Assembly (NCBI GenBank): GCA_916610825.1 | Contig: OU744452.1 | Location: 7,100,021 to 7,164,020, forward strand | DNA: 64,000 bases | Source of the DNA: Haliclystus octoradiatus | Lineage: Eukaryota > Cnidaria > Staurozoa > Stauromedusae > Haliclystidae | Direction: 5' to 3' | Shown: piece after piece, positions 1 through 64,000 of the stretch | Position numbering within the stretch: position 1 is the first letter of the stretch | Layout of the letters: each line of letters opens with the position of its first letter | Translations under genes and position numbers: made by a program | The notes under the pieces: generated by a model | The model's database searches: none | Told to the model about the DNA's origin: nothing | The model's input: only the letters and a program-made list of their open reading frames with translations

Positions 1-159
1 TACAAATGTTTCACAAATTTTAGCTGAATATTTCACGGGTTAACAATTGCGGGAAAAGAGATCAATATACATACATTATAATTCGTTGTTAATAATGGAT
101 TGGTGTAATAAAATAGCTTGATCTATACGAAAAGCACAACCAATTCATTGCTATATTTT

Positions 160-380
160 TATGCAAGGTGAATATGGAGAAATTATTAGCTTCGCTCGCA
201 GTCGCTGTTTGGACTATAAATTGTCACACTTCATCAGATAATAAATGTGTGGAAAGAGGAAATAATTTCACACTGGGACGGCAATTTACGCTCCATTTGT
301 ATATAGGTAAATTTCCTTGCGAATTGAAAATAAAAGGTATAGATAATTTCAAACAATTTAAAGTTATAGATATTTTTTAA
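160..380 (+). pseudogene. Signal-peptide-like exon or gene remnant, first copy
   Basis: A 70-codon open frame starts at 168 with a hydrophobic N-terminus (KLLASLAVAVW) that looks like a secretion signal, followed by a Cys-containing hydrophilic stretch. I do not recognise the protein. A GTAAAT splice-donor-like site follows at about 306, so it could be a first exon. A decayed copy of the same sequence lies at about 742-905, where the frame is broken by stops. This suggests duplicated gene debris rather than a complete gene. It could also be part of an unknown repeat. Confidence 0.3.
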
Positions 381-741
381 ATCACACAAACATATCTAAC
401 ACTGTTGTCGCCACTCTTTCAAATATAAATTTCCTTTTTAGTTGAAAATAAAGTAAAAAGGGGAGCAATATGATAATCGATATTTCTCAAGTCATTGAAC
501 AGTGTGTTTCAATAGATATGTCAATTCAGTATTCTAAATGCTTCCCCACGGGGCGGATCGCTTGTTTAGGCTAAAACAATAGCGGCACTAATCAATCGAA
601 GCATCATGACAACGGGATATTATCACCCCCTCAACAAAAGGATCAATTCTAAGGCTGATCAGATATATCAGATAGTATTTATATCAGATATATCGATGTA
701 TCAGATAATTTTTGTTGATAAACCTTGATATCTCTTTATGC
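381..741. other. Spacer, nothing recognised
   Basis: AT-rich sequence with a few overlapping ATCAGATATATC-type motifs at about 655-705. I see no coding frame or RNA gene. Confidence 0.4.
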
Positions 742-905
742 GAGGCGAATATGGAAGGAGTTATTAGCCTAGCTCGCTGTTTGGACTATTACTATAATAT
801 TGAACTAAATACCGTCACACTTCATGAGATGATATAAGCGTGAAAAGGGGACAAACATTCAGTCAGGCACGGTGATTTATGCTCTACTGTATTTGTGTAT
901 AGATT
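742..905 (+). pseudogene. Decayed second copy of the 160-380 sequence
   Basis: This matches 160-310 in order: ATATGGA start region, TTATTAGC, CTCGCTGTTTGGACTAT, GTCACACTTCAT, GAAAGGGGACAAA and the TTTATGCTC segment. It carries substitutions, small indels and in-frame stops. The copies are about 570 bp apart in the same orientation, which indicates an old direct duplication. No function is expected. Confidence 0.4.
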
Positions 906-1170
906 AGTAGGCCGATTCTCACCCAGATATTACTTATTACTAACGAAATTATTGCATAAGACTGGTCCTTGCCTCTCTCTCTTGTGATTATACTCTTATG
1001 CAACTGACTATTACACAAGACTATTAGATACGCCACAGTACCTCACTTCAAAGAAAAAGCTCTCGTGAAGGAAAATATTGAGAGAAAGTACGTGCAATCC
1101 ATTCAAATTCGTCAGGAATTACCATGGAGAGTGTAAAAATGAGTTCTTCATAGGTAAATTTAGTGAAGGG
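900..1170 (+). pseudogene. Relic of the secreted helical protein family (paralog of 10205-11356)
   Basis: Conceptual translation in shifting frames recovers short blocks in the same order as the intact gene: a GRF-like block, IIA-stop-DWSLPL, then LTITQD, then NPFKFVRNYHGECKNEFF near 1098-1155. The intact protein has IIAYDWSLPLFRQ, LTITQDLI and NPFAAIRSYYGECKQELF. Stops and frameshifts separate the blocks, so the copy is dead. It lies on the strand opposite to the intact gene and to the second pseudogene at 2424-3036. N-terminal and C-terminal parts were not found. Confidence 0.6.
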
Positions 1171-2423
1171 AAAATGTTGTGCTGTTGAAAAGGGAAAACA
1201 ACATAAAGATTCTGTTGGCAAAACTTCCTTTACATAAGTTGATCAAATCCTAAGTGAAAATTGTAATAAAAACTGTTGGAATCACTCTCCCAAGGAATTG
1301 GAAGTTATAGCTGTTGCAAACTGCAGAATGCTGAGATATGTTTTGGTATTTAACTCGAACGTATAAAGTCAAAAATAACTGAAAATTACGATTATATTGA
1401 TTATCCCCTCCACTTGAGTTGCCACAGGGATAATGCTATGATAGAATCCTCAATACTTCAGATTTTGGTACTTGATTTTTGATATGAAAGTATTTTTTAA
1501 ACAACAATTAACATATCTACACAAATAAAATAGATCGACGCCACATTTAGTAATGTTGAGTATATCTTATCATTCTATGCAATTATGCATAAAGAGAATT
1601 AATTTCAACTAAAAATGTTAGCAGGAAATCTACGCGCTGATATATGGGAACTCACAACTTTTAGACTTAGATTTCAGGATCTCTTCTTGAAATTTAAGAC
1701 TACTATCATTTATATTATTGTATCAGAAGCCAATTTGATACCGTTTTAAATATAAAAATGCAAACCAATTCTTAATTTTTTGAACGGTTGATAATCTGTT
1801 TATAGCTAGAACGGCCCTAAATTACAGATCACTATTGTATATGTCGGTTAAGCTTGTAGAATCCAATTCAAGTTATGAATTCGAAGGAAAGCTGTCGATA
1901 GTTTAACTATTAAAAGGTGTCAGTACCACGGATTTCATCCTTTTCATAAAAGTACAAACAATGTTTGATAAAAGGCGAGCAGAATTTGGTGGTTCTCATA
2001 AAATTTAGTTATAATATACTACGCCGATATTTTTCGAGGCTGAGATCAATAAATAATGATGGAGCAGGTTGAGGGTGATATAGAGATTTATCAGGCTGAG
2101 GGCTCTATTACCTGCCAGAGCCGTAAGCCGTTTCCGAATAATTTCAAATAGAGTTCGGAGACAAGAGGGTATACAAATTTTGACAATAGACCAGCCAAAA
2201 ATGCTGATATATAAATTCTTCTACATGATTTTACAAGGAAGAAAGTCATAAAATAACATTTACAAATCCAAAACGATATCGAAGAGATCTTCTGGAACAA
2301 TTTGATTGTACAAAGCAAGTACGTGGTATTCGTTATACGTTTATATAAAATATATCGATATACATACTATCACATTAGCTATGAATAAGCTTTTCTCTTA
2401 GGACTACACTCACAGCGTATATT
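1171..2423. other. Intergenic stretch, no gene recognised
   Basis: AT-rich, with only short open frames. A plus-strand frame near 2085-2150 (QAEGSITCQSRKPFP) reads like coding debris but matches nothing I know. Confidence 0.35.
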
Positions 2424-3036
2424 TTATAATTCATCTGTTTCAATATTAATAATATATGCATGAATTATACGAATTAATCTAAAATATGATTCAATTATAA
2501 ATAAGTTTTTATTTAGTTTTTTCAAAAGCTTTCCAGCGTCCTTAATGACTGTTTGCCATTCATTTGCAATGTTTATTATTTCCATTTGCCAATATCTCCT
2601 CAAATCTTTCTCGATATTTCTCCTTACATCACTGACGTAGCTATTCATGCATTGATTTGATTTATTATCTGCTTTAAATCTTCCTTCGGGTCCATTTCTT
2701 GCATCCTTCATAGGGACAATAGTCTCTTCAACGCATTTACGGCCGCAAAATAATATACATTTCCCATAATAACCTAGTTTGCTGTTGAAAATGGAGTATG
2801 ACTTTGATTATCTTCTCTACAGATATCTCACAATAATCATAAAACTGTATTCCTTGATTCTGTAATCGTTTAGCATAATCTTCTGCAGCCGATGTCTTAT
2901 TTAAAAGCATCGCAATTCTGAGAAGATCTTGCGTAACTGTTAATTGTAGATCAGCATATTGCCTGACGAGAGGTAACAACCAATCATAAGTCACTATAGC
3001 ATCATCTGTTGGTAGAAATCGGTCAACCAATTCCTG
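2424..3036 (-). pseudogene. Broken paralog of the secreted helical protein (C-terminal half)
   Basis: Two minus-strand frames together match the C-terminal half of the protein at 10205-11356. The upstream frame (3030-2737) carries VDRFLPTDDAIVTYDW, then RQYADLQLTVTQDL and SVEKIIK. The downstream frame (about 2750-2424) carries RKCVEE, CMNSYVSDVRRNIEKDL and RRYWQMEI. The intact paralog has IGRFLPTDDSIIAYDW, RQYADQQLTITQDL, SVEKIIK, RQCVER, CIDSYALDVKKNIEIDL and RKYWQLEL. A frameshift around 2737-2750 breaks the reading frame. A stop lies just upstream of the first block, and no signal peptide or N-terminal half is visible. This is most likely a truncated pseudogene; a multi-exon gene is less likely. 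Confidence 0.75.
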
Positions 3037-4570
3037 TTACTCTTGTAAATGAAATGAGACATCTCTCGTGATCCAAGATTTGATCAGGCTTATCATAATC
3101 TTATTATAATAATCACAATATTATTTAATGCAAACTAACATCAACTGTGTAGAGTTGTTAAAAGTAGAAGTATAGATGGAAATTTTCCGAATAGAATATT
3201 GATAGTGGAATTACCATTTATCATCAATTAACCACATAAACATCAACCAGAGTGCATACAAAAGTATATGTAAGTATGATCGAAACTTAGCAGTAAGCCT
3301 GTTGTTCCATAAGCAAGCTTCATTTATTGGGATTTACAAGTCAAAATGCCCGTACTTCAGCAATTTCTAAAATTATTGCAGCAACAGCAACCCAAACGAC
3401 TAATTAATGTACAGTAACAGACTGATCGCATTTGTAAGTGAGAATCTTTTAATTCCACCATTTACTGCACTGACACAAAAGTATTAACAGATAATGAAGG
3501 TAGGTTTAAAATATATCTATGAAATTTCTCATGTCTATATACTTGATGATTTAATTAAATTGCATGTATTTTAATAATCTGCTTTATATGAAAAATGTTT
3601 ATGATTTTTAGCTTGCACGTTTATTTATGTATTGGTATACCACACAATGACCGATTTTTTCTGATGTAGCGACTATATGTAGCGAGATGTAGCGAGATTT
3701 TAATGACGTATGATATACATGCAATTGCTAAATAAACGAGAATACGATAGAAATGAACTAAAGGCAATCGATCTCATTCAAAATCCTCTTGAATCGTGGC
3801 GAAGCAGCAGTATTCAAAATAATTGAAGTGGTATCACCCGACCAATTGCATCCGTATAGCACTCCATGATTTATAGATTAGTGGCTCTTATCGCTAAGAG
3901 GAATTTGTTAAATGCTCTTTTTTATCTGAGCAACAACAAATCAGATTAGTTCAACAGATTCACGACAGAAATGACTCATTGTCGACGAGCAACAAAACGT
4001 CACATTTACTCACAATGCAAATTGCACTGGACTATTCCATACATCATCAGAAGATGTCTCTCATTTGATCAGTTATATAAAGTCAAGCCTGTCGATTTTA
4101 TCAGATCTGAAGTTTGGTTGCTCTGAGATCTGATCTAAGCATTCGATGGGAAATCCAACAAACCCATTGACTTTTTTTATTAATTTATGTAAAAATAAAT
4201 GGATGATTTCTAACTGACTTATGCTCAATGGTGGATTACTTCAAAGAAGGATTAGCTGAGAAGGCAGAGCAAACTAAGTTCAGATTGTATCATATCTGAT
4301 CGACTGTGGTTCTAATTCCCCGAAGTTCAACTCAGCATTGAATTTATCTGAAACATCTAATCAGTACCATCTGTAGGTGATGGATTAGGAATTGTCCAGA
4401 GGAAATTGTATTGTGAGTAGTCTCGGTGCTTGGTCGCACATTGACAATCGAGACTTATCTGCCATTAAATCTGTTGAAATTGATCTGCAATGTCGCCACT
4501 GAGATCAACAAAGAGCCTTTAAATCATTTCTCTCAGAGAAAAAAGCCACTCATCTAGAAATAGAGGAGTG
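3037..4570. other. Long stretch without recognised genes
   Basis: No credible open frame. Small local repeats include ATGTAGCGA at 3665-3695 and several TCAGAT/GATCTGATC motifs between about 4070 and 4380. Nothing resembles the LINEs or the array unit. Confidence 0.35.
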
Positions 4571-4574
4571 GGAT

Positions 4575-5104
4575 GAGTTGCCTCGGTAGGGTGACACCGT
4601 ATACATTACTTTGTTCAATGGTAACAAGACAGAGATACTGGTTTTGAGTGCTTCGCCATCGTCCATCACTACAGCTAGAATCATTTAATATTGGGCAACA
4701 TGAAGTAACACAATCAAAGTCTGCAAAGAATATTGTGGTTTGTTTTGCAAGTGCATTGTCAATGAACAAACAAATCAGCTTTATTCTGTCTATACGCAAT
4801 ATATATATGCAAGATAAAAAATTATATATCAAATAATCATTCTGAAATATTAATCCATGAAATTATCAAATCAAAACTTGGCCATTGCAATATATATACT
4901 AACCGGAGCCAAGCAATACCAAATGCAAAGATTACGGCATGTTAAAAATTCAACCCCCTGCCATTCAACTAGAACCCGCAAGCATGGATCTATCACACCG
5001 TCTGCTGCACATATTCATTGGCTTCCACCACCTGAGAGAATTGAATTTGTACTCTTGGCCACATCTTTCAAGCAATTAAATGGTTTAGCACAATTGTATG
5101 TCAA
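4575..5104 (+). mobile_element. CR1-like LINE, C-terminal part of the reverse transcriptase ORF (left piece of interrupted host element)
   Basis: Translation with a frameshift near 4650 gives the part of a CR1/L2-like RT that follows the catalytic domain: NGNKTEILVLSA, then FNIGQHEVTQSKSAKNIVV, ALSMNKQIS, and after more frameshifts TRKHGSITPSAAHIHWLP, RIEFVLL and LNGLAQLYVKE. The block HWLP...RI...LNGLAP.Y is typical of CR1-type LINE C-termini. The catalytic YADD region is absent, so the element is 5' truncated. It stops at about 5100 in mid-protein and its continuation is found at about 8190, downstream of another inserted LINE. Confidence 0.75.
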
Positions 5105-5336
5105 AGAGTATGTACGATACAACCAAGCCAACTTTATTTAATAAGTATTTTTCTAGAGTATTCACTACTGATAATGGCAGCATACCAGATTCTTCTCCCC
5201 GATTAGAAGAAAACAATTGTATGTCAAAGAGTATGTACGATACAACCAAGCCAACTTTATTTAATAAGTATTTTTCTAGAGTATTCACTACTGATAATGG
5301 CAGCATACCAGATTCTTCTCCCCGATTAGAAGAAAA
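5091..5336 (+). repeat. Two-copy 123-bp tandem duplication across a LINE insertion junction
   Basis: Copy one is 5091-5213 and copy two 5214-5336, virtually identical. The unit is 41 codons, so the duplication is in frame. It starts inside the host LINE (CAATTGTATGTCAAAGAG) and runs into the guest LINE, so it arose after the guest inserted. Confidence 0.85.
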
Positions 5337-6003
5337 CAATATACTTACTTTTGTCGAGTTTAGTTTTCCAGTTGTGGTCAAGCTTATGAAAAAGCTTCCT
5401 TCCAAGACATTGCGTAAACCTGATGGATACTGTGCTTAATTTTTAAAATCTATTGCCGATGAGATTGCAATTCGTTTTTGTTTACAATTTGAAATTTCTT
5501 TTCTCATGGGCGATCTTCCAAAAGTAGACTGCAATCATCAACACAATTTTCAAGAAAAGCAATGTTTCTTACAGAAAGAACTTTAGACAAATATCTCTCA
5601 CTTGTATCGCTTGTAAAACAATGCAATCGATCATCACTAAAGCAATTATTTCTTTTTTTCGAGATAATAATTTAATTTCTAAAGATCAATATGGATTCTA
5701 ATCACGCAGCTCAACCTGTTCTCAATTGATTATTACGCTTGACAAATGGTGCATTGCTATCAACAATCGTATGCGAATAGACTCTGTATACATTGATTTT
5801 AGAAAAGCATTTGATACAGTGTCGCACCAAAATCTTCTTGAAAAACTGGAATTCTATGGCATCCATTATTAAATGATGGCATGGCTTGCATCGTTTCTTT
5901 CTGACCGAACACAGCAAGTTTCAATGGGAAATTCTCTATCGTCGTCTCTTCTAGTCACAAGTGGTGTTCCTCAAGGATCTGTGTTAGGACCTTTGCTTTT
6001 CCC

Positions 6004-7207
6004 AGTAGCAGGGATATAATTGTGTGGAAGGACCCTTGCAGCTTCTTCCATAGGGTACTCTCATAATCCATAGTCCAGTTCCGAAGCATTATCTCTCTAT
6101 TCTACACGATTAAACAACTTTATTTGATGAAAAATTTCGTTTAAATGCCATTTTTTCAATTAAGTTTGTGTTTGCGTACGGAAAAATCAGTAAAGTAACT
6201 TCATTATAAGAATGTCACACAGCAATATATGCCCACAAAGTTATAACCTGATAATTATTTAGTAAAATAACTGTTCACAGACTGGGTTCACCTGATAGCT
6301 TGATTGAATTGATCACGATGTATTTATGTATTTATTGATGTAGAGCACAAGCTCTCTTAAATGCTATATGGCGATGTTAATGTTCCCTAATCTTATCAGC
6401 CCCACTCCCCATATAATTTTGGTCTTTTCATGGAGGCTTTAAGCAGGATTGTCAAGAATAAAATTAGCGTAGAATTAATCCAACGCAAAGAAAGAAACAA
6501 ACAACAGAGATGTTTTTCCCATCCGTCAGGAAGCTCTTTGAACCCCAGAAAGTATTTTACAGTCAATAGTTGGTGTCAAACATGCAGTCCAGCAGGCACA
6601 ACTCTCTAGTTTAAAGCCCATTTCCTCATAACCGCCATTTAGTGCAAAAAATCACTATCGGCCTAACAGAATGATTCCATACTTAGGCAGAAACAATATC
6701 GTCCAATGTTGATTGAAAGCACTACTTCCTTGTACATAAAATAATTAAACTTGACGAATTTAACAGAGCATAACATAGTGAATAAAAAACAACAATAGTT
6801 GCAATCAGCAAGCAACAACAATGAGGGTAACAATTAACAACCATGTGTAAACGTGACAGCGCTAGAACTACGTGCCCGGAACATACCAGCGAGCGGACAA
6901 AATCGCAAGACCACGTGACTGTGAAAACTGTGAAAGACAAAAGAGTAGAACAAAGGGTATCACAGAAAAGGAAAAGTTTAAAAATTCATATAAAATAAAA
7001 TATATCATCGATCTTGATAAAACAGAACCTCGATGCTAATAAGTGGTGGAACATTCTTGCGAAACAGACATCATATTTGTAAAGCGCGTAGGAGAAACTA
7101 TCGGCTGAAATTTGGGTCTCCTGAATCCTTGGTTGAATTTTGACTCCGTATGCGCGGATCTGGGCTGGCTGTCGGGGCCGGAAGCGGCCCCTTGCTAGGC
7201 TCGGGCC
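6004..7207. mobile_element. 1.2-kb insertion of unknown type inside the LINE RT domain
   Basis: The LINE reading frame stops at GPLLF (about 6000) and resumes as LVFINN at about 7208, so the 1.2 kb between is an insertion. The host sequence appears as CCAGTA at the left and CTAGTA at the right junction, perhaps a 6-bp target duplication with one change. No inverted termini, no poly-A and no RT or transposase frame were found. The right end is unusually GC-rich for this window and has a strong hairpin at 7174-7191. The short minus-strand frames at 6722-6940 and 6986-7222 look accidental. Class undetermined. Confidence 0.55.
7174..7191. other. Strong GC hairpin near the right end of the 1.2-kb insert
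   Basis: GGGGCCG-GAAG-CGGCCCC: a perfect 7-bp GC stem with a four-base loop in an otherwise AT-rich window. It lies about 15 bp from the insert boundary. Confidence 0.7.
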
Positions 7208-8185
7208 TCTAGTATTTATCAATAACGTTCAACAGATTGTTTAGAACCAGACTGTCACGAAAGGTTATTTGCCGATGATGCCAATTTTTATTCAGCTATA
7301 AACAGTCAACACACACCAGCATTGCAACAAACACAAACTTCTTTTACAGCATGGGCTGATATCTGCCAACTTCGTGTGGCATATGACAAATGCAGTACAT
7401 TATCTACTGGCAACATCAATAGAATTCAATCTACACCTTATGATTTGTCAACAAACGTTTTACTATAAACTGACTTTTTTAGAGACATTGACATTATTGT
7501 AACATCCAATTTTAAATTTTCGAAACATTGTGCAACGATAGTAAGAAAAGCCGAATATCGATCTTATTTGCTTAAAATATGTTTCTCCTCAAGCAATTCT
7601 ATCTTACTTATCAAAGTCTTCATTACATATAATCGTCCTATTCTTGAATCTGACACTCAAGTGGAATCCGTATTTATTAAAAGACATCAGATTAGTAGAA
7701 GAACTGCAAAGACGCCTCACTAAAGCCATATGCGGTCGCTGCAACATTATTCCAAATAATTACAATGACAGACTTTTGAAGCTATCATTAGAATCTTTAG
7801 AAGTTCCTAGAGTCAAATTCGACTTATACATGGTTTATGAAATCATAAATAATTTATTGTATTGGATGTACTCTCTTTTTTCATTTTTACTCTCAAATTA
7901 TACAACAAGAGGACATTCACTAAGAATAAAACAACAACATATCAATAAAAATAACCAAACACTTATTTTTTTTTGCAGTAGAGTAATTACTTGGTGGAAT
8001 TCGCTTGATGAAAGTGTTGCTCTATCATCATCATTTAATGCTTTTAAACAGCGTCTAGACGCTGTAAATTTACAGCTGTTTTGTAAAGTGTAAATAGGCT
8101 AAATGTTAATGTATTTATTATTTCATTGATAAGTACCTTTGTATGCCTGAAAATATATATGTTGCAAATGAATGAATAAAAAATA

Positions 8186-8400
8186 ATGAAAGAGCGTATA
8201 TCCCTTATTTCCCAACAGGGAGACTTAGATCAGACAGTCAAAAGCTGCTAATGCAGCCAAATACAAATTTAAAAACGTATGGACAGCGATCATTCTCATC
8301 AATCCCAAATCGATGGTCTATATTTCGAGTGGCATCGAGCATTCACTTCCCGAAAATTTTTTTAACTCAAACTTTTACACTAATTATTTTCTTAACCATA
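8186..8400 (+). mobile_element. Right piece of the interrupted CR1-like LINE (extreme C-terminus)
   Basis: The frame KERAYIP...GRLRSDSQKLLMQPNTNLKTYGQRSFSSIPN continues the protein left at about 5100 (LYVKE). TNLKTYGQRSFS is the conserved end of CR1-type RT proteins, normally followed by a WNSLP-like block; here RWS follows and similarity fades by about 8340-8400. The two pieces bracket the guest LINE exactly. Confidence 0.7.
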
Positions 8401-9247
8401 ATAGAAATAAACTCAAGAATGCAATACAAATTTCAAACACTCCCATTCATATTTTGGGACCAGTCAACACTGTGTTCAGATTTGTATGCAGTTAAATCAT
8501 ATGTAAATTTTATACAAGAAATCCATTTGATTGGTAAACGATGCAATCAAAGCAGTACTGGTGGCAATTTGTTTGTCAAAATGATTTGGATGGAATACTA
8601 TACGGATTTTGAGACATATATACATGTAGTGTTACACTCATTGCATTCAAACCTTGGTGGCATCTTGCTTTATAGGAGTACAATAACAAACTATCATATA
8701 AGTAATCCTTCATAGCAGAACTGATAATTATTGTCGGTTAGCACATTTTGATGGAATTGTTGTTCAATTGCAAGACAAGCCTATGCCTGATCAGTAGAAA
8801 AAAACATGTAATGTATATTAGCATCTATCATCTACATTATAGCTATTAAGCGTAAATTTCTATCACAATATTTTGGAGGCAGTTGCATTTTATTCAACGA
8901 ATTTACCAAATCTGCATAACCACAATACTCCATATTCATTATTGCATATATTTAAATACAGCTATTCCATATACAAACAAAAACTCGATTATGGAAACGA
9001 TACATTCAACACTGAATATACTCATCATTAATTTCTGTTGTTTATTGTAAATTTTTTTTGAACAAATGTACAAATAAATGAAAATAATGAAGCTTTAACA
9101 AATGTAATATACCCTTGAAATCTAGTATGCTTACTCAGGGTGGCTATTTTAATTAAGAATTTATCAAATTCAAATAAAGTGTATATTCTAGATATTGGGA
9201 GATTGCTTTTTTAGATAGAGAAACATTTTCTATCAGTACATGTTCTT
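8401..9247. other. AT-rich stretch, no gene recognised
   Basis: A long frame overlapping 8251-8715 extends past the LINE end but has no recognisable content. Nothing else was found. Confidence 0.35.
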
Positions 9248-10040
9248 CTTGTATTTTTACTTTGTGCAAGCATTTCCCCGGCAAAAATGCAGTCTATGTT
9301 ACGTTTTTGTGTCTTACTCTTTTTCCTCGAACAGGAACCCACTTATTTTCCACAAGAGAGTTTACACCGGAAAAAACACTAAACATTTTACTTATTTGTC
9401 TCTAAATAAAAAACCGCTAAACCAAATGACAGTCTGCTTTCGGAATGAAGTTTTCAACGTTCAGCTGAAGATTTAGAGCTATATTTGATCAATATTCAAG
9501 ATCCAGGTAAAGAGATATAAGCAGTCAAAAGTGTTTACTTTTGGAATTTTCTCACTCAAGTGCGCACGCGATTAGCACCTCTTTACGACTTCGTCTAAGC
9601 AGGTTATCGCTGCTGGTTATTGACGGTGTATGACTATTTTTAATACGCATCAACTATGCCGACTATGCTTAGACGAAGCAGCAAAGAGATGTTAGTCGTG
9701 TGAGCACTTGAGTGAGAAAAATCCAAAACTAAAAACTTTTGACTTTAGAGGCATATATCTCTTGACCTGGATCTTGGCTATTGATCAAATATAGCTCTAA
9801 ATCTTCAGCTGAACGTTAAAAATTTCATTCCGAAAGCAGATTATCATTTGGTTTAGCGGTTTTTTATTTAGAGACAAATAAGTAAAAAGTTTAGTGTTTT
9901 TTTCCGGTGTAAACTCTCTTGTTGAAAATAAAAGTGTTCCTGTTCAAGGAAAAAGAGTGAGGCACAAAAGTAACCCAAAATCGTCACTTTGACTGCATTT
10001 TTGAAGGAGAGATGATCGCGCAAAGTAAAAACACAATCTC
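9248..10040. repeat. Long imperfect inverted repeat (foldback element)
   Basis: The left arm (about 9248-9592) and right arm (about 9670-10040) are inverted copies. Matching blocks include ACTTTGTGC/GCGCAAAGT, TTTACACCGGAAAA/TTTTTCCGGTGTAAA, GGTTTAGCGG/CCGCTAAACC, CAGCTGAA near 9465 and 9809, and CTTCGTCTAAGC/GCTTAGACGAAG next to the centre. The spacer is about 75-80 bp. Arms differ by substitutions and a few indels, including one of about 15 bp near the outer end. A foldback or MITE-like transposon, or an old inverted duplication, would explain it. No clear target duplication was found. Confidence 0.85.
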
Positions 10041-10204
10041 TCTTCTCTTCTATTATCTATGCGAATTGTAAACATGAAATAATATAAAATAAGTTCGTAA
10101 TTCACTTTAGTACTATAAGTCAAGGATGTTATTCAATAGCATTATTAAAGAAGATTTAATGTTTTGAACAATAATCTAAGATAGATGCTATCACGAACTC
10201 ATTA

Positions 10205-11356
10205 TCAGCCAGTAAGCGTTGCCTTGATATTTAGTTGTAAATTAATTAGCAATGTAGAAGATTGTTGACTAATTAATTCCCAATCTTTTGCAATGTCCAG
10301 TAGTTCTAATTGCCAGTACTTTCTAAGATCAATCTCAATATTTTTCTTTACGTCAAGAGCATATGAATCTATGCATTGAACAGAAACATAAGAAGCTTTA
10401 CCCCTGGGATTGCTGTATTTTTTACCATCTTCGTATGAAATAACAATTCTCTCCACACATTGTCGTCGACGAAAGAGCTCCTGCTTACATTCTCCATAGT
10501 AACTTCTGATCGCTGCAAACGGATTCAATTTACTACTCCAATTTGTTCCTTCCGTACAGCTCTTCTTTTTAAATACAGTATGACGCTTAATAATCTTTTC
10601 TACTGATGATTTTGCGTAAGAGTGGAAAAGTTTAGATTGATCACCAAGTCTTCTTATATAATCTTTTACCGTTTGGGTTTTATTTTTTTTTATTGCAATG
10701 CTAATGAGATCTTGCGTGATTGTAAGTTGTTGATCAGCGTATTGCCTAAAAAGAGGTAAAGACCAATCGTACGCAATTATAGAATCGTCTGTAGGCAGAA
10801 ACCGACCAATCAATGCAACAAATTGTGTATTGAGTGATATAAGACAGCGTTCAAGATCATGAATTTGTGTCGGTGCATCATAAACAGCACATGCCTTGAT
10901 ACCAGATAACAAACCAAACATATGTTGAGTTAATAAAGTGTATTCCAGTTGCTGTACTTTAGCATCGACATAAGTTTTCAATGAGTTAATTTGATCCTTC
11001 AATTCATCTATTACTCTTTTGACAATCTTTGAATCTGATTCGAAAAATATCTTTTCTGACATCATAAATGATCCCTTGATACAACTTCCTACAATTGGTA
11101 CTAAAGAAGAAAAGATAGCCATATTCTTTACCAATCTTTTTCCATTTGAATTTGATGCCCATGATAATTTACTTTGTTTGTAATCAGATATAATTTTTCC
11201 AACTGGTCCTTTGAATGGTTGATATGCACACCTTTCTTTTTCAGGATCGATAACCTGGTTGGCATCCTTCATTGCCTCCAAATTACATTTGATTGAAGTT
11301 GCTAAAGTTGTTGTTGTGGCCAATATGACCAGTAACCCAATAACAAATGTCTTCAT
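10205..11356 (-). CDS. Secreted, mostly helical protein of unknown family
   Basis: 383 residues from the chosen start; the frame opens 25 codons earlier at 11431. I chose the inner ATG because it is followed directly by a clean signal peptide (KTFVIGLLVILATTTTLA) and preceded, 10 nt upstream, by a splice-acceptor-like AG after a pyrimidine tract. Mature part: Cys at 24, 43, 92, 156, 171, 267, 290, 300 and 328; a hydrophobic segment at about 79-99; a likely coiled coil at about 108-140; then RFLPTDD (185-191), LTITQDL (211-217) and helical, charged segments to the end. There is no C-terminal membrane anchor, so it is probably exported. Signal peptide, hydrophobic segment and long helices are also seen in secreted pore-forming proteins, but I see no signature and assign no function. 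Two dead relatives lie at 900-1170 and 2424-3036, so it belongs to a local duplicated family. Confidence 0.85.
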   Translation of the reverse strand: MKTFVIGLLVILATTTTLATSIKCNLEAMKDANQVIDPEKERCAYQPFKGPVGKIISDYKQSKLSWASNSNGKRLVKNMAIFSSLVPIVGSCIKGSFMMSEKIFFESDSKIVKRVIDELKDQINSLKTYVDAKVQQLEYTLLTQHMFGLLSGIKACAVYDAPTQIHDLERCLISLNTQFVALIGRFLPTDDSIIAYDWSLPLFRQYADQQLTITQDLISIAIKKNKTQTVKDYIRRLGDQSKLFHSYAKSSVEKIIKRHTVFKKKSCTEGTNWSSKLNPFAAIRSYYGECKQELFRRRQCVERIVISYEDGKKYSNPRGKASYVSVQCIDSYALDVKKNIEIDLRKYWQLELLDIAKDWELISQQSSTLLINLQLNIKATLTG

Positions 11357-11394
11357 CGTTTTTATACTTAAATAAATAAAGATGAAATAAAATT
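11357..11394 (-). promoter_or_regulatory. Possible 3' splice acceptor just upstream of the secreted-protein start
   Basis: On the minus strand a T-rich tract with few purines (TTTCATCTTTATTTATTTAAG) leads to an AG at 11367-11368, then 10 nt to the ATG. This would suit either a 5'-UTR intron or trans-splicing of a leader. It is inferred from pattern only. Confidence 0.35.
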
Positions 11395-11470
11395 TTAAAA
11401 ACAAGTGTCTACAGAAAGCAACATTGAACATTTTGAATGAATTGTGAGGTAGTTTTTAAACGTGCCAATA

Positions 11471-11479
11471 CTTTATATA
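11471..11479 (-). promoter_or_regulatory. TATA box for the secreted-protein gene
   Basis: TATATAAAG on the minus strand, about 115 bp upstream of the chosen ATG and about 40 bp upstream of the outer ATG at 11431. It would place transcription start near 11440-11450. Confidence 0.45.
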
Positions 11480-11582
11480 TCAAATTGTAAAAATTCTATG
11501 CATCATAAGCTTTTACAAAGTATCTTAATTCCAATATCAGTCCTTTGAAAAAAAGTTTGTATAACTTAAAGGTTCTGAATAA

Positions 11583-11617
<35 letters not shown>
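11583..11617. repeat. (ATG)n microsatellite
   Basis: About 11.7 uninterrupted copies of the trinucleotide, about 100 bp upstream of the TATA box of the minus-strand gene. Confidence 0.95.
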
Positions 11618-12360
11618 ATTTAGTAAAATAATAAAGTGCAGGGTCTCGTTTTAGCTATGAATTGCTTCCTTGAAAATCATCAAACGCAAATGGTTTATTA
11701 ATGCGGTATACTAAAAGATTCATTAAAAATTGAGCATATTTATAAAAATATGGAAATTTCACAGAGACAATATTGTGAAGTACACACTCAGTTTTATTGT
11801 GAAGGATATTCACTATGTTTAGACCTTTAATTTAGTTAAAGAAAACGGCCCAGAACGGTCGCCGTTTGGTCCAACTTTCGAGTGGAGTGTAAATAAGGGC
11901 TACAAACGATTGTGCAAATCGATATTTACTAAATAGAGCCAACACTCAGTGATTAGATTTGGATATCATGTCTTGCACATAGTAAATTAAGTAATATGCT
12001 AAACGTATAAGCAAAGTCAGTTTAATCCCACTTACCTCTGTATTTCAATTCACTTCACAGTATTGCTATTATTGATTGACTTATCCTAAAGTCATAGACA
12101 CTTTTATTCTCTACTGATATATATCTCCTGTTTTATAGTTTTGAAGTATCTAGGTAAAATAAACAGACCGCAATACTTATGATTGATTTGATTACATAAC
12201 TAACATCTGCTCAAATTCATTATATGCAAAACAAACATTCGTCAGTATTTTCATAGTTTGAATGTAGTATCAGCTGTCCTGTTAATCTGTGCATCAATAA
12301 CATCACAAAGCATAAGCAGCTTTTTTGCATATCTTTGCCTTTTCTCCCAAATTAAGAAAA
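11618..12360. other. Intergenic, nothing recognised
   Basis: AT-rich sequence without credible frames. Confidence 0.4.
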
Positions 12361-12364
12361 TTTA

Positions 12365-13090
12365 TACAATTTACTCCAGCACGGTGTGACGAATGAATTG
12401 GATTAGAGGCCTGCTTGAAGTTGAAGGATGACACCTGAAATGGGTCTCAACTTGAGTACACGATTGAAGAACTTTGCATTGGAACAGTTACGATCGTGGG
12501 AATGATAAATGGCTCTGGAGGGACTGCAAGTGCGCCCAAAATACTATTCATTATGGGTAAAATAAAATGGGCAGAGAGAGGTTTGATACGAGCGACGTCA
12601 GATGGTATGTCATCCAGACAAGAGGCATTGCAACATTTGATAGAATCACAACCGATTTTAAGTTCATTGAGAGAGATTTCAGTTGTTATTATGTCATTAG
12701 ATGGAATTGAAGGATCGATTTTTGGCAGGGGAGGAGATGGAGAAGTTGAAATTTTGTTTAGAATAACTTAGAAATGACTTTTGAATTTGGAGATGCGATC
12801 TCTAATTGAGGTGGCATTGACAAAAGCTCTTGTTCTGATCTTTCTTCCTGTTAGTTTGCCAATATCTTTCCAAACAGCGTTAGTACGATCTGCCTCGTAG
12901 CGATGTGAAATTTCACTTCTGATTTATTTTCTGGTGTTAATTTTATGATCTTCGTAGGCTTTGCTAAGTTTCAATTGAATGGAATATGTTGCATTTGTAT
13001 CAGCGTTTGAACTTCTAGCTGCAGTGATTTCAGACTGCAGGCTTTTGATACTTTCAGTGTCTTCCCAAGAACTTTTGTTCTTTGGTTTCC
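12365..13090 (-). mobile_element. LINE fragment, pre-RT linker and RT finger region
   Basis: Minus-strand translation reads SKAYEDHKINTRK, then EADRTNAVWKDIGKLTGRK, then KIDPSIPSNDIITTEISLNELK, CNASCLDDIPSDVARIKPLS and FIIPTIVTVP. This is the linker plus the first RT block (A.GLDDIP...K) of a CR1/Jockey-like LINE, with stops and frameshifts. The plus-strand open frame at 12496-12771 is the antisense of this and is not a gene. The palm region that should follow is absent downstream; a palm-region piece lies upstream at 13250-13930 instead. Confidence 0.7.
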
Positions 13091-13249
13091 GCTTTCTGGT
13101 AGCGTTTCAAACACAAATATACAGTGAATACATTGAATACAATATAGCTATGTGCAAATTATTAAAAATTTTTACACATGTATATAATGAGATTTACTGG
13201 TTTGTTTTTCATTAGAATAAATTCCGTCTGGAAAGCGCGCAAAACATTT

Positions 13250-13930
13250 TCTAGAGGGTGTGTATACAATTAATATAATAATGGTCCCATCACAGAGCCT
13301 TGTGGATCACCACATGATAAAGGACTGCAAGACGAGCAAGTATTCTCAACACTATAATACCCAACAGCTTGTTTATGATCAGAAAGACAGGATTAAAACC
13401 AATATAAATAGTACCATTTATTACATTTATACAAAATTCGGATGACAAAAATGCAATAATTTACCATGGTCGAAGGTATCAATAGCAGCAGACAAATTTA
13501 ATTAACAAAAAATTAAACAATATTAATGATCAAGTGCTTTAGTAACATCATTTTTAACTTTAATGACTGCTGACTCTGTACTATAACAAGGTTTATAAGC
13601 CCTTTGAAAGAAATCATTGTGATTGTTATCAGAGATATGGTCATTTAAATTCAATGCAACATATTTTCCTCATGATTTTGACATAAATGAAAGTTTGGAG
13701 TGTTTTCGATGATTATCTTAAAATGGATGATCAAGAGAGTTTGACTTGAGAGTCTATTTAGTAGAGCATTCATGCTGTTGTCAGAAACAAAGCCATAAAT
13801 TGATTATTTTCCTAGCAAATGGAATTGAATGAGCTAGACAGTTAAGTTAAAGTTTCAACTTCAACGGTATTCTGTTAATAACAGTAAGCCAAGCAAAACC
13901 AATACTGAATAATTTACTACTAAATTTTGC
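13250..13930 (-). mobile_element. LINE fragment, RT palm region
   Basis: Minus-strand frames read LSFMSKSWGKYVALNLNDHIS (in part), then FFQRAYKPCYSTESAVIKVKNDV, LSAAIDTFDHGKLL (motif A, FD present) and GDPQGSVMGPLL (motif B). Frames shift several times and the sequence ends before motif C. The usual GVPQGS is GDPQGS here. This is a decayed piece of a CR1/Jockey-like element, perhaps a different copy from 12365-13090. Confidence 0.7.
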
Positions 13931-15454
13931 TAAATATTTTCTGTGGCTAGCAAGGGATTCTGAAAAATCGTTATTTCCAGAATCAACTGTATATTATTAT
14001 CATTCGAGGTGGGAAAGATAAACATCACGTTGTTCTTGTAATTATTAAATATATGCTTTTTCATTCGATTATATTATCAGAAAACATTGGATAGCCAGGA
14101 AGTGTCCGCAACTCAGCTGTTTCTTTGATAACTAGTTTCGTATTGATAAAGAACACGACAGAAACGTGGAAAATGTGAACTAGTAAATCCTCTAATGAAA
14201 TCGGATTACTTGTGGGGGTATCCATCTATTGTAAGTATCTATAGCTATAGGCCCTGTATTTCTTAGTATTTGCGGCTGTTTTCTCAACCAATTCGAAACC
14301 AAATTAATCAAATATCACATCATCTTAAAGATTATCGCAAATAGTTAACAAGCAGTTTTGTACAAATTTTCGATTTGCTTGACTTATTGAAATAAAATAC
14401 ATACTTATTTTCGATGCAGTCGTTGAGGGGAAAAATATTGGTGAACCGAGAAAAAAATCCGACAAATAAAATTTTTATATCATCCGAGATAGAATTTTAT
14501 GCTGAATTAGATATACAAAATCCGCTAATATCCGCTTTGGGGAAAATTGTGCAGAAGCGTTTCAATTTATGAAGGTTTCTAATCAGATTTCTCAAGTGCG
14601 GATCGAATTACACATTGAACAAATCTTAAAATATTATATAACATTAAGATTATAAACAAATTTTAATTATAATTACACAGCACAGTGATTATTAGTGGAA
14701 TACTTCTCGTTTATAAACCCATTCTTATTAACTTGCTTTATTTGATACATTATATTTCACCTACTTCAGTTTACTGATGTCATTTTGTTTCAAATTAATC
14801 CAATACTGTATTATGGTTTATAAAGCAAAATATAACCAAAATGCATATAATTACATATATTTCAAGAATAATAACTGATCAGTCAGTTTTCAGTATCATT
14901 TTATAATAAATTTATCTTTCATCGAGTTGCTTAGACCCAATTCACGATTGGATTTATATTTATATTTCATTTGTACCTCAACTATGATTTTTTTTCTTCA
15001 ATATAAATCACCAAAGTAAACGAATGTACACAGATAACTTTGTTCGTATTCAAAAGTGATGTTAACAAAGATAAGACTATGCAGAAATAAAAAAGGTGAG
15101 CAGTTGCATCTAAACATTTTGTCTACTATGATAGACTTGAAGTTTGTGGGAATTTGTTTGTCATATTCCAAGCGAACTTGCTTAATTTTTCTTTGGAATA
15201 ATAGTTTATATGTTTGGGTACATGAAACGTAAGGCCCACGATGGACTGCAGGTACCCCCTTCCCCACCACTGATAATTAATATAATATAATATAGTAGAG
15301 ATAATGACGAGGATAACGAGATGCATAACGTCTGTGCTATTTTCTAAATTACTTACCAATTGATCAATCTCAAGCAATAATTTTAACATACCTTGCGCTC
15401 GGTCTCCAAATATGGTGAGTGCTGCATGTTATTTGTGGCTTCAGAAATAGCATT
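13931..15454. other. Long AT-rich stretch, no gene recognised
   Basis: Short frames at 14998-15270 and 15126-15389 (minus) have no recognisable domain and overlap each other. No LINE or array similarity was seen. Confidence 0.35.
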
Positions 15455-15460
15455 TGTATT

Positions 15461-15515
15461 TCGACTTTGAACCCGCAGGGCGGGATAGTCAATTCCATGC
15501 TCTTAACCATTTTAT
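15461..15515 (-). pseudogene. tRNA-like relic
   Basis: The minus strand reads TGGTTAAGAGCATGG, then GCGGGTTCAAAGTC, resembling the D-arm end and TψC arm of a tRNA. The 5' half of box A and the acceptor stem are not recognisable. It is most likely a tRNA-derived SINE or pseudogene remnant. Confidence 0.3.
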
Positions 15516-15689
15516 TAAATATATACAATTCCAGCAGTTAATAACATATAACATCGAGGAAGAAGGGAAGCAGTATCGACTAATGGGGTGCGCTGGTTAG
15601 GATTGGATTGTATATTGCACGTTTCTCAGTGTCATTGTAAGAATTCGATTCATAATTTTCTTTTATCAAACTACTGAAATGGAAGAAAT

Positions 15690-16105
15690 AGCATACTTTT
15701 GGAAGAAAATGTCAGAAAACAAAATTGTTAAAGTGATTATCACAAGTGTATCGTTTTTTCAAGATATATGGATTATTTCACTAAAGATAATTGCCATATA
15801 TGCAAAATAGAATTTGCTAACCAAAATCAGTTTCTGCTACATTAAAAGGAATACTATACTAACTCTGACAAAGATCTGTGATGGTTGAGAAGGGAATAAG
15901 CTGCGCAGTATTTGACTGGTGATATTTGTAGATGTCAAATATAGGAAGAATTTTTGTTAATCAGACATGTAGAAGAGATTTCACAGATGTTAAAAACCTA
16001 AATAATAGCATTCAGCTAGTAGTCTAGATTACGCTACTCCTAAGAAAACATTACGATCCAATTTAGAGCAATTCAATTGGAGAAAAGATCGCTTTTATAG
16101 AAGTA
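15690..16105 (+). pseudogene. Left half of a zinc-finger-type coding region interrupted by the array
   Basis: Frames with several stops read CHICKIEFANQNQFLLH (a C2H2-like finger, about 15793-15842), then CRCQI...EEFLLIRHVEE (about 15928-15975), CRRDFTDVKNLNNSIQ (about 15967-16015), and DYATPKKTLRSNLEQFNWRKDRFYRS ending at the array edge. The frame continues directly in the right flank at 62196 (IAGIDYSWQP). The fingers degrade (missing last His, internal stops), so the gene was already dead or has decayed since. It resembles multi-copy uncharacterised zinc-binding proteins of invertebrates; that is from memory and untested. Confidence 0.55.
16097..16105. repeat. Left copy of 9-bp direct repeat flanking the array (probable target duplication)
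   Basis: ATAGAAGTA directly abuts unit 1. The same 9 bp abut unit 14 at 62187-62195, and joining the flanks through one copy restores an open reading frame. Confidence 0.65.
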
Positions 16106-16472
16106 CTAGCAATGAGTGTAGTCCATAATGGACCTTCTATGATAAAACTTTCAGATCACTTATAATTAAACAATTAACTAAGCTGACTATCGCTGTATAA
16201 TACGGAGTCTAAACTCTGGAGGAGAACATGAGACACAATACGCATTGAAACGATGTAGCATTAATCGATACAACTTAATCATTCCTTTAATAAAAATTTA
16301 ATTTATTTCACATCAATTGAGTCGATTGAAATGTATAATTTAACGTAGCTATATCTGCATAGAAAAACTTTATTTTATGTGCTGAAAGGAGGCCAGAACA
16401 CATTAATTATTATAAATTACAAATACTCAGTCAAATTTCGACATCTGAAACTATCTATAAAAAATCACTTCA

Positions 16473-16550
16473 AATCCGATCCGATCCGAAGACCTAAAAT
16501 ATTAACCCGAATCCGACCCGATACGATCGGATCGCGTTCGGTTCGGATTC
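16473..16550. repeat. GC-richer (ATCCG)n / (CGGAT)n foldback segment, present in every unit (unit 1 shown)
   Basis: AATCCGATCCGATCCGAA at the left is roughly complementary to GATCGGATCGCG...TTCGGTTCGGATT at the right, so the strand can fold back. It lies about 370 bp after each unit start, and variants between units fall in both arms. Confidence 0.6.
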
Positions 16551-16794
16551 ATAGATCTTTATGCAATATATACAACACTAATGTGGTGTTTACAAAATAA
16601 CGCCGTCAAAGTGTGGCCAGTGAAACTCGTGGCATTGAATGCGATACATTCATTATTAAATTAATTTAGCTTCAACAAGACACATGGTCCACTGATTTCT
16701 GTTATTAACATGATCAAACGATATCTTTTGTTAATTAAAAATGATTTACTGCTTCATACTAAAAAAAATTAGAAAAATCGTTGATAAAAGGTTG

Positions 16795-16860
16795 CCGAAT
16801 GGTGGTTTTGAACTGACGACCCTGAAATTATTATACCAGAGCATTAACCAATTAGCCACT
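16795..16860 (-). ncRNA. tRNA-like Pol III element, unit 1
   Basis: The minus strand has a box A (TGGCTAATTGG) and box B (GTTCAAAAC) at tRNA-like spacing, then T5 and T8 runs just downstream (16778-16761) that could stop Pol III. The anticodon arm is partly foldable, but acceptor, D and T stems are poorly paired, so a functional tRNA is unlikely. A tRNA-derived SINE head or a tRNA-like pseudogene with a live promoter are both possible. Both boxes intact. Confidence 0.5.
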
Positions 16861-17737
16861 GCGTTACTTACTGATATCAGCGCTTTGACTGATATTATCA
16901 ACAAACCTACAGCTTCGACAACGTATTATTGAACAAGGCCGACCCACGCGCGTGTATTGAATTTCAAATTATATATATAAACTGAAAATATTATGATATG
17001 ATACTATATGAGCCTATATATTTTTGACCTTTGCAATCTCAGCAAGTACGCCTGTGATTTTCATGGCAGTCTATCAAAATACTAAGAGTTCTTTGAAAAT
17101 AAAATTTTATAAGTAAAAAAAAGGTCTGAAAAATTGGTCTGATAGTGGTTCTTGTTATCAAATTTTCCAGAATAATAGCATCAACATTCTTTTAAAAGGA
17201 AATAAAATTCTATAATAAATCGCTATACTAATTCGATATTGATATTATGTTACATCTTGTTGTCAATATTTCTACGCGCTATTTATAATACATTACAGAT
17301 GTCGAATGAAAGAAAAGATGATTATGAATAAATTAATTATTTTGATAGAAAACGAAAACAACTCATTTTGACAGATTCGTGATATGCATATTTATTCAGA
17401 ATTTATTGAAACGGACGCGATGGTTTATAGAGTGGAAATGTTTAGCGCAGCTTCAAAGATATAAAATGCCACAGCCGATGGTAATATTTAAATGCTCATG
17501 TTATGATGTCTGACGAAAAGGATAATTTACTATGTAGAAAATGAATCTACTTAACCATGCATTTGATCACGATATGAAATGATCATTTTTGTTTTCGAAT
17601 AAAAGACAATCTTTTTTTTTTTATTCTTATCGGGCGTACATTCTCCGTCGATAAAATATGATTGTTAACTTATTATTGATTGGTGTATTAACTCAGATAA
17701 CCCGCTATTATGTATTTAAATGTTGTTCGGAGATTAT

Positions 17738-17869
17738 GCCGCTCGTATAGTTTTTATTTGGATCTCATTTGGAAAATGGTAAGTTGTATTTTAATAAATA
17801 TTGTTTGCTATGATCGATTATTTCATGCAACCTTTTCACTTTTTATTTTTGTAACACAAGGTTTGTTAC
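17738..17869 (+). ncRNA. Candidate spliced-leader / Sm-class small nuclear RNA gene, unit 1
   Basis: A TATTTAAA box (17713-17720) lies 25 bp before the proposed start (GCCGCTCG). A 41-nt leader runs 17738-17778, ends GGAAAATG and is followed at once by the strong donor GTAAGT (17779). Then comes a stem-loop TTGC-t-ATGA / TCAT-GCAA (17805-17830, 9-nt loop), an Sm-like ATTTTTG (17845-17851), and a terminal hairpin GTAACA / TGTTAC (17851-17869, 7-nt loop). A weak TTTATT/AATAAA pairing could hold the donor in a first stem. Leader, GU donor, stem, Sm site and 3' hairpin is the order found in spliced-leader RNAs; several flatworm leaders also end in AUG. An ordinary exon with a chance downstream hairpin is the alternative. 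RNA ends are inferred. Confidence 0.45.
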
Positions 17870-19071
17870 ACTCATCCAAACTGTAATAACTATTTAAAAA
17901 TGTTTTTGAATTATGTTTTTGTGCTTTTAAATTCCAAGCAAAATTTTTGAACGCTGAAAATATTATAATTATTATTATTTATCACAAATCATACGCTCAA
18001 TTCAATTTAACTTTGTTAAATTTGATATACCTGAAATTAACTTTATTAAATGTTGATCAAAGATAATAACAATACATCGCTATTTTTATTCTCGAAGCTG
18101 TAGTAACATACTGTGTCTTATTCGTATAGCAAGTCAACAAAATGAAATTTTAATTTTAATCGATGCCTATAATTCCTTCGTTAATTATGGAAGCAAAATC
18201 TGAAAATAAATGGCTGCCTGCTCAAAACCAAATGATTCATATTTTTATATTAAATAATAAATTATAGAAATACTTTTGTGCAATGCCTTGATTAATTCTA
18301 AACTCTATAATTTTATACTGTAGACAGATAATCTATTCGAACTTTGAATATTTTTCGAATTGATCGAACGCCAACGTCATTTTGAAAATTCTTGAAAGTT
18401 AATTTGTTTTTATGCCCCGCGATAGATTATTCATTTCAAAACAGATTATTTGCTCAGTGTTCTCACAAATTATATATCAAAATAGCTTTTTTAAAAATGA
18501 AATGTTTTGTATCTCGATTTTGGTAAAAGTAATGAACGGCATTTTGTTTCATTATTAATTAAATTAAGACCTAAAGTCTCTTTAATTTCATAGCGTTGTG
18601 CCGCGCTATATGTATTGCTGATATCAACACTACATGAAATAGTTCTACGTTTCTTTGATTTCAAAACATATTTTGTCTGATACTGGTAATTCAATGTAAC
18701 TCAGTATTTCATATTGTTTTAATTATCATAAAACTGATTCAGTTTTAAGTTTCACTTGTTCAAACAATTTACACGCAGCTTTTAAATTCAAAGCAAAATA
18801 TTTTAGTTCTGGGGATTTCAATTTGAATTCGATTTGGCTGCCCGCTAGATTATCGACCTATGAAATTTTTCAAAATCTCTGAATTTTTTAATGCAAGGAT
18901 ATCAAATAAATTATCAGATGAAGTATATTATTTTAAAACAACGTCATAGACCCATACTTTTCATATAACAAATTTGTTACTGTACACGGTTATCTCGACA
19001 CAAATGTTTGCATAATTTCCCGACAACGGATTATCCGTATTATATCGCCAGTAAGATGTACATAAGTCGCG

Positions 19072-19127
19072 GACAGACACAGAAATATCGAAATATCGAA
19101 ATATCGAAATATCGAAATATAGAAATA
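19072..19127 (+). repeat. Unit-tail simple repeat GAAATATC (unit 1 shown)
   Basis: Each unit ends in one to five copies of CGAAATAT after GCGGACAGACACA. Many units add a module of about 50 bp with ATATATAAACAGACAGTATT. Copy numbers differ between units, which explains most of the unit length variation. Confidence 0.8.
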
Positions 19128-19818
19128 CTAGCAATGAGTGTAGTCCATAATGGACCTTCTATGATAAAACTTTAAGATCACTTATAATTAAACAATTGAC
19201 TAAGCTTTCTATCGCTGTATAATACGGAGTATGAACTCTGGAGGAGAACATGAGACACAATACGCATTGAAACGATGTAGCATTAATCAATACATCTTAA
19301 TCATTCCTTTAATAAAAATTTAATTTATTTCACATCAATTGAGTCGATTGAAATGTATAATTTAACGTAGCTTTGTCTACATAGAAAAACTTTATTTTAT
19401 GTGTTGAAAGGAAGCCAGAACACATTAATTATTATAAATTACAAATACTCAGTCAAATTTCGAAATCTGAAACTATCCATAAAAAATCACTTCAAATCCG
19501 ATCAGATCCGAAGACCTAAAATATTAACCCGAATCTGACCCGACACGATCGGATCGCGTTCGGTTCGAATTCATAAATCTTTATTGCAATATATACAACA
19601 CTAATGTGGTGTTCACAAAATAACGCCGTCAAGGTGTGGCCGGTCAAACTCGTGGCATTGCATGCAATATATTCAGTATTAAATTAATTTAGCTTCGACA
19701 AAACACATGGTCCACTAATTTCTGTTATTAACATGATCAAGCGATATCTTTTGTTAATTAACAATGATTTACTGCTTCATATTAAAAAAAAAATCAGAAA
19801 AATCGTTGATAAAAACTG

Positions 19819-19885
19819 CCGAATAGCGGATGTGAACTTACGACCCTGATTTTGTAATACCAGAGCATTAACCAATGAGCCAACC
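19819..19885 (-). ncRNA. tRNA-like element, unit 2
   Basis: Box A TGGCTCATTGG intact; box B altered (GTTCACATC). Confidence 0.4.
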
Positions 19886-20762
19886 CCTTACTTACTGTTG
19901 TACGCGCCTTGACTGTACTAATCAACAAACCTATTGCTTCGACAACGTATTACTGAACAAGGCGACAGCGCGTGTATTGATTTCAAACTATATATATAAT
20001 CTGATAATATTATGATATGACAGTATATGAGCCTATATATTTTTGATCTTTGCAATCTCAGCAAGTAGGCCTGTGATTTTCATGGCAGTCTATCAAAATA
20101 CTAAGAGTTCGTTGAAAATAAAATTTTAAAAGTAAACAAAAGATGTGAAATGTTGACCTCATAGTGCTTCTTGTTATCAAATTTTCCAGACTAATAGCAT
20201 CAACATTCTTTTAAAAGGAAATAAAATTCTATAATAAATCGCTATACTAATTCGATATTGATATTATGTTACATCTTGTTGTCAATATTTCTACGCGCTA
20301 TTTATAATACATTACAGATGTCGAATGAAAGGAAAGACGATTATGAATAAATTAATTATTTTGATAGAAAAACGAAAACAACTCATTTTGCCAGATTCGT
20401 GATATGCATATTTATTCAGAATTTATTGAAACGGACGCGATGGTTTATAGAGTGGAAATGTTTAGAGCAGCTTCAAAGATATAAAATACCATAGCCGATG
20501 GTAATATTTAAATGCTCATGTTATGATGTCTGACGAAAAGGATAATTTACTATGTAGAAAATGAATCTACTTTACCATGCATTTGATCACGATATGAAAT
20601 GATCATTTTTGTCAGAATTATTTCGAATAAAAGACAATCTTTATTTTATTCTTATCGGGCGTAATTTCTCCTTCGATAAAATATGGTTGTTAACTTACTA
20701 TTGATTGGTGTAATAACTCAGAGAACCCGCTATTATGTATTTAAATGTTTTTCGGAGATTAT

Positions 20763-20894
20763 GCCGCTCGAATAGTTTTTATTTGGATCTCATTTGGAAA
20801 ATGGTAAGTTGTATTTTAATAAATATTGTTTGCTATGATCGATTATTTCGTGCAACCTTTTCACTTTTTATTTTTGTTACACAAGGTTTGTTAC
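20763..20894 (+). ncRNA. Candidate SL/snRNA-like gene, unit 2
   Basis: The only copy with a leader change (CTCGAATAG). Stem II has TCGT, which keeps pairing by a U-G wobble; the terminal hairpin has one mismatch (GTTACA). Possibly the weakest copy. Confidence 0.38.
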
Positions 20895-22874
20895 ACTCAT
20901 CCAAACTGTATTAACTATTTAAAAATGTTTTTGAATTATGTTTTTGTGCTTTTAAATTCAAAGCAAAATTTTTGAACGCTGAAAATATTATAATTATTAT
21001 TATTTATCACAAATCATACGCTCAATTCAATTTAACTTTGTTAAATTTGATATACCTGAAATTAACTTTATTAAATGTTGATCAAAGATAATAACAAGAC
21101 ATCGCTATTTTTATTCTCGAAACTGTAGTAACATACTGTGTCTTATTCGTATAGCAAGTCAACAAAATGAAATTTTAATATTAATCGATGCCAGTATAAT
21201 TCCTTCGTTAATTATGGAAGCAAAATCTGAAAATAAAAGCCTTGCTGCTTAAAACCAAATGATTCGTTTTTTTATATTAAATAATAAATTATAAAAATAC
21301 TTTTGTGCAATGCCTTGATTAATTCTAAACTCTATAATTTTAGACTGTAGACAGATAATCTCTTCGAACTTTGAATATTTTTCGAAATAGTCGAACGCCA
21401 ACGCCAATTTGAAAATTCTTGCAAATTAATTTGTTTTTAAGCCCCGCGATAGATTATTCATTTCAAAACAGATTTTTTGCTCAGTGTTCTCACAAATTAT
21501 GTATCAAAATAGCCTTTTTAAAAGTGAAATGTTTTATATCTCGATTTTGAGAAAAGTAATGAACGGCATTTTGTTTCATTAATAAATTAAATTAAGACCT
21601 CAAGTCTCTTTAATTTCATAGCGTTTGTGCCGCGCTATATGTATTGCTAATATCAACAATACATGAAATATGTCTACGTTTCTTTGATTTCAAAACATAT
21701 TTTGTCTGGCCTAGTTATACTGGTAATTCAATGTAATTCAGTATTTCGTATTGTTTTAATTATCATAAAACTGATTCAGTTTCAAGTTTCACTTGTTCAA
21801 ACAATTTACACGCAGCTTTTAAATTCAAAGCAAAATATTTTTGTTCTGGAGATTTCAATTTGAAGTCGATTTGGCTGCCCGCTAGATTATCGACCTATGA
21901 AATTTTTCAAAATCTCTGAATTTTTTAATGCAATGATATCAATTAAAATATCAGATGAAGTATATTATTTTAAAACAACTCCATAGACCCATACTTTTCA
22001 TACAACAAATTTGTTACTGTACACGGTTATCTCGACACAAATGTTTGCATAATTTCCCGACAACGGATTATCCGTATTATATCACCAGTAAGACGTACAT
22101 AAGTCGCGGACAGACACAGAAATATCGAAATATCGAAATATAGAAATATTGTGATATATAAACAGACAGTATTATGTATACTAGCAATGAGTGTGGTCCA
22201 TAATGGACCTTCTATGATAAAAACTTTCAGATCACCTATAATTAAACAATTGACTAAGCTGACTATCGCTGTAAAATACGGAGTATGAACTCTGTAGTAG
22301 AACATCATGAGACACAATACGCATTGAAACGATGTAGCATTAATCAATACATCTTAATCATTCCTTTAATAAAAATTTAATTTATTTCAGATCAATTGAG
22401 TCGATTGAAATGTATAATTTAACGTAGCTATATCTACATAGAAAAACTTTATTTTATGTGTTGAAAGGAAACCAGAACACATTAATTATTATAAATTACA
22501 AATACTCAGTCAAATTTCGAAATCTGAAACTATCCATAAAAAATCACTTCAAATCCGATCCGATCCAAAGACCTAAAATATTAACCCGAATCTGACCGGA
22601 TACGATCGGATCGCGTTCGGTTCGAATTCATAAATCTTTATTGCAATATATACAGCAACAATGTGGTGTTCACAAAATAACGACGTCAAGGTGTGGCCGG
22701 TCAAACTCGTGGCATTGCATGCAATATATTCAATATTAAATTGATTTAGCTTCGACAAGACACATGGTCCACTAATTTCTGTTATTAACATGATCAAACG
22801 ATATCTTTTGTTAATTAACAATGATTTACTGCTTCATATTAAAAAAAAATCAGAAAAATCGTTGATAAAAATTG

Positions 22875-22940
22875 CCGAATGGCGGATTTGGACTGACGAC
22901 CCTGATATTGTAATACCAGGGCATTAACCAATCGGCCACT
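22875..22940 (-). ncRNA. tRNA-like element, unit 3
   Basis: Box A TGGCCGATTGG fits the consensus; box B altered (GTCCAAATC). Confidence 0.4.
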
Positions 22941-23819
22941 ACCTTACTTTTTGTTATCGGTGCTTTAACTGAAGTGATCAACAAAATTACTGCTTCGACA
23001 ACGTATTATTGAACAAGGCCGACCCACGCGCGTGTATTGAAAATCAAATTATATATATAATCTGAAAATATTATGATATGATAGTAAATGAGCCTATATA
23101 TTTTTGATCTTTGCAATCTCAGCAAGCAGGCCTGTGATTTTCATGGCAGTCTATCAAAATAACAAGATTTCGTTGAAAATAAAATTTTGTAAGTAGAAAA
23201 AAGAAGTGAAAAATTGGCCTGATAGTGCTTCTTGTTATCAAATTTTCCAGAATAATAGCATCAACATTCTTTTAAAAGGAAATGAAGTTCTATAATAAAT
23301 CGCTATACTAATTTGATATTGATATCATGTTACATCTTGTTGTCAATATTTCTACGCGCTATTTATAATACATTACAGATGTCGAATGAAAGAAAAGACG
23401 ATTATGAATAAATTAATTATTTTGATAGAAAAATGAAAACAACTCATTTTGCCAGATTCGTGATATGCATATTTATTCAGAATTTATTGAAACGGACGCG
23501 ATGGTTTATAGAGTGGAAATGTTTAGTGCAGCTTCAAAGATATAAAATATCATAGCTGATGGTAGTATTTAAATGCTCATGTTATGATGTGTGATGAAAA
23601 TGATTTACTTATAGAAAATGAATCTACTTTACCTTGCATTTGATCGCGATATGAAATGATCATTTTTGTCAGAATTATTTCGAATAAAAAGCAATTTATA
23701 TTATATTCTTATCGGGCTCACATTCTCCTTCGATAAAATATGGTTGTTAACTTATTATTGATTGGTGTATTAACTCAGAGAACCCGCTATTATGTATTTA
23801 AATGTTGTTCGGAGATTAT

Positions 23820-23951
23820 GCCGCTCGTATAGTTTTTATTTGGATCTCATTTGGAAAATGGTAAGTAGTATTTTAATAAATATTGTTTGCTATGATCGAT
23901 TATTTCATGCAACCTTTTCACTTTTTATTTTTGTAACACAAGGTTTGTTAC
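23820..23951 (+). ncRNA. Candidate SL/snRNA-like gene, unit 3
   Basis: Leader unchanged; donor context GTAAGTAG; both stems intact. Confidence 0.43.
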
Positions 23952-25897
23952 ACTCATCCAAACTGTATTAACTATTTAAAAATGTTTTTGAATTATGTTT
24001 TTGTGCTTTTAAATTCAAAGCAAAATTTTTGAACGCTGAAAATATTATAATTATTATTATTTATCACAAATCATACGCTCAATTCAATTTAACTTTGTTA
24101 AATTTGATATACCTGAAATTAACTTTATTAAATGTTGATCAAAGATAATAACAAGACATCGCTATTTTTATTCTCGAAACTGTAGTAACATACTGTTTCT
24201 TATTCGTATAGCAAGTCAACACAATGAAATTTTAATTTTAATCGATGCCTATAATTCCTTCGTTAATTATGGAAGCAAAATCTGAAAATAAAAGCCTTGC
24301 TGCTCAAAACCAAATGATTCGTTTTTTTATATTAAATAATAAATTATAGAAATACTTTTGTGCAATGCCTTGATTAATTCTAAACTCTATAATTTTAGAC
24401 TGTAGACAGATAATCTCTTCGAACTTTGAATATTTTTCGAATTAGTCGAACGCCAACGTCAATTTGAAAATTCTTGCAAATTAATTTGTTTTTAAGCCCC
24501 GCGATAGATTATTCATTTCAAAACAGATTGTTTGCTCAATGTTCTCACAAATTATATATCAAAATAGCCTTTTTAAAAGTGAAATGTTTTATATCTCCAT
24601 TTTGAGAAAAGTAATGAACGGCATTTTGTTTCATTAATAAATTAAATTAAGACCTCAAGTCTCTATATGTATTGCTGATATCAACACTACATGAAATAGG
24701 TCTACGTTTCTTTGATTTCAAAAAAATATTTTGTTTGGCCTAGTTATACTGGTAATTCAATGTAATTCAGTATTTCGTATTGTTTTAATTATCATAAAAC
24801 TGATTCAGTTTCAAGTTTCACTTGTTCAAACAATTTACACGCAGCTTTTAAATTCAAAGCAAAATATTTTTGTTCTGGAGAATTCAATTAGAAGTCGATT
24901 TGGCTGCCCGCTAGATTATCGACCTATGAAATTTTTCAAAATCTCTGAATTTTTTAATGTAATGATATCAAATAAAATATCAGATGAAGTATATTATTTT
25001 AAAACAACGTCATAGACCCATACTTTTCATACAACAAATTTGTTACTGTACACGGTTATCTCGACACAAATGTTTGCATAATTTCCCGACAACGGATTAT
25101 CCGTATTATTTCGCCAGTAAGACGTACATAAGTCGCGGACAGACACAGAAATATAGTGATATATAAACAGACAGTATTATGTATATAAGTGATAAGTGAT
25201 AGAAATACTAGCAATGAGTGTAGTCCATTATGGACCTTCTATGATAAAAATTTCAGATCACTTATAATTAAACAATTGACTAAGCTGACTATCGCTGTAT
25301 AATACGGAGTATGAACTCTGGAGGAGAACATGAGACACAATACGCATTGAAACGATGTAGCATTAATCAATACATCTTAATCATTCTTTTAATAAAAATT
25401 TAATTTATTTCACATCAATTGAGTCGATTGAAATGTATAATTTAACGTAGCTTTGTCTACATAGAAAAACTTTATTTTATGTGCTGAAAGGAAACCAGAA
25501 CACATTAATTATTATGAATTACAAATATTCAGTCAAATTTCGAAATATGAAACTATCCATAAAAAATCACTTCAAATCCGATCCGATCCGAAGACCTAAT
25601 ATATTAAAACGAATCTGACCCGATACGATCAAATCGTGTTCGGTTCGGATTGATAAATCTTCATTGCAATACAACACTAATGTGGTGTTCACAAAATAAC
25701 GCCGTCAAGGTGAGGCCGGTCAAACTTGTGGCATCGCATGTAATATATTCAATATTAAATTAATTTAGCTTCGACAAGACACATGGTCCACTAATTTCTG
25801 TTATTAACATGATCAAACGATATCTTTTGTTAATTAACAATGATTTACTGCTTCATATTAAAAAAAAATCATAAAAATCGTTGATAAAAAAAAGTTA

Positions 25898-25963
25898 CCG
25901 AATAGCGGATTTGAACTTACGACCCTGATATTGTAATACCAGAGCATTAACCAATGAGCCAAC
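25898..25963 (-). ncRNA. tRNA-like element, unit 4
   Basis: Both boxes intact (TGGCTCATTGG, GTTCAAATC); T7 run downstream. Confidence 0.48.
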
Positions 25964-26840
25964 CCCTTACTTACTGTAGTACGCGCTTTGACTGTACTAA
26001 TCAACAAACCTGCTGCTTCGACAAAGTATTACTGAACAAGGCGACAGCGCGTGTATTGATTTCAAACTATATATATAATCTGAAAATATTATGATATGAT
26101 AGTATATGAGCCTATATATTTTTGATCTTTGCAATCTCAGCAAGTAGGCCTGTGATTTTCATGCCAGTCTATCAAAATACTAAGAGTTCGTTGAAAATAA
26201 AATTTTAAAAGTAAACAAAAGATGTGAAATGTTGACCTCATAGTGCTTCTTGTTATCAAATTTTCCAGAATAATAGCATCAACATTCTTTTAAAAGGAAA
26301 TAAAATTCTATAATAAATCGCTATACTAATTCGATATTGATATTATGTTACATCTTGTTGTCAATATTTCTACGCGCTATTCTTAATACATTACAGATGT
26401 CGAATGAAAGGAAAGATGATTATGAATAAATTAATTATTTTGATAGAAAAACGAAAACAACTCATTTTGCCAGATTCGTGATATGCATATTTATTCAGAA
26501 TTTATTGAAACGGACACGATGGTTTAAAGAGTTGAAATGTTTAGTGCAGCTTCAAAGATATAAAATACCACAGCCGATGGTAATAATTAAATGCTCATGT
26601 TATGATGTCTGACGAAAAGGCTCATTTACTATGTAGAAAATGAATCTACTTTACCATGCATTTGATCACGATATGAAATGATCATTTTTGTCAGAATTAT
26701 TTCGAATAAAAGACAATCTTTATTTTATTCTTATCGGGCGTACATTCTCCTTCGATAAAATATGGTTGTTACTTATTATTGATTGGTGTATTAACTCAGA
26801 GAACCCGCTATTATGTATTTAAATGTTGTTCGGAGATTAT

Positions 26841-26972
26841 GCCGCTCGTATAGTTTTTATTTGGATCTCATTTGGAAAATGGTAAGTTGTATTTTAATAA
26901 ATATTGTTTGCTATGATCGATTATTTCATGCAACCTTTTCGCTTTTTATTTTTGTAACACAAGGTTTGTTAC
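26841..26972 (+). ncRNA. Candidate SL/snRNA-like gene, unit 4
   Basis: Leader, donor and stems as unit 1; one A-to-G change in the single-stranded linker before the Sm-like site. Confidence 0.43.
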
Positions 26973-28974
26973 ACTCATCCAAACTGTATTAACTATTTAA
27001 AAATGTTTTTAAATTATGTTTTTGTACTTTTAAATTCAAAGTAAAATTTTTGTACGCTGAAAATATTATAATTATTATTATTTATCACAAATCATACGCT
27101 CAATTCAATTTAACTTTGTTAAATTTGATATACCTGAAATTTACTTTATTAAATGTTGATCAACGATAATAACAAGACACCGCTATTTTTATTCTCGAAA
27201 CTGTAGTAACATACTGTGTCTTATTCGTATAGCAAGTCAACAAAATGAAATTTTAATTTTTATCGATGCCTATAATTCCTTCGTTAATTATGGAAGCAAA
27301 ATCTGAAAATAAATGGCTGCCTGCTCAAAACCAAATGATTTATATTTTTATATTAAATAATAAATTATAGAAATACTTTTGTGCAATGCCTTGATTGATT
27401 CTAAACTCTATAATTTTAAACTGTAGACAGATAATCTATTCGAACTTTGAATATTTTTCGAATTGATCGAACGCCAACGTCATTTTGAAAATTCTTGCAA
27501 GTTAATTTGTTTTTATGCCCCGCGATAGATTATTCATTTCAAAACAGATTGTTTGCTCAGTGTTCTCACAAATTATATATCAAAATAGCCTTTCTAAAAG
27601 TGAAATGTTTTGTATCTCGATTCTGGTAAAAGTAATGAACGGCATTTTGTTTCATTAATAAATTAAAGACCTAAAGTCTCTTTAATTTTCATAGCGTTTG
27701 ACCAGCGCTATATGTATTGCGGATATCAACACTACATGAAATAAGTCTACGTTTCTTTGATTTCAAAAAAATATTTTGTTTGGCCTAGTTATACTGGTAA
27801 TTCAATGTAATTCAGTATTTCGTATTGTTTTAATTATCATAAAACTGATTCTTTTTCAAGTTTCACTTGCTCAAACAATTTACACGCAGCTTTTAAATTC
27901 AAAGCAAAATATTTTTGTTCTGGGGATTTCAATTTGAATTCGATTTGGCTGCCCGCTAGATTATTGACCTATGAAATTTTTCAAAATCTCTGAATTTTTT
28001 AATGCAACGATATCAAATAAAATATCAGATGAAGTATATTATTTTAAAACAACGTCATAGACCCATACTTTTCATACAACAAATTTGTTACTGTACACGG
28101 TTATCTCGACACAAATGTTTGCATAATTTCCCGACAACGGATTATCCGTATTATATCGCCAGTAAGACGTACATAAGTCGCGGACAGACACAGAAATATC
28201 GAAATATCGAAATATCGAAATATAGAAATATTGTGATATATAAACAGACAGTATTATGTATATAAGTGATAAGTGATAGAAATACTAGCAATGAGTGTAG
28301 TCCATTATGGACCTTCTATGATAAAAATTTCAGATCACTTATAATTAAACAATTGACTAAGCTGACTATCGCTGTATAATACGGAGTATGAACTCTGGAG
28401 GAGAACATGAGACACAATACGCATTGAAACGATGTAGCATTAATCAATACATCTTAATCATTCTTTTAATAAAAATTTAATTTATTTCACATCAATTGAG
28501 TCGATTGAAATGTCTAATTTAACGTAGCTTTGTCTACATAGAAAAACTTTATTTTATGTGCTGAAAGGAAACCAGAACACATTAATTATTATGAATTACA
28601 AATATTCAGTCAAATTTCGACATATGAAACTATCCATAAAAAATCACTTCAAATCCGATCCGATCCGAAGACCTAATATATTAAAACGAATCTGACCCGA
28701 TACGATCAAATCGTGTTCGGTTCGGATTGATAAATCTTCATTGCAATACAACACTAATGTGGTGTTCACAAAATAACGCCGTCAAGGTGAGGCCGGTCAA
28801 ACTTGTGGCATCGCATGTAATATATTCAATATTAAATTAATTTAGCTTCGACAAGACACATGGTCCACTAATTTCTGTTATTAACATGATCAAACGATAT
28901 CTTTTGTTAATTAACAATGATTTACTGCTTCATATTAAAAAAAAATCAGAAAAATCGTTGATAAAAAAAAGTTA

Positions 28975-29040
28975 CCGAATAGCGGATTTGAGCTTACGAC
29001 CCTGATATTGTAATACCAGAGCATTAACCAATGAGCCAAC
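28975..29040 (-). ncRNA. tRNA-like element, unit 5
   Basis: Box A intact; box B altered (GCTCAAATC). Confidence 0.4.
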
Positions 29041-29918
29041 CCCTTACTTACTGTAGTACGCGCTTTGACTGTACTAATCAACAAACCTGCTGCTTCGACA
29101 ACGTATTACTGAACAAGGCGACAGCGCGTGTATTGATTTCAAACTATATATATAATCTGAAAATATTATGATATGATAGTATATGAGCCTATATATTTTT
29201 GATCTTTGCAATCTCAGCAAGTAGGCCTGTGATTTTCATGCCAGTCTATCAAAATACTAAGAGTTCGTTGAAAATAAAATTTTAAAAGTAAACAAAAGAT
29301 GTGAAATGTTGACCTCATAGTGCTTCTTGTTATCAAATTTTCCAGAATAATAGCATCAACATTCTTTTAAAAGGAAATAAAATTCTATAATAAATCGCTA
29401 TACTAATTCGATATTGATATTATGTTACATCTTGTTGTCAATATTTCTACGCGCTATTTATAATACATTACAGATGTCGAATGAAAGAAAAGATGATTAT
29501 GAATAAATTAATTATTTTGATAGAAAAACGAAAACAACTCATTTTGCCAGATTCGTGATATGCATATGTATTCAGAATTTATTGAAACGGAAGCGATGGT
29601 TTATAGAGTGGAAATGTTTAGTGCAGCTTCAAAGATATAAAATACCACAGCCGATGGTAATATTTAAATGCTCATGTAATGATGTCTGACGAAAAGGATA
29701 ATTTACTATGTAGAAAATGAATCTACTTTACCGTGCATTTGATCACGATATGAAATGATCATTTTTGTCAGAATTATTTCGAATAAAAGACAATCTTTAT
29801 TTTATTCTTATCGGGCGTACATTCTCCTTCGATAAAATATGGTTGTTAACTTATTATTGATTGGTGTATTAACTCAGAGAACCCGCTATTATGTATTTAA
29901 ATGTTGTTCGGAGATTAT

Positions 29919-30050
29919 GCCGCTCGTATAGTTTTTATTTGGATCTCATTTGGAAAATGGTAAGTTGTATTTTAATAAATATTGTTTGCTATGATCGATT
30001 ATTTCATGCAACCTTTTCGCTTTTTATTTTTGTAACACAAGGTTTGTTAC
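29919..30050 (+). ncRNA. Candidate SL/snRNA-like gene, unit 5
   Basis: Same sequence class as unit 4. Confidence 0.43.
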
Positions 30051-32022
30051 ACTCATCCAAACTGTATTAACTATTTAAAAATGTTTTTAAATTATGTTTT
30101 TGTGCTTTTAAATTCAAAGCAAAATTTTTGTACGCTGAAAATATTATAATTATTATTATTTATCACAAATCATACGCTCAATTCAATTTAACTTTGTTAA
30201 ATTTGATATACCTGAAATTTACTTTATTAAATGTTGATCAACGATAATAACAAGACACCGCTATTTTTATTCTCGAAACTGTAGTAACATACTGTGTCTT
30301 ATTCGTATAGCAAGTCAACAAAATGAAATTTTAATTTTTATCGATGCCTATAATTCCTTCGTTAATTATGGAAGCAAAATCTGAAAATAAATGGCTGCCT
30401 GCTCAAAACCAAATGATTCATATTTTTATATTAAATAATAAATTATAGAAATACTTTTGTGCAATGCCTTGATTGATTCTAAACTCTATAATTTTAAACT
30501 GTAGACAGATAATCTATTCGAACTTTGAATATTTTTCGAATTGATCGAACGCCAACGTCATTTTGAAAATTCTTGCAAGTTAATTTGTTTTTATGCCCCG
30601 CGATAGATTATTCATTTCAAAACAGATTGTTTGCTCAGTGTTCTCACAAGTTATATATCAAAATAGCCTTTTTAAGAGTGAAATGTTTTGTATCTCGATT
30701 TTGGTAAAAGTAATGAACGGCATTTGGTTTCATTAATAAATTAAATTAAGACCTCAAGTCTCTTTAATTTCATAGCGTTTGTGCCGCGCTATATGTATTG
30801 CAGATATCAACACTACATGAAATATGTCTACGTTTCTTTGATTTCAAAACATATTTTGTCTGGCCTAGTTATACTGGTAATTCAATGTAATTCAGTATTT
30901 CGTATTGTTTTAATTATCATAAAACTGATTCAGTTTCAAGTTTCACTTGTTCAAACAATTTACACGCAGCTTTTAAATTCAAAGCAAAATATTTTTGTTC
31001 TGGAGAATTCAATTAGAAGTCGATTTGGCTGCCCGCTAGATTATCGACCTATGAAATTTTTCAAAATCTCTGAATTTTTTAATGTAATGATATCAAATAA
31101 AATATCAGATGAAGTATATTATTTTAAAACAACGTCATAGACCCATACTTTTCATACAACAAATTTGTTACTGTACACGGTTATCTCGACACAAATGTTT
31201 GCATAATTTCCCGACAACGGATTATCCGTATTATTTCGCCAGTAAGACGTACATAAGTCGCGGACAGACACAGAAATATAGTGATATATAAACAGACAGT
31301 ATTATGTATATAAGTGATAAGTGATAGAAATACTAGCAATGAGTGTAGTCCATTATGGACCTTCTATGATAAAAATTTCAGATCACTTATAATTAAACAA
31401 TTGACTAAGCTGACTATCGCTGTATAATACGGAGTATGAACTCTGGAGGAGAACATGAGACACAATACGCATTGAAACGATGTAGCATTAATCAATACAT
31501 CTTAATCATTCTTTTAATAAAAATTTAATTTATTTCACATCAATTGAGTCGATTGAAATGTATAATTTAACGTAGCTTTGTCTACATAGAAAAACTTTAT
31601 TTTATGTGCTGAAAGGAAACCAGAACACATTAATTATTATGAATTACAAATATTCAGTCAAATTTCGAAATATGAAACTATCCATAAAAAATCACTTCAA
31701 ATCCGATCCGATCCGAAGACCTAATATATTAAAACGAATCTGACCCGATACGATCAAATCGTGTTCGGTTCGGATTGATAAATCTTCATTGCAATACAAC
31801 ACTAATGTGGTGTTCACAAAATAACGCCGTCAAGGTGAGGCCGGTCAAACTTGTGGCATCGCATGTAATATATTCAATATTAAATTAATTTAGCTTCGAC
31901 AAGACACATGGTCCACTAATTTCTGTTATTAACATGATCAAACGATATCTTTTGTTAATTAACAATGATTTACTGCTTCATATTAAAAAAAAATCAGAAA
32001 AATCGTTGATAAAAAAAAGTTA

Positions 32023-32088
32023 CCGAATAGCGGATTTGAACTTACGACCCTGATATTGTAATACCAGAGCATTAACCAATGAGCCAAC
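32023..32088 (-). ncRNA. tRNA-like element, unit 6
   Basis: Both boxes intact. Confidence 0.48.
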
Positions 32089-32966
32089 CCCTTACTTACT
32101 GTAGTACGCGCTTTGACTGTACTAATCAACAAACCTGCTGCTTCGACAAAGTATTACTGAACAAGGCGACAGCGCGTGTATTGATTTCAAACTATATATA
32201 TAATCTGAAAATATTATGATATGATAGTATATGAGCCTATATATTTTTGATCTTTGCAATCTCAGCAAGTAGGCCTGTGATTTTCATGCCAGTCTATCAA
32301 AATACTAAGAGTTCGTTGAAAATAAAATTTTAAAAGTAAACAAAAGATGTGAAATGTTGACCTCATAGTGCTTCTTGTTATCAAATTTTCCAGAATAATA
32401 GCATCAACATTCTTTTAAAAGGAAATAAAATTCTATAATAAATCGCTATACTAATTCGATATTGATATTATGTTACATCTTGTTGTCAATATTTCTACGC
32501 GCTATTTATAATACATTACAGATGTCGAATGAAAGAAAAGATGATTATGAATAAATTAATTATTTTGATAGAAAAACGAAAACAACTCATTTTGCCAGAT
32601 TCGTGATATGCATATGTATTCAGAATTTATTGAAACGGAAGCGATGGTTTATAGAGTGGAAATGTTTAGTGCAGCTTCAAAGATATAAAATACCACAGCC
32701 GATGGTAATATTTAAATGCTCATGTAATGATGTCTGACGAAAAGGATAATTTACTATGTAGAAAATGAATCTACTTTACCGTGCATTTGATCACGATATG
32801 AAATGATCATTTTTGTCAGAATTATTTCGAATAAAAGACAATCTTTATTTTATTCTTATCGGGCGTACATTCTCCTTCGATAAAATATGGTTGTTAACTT
32901 ATTATTGATTGGTGTATTAACTCAGAGAACCCGCTATTATGTATTTAAATGTTGTTCGGAGATTAT

Positions 32967-33098
32967 GCCGCTCGTATAGTTTTTATTTGGATCTCATTTG
33001 GAAAATGGTAAGTTGTATTTTAATAAATATTGTTTGCTATGATCGATTATTTCATGCAACCTTTTCGCTTTTTATTTTTGTAACACAAGGTTTGTTAC
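32967..33098 (+). ncRNA. Candidate SL/snRNA-like gene, unit 6
   Basis: Same sequence class as unit 4. Confidence 0.43.
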
Positions 33099-35070
33099 AC
33101 TCATCCAAACTGTATTAACTATTTAAAAATGTTTTTAAATTATGTTTTTGTGCTTTTAAATTCAAAGCAAAATTTTTGTACGCTGAAAATATTATAATTA
33201 TTATTATTTATCACAAATCATACGCTCAATTCAATTTAACTTTGTTAAATTTGATATACCTGAAATTTACTTTATTAAATGTTGATCAACGATAATAACA
33301 AGACACCGCTATTTTTATTCTCGAAACTGTAGTAACATACTGTGTCTTATTCGTATAGCAAGTCAACAAAATGAAATTTAAATTTTTATCGATGCCTATA
33401 ATTCCTTCGTTAATTATGGAAGCAAAATCTGAAAATAAATGGCTGCCTGCTCAAAACCAAATGATTCATATTTTTATATTAAATAATAAATTATAGAAAT
33501 ACTTTTGTGCAATGCCTTGATTGATTCTAATTTCTATAATTTTAAACTGTAGACAGATAATCTATTCGAACTTTGAATATTTTTCGAATTGATCGAACGC
33601 CAACGTCATTTTGAAAATTCTTGCAAGTTAATTTGTTTTTATGCCCCGCGATAGATTATTCATTTCAAAACAGATTGTTTGCTCAGTGTTCTCACAAGTT
33701 ATATATCAAAATAGCCTTTTTAAGAGTGAAATGTTTTGTATCTCGATTTTGGTAAAAGTAATGAACGGCATTTGGTTTCATTAATAAATTAAATTAAGAC
33801 CTCAAGTCTCTTTAATTTCATAGCGTTTGTGCCGCGCTATATGTATTGCAGATATCAACACTACATGAAATATGTCTACGTTTCTTTGATTTCAAAACAT
33901 ATTTTGTCTGGCCTAGTTATACTGGTAATTCAATGTAATTCAGTATTTCGTATTGTTTTAATTATCATAAAACTGATTCAGTTTCAAGTTTCACTTGTTC
34001 AAACAATTTACACGCAGCTTTTAAATTCAAAGCAAAATATTTTTGTTCTGGAGAATTCAATTAGAAGTCGATTTGGCTGCCCGCTAGATTATCGACCTAT
34101 GAAATTTTTCAAAATCTCTGAATTTTTTAATGTAATGATATCAAATAAAATATCAGATGAAGTATATTATTTTAAAACAACGTCATAGACCCATACTTTT
34201 CATACAACAAATTTGTTACTGTACACGGTTATCTTGACACAAATGTTTGCATAATTTCCCGACAACGGATTATCCGTATTATTTCGCCAGTAAGACGTAC
34301 ATAAGTCGCGGACAGACACAGAAATATAGTGATATATAAACAGACAGTATTATGTATATAAGTGATAAGTGATAGAAATACTAGCAATGAGTGTAGTCCA
34401 TTATGGACCTTCTATGATAAAAATTTCAGATCACTTATAATTAAACAATTGACTAAGCTGACTATCGCTGTATAATACGGAGTATGAACTCTGGAGGAGA
34501 ACATGAGACACAATACGCATTGAAACGATGTAGCATTAATCAATACATCTTAATCATTCTTTTAATAAAAATTTAATTTATTTCACATCAATTGAGTCGA
34601 TTGAAATGTATAATTTAACGTAGCTTTGTCTACATAGAAAAACTTTATTTTATGTGCTGAAAGGAAACCAGAACACATTAATTATTATGAATTACAAATA
34701 TTCAGTCAAATTTCGAAATATGAAACTATCCATAAAAAATCACTTCAAATCCGATCCGATCCGAAGACCTAATATATTAAAACGAATCTGACCCGATACG
34801 ATCAAATCGTGTTCGGTTCGGATTGATAAATCTTCATTGCAATACAACACTAATGTGGTGTTCACAAAATAACGCCGTCAAGGTGAGGCCGGTCAAACTT
34901 GTGGCATCGCATGTAATATATTCAATATTAAATTAATTTAGCTTCGACAAGACACATGGTCCACTAATTTCTGTTATTAACATGATCAAACGATATCTTT
35001 TGTTAATTAACAATGATTTACTGCTTCATATTAAAAAAAAATCAGAAAAATCGTTGATAAAAAAAAGTTA

Positions 35071-35136
35071 CCGAATAGCGGATTTGAACTTACGACCCTG
35101 ATATTGTAATACCAGAGCATTAACCAATGAGCCAAC
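35071..35136 (-). ncRNA. tRNA-like element, unit 7
   Basis: Both boxes intact. Confidence 0.48.
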
Positions 35137-36013
35137 CCCTTACTTACTGTAGTACGCGCTTTGACTGTACTAATCAACAAACCTGCTGCTTCGACAAAGT
35201 ATTACTGAACAAGGCGACAGCGCGTGTATTGATTTCAAACTATATATATAATCTGAAAATATTATGATATGATAGTATATGAGCCTATATATTTTTGATC
35301 TTTGCAATCTCAGCAAGTAGGCCTGTGATTTTCATGCCAGTCTATCAAAATACTAAGAGTTCGTTGAAAATAAAATTTTAAAAGTAAACAAAAGATGTGA
35401 AATGTTGACCTCATAGTGCTTCTTGTTATCAAATTTTCCAGAATAATAGCATCAACATTCTTTTAAAAGGAAATAAAATTCTATAATAAATCGCTATACT
35501 AATTCGATATTGATATTATGTTACATCTTGTTGTCAATATTTCTACGCGCTATTCTTAATACATTACAGATGTCGAATGAAAGGAAAGATGATTATGAAT
35601 AAATTAATTATTTTGATAGAAAAACGAAAACAACTCATTTTGCCAGATTCGTGATATGCATATTTATTCAGAATTTATTGAAACGGACACGATGGTTTAA
35701 AGAGTTGAAATGTTTAGTGCAGCTTCAAAGATATAAAATACCACAGCCGATGGTAATAATTAAATGCTCATGTTATGATGTCTGACGAAAAGGCTCATTT
35801 ACTATGTAGAAAATGAATCTACTTTACCATGCATTTGATCACGATATGAAATGATCATTTTTGTCAGAATTATTTCGAATAAAAGACAATCTTTATTTTA
35901 TTCTTATCGGGCGTACATTCTCCTTCGATAAAATATGGTTGTTACTTATTATTGATTGGTGTATTAACTCAGAGAACCCGCTATTATGTATTTAAATGTT
36001 GTTCGGAGATTAT

Positions 36014-36145
36014 GCCGCTCGTATAGTTTTTATTTGGATCTCATTTGGAAAATGGTAAGTTGTATTTTAATAAATATTGTTTGCTATGATCGATTATTTC
36101 ATGCAACCTTTTCGCTTTTTATTTTTGTAACACAAGGTTTGTTAC
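36014..36145 (+). ncRNA. Candidate SL/snRNA-like gene, unit 7
   Basis: Same sequence class as unit 4. Confidence 0.43.
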
Positions 36146-38147
36146 ACTCATCCAAACTGTATTAACTATTTAAAAATGTTTTTAAATTATGTTTTTGTAC
36201 TTTTAAATTCAAAGTAAAATTTTTGTACGCTGAAAATATTATAATTATTATTATTTATCACAAATCATACGCTCAATTCAATTTAACTTTGTTAAATTTG
36301 ATATACCTGAAATTTACTTTATTAAATGTTGATCAACGATAATAACAAGACACCGCTATTTTTATTCTCGAAACTGTAGTAACATACTGTGTCTTATTCG
36401 TATAGCAAGTCAACAAAATGAAATTTTAATTTTTATCGATGCCTATAATTCCTTCGTTAATTATGGAAGCAAAATCTGAAAATAAATGGCTGCCTGCTCA
36501 AAACCAAATGATTCATATTTTTATATTAAATAATAAATTATAGAAATACTTTTGTGCAATGCCTTGATTGATTCTAAACTCTATAATTTTAAACTGTAGA
36601 CAGATAATCTATTCGAACTTTGAATATTTTTCGAATTGATCGAACGCCAACGTCATTTTGAAAATTCTTGCAAGTTAATTTGTTTTTATGCCCCGCGATA
36701 GATTATTCATTTCAAAACAGATTGTTTGCTCAGTGTTCTCACAAATTATATATCAAAATAGCCTTTCTAAAAGTGAAATGTTTTGTATCTCGATTCTGGT
36801 AAAAGTAATGAACGGCATTTTGTTTCATTAATAAATTAAAGACCTAAAGTCTCTTTAATTTTCATAGCGTTTGACCAGCGCTATATGTATTGCGGATATC
36901 AACACTACATGAAATAAGTCTACGTTTCTTTGATTTCAAAAAAATATTTTGTTTGGCCTAGTTATACTGGTAATTCAATGTAATTCAGTATTTCGTATTG
37001 TTTTAATTATCATAAAACTGATTCTTTTTCAAGTTTCACTTGCTCAAACAATTTACACGCAGCTTTTAAATTCAAAGCAAAATATTTTTGTTCTGGGGAT
37101 TTCAATTTGAATTCGATTTGGCTGCCCGCTAGATTATTGACCTATGAAATTTTTCAAAATCTCTGAATTTTTTAATGCAACGATATCAAATAAAATATCA
37201 GATGAAGTATATTATTTTAAAACAACGTCATAGACCCATACTTTTCATACAACAAATTTGTTACTGTACACGGTTATCTCGACACAAATGTTTGCATAAT
37301 TTCCCGACAACGGATTATCCGTATTATATCGCCAGTAAGACGTACATAAGTCGCGGACAGACACAGAAATATCGAAATATCGAAATATCGAAATATAGAA
37401 ATATTGTGATATATAAACAGACAGTATTATGTATATAAGTGATAAGTGATAGAAATACTAGCAATGAGTGTAGTCCATTATGGACCTTCTATGATAAAAA
37501 TTTCAGATCACTTATAATTAAACAATTGACTAAGCTGACTATCGCTGTATAATACGGAGTATGAACTCTGGAGGAGAACATGAGACACAATACGCATTGA
37601 AACGATGTAGCATTAATCAATACATCTTAATCATTCTTTTAATAAAAATTTAATTTATTTCACATCAATTGAGTCGATTGAAATGTCTAATTTAACGTAG
37701 CTTTGTCTACATAGAAAAACTTTATTTTATGTGCTGAAAGGAAACCAGAACACATTAATTATTATGAATTACAAATATTCAGTCAAATTTCGACATATGA
37801 AACTATCCATAAAAAATCACTTCAAATCCGATCCGATCCGAAGACCTAATATATTAAAACGAATCTGACCCGATACGATCAAATCGTGTTCGGTTCGGAT
37901 TGATAAATCTTCATTGCAATACAACACTAATGTGGTGTTCACAAAATAACGCCGTCAAGGTGAGGCCGGTCAAACTTGTGGCATCGCATGTAATATATTC
38001 AATATTAAATTAATTTAGCTTCGACAAGACACATGGTCCACTAATTTCTGTTATTAACATGATCAAACGATATCTTTTGTTAATTAACAATGATTTACTG
38101 CTTCATATTAAAAAAAAATCAGAAAAATCGTTGATAAAAAAAAGTTA

Positions 38148-38213
38148 CCGAATAGCGGATTTGAACTTACGACCCTGATATTGTAATACCAGAGCATTAA
38201 CCAATGAGCCAAC
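38148..38213 (-). ncRNA. tRNA-like element, unit 8
   Basis: Both boxes intact, unlike its duplication partner in unit 5. Confidence 0.48.
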
Positions 38214-39091
38214 CCCTTACTTACTGTAGTACGCGCTTTGACTGTACTAATCAACAAACCTGCTGCTTCGACAACGTATTACTGAACAAGGCGACAGCGC
38301 GTGTATTGATTTCAAACTATATATATAATCTGAAAATATTATGATATGATAGTATATGAGCCTATATATTTTTGATCTTTGCAATCTCAGCAAGTAGGCC
38401 TGTGATTTTCATGCCAGTCTATCAAAATACTAAGAGTTCGTTGAAAATAAAATTTTAAAAGTAAACAAAAGATGTGAAATGTTGACCTCATAGTGCTTCT
38501 TGTTATCAAATTTTCCAGAATAATAGCATCAACATTCTTTTAAAAGGAAATAAAATTCTATAATAAATCGCTATACTAATTCGATATTGATATTATGTTA
38601 CATCTTGTTGTCAATATTTCTACGCGCTATTTATAATACATTACAGATGTCGAATGAAAGAAAAGATGATTATGAATAAATTAATTATTTTGATAGAAAA
38701 ACGAAAACAACTCATTTTGCCAGATTCGTGATATGCATATGTATTCAGAATTTATTGAAACGGAAGCGATGGTTTATAGAGTGGAAATGTTTAGTGCAGC
38801 TTCAAAGATATAAAATACCACAGCCGATGGTAATATTTAAATGCTCATGTAATGATGTCTGACGAAAAGGATAATTTACTATGTAGAAAATGAATCTACT
38901 TTACCGTGCATTTGATCACGATATGAAATGATCATTTTTGTCAGAATTATTTCGAATAAAAGACAATCTTTATTTTATTCTTATCGGGCGTACATTCTCC
39001 TTCGATAAAATATGGTTGTTAACTTATTATTGATTGGTGTATTAACTCAGAGAACCCGCTATTATGTATTTAAATGTTGTTCGGAGATTAT

Positions 39092-39223
39092 GCCGCTCGT
39101 ATAGTTTTTATTTGGATCTCATTTGGAAAATGGTAAGTTGTATTTTAATAAATATTGTTTGCTATGATCGATTATTTCATGCAACCTTTTCGCTTTTTAT
39201 TTTTGTAACACAAGGTTTGTTAC
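39092..39223 (+). ncRNA. Candidate SL/snRNA-like gene, unit 8
   Basis: Same sequence class as unit 4. Confidence 0.43.
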
Positions 39224-41177
39224 ACTCATCCAAACTGTATTAACTATTTAAAAATGTTTTTAAATTATGTTTTTGTGCTTTTAAATTCAAAGCAAAATTT
39301 TTGTACGCTGAAAATATTATAATTATTATTATTTATCACAAATCATACGCTCAATTCAATTTAACTTTGTTAAATTTGATATACCTGAAATTTACTTTAT
39401 TAAATGTTGATCAACGATAATAACAAGACACCGCTATTTTTATTCTCGAAACTGTAGTAACATACTGTGTCTTATTCGTATAGCAAGTCAACAAAATGAA
39501 ATTTTAATTTTTATCGATGCCTATAATTCCTTCGTTAATTATGGAAGCAAAATCTGAAAATAAATGGCTGCCTGCTCAAAACCAAATGATTCATATTTTT
39601 ATATTAAATAATAAATTATAGAAATACTTTTGTGCAATGCCTTGATTGATTCTAAACTCTATAATTTTAAACTGTAGACAGATAATCTATTCGAACTTTG
39701 AATATTTTTCGAATTGATCGAACGCCAACGTCATTTTGAAAATTCTTGCAAGTTAATTTGTTTTTATGCCCCGCGATAGATTATTCATTTCAAAACAGAT
39801 TGTTTGCTCAGTGTTCTCACAAGTTATATATCAAAATAGCCTTTTTAAGAGTGAAATGTTTTGTATCTCGATTTTGGTAAAAGTAATGAACGGCATTTGG
39901 TTTCATTAATAAATTAAATTAAGACCTCAAGTCTCTTTAATTTCATAGCGTTTGTGCCGCGCTATATGTATTGCAGATATCAACACTACATGAAATATGT
40001 CTACGTTTCTTTGATTTCAAAACATATTTTGTCTGGCCTAGTTATACTGGTAATTCAATGTAATTCAGTATTTCGTATTGTTTTAATTATCATAAAACTG
40101 ATTCAGTTTCAAGTTTCACTTGTTCAAACAATTTACACGCAGCTTTTAAATTCAAAGCAAAATATTTTTGTTCTGGGGATTTCAATTTGACTTCGATTTG
40201 GCTGCCCGCTAGATTATCGATCTATGAAATTTTTCAAAATCTCTGAATTTTTTAATGCAAGTATATCAAATAAAATATCTGATGAAGTATATTATTTTAA
40301 AACAACGTCATAGACCCATACTTTCCATACAACAAATTTGTTACTGTACACGGTTATCTCGACACAAATGTTTGCATAATTTCCCGACAACGGATTATCC
40401 GTATTATATCGCCAGTAAGACGTACATAAGTCGCGGACAGACACAGAAATATCGAAACATCGAAATATCGAAATATAGAAATACTAGCAATGAGTGTGGT
40501 CCATAATGGACCTTCTATGATAAAAACTTTCAGATCACCTATAATTAAACAATTGACTAAGCTGACTATCGCTGTAAAATACGGAGTATGAACTCTGTAG
40601 TAGAACATCATGAGACACAATACGCATTGAAACGATGTAGCATTAATCAATACATCTTAATCATTCCTTTAATAAAAATTTAATTTATTTCACATCAATT
40701 GAGTCGATTGAAATGTATAATTTAACGTAGCTATATCTACATAGAAAAACTTTATTTTATGTGTTGAAAGGAAACCAGAACACATTAATTATTATAAATT
40801 ACAAATACTCAGTCAAATTTCGAAATCTGAATCTATCCATAAAAAATCACTTCAAATCCGATCCGATCCGAAGACCTAAAATATTAACCCGAATCTGACC
40901 GGATACGATCGGATCGCGTTCGGTTCGAATTCATAAATCTTTATTGCAATATATACAGCAACAATGTGGTGTTCACAAAATAACGCCGTCAAGGTGTGGC
41001 CGGTCAAACTCGTGGCATTGCATGCAATATATTCAATATTAAATTGATTTAGCTTCGACAAGACACATGGTCCACTAATTTCTGTTATTAACATGATCAA
41101 ACGATATCTTTTGTTAATTAACAATGATTTACTGCTTCATATTAAAAAAAAATCAGAAAAATCGTTGATAAAAATTG

Positions 41178-41243
41178 CCGAATGGCGGATTTGGACTGAC
41201 GACCCTGATATTGTAATACCAGGGCATTAACCAATCGGCCACT
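41178..41243 (-). ncRNA. tRNA-like element, unit 9
   Basis: Box A fits; box B altered (GTCCAAATC), as in units 3 and 11. Confidence 0.4.
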
Positions 41244-42124
41244 ACCTTACTTTTTGTTATCGGTGTTTTAACTGAAGTGATCAACAAAATTACTGCTTCG
41301 ACAACGTATTATTGAACAAGGCCGACCCACGCGCGTGTATTGAAAATCAAATTATATATATAATCTGAAAATATTATGATATGATAGTAAATGAGCCTAT
41401 ATATTTTTGATCTTTGCAATCTCAGCAAGCAGGCCTGTGATTTTCATGGCAGTCTATCAAAATAACAAGATTTCGTTGAAAATAAAATTTTGTAAGTAAA
41501 AAAAAGAAGTGAAAAATTGGCCTGATAGTGCTTCTTGTTATCAAATTTTGCAGAATAATAGCATCAACATTCTTTTAAAAGGAAATGAAGTTCTATAATA
41601 AATCGCTATACTAATTTGATATTGATATCATGTTACATCTTGTTGTCAATATTTCTACGCGCTATTTATAATACATTACAGATGTCGAATGAAAGAAAAG
41701 ACGATTATGAATAAATTAATTATTTTGATAGAAAAATGAAAACAACTCATTTTGCCAGATTCGTGATATGCATATTTATTCAGAATTTATTGAAACGGAC
41801 ACGATGGTTTATAGAGTGGAAATGTTTAGTGCAGCTTCAAAGATATAAAATATCATAGCTGATGGTAGTATTTAAATGCTCATGTTATGATGTGTGATGA
41901 AAAGGATTTACTTATATAGAAAATGAATCTACTTTACCTTGCATTTGGTCGCGATATGAAATGATCATTTTTGTCAGAATTATTTCGAATAAAAAGCAAT
42001 TTATATTATATTCTTATCGGGCTCACATTCTCCTTCGATAAAATATGGTTGTTAACTTATTATTGATTGGTGTATTAACTCAGAGAACCCGCTATTATGT
42101 ATTTAAATGTTGTTCGGAGATTAT

Positions 42125-42256
42125 GCCGCTCGTATAGTTTTTATTTGGATCTCATTTGGAAAATGGTAAGTAGTATTTTAATAAATATTGTTTGCTATGA
42201 TCGATTATTTCATGCAACCTTTTCACTTTTTATTTTTGTAACACACGGTTTGTTAC
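42125..42256 (+). ncRNA. Candidate SL/snRNA-like gene, unit 9
   Basis: Donor context GTAAGTAG; one change in the terminal hairpin loop (ACGG), stem intact. Confidence 0.43.
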
Positions 42257-44223
42257 ACTCATCCAAACTGTATTAACTATTTAAAATGTTTTTGAATTAT
42301 GTTTTTGTGCTTTTAAATTCAAAGCAAAATTTTTGAACGCTGAAAATATTATAATTATTATTATTTATCACAAATCATACGCTCAATTCAATTTAACTTT
42401 GTTAAATTTGATATACCTGAAATTAACTTTATTAAATGTTGATCAAAGATAATAACAAGACATCGCTATTTTTATTCTCGAAACTGTAGTAACATACTGT
42501 GTCTTATTCGTATAGCAAGTCAACACAATGAAATTTTAATTTAAATCGATGCCTATAATTCCTTCGTTAATTATGGAAGCAAAATCTGAAAATAAAAGCC
42601 TTGCTGCTCAAAACCAAAGGATTCGTTTTTTTATATTAAATAATAAATTATAGAAATACTTTTGTGCAATGCCTTGATTAATTCTAAACTCTATAATTTT
42701 AGACCGTAGACAGATAATCTCTTCGAACTTTGAATATTTTTCGAATTAGTCGAACGCCAACGTCAATTTGAAAATTCTTGCAAATTAATTTGTTTTTAAG
42801 CCCCGCGATAGATTATTCATTTCAAAACAGATTGTTTGCTCAGTGTTCTCACAAATTATATATCAAAATAACCTTTTTAAAAGTGAAATGTTTTATATCT
42901 CCATTTTGAGAAAAGTAATGAACGGCATTTTGTTTCATTAATAAATTAAATTAAGACCTCAAGTCTCTATATGTATTGCTGATATCAACACTACATGAAA
43001 TAGGTCTACGTTTCTTTGATTTCAAAACATATTTTGTCTGGCCTAGTTATACTGGTAATTCAATGTAATTCAGTATTTCGTATTGTTTTAATTATCATAA
43101 AACCGATTCAGTTTCAAGTTTCACTTGTTCAAACAAATTACACGCAGCTTTTAAATTCAAAGCAAAATATTTTTGTTCTGGAGAATTCAATTTGAAGTCG
43201 ATTTGGCTGCCCGCTAGATTATCGACCTATGAAATTTTTCAAAATCTCTGAATTTTTTAATGTAATGATATCAAATAAAATATCAGATGAAGTATATTAT
43301 TTTAAAACAACGTCATAGACCCATACTTTTCATACAACAAATTTGTTACTGTACACGGTTATCTCGACACAAATGTTTGCATAATTTCCCGACAACGGAT
43401 TATCCGTATTATTTCGGCATTAAGACGTACATAAGTCGCGGACAGACACAGAAATATAGTGATATATAAACAGACAGTATTATGTATATAAGTGATAGAA
43501 ATATAGAAATATATTGTGATATATAAACAGACAGTATTATGTATATAAGTGACTAGCAATGAGTGTAGTCCATTATGGACCTTCTATGATAAAACTTTCA
43601 GATCACTTATTATTAAACAATTGACTAAGCTGACTATCGCTGCATAATACGGAGTATGAACTCTGAAGGAGAACATGAGACACAATACGCATTGAAACGA
43701 TGTAGCATTAATCAATACATCTTAATCATTCCTTTAATAAAAATTTAATTTATTTCACATCAATTGAGTCGATTGAAATGTATAGTTTAACGTAGCTTTG
43801 TCTACATAGAAAAACTTTATTTTATGTGCTGAAAGGAAGCCAGAACACATTAATTATTATAAACTACAAATACTCAGTCAAATTTCGAAATCTGAAACTA
43901 TCCATAAAAAATCACTTCAAATCCGATCCGATCCGAAGACCTAAAATATTAACCCGAATCTGACCCGTTACGATCAAATCGCGTTCGGTTCGGATTTATA
44001 AATCTTCATTGCAATACAAACACAAAATAACGCCGTCAAGGTGAGGCGGTCAAACTCGTGGCATCGCATGTAATATATTCAATATTAAATTAATTTAGCT
44101 TCGACAAGACACATGGTCCACTAATTTCTGTTATTAACATGATCAAACGATATCTTTTGTTAATTAACAATGATTTACTGCTTCATATTAAAAAAAATAA
44201 GAAAAATTGTTGATAAAAATTTT

Positions 44224-44289
44224 CCGAATGGCGGATTTGAACTGACGACCCACATATTGTGATGCCAGAGCATTAACCAATGAGCCACT
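44224..44289 (-). ncRNA. tRNA-like element, unit 10
   Basis: Both boxes intact. The anticodon-arm region differs from other units (GGCATCACAATATGTGGG on minus). Confidence 0.48.
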
Positions 44290-45171
44290 GCCTTACTTAT
44301 TATTATAGATGCTTTGACTGACCTCATCAACAAACCTAATGCTTCGACAACGTATTATTGAACAAGGCCGACACACGCGGGTGTAATTGAAAATCAAATT
44401 ATATATATAATCTGAAAATATTATGATATGATAGTATATGAGCCTATATATTTTTGATCTTTGCAATCTCTGCAAGTTTGCCTGTGATTTTCATGGCAGT
44501 CTATCAAAATACTAAGAGTTCGTTGAAAATAAAATTTTATAAGTAAAAAAAGATCTGAAAAATTGGTCTGATAGTGGTTCTTGTTATCAAATTTTCCAAA
44601 ATAATAGCATCAACATTCTTTTAAAAGGAAATAAAATTCTATAATAAATCGCTATACTAATTCGATATTGATATTATGTTACATCTTGTTGTCAATATTT
44701 CTACGCGCTATTCTTAATACATTACAGATGTCGAATGAAAGGAAAGATGATTATGAATAAATTAATTATTTTGATAGAAAAACGAAAACAACTCATTTTG
44801 CCAGATTCGTGATATGCATATTTATTCAGAATTTATTGAAACGGACACGATGGTTTAAAGAGTTGAAATGTTTAGTGCAGCTTCAAAGATATAAAATACC
44901 ACAGCCGATGGTAATAATTAAATGCTCATGTTATGATGTCTGACGAAAAGGCTCATTTACTATGTAGAAAATGAATCTACTTTACCATGCATTTGATCAC
45001 GATATGAAATGATCATTTTTGTCAGAATTATTTCGAATAAAAGACAATCTTTATTTTATTCTTATCGGGCGTACATTCTCCTTCGATAAAATATGGTTGT
45101 TACTTATTATTGATTGGTGTATTAACTCAGAGAACCCGCTATTATGTATTTAAATGTTGTTCGGAGATTAT

Positions 45172-45303
45172 GCCGCTCGTATAGTTTTTATTTGGATCTC
45201 ATTTGGAAAATGGTAAGTTGTATTTTAATAAATATTGTTTGCTATGATCGATTATTTCATGCAACCTTTTCGCTTTTTATTTTTGTAACACAAGGTTTGT
45301 TAC
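45172..45303 (+). ncRNA. Candidate SL/snRNA-like gene, unit 10
   Basis: Same sequence class as unit 4. Confidence 0.43.
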
Positions 45304-47257
45304 ACTCATCCAAACTGTATTAACTATTTAAAAATGTTTTTAAATTATGTTTTTGTGCTTTTAAATTCAAAGTAAAATTTTTGTACGCTGAAAATATTAT
45401 CATTATTATTATTTATCACAAATCATACGCTCAATTCAATTTAACTTTGTTAAATTTGATATACCTGAAATTTACTTTATTAAATGTTGATCAACGATAA
45501 TAACAAGACACCGCTATTTTTATTCTCGAAACTGTAGTAACATACTGTGTCTTATTCGTATAGCAAGTCAACAAAATGAAATTTTAATTTTTATCGATGC
45601 CTATAATTCCTTCGTTAATTATGGAAGCAAAATCTGAAAATAAATGGCTGCCTGCTCAAAACCAAATGATTCATATTTTTATATTAAATAATAAATTATA
45701 GAAATACTTTTGTGCAATGCCTTGATTGATTCTAAACTCTATAATTTTAAACTGTAGACAGATAATCTATTCGAACTTTGAATATTTTTCGAATTGATCG
45801 AACGCCAACGTCATTTTGAAAACTCTTGCAAGTTAATTTGTTTTTATGCCCCGCGATAGATTATTCATTTCAAAACAGATTGTTTGCTCAGTGTTCTCAC
45901 AAGTTATATATCAAAATAGCCTTTTTAAGAGTGAAATGTTTTGTATCTCGATTTTGGTAAAAGTAATGAACGGCATTTGGTTTCATTAATAAATTAAATT
46001 AAGACCTCAAGTCTCTTTAATTTCATAGCGTTTGTGCCGCGCTATATGTATTGCAGATATCAACACTACATGAAATATGTCTACGTTTCTTTGATTTCAA
46101 AACATATTTTGTCTGGCCTAGTTATACTGGTAATTCAATGTAATTCAGTATTTCGTATTGTTTTAATTATCATAAAACTGATTCAGTTTCAAGTTTCACT
46201 TGTTCAAACAATTTACACGCAGCTTTTAAATTCAAAGCAAAATATTTTTGTTCTGGGGATTTCAATTTGACTTCGATTTGGCTGCCCGCTAGATTATCGA
46301 TCTATGAAATTTTTCAAAATCTCTGAATTTTTTAATGCAAGTATATCAAATAAAATATCTGATGAAGTATATTATTTTAAAACAACGTCATAGACCCATA
46401 CTTTCCATACAACAAATTTGTTACTGTACACGGTTATCTCGACACAAATGTTTGCATAATTTCCCGACAACGGATTATCCGTATTATATCGCCAGTAAGA
46501 CGTACATAAGTCGCGGACAGACACAGAAATATCGAAACATCGAAATATCGAAATATAGAAATACTAGCAATGAGTGTGGTCCATAATGGACCTTCTATGA
46601 TAAAAACTTTCAGATCACCTATAATTAAACAATTGACTAAGCTGACTATCGCTGTAAAATACGGAGTATGAACTCTGTAGTAGAACATCATGAGACACAA
46701 TACGCATTGAAACGATGTAGCATTAATCAATACATCTTAATCATTCCTTTAATAAAAATTTAATTTATTTCACATCAATTGAGTCGATTGAAATGTATAA
46801 TTTAACGTAGCTATATCTACATAGAAAAACTTTATTTTATGTGTTGAAAGGAAACCAGAACACATTAATTATTATAAATTACAAATACTCAGTCAAATTT
46901 CGAAATCTGAATCTATCCATAAAAAATCACTTCAAATCCGATCCGATCCGAAGACCTAAAATATTAACCCGAATCTGACCGGATACGATCGGATCGCGTT
47001 CGGTTCGAATTCATAAATCTTTATTGCAATATATACAGCAACAATGTGGTGTTCACAAAATAACGCCGTCAAGGTGTGGCCGGTCAAACTCGTGGCATTG
47101 CATGCAATATATTCAATATTAAATTGATTTAGCTTCGACAAGACACATGGTCCACTAATTTCTGTTATTAACATGATCAAACGATATCTTTTGTTAATTA
47201 ACAATGATTTACTGCTTCATATTAAAAAAAAATCAGAAAAATCGTTGATAAAAATTG

Positions 47258-47323
47258 CCGAATGGCGGATTTGGACTGACGACCCTGATATTGTAATACC
47301 AGGGCATTAACCAATCGGCCACT
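47258..47323 (-). ncRNA. tRNA-like element, unit 11
   Basis: As unit 9: box A fits, box B altered. Confidence 0.4.
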
Positions 47324-48204
47324 ACCTTACTTTTTGTTATCGGTGTTTTAACTGAAGTGATCAACAAAATTACTGCTTCGACAACGTATTATTGAACAAG
47401 GCCGACCCACGCGCGTGTATTGAAAATCAAATTATATATATAATCTGAAAATATTATGATATGATAGTAAATGAGCCTATATATTTTTGATCTTTGCAAT
47501 CTCAGCAAGCAGGCCTGTGATTTTCATGGCAGTCTATCAAAATAACAAGATTTCGTTGAAAATAAAATTTTGTAAGTAAAAAAAAGAAGTGAAAAATTGG
47601 CCTGATAGTGCTTCTTGTTATCAAATTTTCCAGAATAATAGCATCAACATTCTTTTAAAAGGAAATGAAGTTCTATAATAAATCGCTATACTAATTTGAT
47701 ATTGATATCATGTTACATCTTGTTGTCAATATTTCTACGCGCTATTTATAATACATTACAGATGTCGAATGAAAGAAAAGACGATTATGAATAAATTAAT
47801 TATTTTGATAGAAAAATGAAAACAACTCATTTTGCCAGATTCGTGATATGCATATTTATTCAGAATTTATTGAAACGGACACGATGGTTTATAGAGTGGA
47901 AATGTTTAGTGCAGCTTCAAAGATATAAAATATCATAGCTGATGGTAGTATTTAAATGCTCATGTTATGATGTGTGATGAAAAGGATTTACTTATATAGA
48001 AAATGAATCTACTTTACCTTGCATTTGGTCGCGATATGAAATGATCATTTTTGTCAGAATTATTTCGAATAAAAAGCAATTTATATTATATTCTTATCGG
48101 GCTCACATTCTCCTTCGATAAAATATGGTTGTTAACTTATTATTGATTGGTGTATTAACTCAGAGAACCCGCTATTATGTATTTAAATGTTGTTCGGAGA
48201 TTAT

Positions 48205-48336
48205 GCCGCTCGTATAGTTTTTATTTGGATCTCATTTGGAAAATGGTAAGTAGTATTTTAATAAATATTGTTTGCTATGATCGATTATTTCATGCAACCT
48301 TTTCACTTTTTATTTTTGTAACACACGGTTTGTTAC
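48205..48336 (+). ncRNA. Candidate SL/snRNA-like gene, unit 11
   Basis: Identical in class to unit 9. Confidence 0.43.
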
Positions 48337-50303
48337 ACTCATCCAAACTGTATTAACTATTTAAAATGTTTTTGAATTATGTTTTTGTGCTTTTAAATTC
48401 AAAGCAAAATTTTTGAACGCTGAAAATATTATAATTATTATTATTTATCACAAATCATACGCTCAATTCAATTTAACTTTGTTAAATTTGATATACCTGA
48501 AATTAACTTTATTAAATGTTGATCAAAGATAATAACAAGACATCGCTATTTTTATTCTCGAAACTGTAGTAACATACTGTGTCTTATTCGTATAGCAAGT
48601 CAACACAATGAAATTTTAATTTAAATCGATGCCTATAATTCCTTCGTTAATTATGGAAGCAAAATCTGAAAATAAAAGCCTTGCTGCTCAAAACCAAAGG
48701 ATTCGTTTTTTTATATTAAATAATAAATTATAGAAATACTTTTGTGCAATGCCTTGATTAATTCTAAACTCTATAATTTTAGACCGTAGACAGATAATCT
48801 CTTCGAACTTTGAATATTTTTCGAATTAGTCGAACGCCAACGTCAATTTGAAAATTCTTGCAAATTAATTTGTTTTTAAGCCCCGCGATAGATTATTCAT
48901 TTCAAAACAGATTGTTTGCTCAGTGTTCTCACAAATTATATATCAAAATAACCTTTTTAAAAGTGAAATGTTTTATATCTCCATTTTGAGAAAAGTAATG
49001 AACGGCATTTTGTTTCATTAATAAATTAAATTAAGACCTCAAGTCTCTATATGTATTGCTGATATCAACACTACATGAAATAGGTCTACGTTTCTTTGAT
49101 TTCAAAACATATTTTGTCTGGCCTAGTTATACTGGTAATTCAATGTAATTCAGTATTTCGTATTGTTTTAATTATCATAAAACCGATTCAGTTTCAAGTT
49201 TCACTTGTTCAAACAAATTACACGCAGCTTTTAAATTCAAAGCAAAATATTTTTGTTCTGGAGAATTCAATTTGAAGTCGATTTGGCTGCCCGCTAGATT
49301 ATCGACCTATGAAATTTTTCAAAATCTCTGAATTTTTTAATGTAATGATATCAAATAAAATATCAGATGAAGTATATTATTTTAAAACAACGTCATAGAC
49401 CCATACTTTTCATACAACAAATTTGTTACTGTACACGGTTATCTCGACACAAATGTTTGCATAATTTCCCGACAACGGATTATCCGTATTATTTCGGCAT
49501 TAAGACGTACATAAGTCGCGGACAGACACAGAAATATAGTGATATATAAACAGACAGTATTATGTATATAAGTGATAGAAATATAGAAATATATTGTGAT
49601 ATATAAACAGACAGTATTATGTATATAAGTGACTAGCAATGAGTGTAGTCCATTATGGACCTTCTATGATAAAACTTTCAGATCACTTATTATTAAACAA
49701 TTGACTAAGCTGACTATCGCTGCATAATACGGAGTATGAACTCTGAAGGAGAACATGAGACACAATACGCATTGAAACGATGTAGCATTAATCAATACAT
49801 CTTAATCATTCCTTTAATAAAAATTTAATTTATTTCACATCAATTGAGTCGATTGAAATGTATAGTTTAACGTAGCTTTGTCTACATAGAAAAACTTTAT
49901 TTTATGTGCTGAAAGGAAGCCAGAACACATTAATTATTATAAACTACAAATACTCAGTCAAATTTCGAAATCTGAAACTATCCATAAAAAATCACTTCAA
50001 ATCCGATCCGATCCGAAGACCTAAAATATTAACCCGAATCTGACCCGTTACGATCAAATCGCGTTCGGTTCGGATTTATAAATCTTCATTGCAATACAAA
50101 CACAAAATAACGCCGTCAAGGTGAGGCGGTCAAACTCGTGGCATCGCATGTAATATATTCAATATTAAATTAATTTAGCTTCGACAAGACACATGGTCCA
50201 CTAATTTCTGTTATTAACATGATCAAACGATATCTTTTGTTAATTAACAATGATTTACTGCTTCATATTAAAAAAAATAAGAAAAATTGTTGATAAAAAT
50301 TTT

Positions 50304-50369
50304 CCGAATGGCGGATTTGAACTGACGACCCACATATTGTGATGCCAGAGCATTAACCAATGAGCCACT
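50304..50369 (-). ncRNA. tRNA-like element, unit 12
   Basis: Same as unit 10; both boxes intact. Confidence 0.48.
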
Positions 50370-51251
50370 GCCTTACTTATTATTATAGATGCTTTGACTG
50401 ACCTCATCAACAAACCTAATGCTTCGACAACGTATTATTGAACAAGGCCGACACACGCGGGTGTAATTGAAAATCAAATTATATATATAATCTGAAAATA
50501 TTATGATATGATAGTATATGAGCCTATATATTTTTGATCTTTGCAATCTCTGCAAGTTTGCCTGTGATTTTCATGGCAGTCTATCAAAATACTAAGAGTT
50601 CGTTGAAAATAAAATTTTATAAGTAAAAAAAGATCTGAAAAATTGGTCTGATAGTGGTTCTTGTTATCAAATTTTCCAAAATAATAGCATCAACATTCTT
50701 TTAAAAGGAAATAAAATTCTATAATAAATCGCTATACTAATTCGATATTGATATTATGTTACATCTTGTTGTCAATATTTCTACGCGCTATTCTTAATAC
50801 ATTACAGATGTCGAATGAAAGGAAAGATGATTATGAATAAATTAATTATTTTGATAGAAAAACGAAAACAACTCATTTTGCCAGATTCGTGATATGCATA
50901 TTTATTCAGAATTTATTGAAACGGACACGATGGTTTAAAGAGTTGAAATGTTTAGTGCAGCTTCAAAGATATAAAATACCACAGCCGATGGTAATAATTA
51001 AATGCTCATGTTATGATGTCTGACGAAAAGGCTCATTTACTATGTAGAAAATGAATCTACTTTACCATGCATTTGATCACGATATGAAATGATCATTTTT
51101 GTCAGAATTATTTCGAATAAAAGACAATCTTTATTTTATTCTTATCGGGCGTACATTCTCCTTCGATAAAATATGGTTGTTACTTATTATTGATTGGTGT
51201 ATTAACTCAGAGAACCCGCTATTATGTATTTAAATGTTGTTCGGAGATTAT

Positions 51252-51383
51252 GCCGCTCGTATAGTTTTTATTTGGATCTCATTTGGAAAATGGTAAGTTG
51301 TATTTTAATAAATATTGTTTGCTATGATCGATTATTTCATGCAACCTTTTCGCTTTTTATTTTTGTAACACAAGGTTTGTTAC
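51252..51383 (+). ncRNA. Candidate SL/snRNA-like gene, unit 12
   Basis: Same sequence class as unit 4; untouched by the transposon about 820 bp downstream. Confidence 0.43.
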
Positions 51384-52198
51384 ACTCATCCAAACTGTAT
51401 TAACTATTTAAAAATGTTTTTAAATTATGTTTTTGTGCTTTTAAATTCAAAGTAAAATTTTTGTACGCTGAAAATATTATAATTATTATTATTTATCACA
51501 AATCATACGCTCAATTCAATTTAACTTTGTTAAATTTGATATACCTGAAATTTACTTTATTAAATGTTGATCAACGATAATAACAAGACACCGCTATTTT
51601 TATTCTCGAAACTGTAGTAACATACTGTGTCTTATTCGTATAGCAAGTCAACAAAATGAAATTTTAATTTTTATCGATGCCTATAATTCCTTCGTTAATT
51701 ATGGAAGCAAAATCTGAAAATAAATGGCTGCCTGCTCAAAACCAAATGATTCATATTTTTATATTAAATAATAAATTATAGAAATACTTTTGTGCAATGC
51801 CTTGATTGATTCTAAACTCTATAATTTTAAACTGTAGACAGATAATCTATTCGAACTTTGAATATTTTTCGAATTGATCGAACGCCAACGTCATTTTGAA
51901 AATTCTTGCAAGTTAATTTGTTTTTATGCCCCGCGATAGATTATTCATTTCAAAACAGATTGTTTGCTCAGTGTTCTCACAAGTTATATATCAAAATAGC
52001 CTTTTTAAGAGTGAAATGTTTTGTATCTCGATTTTGGTAAAAGTAATGAACGGCATTTGGTTTCATTAATAAATTAAATTAAGACCTAAAGTCTCTTTAA
52101 TTTCATAGCGTTTGTGCCGCGCTATATGTATTGCTGACATCAACACTACATGAAATAGGTCTACGTTTCTTTGATTTCAAAACATATTTTGTCTGGCC

Positions 52199-52200
52199 TA
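52199..52200. repeat. TA target duplication, left of the DNA transposon
   Basis: Unit sequence GGCCTAGTTATA is split as GGCC-TA | element | TA-GTTATA (right copy at 55552-55553). Confidence 0.85.
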
Positions 52201-55200
52201 CACTCTTAAAACTAAAGGTGTAAAAGCGCACTTTTTGGGGTGTAAATGCAAAAACGAAGGGGTGTGAATGCCATTCGCACGCTTTCTGTTGCATTTACCC
52301 GCTTTTTCTGTAAATTTTACCTTCGATCATGCATTTTACACAGCTTTCACACTATTGACCTCGTTTGGAGATTAGGCGCGGCTTGCAAAATCGTTACAGA
52401 ATTTTGAAAATGGCGAAGACGAATTATGAACTTTTCAATATATCAAACAAGTAATTATAATTTGAATCGTTTAAGACGTTGTTGTATATCCTATCTTATT
52501 ACAATGGTTTTGAAAGTTCTGGTTTCATGTGCAGTGCTATTTATGGTTTATTGACATGGTTTATGTTGAAACGTATTTGCCTGAAACGGAAAGAATAAAG
52601 GAACACAAATTCCAACGAAGCTTCAAGCCTGGCCTAAACATTTCAACATTTAATAGGCTACACACAGCGATTACAAGCTGATTTTGAAAATGAGAAATGC
52701 AATTTGTATGATATTACTTGCTGCATGACCCACTTGCAACAATTCTAGAGTGGCTACTAGTCTAACCTGGACTACAGAACAGGAAGCTATGCTTACAGGC
52801 CGAAAGTGAATTTGTCTCTCGCTTTTACATTTTATTTGTATGGAATTTTAAAGGTAAGCAACTTTCTTTCAGACCTGGAGAGAAGCTTGTTAATCACATC
52901 ATATACTAATTACTTGCTAACTGTTTTTATTTGTACACAGTTAGAATGCTCTGACTTGGCATCGTGGTAGCTAAAACAGAGATCAGATATATGGCTAATT
53001 GGATGCCGGACTACGACTGAGACTAGATTATGTAGGCTTTCAGACCAGAAAGTGATCGACAGAATTGAAAGGCAAGCATATATATATATATATTTTACTT
53101 GAATTTGAATGATTGATTGGTATTTTACAATATTATATATTAATTCATCTCAATGTTTTGATTCCCAGGCCCAATCAAAGAAAGTTATATCATAACATCC
53201 ATTATAGTACACCATGTGCCACAAACTCATGGGGTATCAGTAAGTGTGAACTTTCTTACCCTATCATATGTAAATCAGAAATGGAATGCATTGAAGGATA
53301 CCATGATGAAATTATGCTTGGCAGTTACTTTAATTTATTGATCAAATGACATAAGATTATATATACTCAATACTAGATTACTATAACTCATAAGTACTTG
53401 CTTCATAGACTTTATAAACTTCACTGTAATAGTAGGCTACTTGTAGATTCAATTATTCTCTCATATCATTCAAGGGCCTATGGGACAGCTAAAATATATT
53501 GGACGGCTTTAATAGCTATAGCTATACAGATCAGAATAATATTTATGAAATATTATAGTATTGTCATTTATAGAATTGAAACAAAGATGGTGCAAAAGCC
53601 ATTTGCCTCATTGTTTTTTCAATTGTATATTATGCTCTGTTTTAACAAACATTGAGCACTCCCACATACACATGTTTACCTCATATTACATTACAGTAAT
53701 GCAATTTATTATTATTTTTTTGATTTTTGGGAAACTTACTATATTGTATTGTTATTACTATCATTATCACATCTATATAGTCAATTATGGCTTTTTCATC
53801 AATATTCAAAATATTAGTAACATTGAAATTAAATCGAAATGATATACAAAGGCATGATAATATATCTATGAAAATAATCTGGATCTCCAAATATTATTCA
53901 TGGCTGCTTAATTCATCTATACCACTGTAATGTATAATTCTTAACATCAATCAGCTGAGTTAGACCTATATTTTCATGTTGTATTTTTTCATTTACAGCT
54001 TGCGGTATCTTCATTGATCATATTTTTCCAATTTATCCGCATGAAAAACTACATAGCCACTAGCAAGCCAGATCAAATAAAATCAGATTATACTATTACT
54101 TGGATGTCAGGTGAACACGATTACCAATATCGTAAATTATCTGTAAGTAGCCTACCTTTTGATATCCTCATATACGGTCAAACCTGCTTTTAATCCTTGA
54201 ATGACTAAAACAGTTTATTCTTCTGAGTCTAAACCAGTTTTTTCTTTCAAATGAACCCTAATGAATCTAATTGCTGGTTGTTATATACAGGTTTCACTTC
54301 ATAAACACTTTAGCTGACTACTTTGTCAGCAGTGCTTAATTTTTCAAAATAGCATGGCATTATAGAATATGGCCTTGGTTCCTAATTATTTACCACTGAA
54401 TTTTATCTTAATTACATTGTACATTATTAAAATTACATATAGAGTAGTAATAACACCTACAATGCTCCAACCTATTCATTTGCCATCTATGATATATGTA
54501 TCAAATTTAGTTTAGAGATTGATATAAATACAGAATGTTCATGTTCCAAATTTCCAACCCTATATTTTACCATTTTATGTAAATTTCACTATTACAATTT
54601 CCCATTCCTAAATCCATGTGTAGTTGAAGTTTCATGCTTCTATGTCAACTATGTCTATAAGAGTGTGTTGACAGTGACCAACATTTGCTACTAATTCTAT
54701 CCATCTGTGTCATTAAAACTGAGTTGCTTGTGAATACACTTGTTTCACACGTTTGAAATTTTATTATAATTGTTTTTAATTTTCTTTTCATTTTTCATCT
54801 CCAGATTATTACATTTACTCAAACCACTGTACTGTACATCTACATGAGGAATCGTTTTTATCTAAGTGGGATCTTATATTTATGCTCTGGTCTATAGTTC
54901 AATTTCCATTTAATTTATTCTACACTTTGGAATTCAATGCAATTGTAAAAGTTTTTAAAAGAAATCAATAACAATCACAGGAACATTCGCTGGCCTGTTA
55001 ATTGATCAGTAATGCAATTATTCAAAATTGATACAGTACTAGCTGCTTACCTGAACAATAAAAATTATTACTGGTTGTAAAGAGAACTGCTAACTAAATT
55101 ATGTAATTCTGTAATGGGATGTATATTGTATATATCATAACATGTATGCTTACAATTTTCACTTGAACATATTATTATAATCGTAGTATACCATTTCTGC

Positions 55201-55551
55201 AAATTAAATGCTTCAATAAGAATATTGAATGTTAGCATTATCTGCTGCCATTTGCAATACTATGTACCGCATCAGCTTAAATATTACTACTTGTATCATG
55301 ATTTCAACTGCGAATACGAAAGCAATGCCAAACAAACATTTCCTGTAGAAGTACGGTCAATTTGAGAAATATTTAGGATTGCATTTTCAACTTCTAGGGT
55401 AGTGCATTTACACCCAGTAAGGGTGTACATTTACACCCCTAAGGTGTAAATGCAAAAATTAGGGGTAAATTTTTTGCATTTGCATTTACACCCCAAAAGT
55501 GTGAATTCACACCCCAAAAGTCATGCTTTTACACTTTAATTTTTAAGAGTG
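52201..55551. mobile_element. 3,351-bp DNA transposon with terminal inverted repeats, inserted in unit 12
   Basis: Both ends begin CACTCTTAAAA and match imperfectly over about 47 bp through GTGTAAAAGC and TTTTGGGGTGT. Subterminal copies of GGTGTAAATGCA occur near both ends (52240-52320; 55410-55500). The TA target duplication and CACTC terminus fit the IS630-Tc1-mariner group; ISL2EU-like elements also make TA duplications. No transposase frame with a DDE/DDD signature was seen. The interior is AT-rich with frames of 60-93 codons only (for example 53113-53349, 53398-53655, 53561-53842), which I do not regard as genes. It is probably non-autonomous or decayed. Confidence 0.85.
53072..53096. 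repeat. (TA)n microsatellite inside the transposon
   Basis: A short TA run following GGCAAGCA. Confidence 0.8.
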
Positions 55552-56694
55552 TAGTTATATTGGTAATTCAATGTAACTCAGTATTTCGTATTGTTTTAAT
55601 TATCATAAAACTGATTCAGTTTTAAGTTTCACTTGTTCAAACAATTTACACGCAGCTTTTAAATTCAAAGCAAAATATTTTTGTTCTGGGGATTTCAATT
55701 TGACTTCGATTTGGCTGCCCGCTAGATTATCGATCTATGAAATTTTTCAAAATCTCTGAATTTTTAATGCAAGGATATCAAATAAAATATCTGATGAAGT
55801 ATATTATTTTAAAACAACGTCATAGACCCATACTTTCCATACAACAAATTTGTTATTGTACACGGTTATCTCGACACAAATGTTTGCATAATTTCCCGAC
55901 AACGGATTATCCGTATTATATCGCCAGTAAGACGTACATAAGTCGCGGACAGACACAGAAATATCGAAATATCGAAATATCGAAATATCGAAATATAGAA
56001 ATACTAGCAATGAGTGTAGTCCATAATGGACCTTCTATGATTAAACTTTCAGATCACTTATAATTAAACAATTGACTAAGCTTTCTATCGCTGTATAATA
56101 CGGAGTATGAACTCTGGAGGAGAACATGAGACACAATACGCATTGAAACGATGTAGCATTAATCAATACATCTTAATCATTCCTTTAATAAAAATTTAAT
56201 TTATTTCACATCAATTGAGTCGATTGAAATGTATAATTTAACGTAGCTTTGTCTACATAGAAAAACTTTATTTTATGTTTTGAAAGGAAGCCAGAACACA
56301 TTAATTATTATAAATTACAAATACTCAGTCAAATTTCGAAATCTGAAACTATCCATAAAAAATCACTTCAAATCCGATCAGATCCGAAGACCTAAAATAT
56401 TAACCCGAATCTGACCCGACACGATCGGATCGCGTTCGGTTCGAATTCATAAATCTTTATTGCAATATATACAACACTAATGTGGTGTTCACAAAATAAC
56501 GCCGTCAAGGTGTGGCCGGTCAAACTCGTGGCATTGCATGCAATATATTCAGTATTGAATTAATTTAGCTTCGACAAGACACATGGTCCACTAATTTCTG
56601 TTATTAACATGATCAAACGATATCTTTTGTTAATTAACAATGATTTACTGCTTCATATTAAAAAAAAAAATCAGAAAAATCGTTGATAAAAACT

Positions 56695-56761
56695 GCCGAA
56701 TGGCGGATTTGAACTTACGACCCTAATATTGTAATACCAGAGCATTAACCAATGATCCAAC
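56695..56761 (-). ncRNA. tRNA-like element, unit 13
   Basis: Box B intact; box A altered (TGGATCATTGG). Confidence 0.4.
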
Positions 56762-57639
56762 CCCTTACTTACTGTTGTACGCGCCTTGACTGTACTAATC
56801 AACAAACCTATTGCTTCGACAACGTATTACTGAACAAGGCGACAGCGCGTGTATTGATTTCAAACTATATATATAATCTGATAATATTACGATATGATAG
56901 TATATGAGCCTATATATTTTTGATCTTTGCAATCTCAGCAAGTAGGCCTGTGATTTTCATGGCAGTCTATCAAAATACTAAGAGTTCGTTGAAAATAGAA
57001 TTTTAAAAGTAAACAAAAGATGTGAAATGTTGACCTCATAGTGCTTCTTGTTATCAAATTTTCCAGACTAATAACATCAACATTCTTTTAAAAGGAAATA
57101 AAATTCTATAATAAATCGCTATACTAATTCGATATTGATATTATGTTACATCTTGTTGTCAATATTTCTACGCGCTATTTATAATACATTACAGATGTCG
57201 AATGAAAGGAAAGACGATTATGAATAAATTAATTATTTTGATAGAAAAACGAAAACAACTCATTTTGCCAGATTCGTGATATGCATATTTATTCAGAATT
57301 TATTGAAACGGACGCGATGGTTTATAGAGTGGAAATGTTTAGCGCAGCTTCAAAGATATAAAATACCACAGCCGATGGTAATATTCAAATGCTCATGTAA
57401 TGATGTCTGACGAAAAGGATAATTTACTATGTAGAAAATGAATCTACTATACCATGCATTTGATCACGATATGAAATGATCATTTTTGTCAGAATTATTT
57501 CGAATAAAAGACAATCTTTATTTTATTCTTATCGGGCGTACATTCTCCTTCGATAAAATATGGTTGTTAACTTATTATTGATTGGTGTATTAACTCAGAG
57601 AACCCGCTATTATGTATTTAAATGTTGTTCGGAGATTAT

Positions 57640-57771
57640 GCCGCTCGTATAGTTTTTATTTGGATCTCATTTGGAAAATGGTAAGTTGCATTTTAATAAA
57701 TATTGTTTGCTATGATCGATTATTTCGTGCAACCTTTTCACTTTTTATTTTTGTAACACAAGGTTTGTTAC
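57640..57771 (+). ncRNA. Candidate SL/snRNA-like gene, unit 13
   Basis: Stem II has the TCGT wobble variant like unit 2, one T-to-C change after the donor (GTAAGTTGC), terminal hairpin intact. Confidence 0.43.
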
Positions 57772-59750
57772 ACTCATCCAAACAGTATTAACTATTTAAA
57801 AATGTTTTTGAATTAGGTTTTTGTGCTTTTAAATTCAAAGCAAAATGTTTGAACGCTGAAAATATTATAATTATTATTATTTATCACAAATCATACGCTC
57901 AATTCAATTTAACTTTGTTAAATTTGATATACCTGAAATTAACTTTATTAAATGTTGATCAAAGATAATAACAAGACATCACTATTTTTATTCTCGAAAC
58001 TGTAGTAAAATACTGTGTCTTATTCGTATAGCAAGTCAACAAAATGAAATTTTAATATTAATCGATGCCTATAATTCCTTCGTTAATTATGGAAGCAAAA
58101 TCTGAAAATAAAAGCCTTGCTGCTTAAAACCAAATGATTCGTTTTTTTATATTAAATAATAAATTATAAAAATACTTTTGTGCAATGCCTTGATTATTTC
58201 TAAACTCTATAATTTTAGACTGTAGACAGATAATCTCTTCGAACTTTGAATATTTTTCGAATTAGTCGAACGCCAACGTCAATTTGAAAATTCTTGCAAA
58301 TTAATTTGTTTTTAAGCCCCGCGATAGATTATTCATTTCAAAACAGATTGTTTGCTCAGTGTTCTCACAAATTATGTATCAAAATAGCCTTTTTAAAAGT
58401 GAAATGTTTTTTATATCTCGATTTTGAGAAAAGTAATGAACGGCATTTTGTTTCATTAATAAATTAAATTAAGACCTCAAGTCTCTTTAATTTCATAGCG
58501 TTTGTGCCGCGCTATATGTATTGCTGATATCAACACTACATGAAATTTGTCTACGTTTCTTTGATTTCAAAACATAATTTGTCTGGCCTAGTTATACTGG
58601 TAATTCAATGTAATTCAGTATTTCGTATTGTTTTAATTATCATAAAACTGATTCAGTTTCAAGTTTCACTTGTTCAAACAATTTACACGCAGCTTTTAAA
58701 TTCAAAGCAAAATATTTTTGTTCTGGAGATTTCAATTTGAAGTCGATTTGGCTGCCCGCTAGATTATCGACCTATGAAATTTTTCAAAATCTCTGAATTT
58801 TTTAATGCAATGATATCAAATAAAATATCAGATGAAGTATATTATTTTAAAACAACGCCATAGACCCATACTTCTCATACAACAAATTGTTACTGTACAC
58901 GGTTATCTCGACACAAATGTTTGCATAATTTCCCGACAACGGATTATCCGTATTATATCGCCAGTAAGACGTACATAAGTCGCGGACAGACACAGAAATA
59001 TCGAAATATCGAAATATAGAAATATTGTGATATATAAACAGACAGTATTATGTATATAAGTGATAGCAATGAGTGTAGTCCATAATGGACCTTCTATGAT
59101 AAAACTTTCAGATCACTTATAATTAAACAATTGTCTAAGCTGACTATCGCTGTATAATACGGAGTCTAAACTCTGGAGGAGAACATGAGACACAATACGC
59201 ATTGAAACGATGTAGCATTAATCGATACAACTTAATCATTCCTTTAATAAAAATTTAATTTATTTCACATCAATTGAGTCGATTGAAATGTATAATTTAA
59301 CGTAGCTATATCTGCATAGAAAAACTTTATTTTATGTGCTGAAAGGAGGCCAGAACACATTAATTATTATAAATTACAAATACTCAGTCAAATTTCGACA
59401 TCTGAAACTATCTATAAAAAATCACTTCAAATCCGATCCGATCCGAAGCCCTAAAATATTATCCCAAATCTGACCCGATACGATCGGATCGCGTTCGGTT
59501 CGGATTCATAGATCTTTATGCAATATATACAACACTAATGTGCTCTTCACAAAATAACGCCGTCAAAGTGTGGCCAGTGAAACTCGTGGCATTGAATGCG
59601 ATACATTCAATATTAAATTAATTTAGCTTCAACAAGACACATGGTCCACTGATTTCTGTTATTAACATGATCAAGCGATATCTTTGTTAATTAAAAATGA
59701 TTTACTGCTTCAAACTAAAAAAAATTAGAAAAATCGTTGATAAAAGGTTG

Positions 59751-59816
59751 CCGAATGGTGGTTTTGAACTGACGACCCTGAAATTATTATACCAGAGCAT
59801 TAACCAATTAGCCACT
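59751..59816 (-). ncRNA. tRNA-like element, unit 14
   Basis: Both boxes intact; same variant as unit 1. Confidence 0.48.
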
Positions 59817-60694
59817 GCGTTACTTACTGATATCAGCGCTTTGACTGATATTATTAACAAACCTACAGCTTCGACAACGTATTATTGAACAAGGCCGACC
59901 CACGCGCGTGTATTGAATTTCAAATTATATATATAATCTGAAAATATTATGATATGATACTATATGAGCCTATATATTTTTGATCTTTGCAATATCAGCA
60001 AGTACGCCTGTGATTTTCATGGCAGTCTATCAAAATACTAAGAGTTTGTTGAAAATAAAATTTTATAAGTAAAAAAAAGGTCTGAAAAATTGGTCTGATA
60101 GTGGTTCTTGTTTTCAAATTTTCCAGAATAATAGCATCAACATTCTTTTAAAAGGAAATAAAATTCTGTAATAAATCGCTATACTAATTCGATATTGATA
60201 TTATGTTACATCTTGTTGTCAATATTTCTACGTGCTATTTATAATACATTACAGATGTCGAATGAAAGAAAAGATGATTATGAATAAATTAATTATTTTG
60301 ATAGAAAAACGAAAACAACTCATTTTGCCAGATTCGTGATATGCATATTTATTCAGAATTTATTGAAACGGACGCGATGGTTTATAGAGTGGAAATGTTT
60401 AGCGCAGCTTCAAAGATATAAAATACCACAGCCGATGGTAATATTTAAATGCTCATGTTATGATGTCTGACGAAAAGGATAATTTACTATGTAGAAAATG
60501 AATCTACTTTACCATGCATTTGATCACGATATGAAATGATCATTTTTGTTTTCGAATAAAAGACAATCTTTTTTTTTTTATTCTTATCGGGCGTACATTC
60601 TCCTTCGATAAAATATGATTGTTAACTTATTATTGATTGGTGTATTAACTCAGAGAACCCGCTATTATGTATTTAAATGTTGTTCGGAGATTAT

Positions 60695-60826
60695 GCCGCT
60701 CGTATAGTTTTTATTTGGATCTCATTTGGAAAATGGTAAGTTGTATTTTAATAAATATTGTTTGCTATGATCGATTATTTCATGCAACCTTTTCACTTTT
60801 TATTTTTGTAACACAAGGTTTGTTAC
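60695..60826 (+). ncRNA. Candidate SL/snRNA-like gene, unit 14
   Basis: Same sequence as unit 1 by eye, at the opposite end of the array. Confidence 0.45.
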
Positions 60827-62186
60827 ACTCATCCAAACTGTAATAACTATTTAAAAATGTTTTTGAATTATGTTTTTGTGCTTTTAAATTCAAAGCAAAA
60901 TTTTTGAACGCTGAAAATATTATAATTATTATTATTTATCACAAATCATACGCTCAATTCAATTTAACTTTGTTAAATTTGATATACCTGAAATTAACTT
61001 TATTAAATGTTGATCAAAGATAATAACAATACATCGCTATTTTTATTCTCGAAGCTGTAGTAACATACTGTGTCTTATTCGTATAGCAAGTCAACAAAAT
61101 AAAATTTTAATTTTAATCGATGCCTATAATTCCTTCGTTAATTATGGAAGCAAAATCTGAAAATAAATGGCTGCCTGCTCAAAACCAAATGATTCATATT
61201 TTTATATTAAATAATAAATTATAGAAATACTTTTGTGCAATGCCTTGATTAATTCTAAACTCTATAATTTTATACTGTAGACAGATAATCTATTCGAACT
61301 TTGAATATTTTTCGAATTGATCGAACGCCAACGTCATTTTGAAAATTCTTGAAAGTTAATTTGTTTTTATGCCCCGCGATAGATTATTCATTTCAAAACA
61401 GATTGTTTGCTCAGTGTTCTCACAAATTATATATCAAAATAGCCTTTTTAAAAGTGAAATGTTTTGTATCTCGATTTTGGTAAAAGTAATGAACGGCATT
61501 TTGTTTCATTATTAATTAAATTAAGACCTAAAGTCTCTTTAATTTCATAGCGTTGTGCCGTGCTATATGTATTGCTGATATCAACACTACATGAAATAGT
61601 TCTACGTTTCTTTGATTTCAAAACATATTTTGTCTGGCCTAGTTATACTGGTAATTCAATGTAACTCAGTATTTCATATTGTTTTAATTATCATAAAACT
61701 AATTCAGTTTTAAGTTTCACTTGTTCAAAAAATTTACACGCAGCTTTTAAATTCAAAGCAAAATATTTTTGTTCTGGGGATTTCAATTTGAATTCGATTT
61801 GGCTGCCCGCTAGATTATCGACCTATGAAATTTTTCAAAATCTCTGAATTTTTTAATGCAAGGATATCAAATAAATTATCAGATGAAGTATATTATTTTA
61901 AAACAACGTCATAGACCCATACTTTTCATATAACAAATTTGTTACTGTACACGGTTATCTCGACACAAATGTTTGCATAATTTCCCGACAACGGATTATC
62001 CGTATTATATCGCCAGTAAGATGTACATAAGTCGCGGACAGACACAGAAATATCGAAATATCGAAATATCGAAATATCGAAATATAGAAATATAGAAATA
62101 TTGTGATATATAAACAGACAGTATTATTAATATAAGTAGATAGAAATATTGTTATAAATAAACAGACAGTATTATGTATATAAGTG

Positions 62187-62195
62187 ATAGAAGTA
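62187..62195. repeat. Right copy of the 9-bp direct repeat flanking the array
   Basis: ATAGAAGTA, identical to 16097-16105. Many internal unit junctions carry ATAGAAATA at the same place, so part of the match could be unit sequence. Confidence 0.65.
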
Positions 62196-62735
62196 TTGCA
62201 GGTATCGATTATTCTTGGCAGCCTGATAGGAATGATATTCATTAATCAAGAAAGATTGCATCTCGCAAAGATCTGTTGGAAAGATGCAAAGACAGAAGTG
62301 ACAAATGGTCATCAGAGGTTGAGGGTCGCGTGTTGCAGTGCATTGATCTCATAGCAGCGTATGCAATATATACAACGGATAGTGCAGTAGAAGATTTATG
62401 AGCAGTTATGGCATTTATAAATATTCTGAAATTTAGAGGTAGACCTGCATGATGATTCAAAGAAACTTCAAACTTTTAAATTGTTATGCTAATGGCTAGA
62501 ATATGGATGTGAATCAGAGTTGTACTCTTTAGAAAAACTTAGGGGATCAGCTTAGGGGATTTTCTGACGTTATGATAACCACTGGTCTAAAGAGAAATAG
62601 GATTGGTCACAGTTAATTCTGCAAGCTTCATGCAATCGCTCTATCATTGATCCAGCCATGTTTGGATTAGGGGTTGAGCTTGATCATGTATTCGGATCGA
62701 AATGGCTAATAAACGAACTCTCAAGAATATGAGAG
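62187..62735 (+). pseudogene. Right half of the interrupted zinc-finger-type coding region
   Basis: The frame RSIAGIDYSWQPDRNDIH continues the left-flank frame WRKDRFYRS across the array. After a stop come SRKIASRKDLLERCKDRSDKWSSEVEGRVLQCIDLIAAYAIY (62252-62375), then decayed sequence, then MFGLGVELDHVFGSKWLINELSRI (about 62658-62730). These blocks resemble a multi-copy family of uncharacterised proteins in invertebrates (C.DLVA.EA.YH and LHH.FGSR.LID-like blocks), recalled from memory and untested. Several stops show it is a pseudogene. A LINE abuts it at about 62740. Confidence 0.55.
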
Positions 62736-62741
62736 ATAGTT

Positions 62742-63850
62742 TGTACGAAGGGATAGTATTACTGGATTTTGCCAAACCTTTTGATAAAGTACACCATGAG
62801 TTACTTTGAACTAAATTAGAGTCATACGGAGTTCCAATTGAATGGTTTAAATCATATTTGTCTGGACGGTATCAACGAGTTTATTTTGATGGCGAATTAT
62901 CTGATTCAATGCCAATCGCAGCTGGTGTACCACAGGGGTCATTTCTTGGACCCTTATTATTTTGCTGTTTAATCAACGACCTACCTGATTGTCTACCACA
63001 CTCGTGTCATTGTCATATGTACGCAGATGACACTACTTTATATTTAGCTGATAAGTGTACATCTATTATAGAAGAAAAATTACAGAACTGTCTAGATGCT
63101 GCATCAATCTGGTGTCATGAAAATAGAATGCAGCTCAATGCCAATAAAACCAATGTTATGCTAGCAACTACCACTCATCGTAAGCAGCCAACTCCCATCT
63201 CATTAATAATCAAAGATCAAGGCATCAATCAATCAACAAGTATAAAACTATTAGGAATCAAATTAACATCGAGAATTAACAATGTTGAGCAATGCATAAA
63301 TAATCAATGCCACAAGTTATCTACTGCCCTGTTTTTTATACAAAATGCTAGTAAACATATAACACCTAATATAACAAAGATGTTATTGAAAAAATACTTT
63401 TGGCCACACATAATATACTGTTTGCCAGCATGGGGACCTCTAACTAATGACGCACAAAAACAACGAATAAATCGTTTAATGGCACGAGCAGGTCGATTAG
63501 TTTAAGGTAAAAATAGTATTATTAATTTTAATGACTTAGTTTTAAGTATGGGCTGGTTACCAATCCAACAACAAATAGATTTGGAACTTTGCTGCTTAAT
63601 TTATAAATGCCTGCAGAAAGAAACTGGAGAATATTTAAATACAAAAATATATCCAACTGAAAATTCTACCAGAGGAAAGAAGCAAAATCTGCTAACACTA
63701 CCACTACGCAAAACTAATTATGGACAAGCTGCATTTTCTTTTTATGGATCAAAGGTCTGGAACAATTTACCTAGTGATATTAGATCTATTAAAATCAGTA
63801 AGACTTCATTTTATAGCAACGTTAGAAACCATTTTATAAGCACCCTTTAA
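62742..63850 (+). mobile_element. LINE reverse transcriptase, 5' truncated, nearly open
   Basis: The frame starts near LYEGIVLLDFAKPFDKVHHELL (motif A; stop at about 62808), then SYGVPIEWFKSYLSGR, AAGVPQGSFLGPLLF (motif B, about 62920-62963), CHMYADDTTLYLAD (motif C with catalytic Asp pair, about 63015-63053), QLNANKTNVM and SIKLLGIKL, then the post-RT region. A single TAA at 63503-63505 separates it from an in-frame continuation to 63849 with MGWLPIQQQIDLELCCLIYK and AAFSFYGSKVWNNLPSDIRS, the typical C-terminus of CR1/Jockey-like LINEs. The endonuclease and the start are missing. This is the best preserved LINE in the window, probably a recent but dead copy. Confidence 0.88.
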
Positions 63851-64000
63851 ATAGATATATTTGTATTAAAACCATTTTTTAACCGGTTTTGTTATTAATT
63901 ATTTTTTATTTTTTATTTTTTTTTTATTCTTATTTGTTAAAAAATCGTTAGTTCATATAGATATATTAAATTTATTATACCATAGTTATGTAAATCGAAT
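63851..64000. other. LINE 3' flank, T-rich
   Basis: T-rich runs (about 63880-63930) follow the LINE stop; no poly-A tail or target duplication could be assigned before the window ends. Confidence 0.4.

Follow-up and report, generated by a model that had tools for sequence, protein, structure and literature searches.

A spliced-leader-like RNA gene in every unit of a tandem array of a dispersed 3-kb repeat in Haliclystus octoradiatus

Each of the 14 units of a head-to-tail array on chromosome 7 of Haliclystus octoradiatus (class Staurozoa) contains a short segment that has the layout of a spliced-leader (SL) RNA gene, and this feature is real. The array fills much of the 64,000-nucleotide stretch of DNA that we analysed, which is called the window below. 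Judged from its letters, the segment is most readily read as an SL RNA gene present in each unit, and we regard function in that role as probable, with moderate confidence. A fuller proposal is put forward more tentatively, and we would give it slightly less than an even chance: a 3-kb mobile unit would have carried the genes for an AUG-donating leader to more than 700 places, and Haliclystus would use this leader in trans-splicing.

Within the window the segment of 160 bp is found 14 times, always on the + strand, free of gaps and 97.5-100% identical to copy 1, which bears out the number, length and positions given in the initial annotation. Spacing between units is 3021-3078 bp with the single exception of 6388 bp, where the twelfth unit holds an insertion (52201-55551) of about 3.35 kb. 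Every copy shows the same order of elements, namely a TATA-like box TATTTAAA, a stretch ending in GGAAAATG, GTAAGT, a bulged stem, ATTTTTG and a hairpin, and the claim that each of these is present in every unit held for 14 of 14. The features are located as follows.

16097..62189, + strand: head-to-tail array of 14 units, delimited by its left edge and the copy positions
17713, 20738, 23795, 26816, 29894, 32942, 35989, + strand: starts of TATTTAAA in copies 1-7
39067, 42100, 45147, 48180, 51227, 57615, 60670, + strand: starts of TATTTAAA in copies 8-14
16097..19118, + strand: unit 1 of the array, starting with ACTAGCAATGAG; solo copies end in ...TATTATGTATATAAGTGATA
17713..17720, + strand: TATA-like box TATTTAAA in the first copy, without change in all 36 independently sampled copies (see below)
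17751..17778, + strand: proposed leader core TTTTTATTTGGATCTCATTTGGAAAATG, 4 of 1008 cells changed in the 36 copies; the initial annotation placed the leader start at 17738
17776..17778, + strand: AUG at the leader end (AAAATG), a putative leader-supplied start, kept in 36 of 36 copies
17779..17784, + strand: predicted 5' splice donor GTAAGT, in 14 of 14 window copies, with GTAAG in 36 of 36 others
17805..17830, + strand: predicted bulged stem-loop 5' of the Sm-type site, with mixed support from 20 sequences
17845..17851, + strand: Sm-type site ATTTTTG, in 14 of 14 window copies and 28 of 36 sampled copies
17850..17870, + strand: 3' hairpin of 7 bp with a loop of 7, unchanged in 30 of 36 sampled copies

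The 3' hairpin reads TGTAACA-CAAGGTT-TGTTACA and deviates by one stem base in unit 2 and by one loop base in units 9 and 11. Two finer observations of the initial annotation were likewise confirmed: units 2 and 13 share a stem change, A to G at the position that corresponds to 17825, where it faces U and still pairs as a wobble, and a change inside the proposed 41-nt leader occurs in unit 2 alone. In all 14 window copies ATTTTTG sits 66 nt past the donor, which is slightly long when compared to the default of the SLIDR program, where AT{4,6}G is expected 20-60 bp downstream. Among older or divergent relatives of the unit, the TATA-like box is often TATATAAA instead of TATTTAAA.

As an SL RNA gene, the segment would work in the following manner. 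The TATA promoter, presumably used by polymerase II, would start a short RNA of perhaps 100-135 nt, the first 28-41 nt of which would end in AUG at the GTAAG donor. Sm proteins would bind AUUUUUG and the hairpin would close the 3' end, so that a small snRNP may form. The donor would then be joined in trans to AG acceptors of other pre-mRNAs, such that TTTGGAAAATG, the leader end, would come to stand before the acceptors of many unrelated genes and the resulting mRNAs would gain a common capped leader able to supply the start codon.

We compared this layout with chance expectation by shuffling the stretch after the donor. When the donor was held fixed, A-T4/6-G at the right distance together with an immediately adjoining 7-bp Watson-Crick hairpin arose in 8 of 10,000 dinucleotide shuffles, the criteria having been fixed after the sequence had been seen. 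An Sm-type site plus hairpin followed none of the 117 other GTRAG sites of the window. Folding of the 135-nt RNA as a whole is no better than that of shuffled sequences (163 of 200 shuffles fold at least as well). Pairing was then read from 20 sequences, mostly chosen through the leader or a leader-containing query. In this set the 3' hairpin is paired in 96.4% of cells, with one-sided wobble changes and no two-sided change; in the upstream stem, half of the sequences carry G-U for G-C at one pair and there is one two-sided change, while another pair fails in 12 of the 20. A pairing between leader and intron, GATC with GATC, is also predicted, and it hardly varies among sequences. The covariance check proposed initially gave no support: Rfam returned no match in the window at gathering scores and, at a relaxed E value, four chance-level matches, none of them a spliced leader. 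ARAGORN, run with the bacterial code, found no tRNA in the window.

The published genome of H. octoradiatus comprises 262 Mb in 33 scaffolds with a mitochondrial DNA of 18.3 kb, and is accompanied by polyA RNA-seq ERR9434978, according to the passages found in its description (PMC9975415). An exact 29-mer spanning the leader end and the donor occurs 731 times in this genome, 368 times on one strand and 363 times on the other, and its reversed control does not occur at all. Matches to the unit lie on all nine chromosome-sized contigs, and among the matches listed (the first 100 places) they lie singly or follow each other at intervals of about 3 kb. On its left side the window's array starts at 16097, which corresponds to unit position -1618. 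At expected 5' ends, 14 of the 16 stretches fetched carry ACTAGCAATGAG and two lack it; two of these 14 are preceded by another unit and the rest by other sequence. The 3' end lies at unit +1425 in 7 of the 14 loci compared, just before a shared ...TATTATGTATATAAGTGATA and variable tails, for example (AAGTGATA)n. The longest frame in the unit has 131 codons, and the four frames tested (92-131 codons) match no Pfam family; hence the SL-like segment is the first exon of no gene inside the unit. Long terminal or terminal inverted repeats of at least 16 nt were not found at the unit ends, and old copies of the repeat stand at about 74% identity. By its sequence, the 3-kb unit is probably a dispersed, non-coding, mobile repeat with fixed ends. 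It resembles other such repeats in its fixed ends, its hundreds of places and its tandem arrays, and differs from them in that it carries an SL-like gene. The SL-like gene has spread because it rides in this dispersed and probably mobile repeat, which sometimes forms tandem arrays. Of the initial SL RNA reading, the anatomy stands, and the array proves to be one cluster of a dispersed 3-kb repeat, which opens other readings of the segment. Within the repeat, window positions 19820-19890 (- strand) resemble tRNA-type A and B boxes by eye and are perhaps an old SINE.

Variation was determined among all 14 window units, which were used unselected. Across the whole unit, the least variable 140-bp windows start -15 to 0 from TATTTAAA and contain 6 variable columns, where the median window contains 22; the 140-bp window at +20 to +160 has 7 variable columns, and 4% of windows have 7 or fewer. 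The low variation that had been claimed for the segment is thus present and is partly due to the youth of the copies. As an independent sample we took 38 copies outside the window, drawn from 40 matches listed, two of which lie in the window, and chosen by their similarity to window 18373-18572 (unit +660 to +860), that is, 660 bp downstream of the segment. Two aberrant copies were dropped (L099, 57% different, and L074, 12%), leaving 36. In these copies TATTTAAA shows 0 of 288 cells changed and the leader (+38 to +66) 4 of 1008, or 0.4%, compared to 1-2.5% in neighbouring segments. The donor hexamer is changed in 4 of 216 cells, always at its last base (A in four copies), and all 36 copies retain GTAAG and ATG. 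The Sm site reads ATTTTTG in 28 copies, ATTTTG in five, AATTTTG in two and CTTTTTG in one, such that the A-T4/5-G pattern is kept at 35 of 36. The Sm site is more variable (2.5-3.7%) than its surroundings and the intron half as variable as its surroundings; the changes at the Sm site are almost all of kinds that the Sm consensus tolerates. Over +20 to +160 as a whole, variation in the 36 copies is no lower than in other 140-bp windows (0.0171, median 0.0162). Among 26-nt windows the leader falls within the least variable 6%, though it is not the least variable of all. Because the copies are related to each other, we give no p-value for this comparison. The low-variation block begins near +38 (17751) in these copies, which does not support the leader length of 41 nt initially proposed; a leader of about 28 nt, or of anything up to 41 nt, is possible accordingly.

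Older copies were sampled separately. In five divergent relatives, 5 of 32 columns of leader plus donor are changed against 153 of 278 elsewhere (p=2e-5). This result was discarded as a measure of constraint, given that one relative had been found by the leader and the others by a query containing it. A comparison of window copies with solo copies, from which we omitted two duplicates of window copies, is biased in the same sense, as this segment had served to select the solo copies. For a second sample of old copies we used a query without the segment and fetched 14 of the 45 matches listed, taken as old by how far the match runs; nine of the 14 were dropped for want of a usable segment and one was set aside as young, which left four copies. 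In these four, neither leader plus donor (8 of 92 cells changed against 80 of 583, p=0.24) nor the whole gene (89 of 735 cells changed, and 69 of 487 in the flanks, p=0.30) is significantly kept, and the element is conserved equally well in parts outside the SL-like gene. Young copies thus give an indication of selection that the old copies do not show. Some older copies have an extra 13-26 nt in the leader. In the older copies L155, L157, L161, L152, L120 and L122 the leader exon is longer and contains an internal repeat (TTATTTGGATCTCATTCTTCTTTCTTATTTGGATCTTA...); deletion between the repeats may have produced the short form, or duplication the long one.

These data bear on the possibility that the segment is a non-functional stretch of a young and homogeneous repeat, resembling an SL RNA gene by chance and showing low variation through recent spread. 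The likeness of young copies throughout their length, the lack of any special status of the segment in old copies sampled without bias and the unremarkable fold of the RNA are what such an explanation would predict. It does not account for the fact that TATA, ATG and GTAAG are changed in none of the 36 unbiased copies while their neighbours vary by 1-2.5%, nor for the location of the least variable 140-bp stretch among the 14 window units or the low frequency (8 in 10,000) at which Sm site and hairpin arise by chance, and we consider it distinctly unlikely. Another explanation holds that the segment encodes a different Sm-class small RNA, divergent and snRNA-like, whose 5' end is not donated and in which ATG and GTAAG are incidental. 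TATA box, Sm site and 3' hairpin would suit any RNA of this class; the intact GTAAG and ATG in 36 of 36 copies and the absence of an Rfam family match argue against it, and make it very improbable in our estimation.

Promoters of snRNA genes in the same genome were also inspected. The regions upstream of seven U5 genes (seven of 33 pattern matches were fetched) have GCGCATGCG- and CCACT-type boxes in common, and no such boxes were found in the 3-kb unit, nor in U2. One pattern for U1 found no match in the genome. The U5 genes (L057-L063) form an array on C10 and are single or paired on C1, C4 and C11. A large tandem array of U2 snRNA genes, with 46 scored matches, is situated at about 14.58-14.83 Mb of C2 (L015-L044). 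In six different sequences U2 breaks off near the same place, after ...GGCTAAGATCAAG, into differing sequence, and this looks like site-specific insertion by a retrotransposon, possibly Keno.

The main rival to an SL RNA gene is a promoter with a first coding exon that ends in ATG. This exon would belong to a gene of the repeat itself or to a host gene that the repeat has captured, and the later exons would have been lost or lie outside the unit. GTAAGT would then be a donor in cis, with an accidental Sm-like site and hairpin behind it. To see whether ribosomal-protein genes lack an ATG of their own, we read 16 gene starts out of 19 proteins queried. The ATG is in place in five of them (RPL15, RPL8, RPL17, RPS15A and RPS9); in eight the start follows an AG and falls at codon 2 or within it, and in three it comes later. 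A candidate cis first exon with its end at or close to ATG/GT (the slash marking the splice junction) lies shortly upstream in RPS4, RPL36A, RPL19 and RPL23 and, less clearly, in RPS18 and RPL3; for RPL37A, RPS23 and RPS8 none was seen within about 300 bp. The apparent first exon of RPS4 is TCAAAATG/GTGAGT and that of RPL36A likewise ends in AAAATG/GT. AAAATG/GT is consequently also a cis first-exon end in the Haliclystus genome, which feeds this rival. Since a longer cis intron explains the ribosomal-protein starts as well as a donated AUG does, they give no support for trans-splicing. A first exon would further agree with the dispersal of the repeat with fixed ends, in the way of a mobile element, and with the variable exon length among old copies, and any promoter with its first exon would be expected to fit the selection seen on TATA, leader and donor. 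Evidence to the contrary comes from the unit frames of 92-131 codons, which lack Pfam matches, and from the Sm site with its hairpin, which is rarely produced by shuffling and whose variants stay inside the consensus in 35 of 36 copies; in addition, a plain 5' UTR exon needs no conserved leader. Taken together, we hold a first exon to be rather unlikely.

For the preferred reading as an SL RNA gene, we also searched the genome for retroposed copies of leader-bearing mRNAs. A leader 25-mer followed by a base other than G was found at six places, the 16-mer followed by non-G at the same six, and the 19-mer followed by G and non-T at four, and none of these is a retrocopy. All ten distinct places were rejected as repeat units altered at the donor junction. 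The missing retrocopies are weak evidence, as such copies may be rare in the Haliclystus genome.

Known SL systems share some of the properties proposed here. The leaders of Hydra are not known to end in AUG. Hydra SL-A to SL-G resemble the Haliclystus segment in their medusozoan host and in being small Sm-site RNAs, which are 80 or 107 nt long and have leaders that measure 24 or 46 nt, and differ in their Sm motifs GAUUUUCGG, AAUUUUGA and AAUUUUCG, as given in the passages found (PMC7986045). Flatworm SL RNAs (Schistosoma, Echinococcus and others), of which one survey counts 312 loci in 24 species, have leaders of 31-36 nt ending in AUG/GU, an Sm-like site that is followed by a hairpin in several cases and, in several species, tandem repeats (PMC12582326). 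These leaders were compared with that of Haliclystus by layout. In contrast to Haliclystus, the flatworms belong to another phylum, and their RNAs measure 78-103 nt and have an interrupted Sm-like motif in place of A-U5-G; against their 312 loci stand the 731 exact leader-donor copies dispersed with the 3-kb repeat (PMC12582326). In passages of the chaetognath study a 36-nt leader is common to many mRNAs, and one leader sequence ends in TTTAAA and is by eye unlike the Haliclystus leader (PMC2481426).

Hydrozoans, which like Haliclystus are placed within Medusozoa, trans-splice according to passages in two studies (PMC11067881; PMC7986045), and SL trans-splicing is described there and elsewhere as patchy across animals, with many origins versus frequent loss under debate (PMC12460157, PMC7986045). 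We found no report of trans-splicing in Staurozoa or of a spliced leader in Haliclystus in the literature searched, and any claim of novelty is limited to that literature; nor were the letters of the Haliclystus leader found there or in viral contigs. The matches listed for the broader cnidarian literature contain no mention of a spliced leader, and the passages found for Scyphozoa together with spliced leaders concern hydrozoans (PMC11067881). One study, on a diplonemid, mentions SL RNA genes along with a transposable element and dispersed copies or places. If our proposal is true, a transposable repeat would be the carrier of an RNA-processing gene used by its host, and its ride in a mobile repeat would constitute a route for multiplying SL genes. 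Trans-splicing would be extended within Cnidaria to a class without a report in the literature searched, and an AUG-donating leader would exist in another phylum than the flatworms. The reading is directly testable in the public polyA RNA-seq of the same species, ERR9434978.

The window holds several further features. Just right of the array, at 62810-63850 (+ strand), lies a reverse transcriptase fragment (PF00078, E=3.8e-19, in the frame 62810-63505); the next frame, 63506-63850, has no Pfam match, and the whole is probably a LINE remnant. At 5090-5340 a sequence of 123 bp is present in two perfect tandem copies, with one frame open on each strand. At 10205-11455 (- strand) lies an open reading frame of 416 codons (stop to stop) that matches no Pfam family and, close to its start, contains a stretch like a signal peptide; a fragment related to it by eye is located at 2737-3036.
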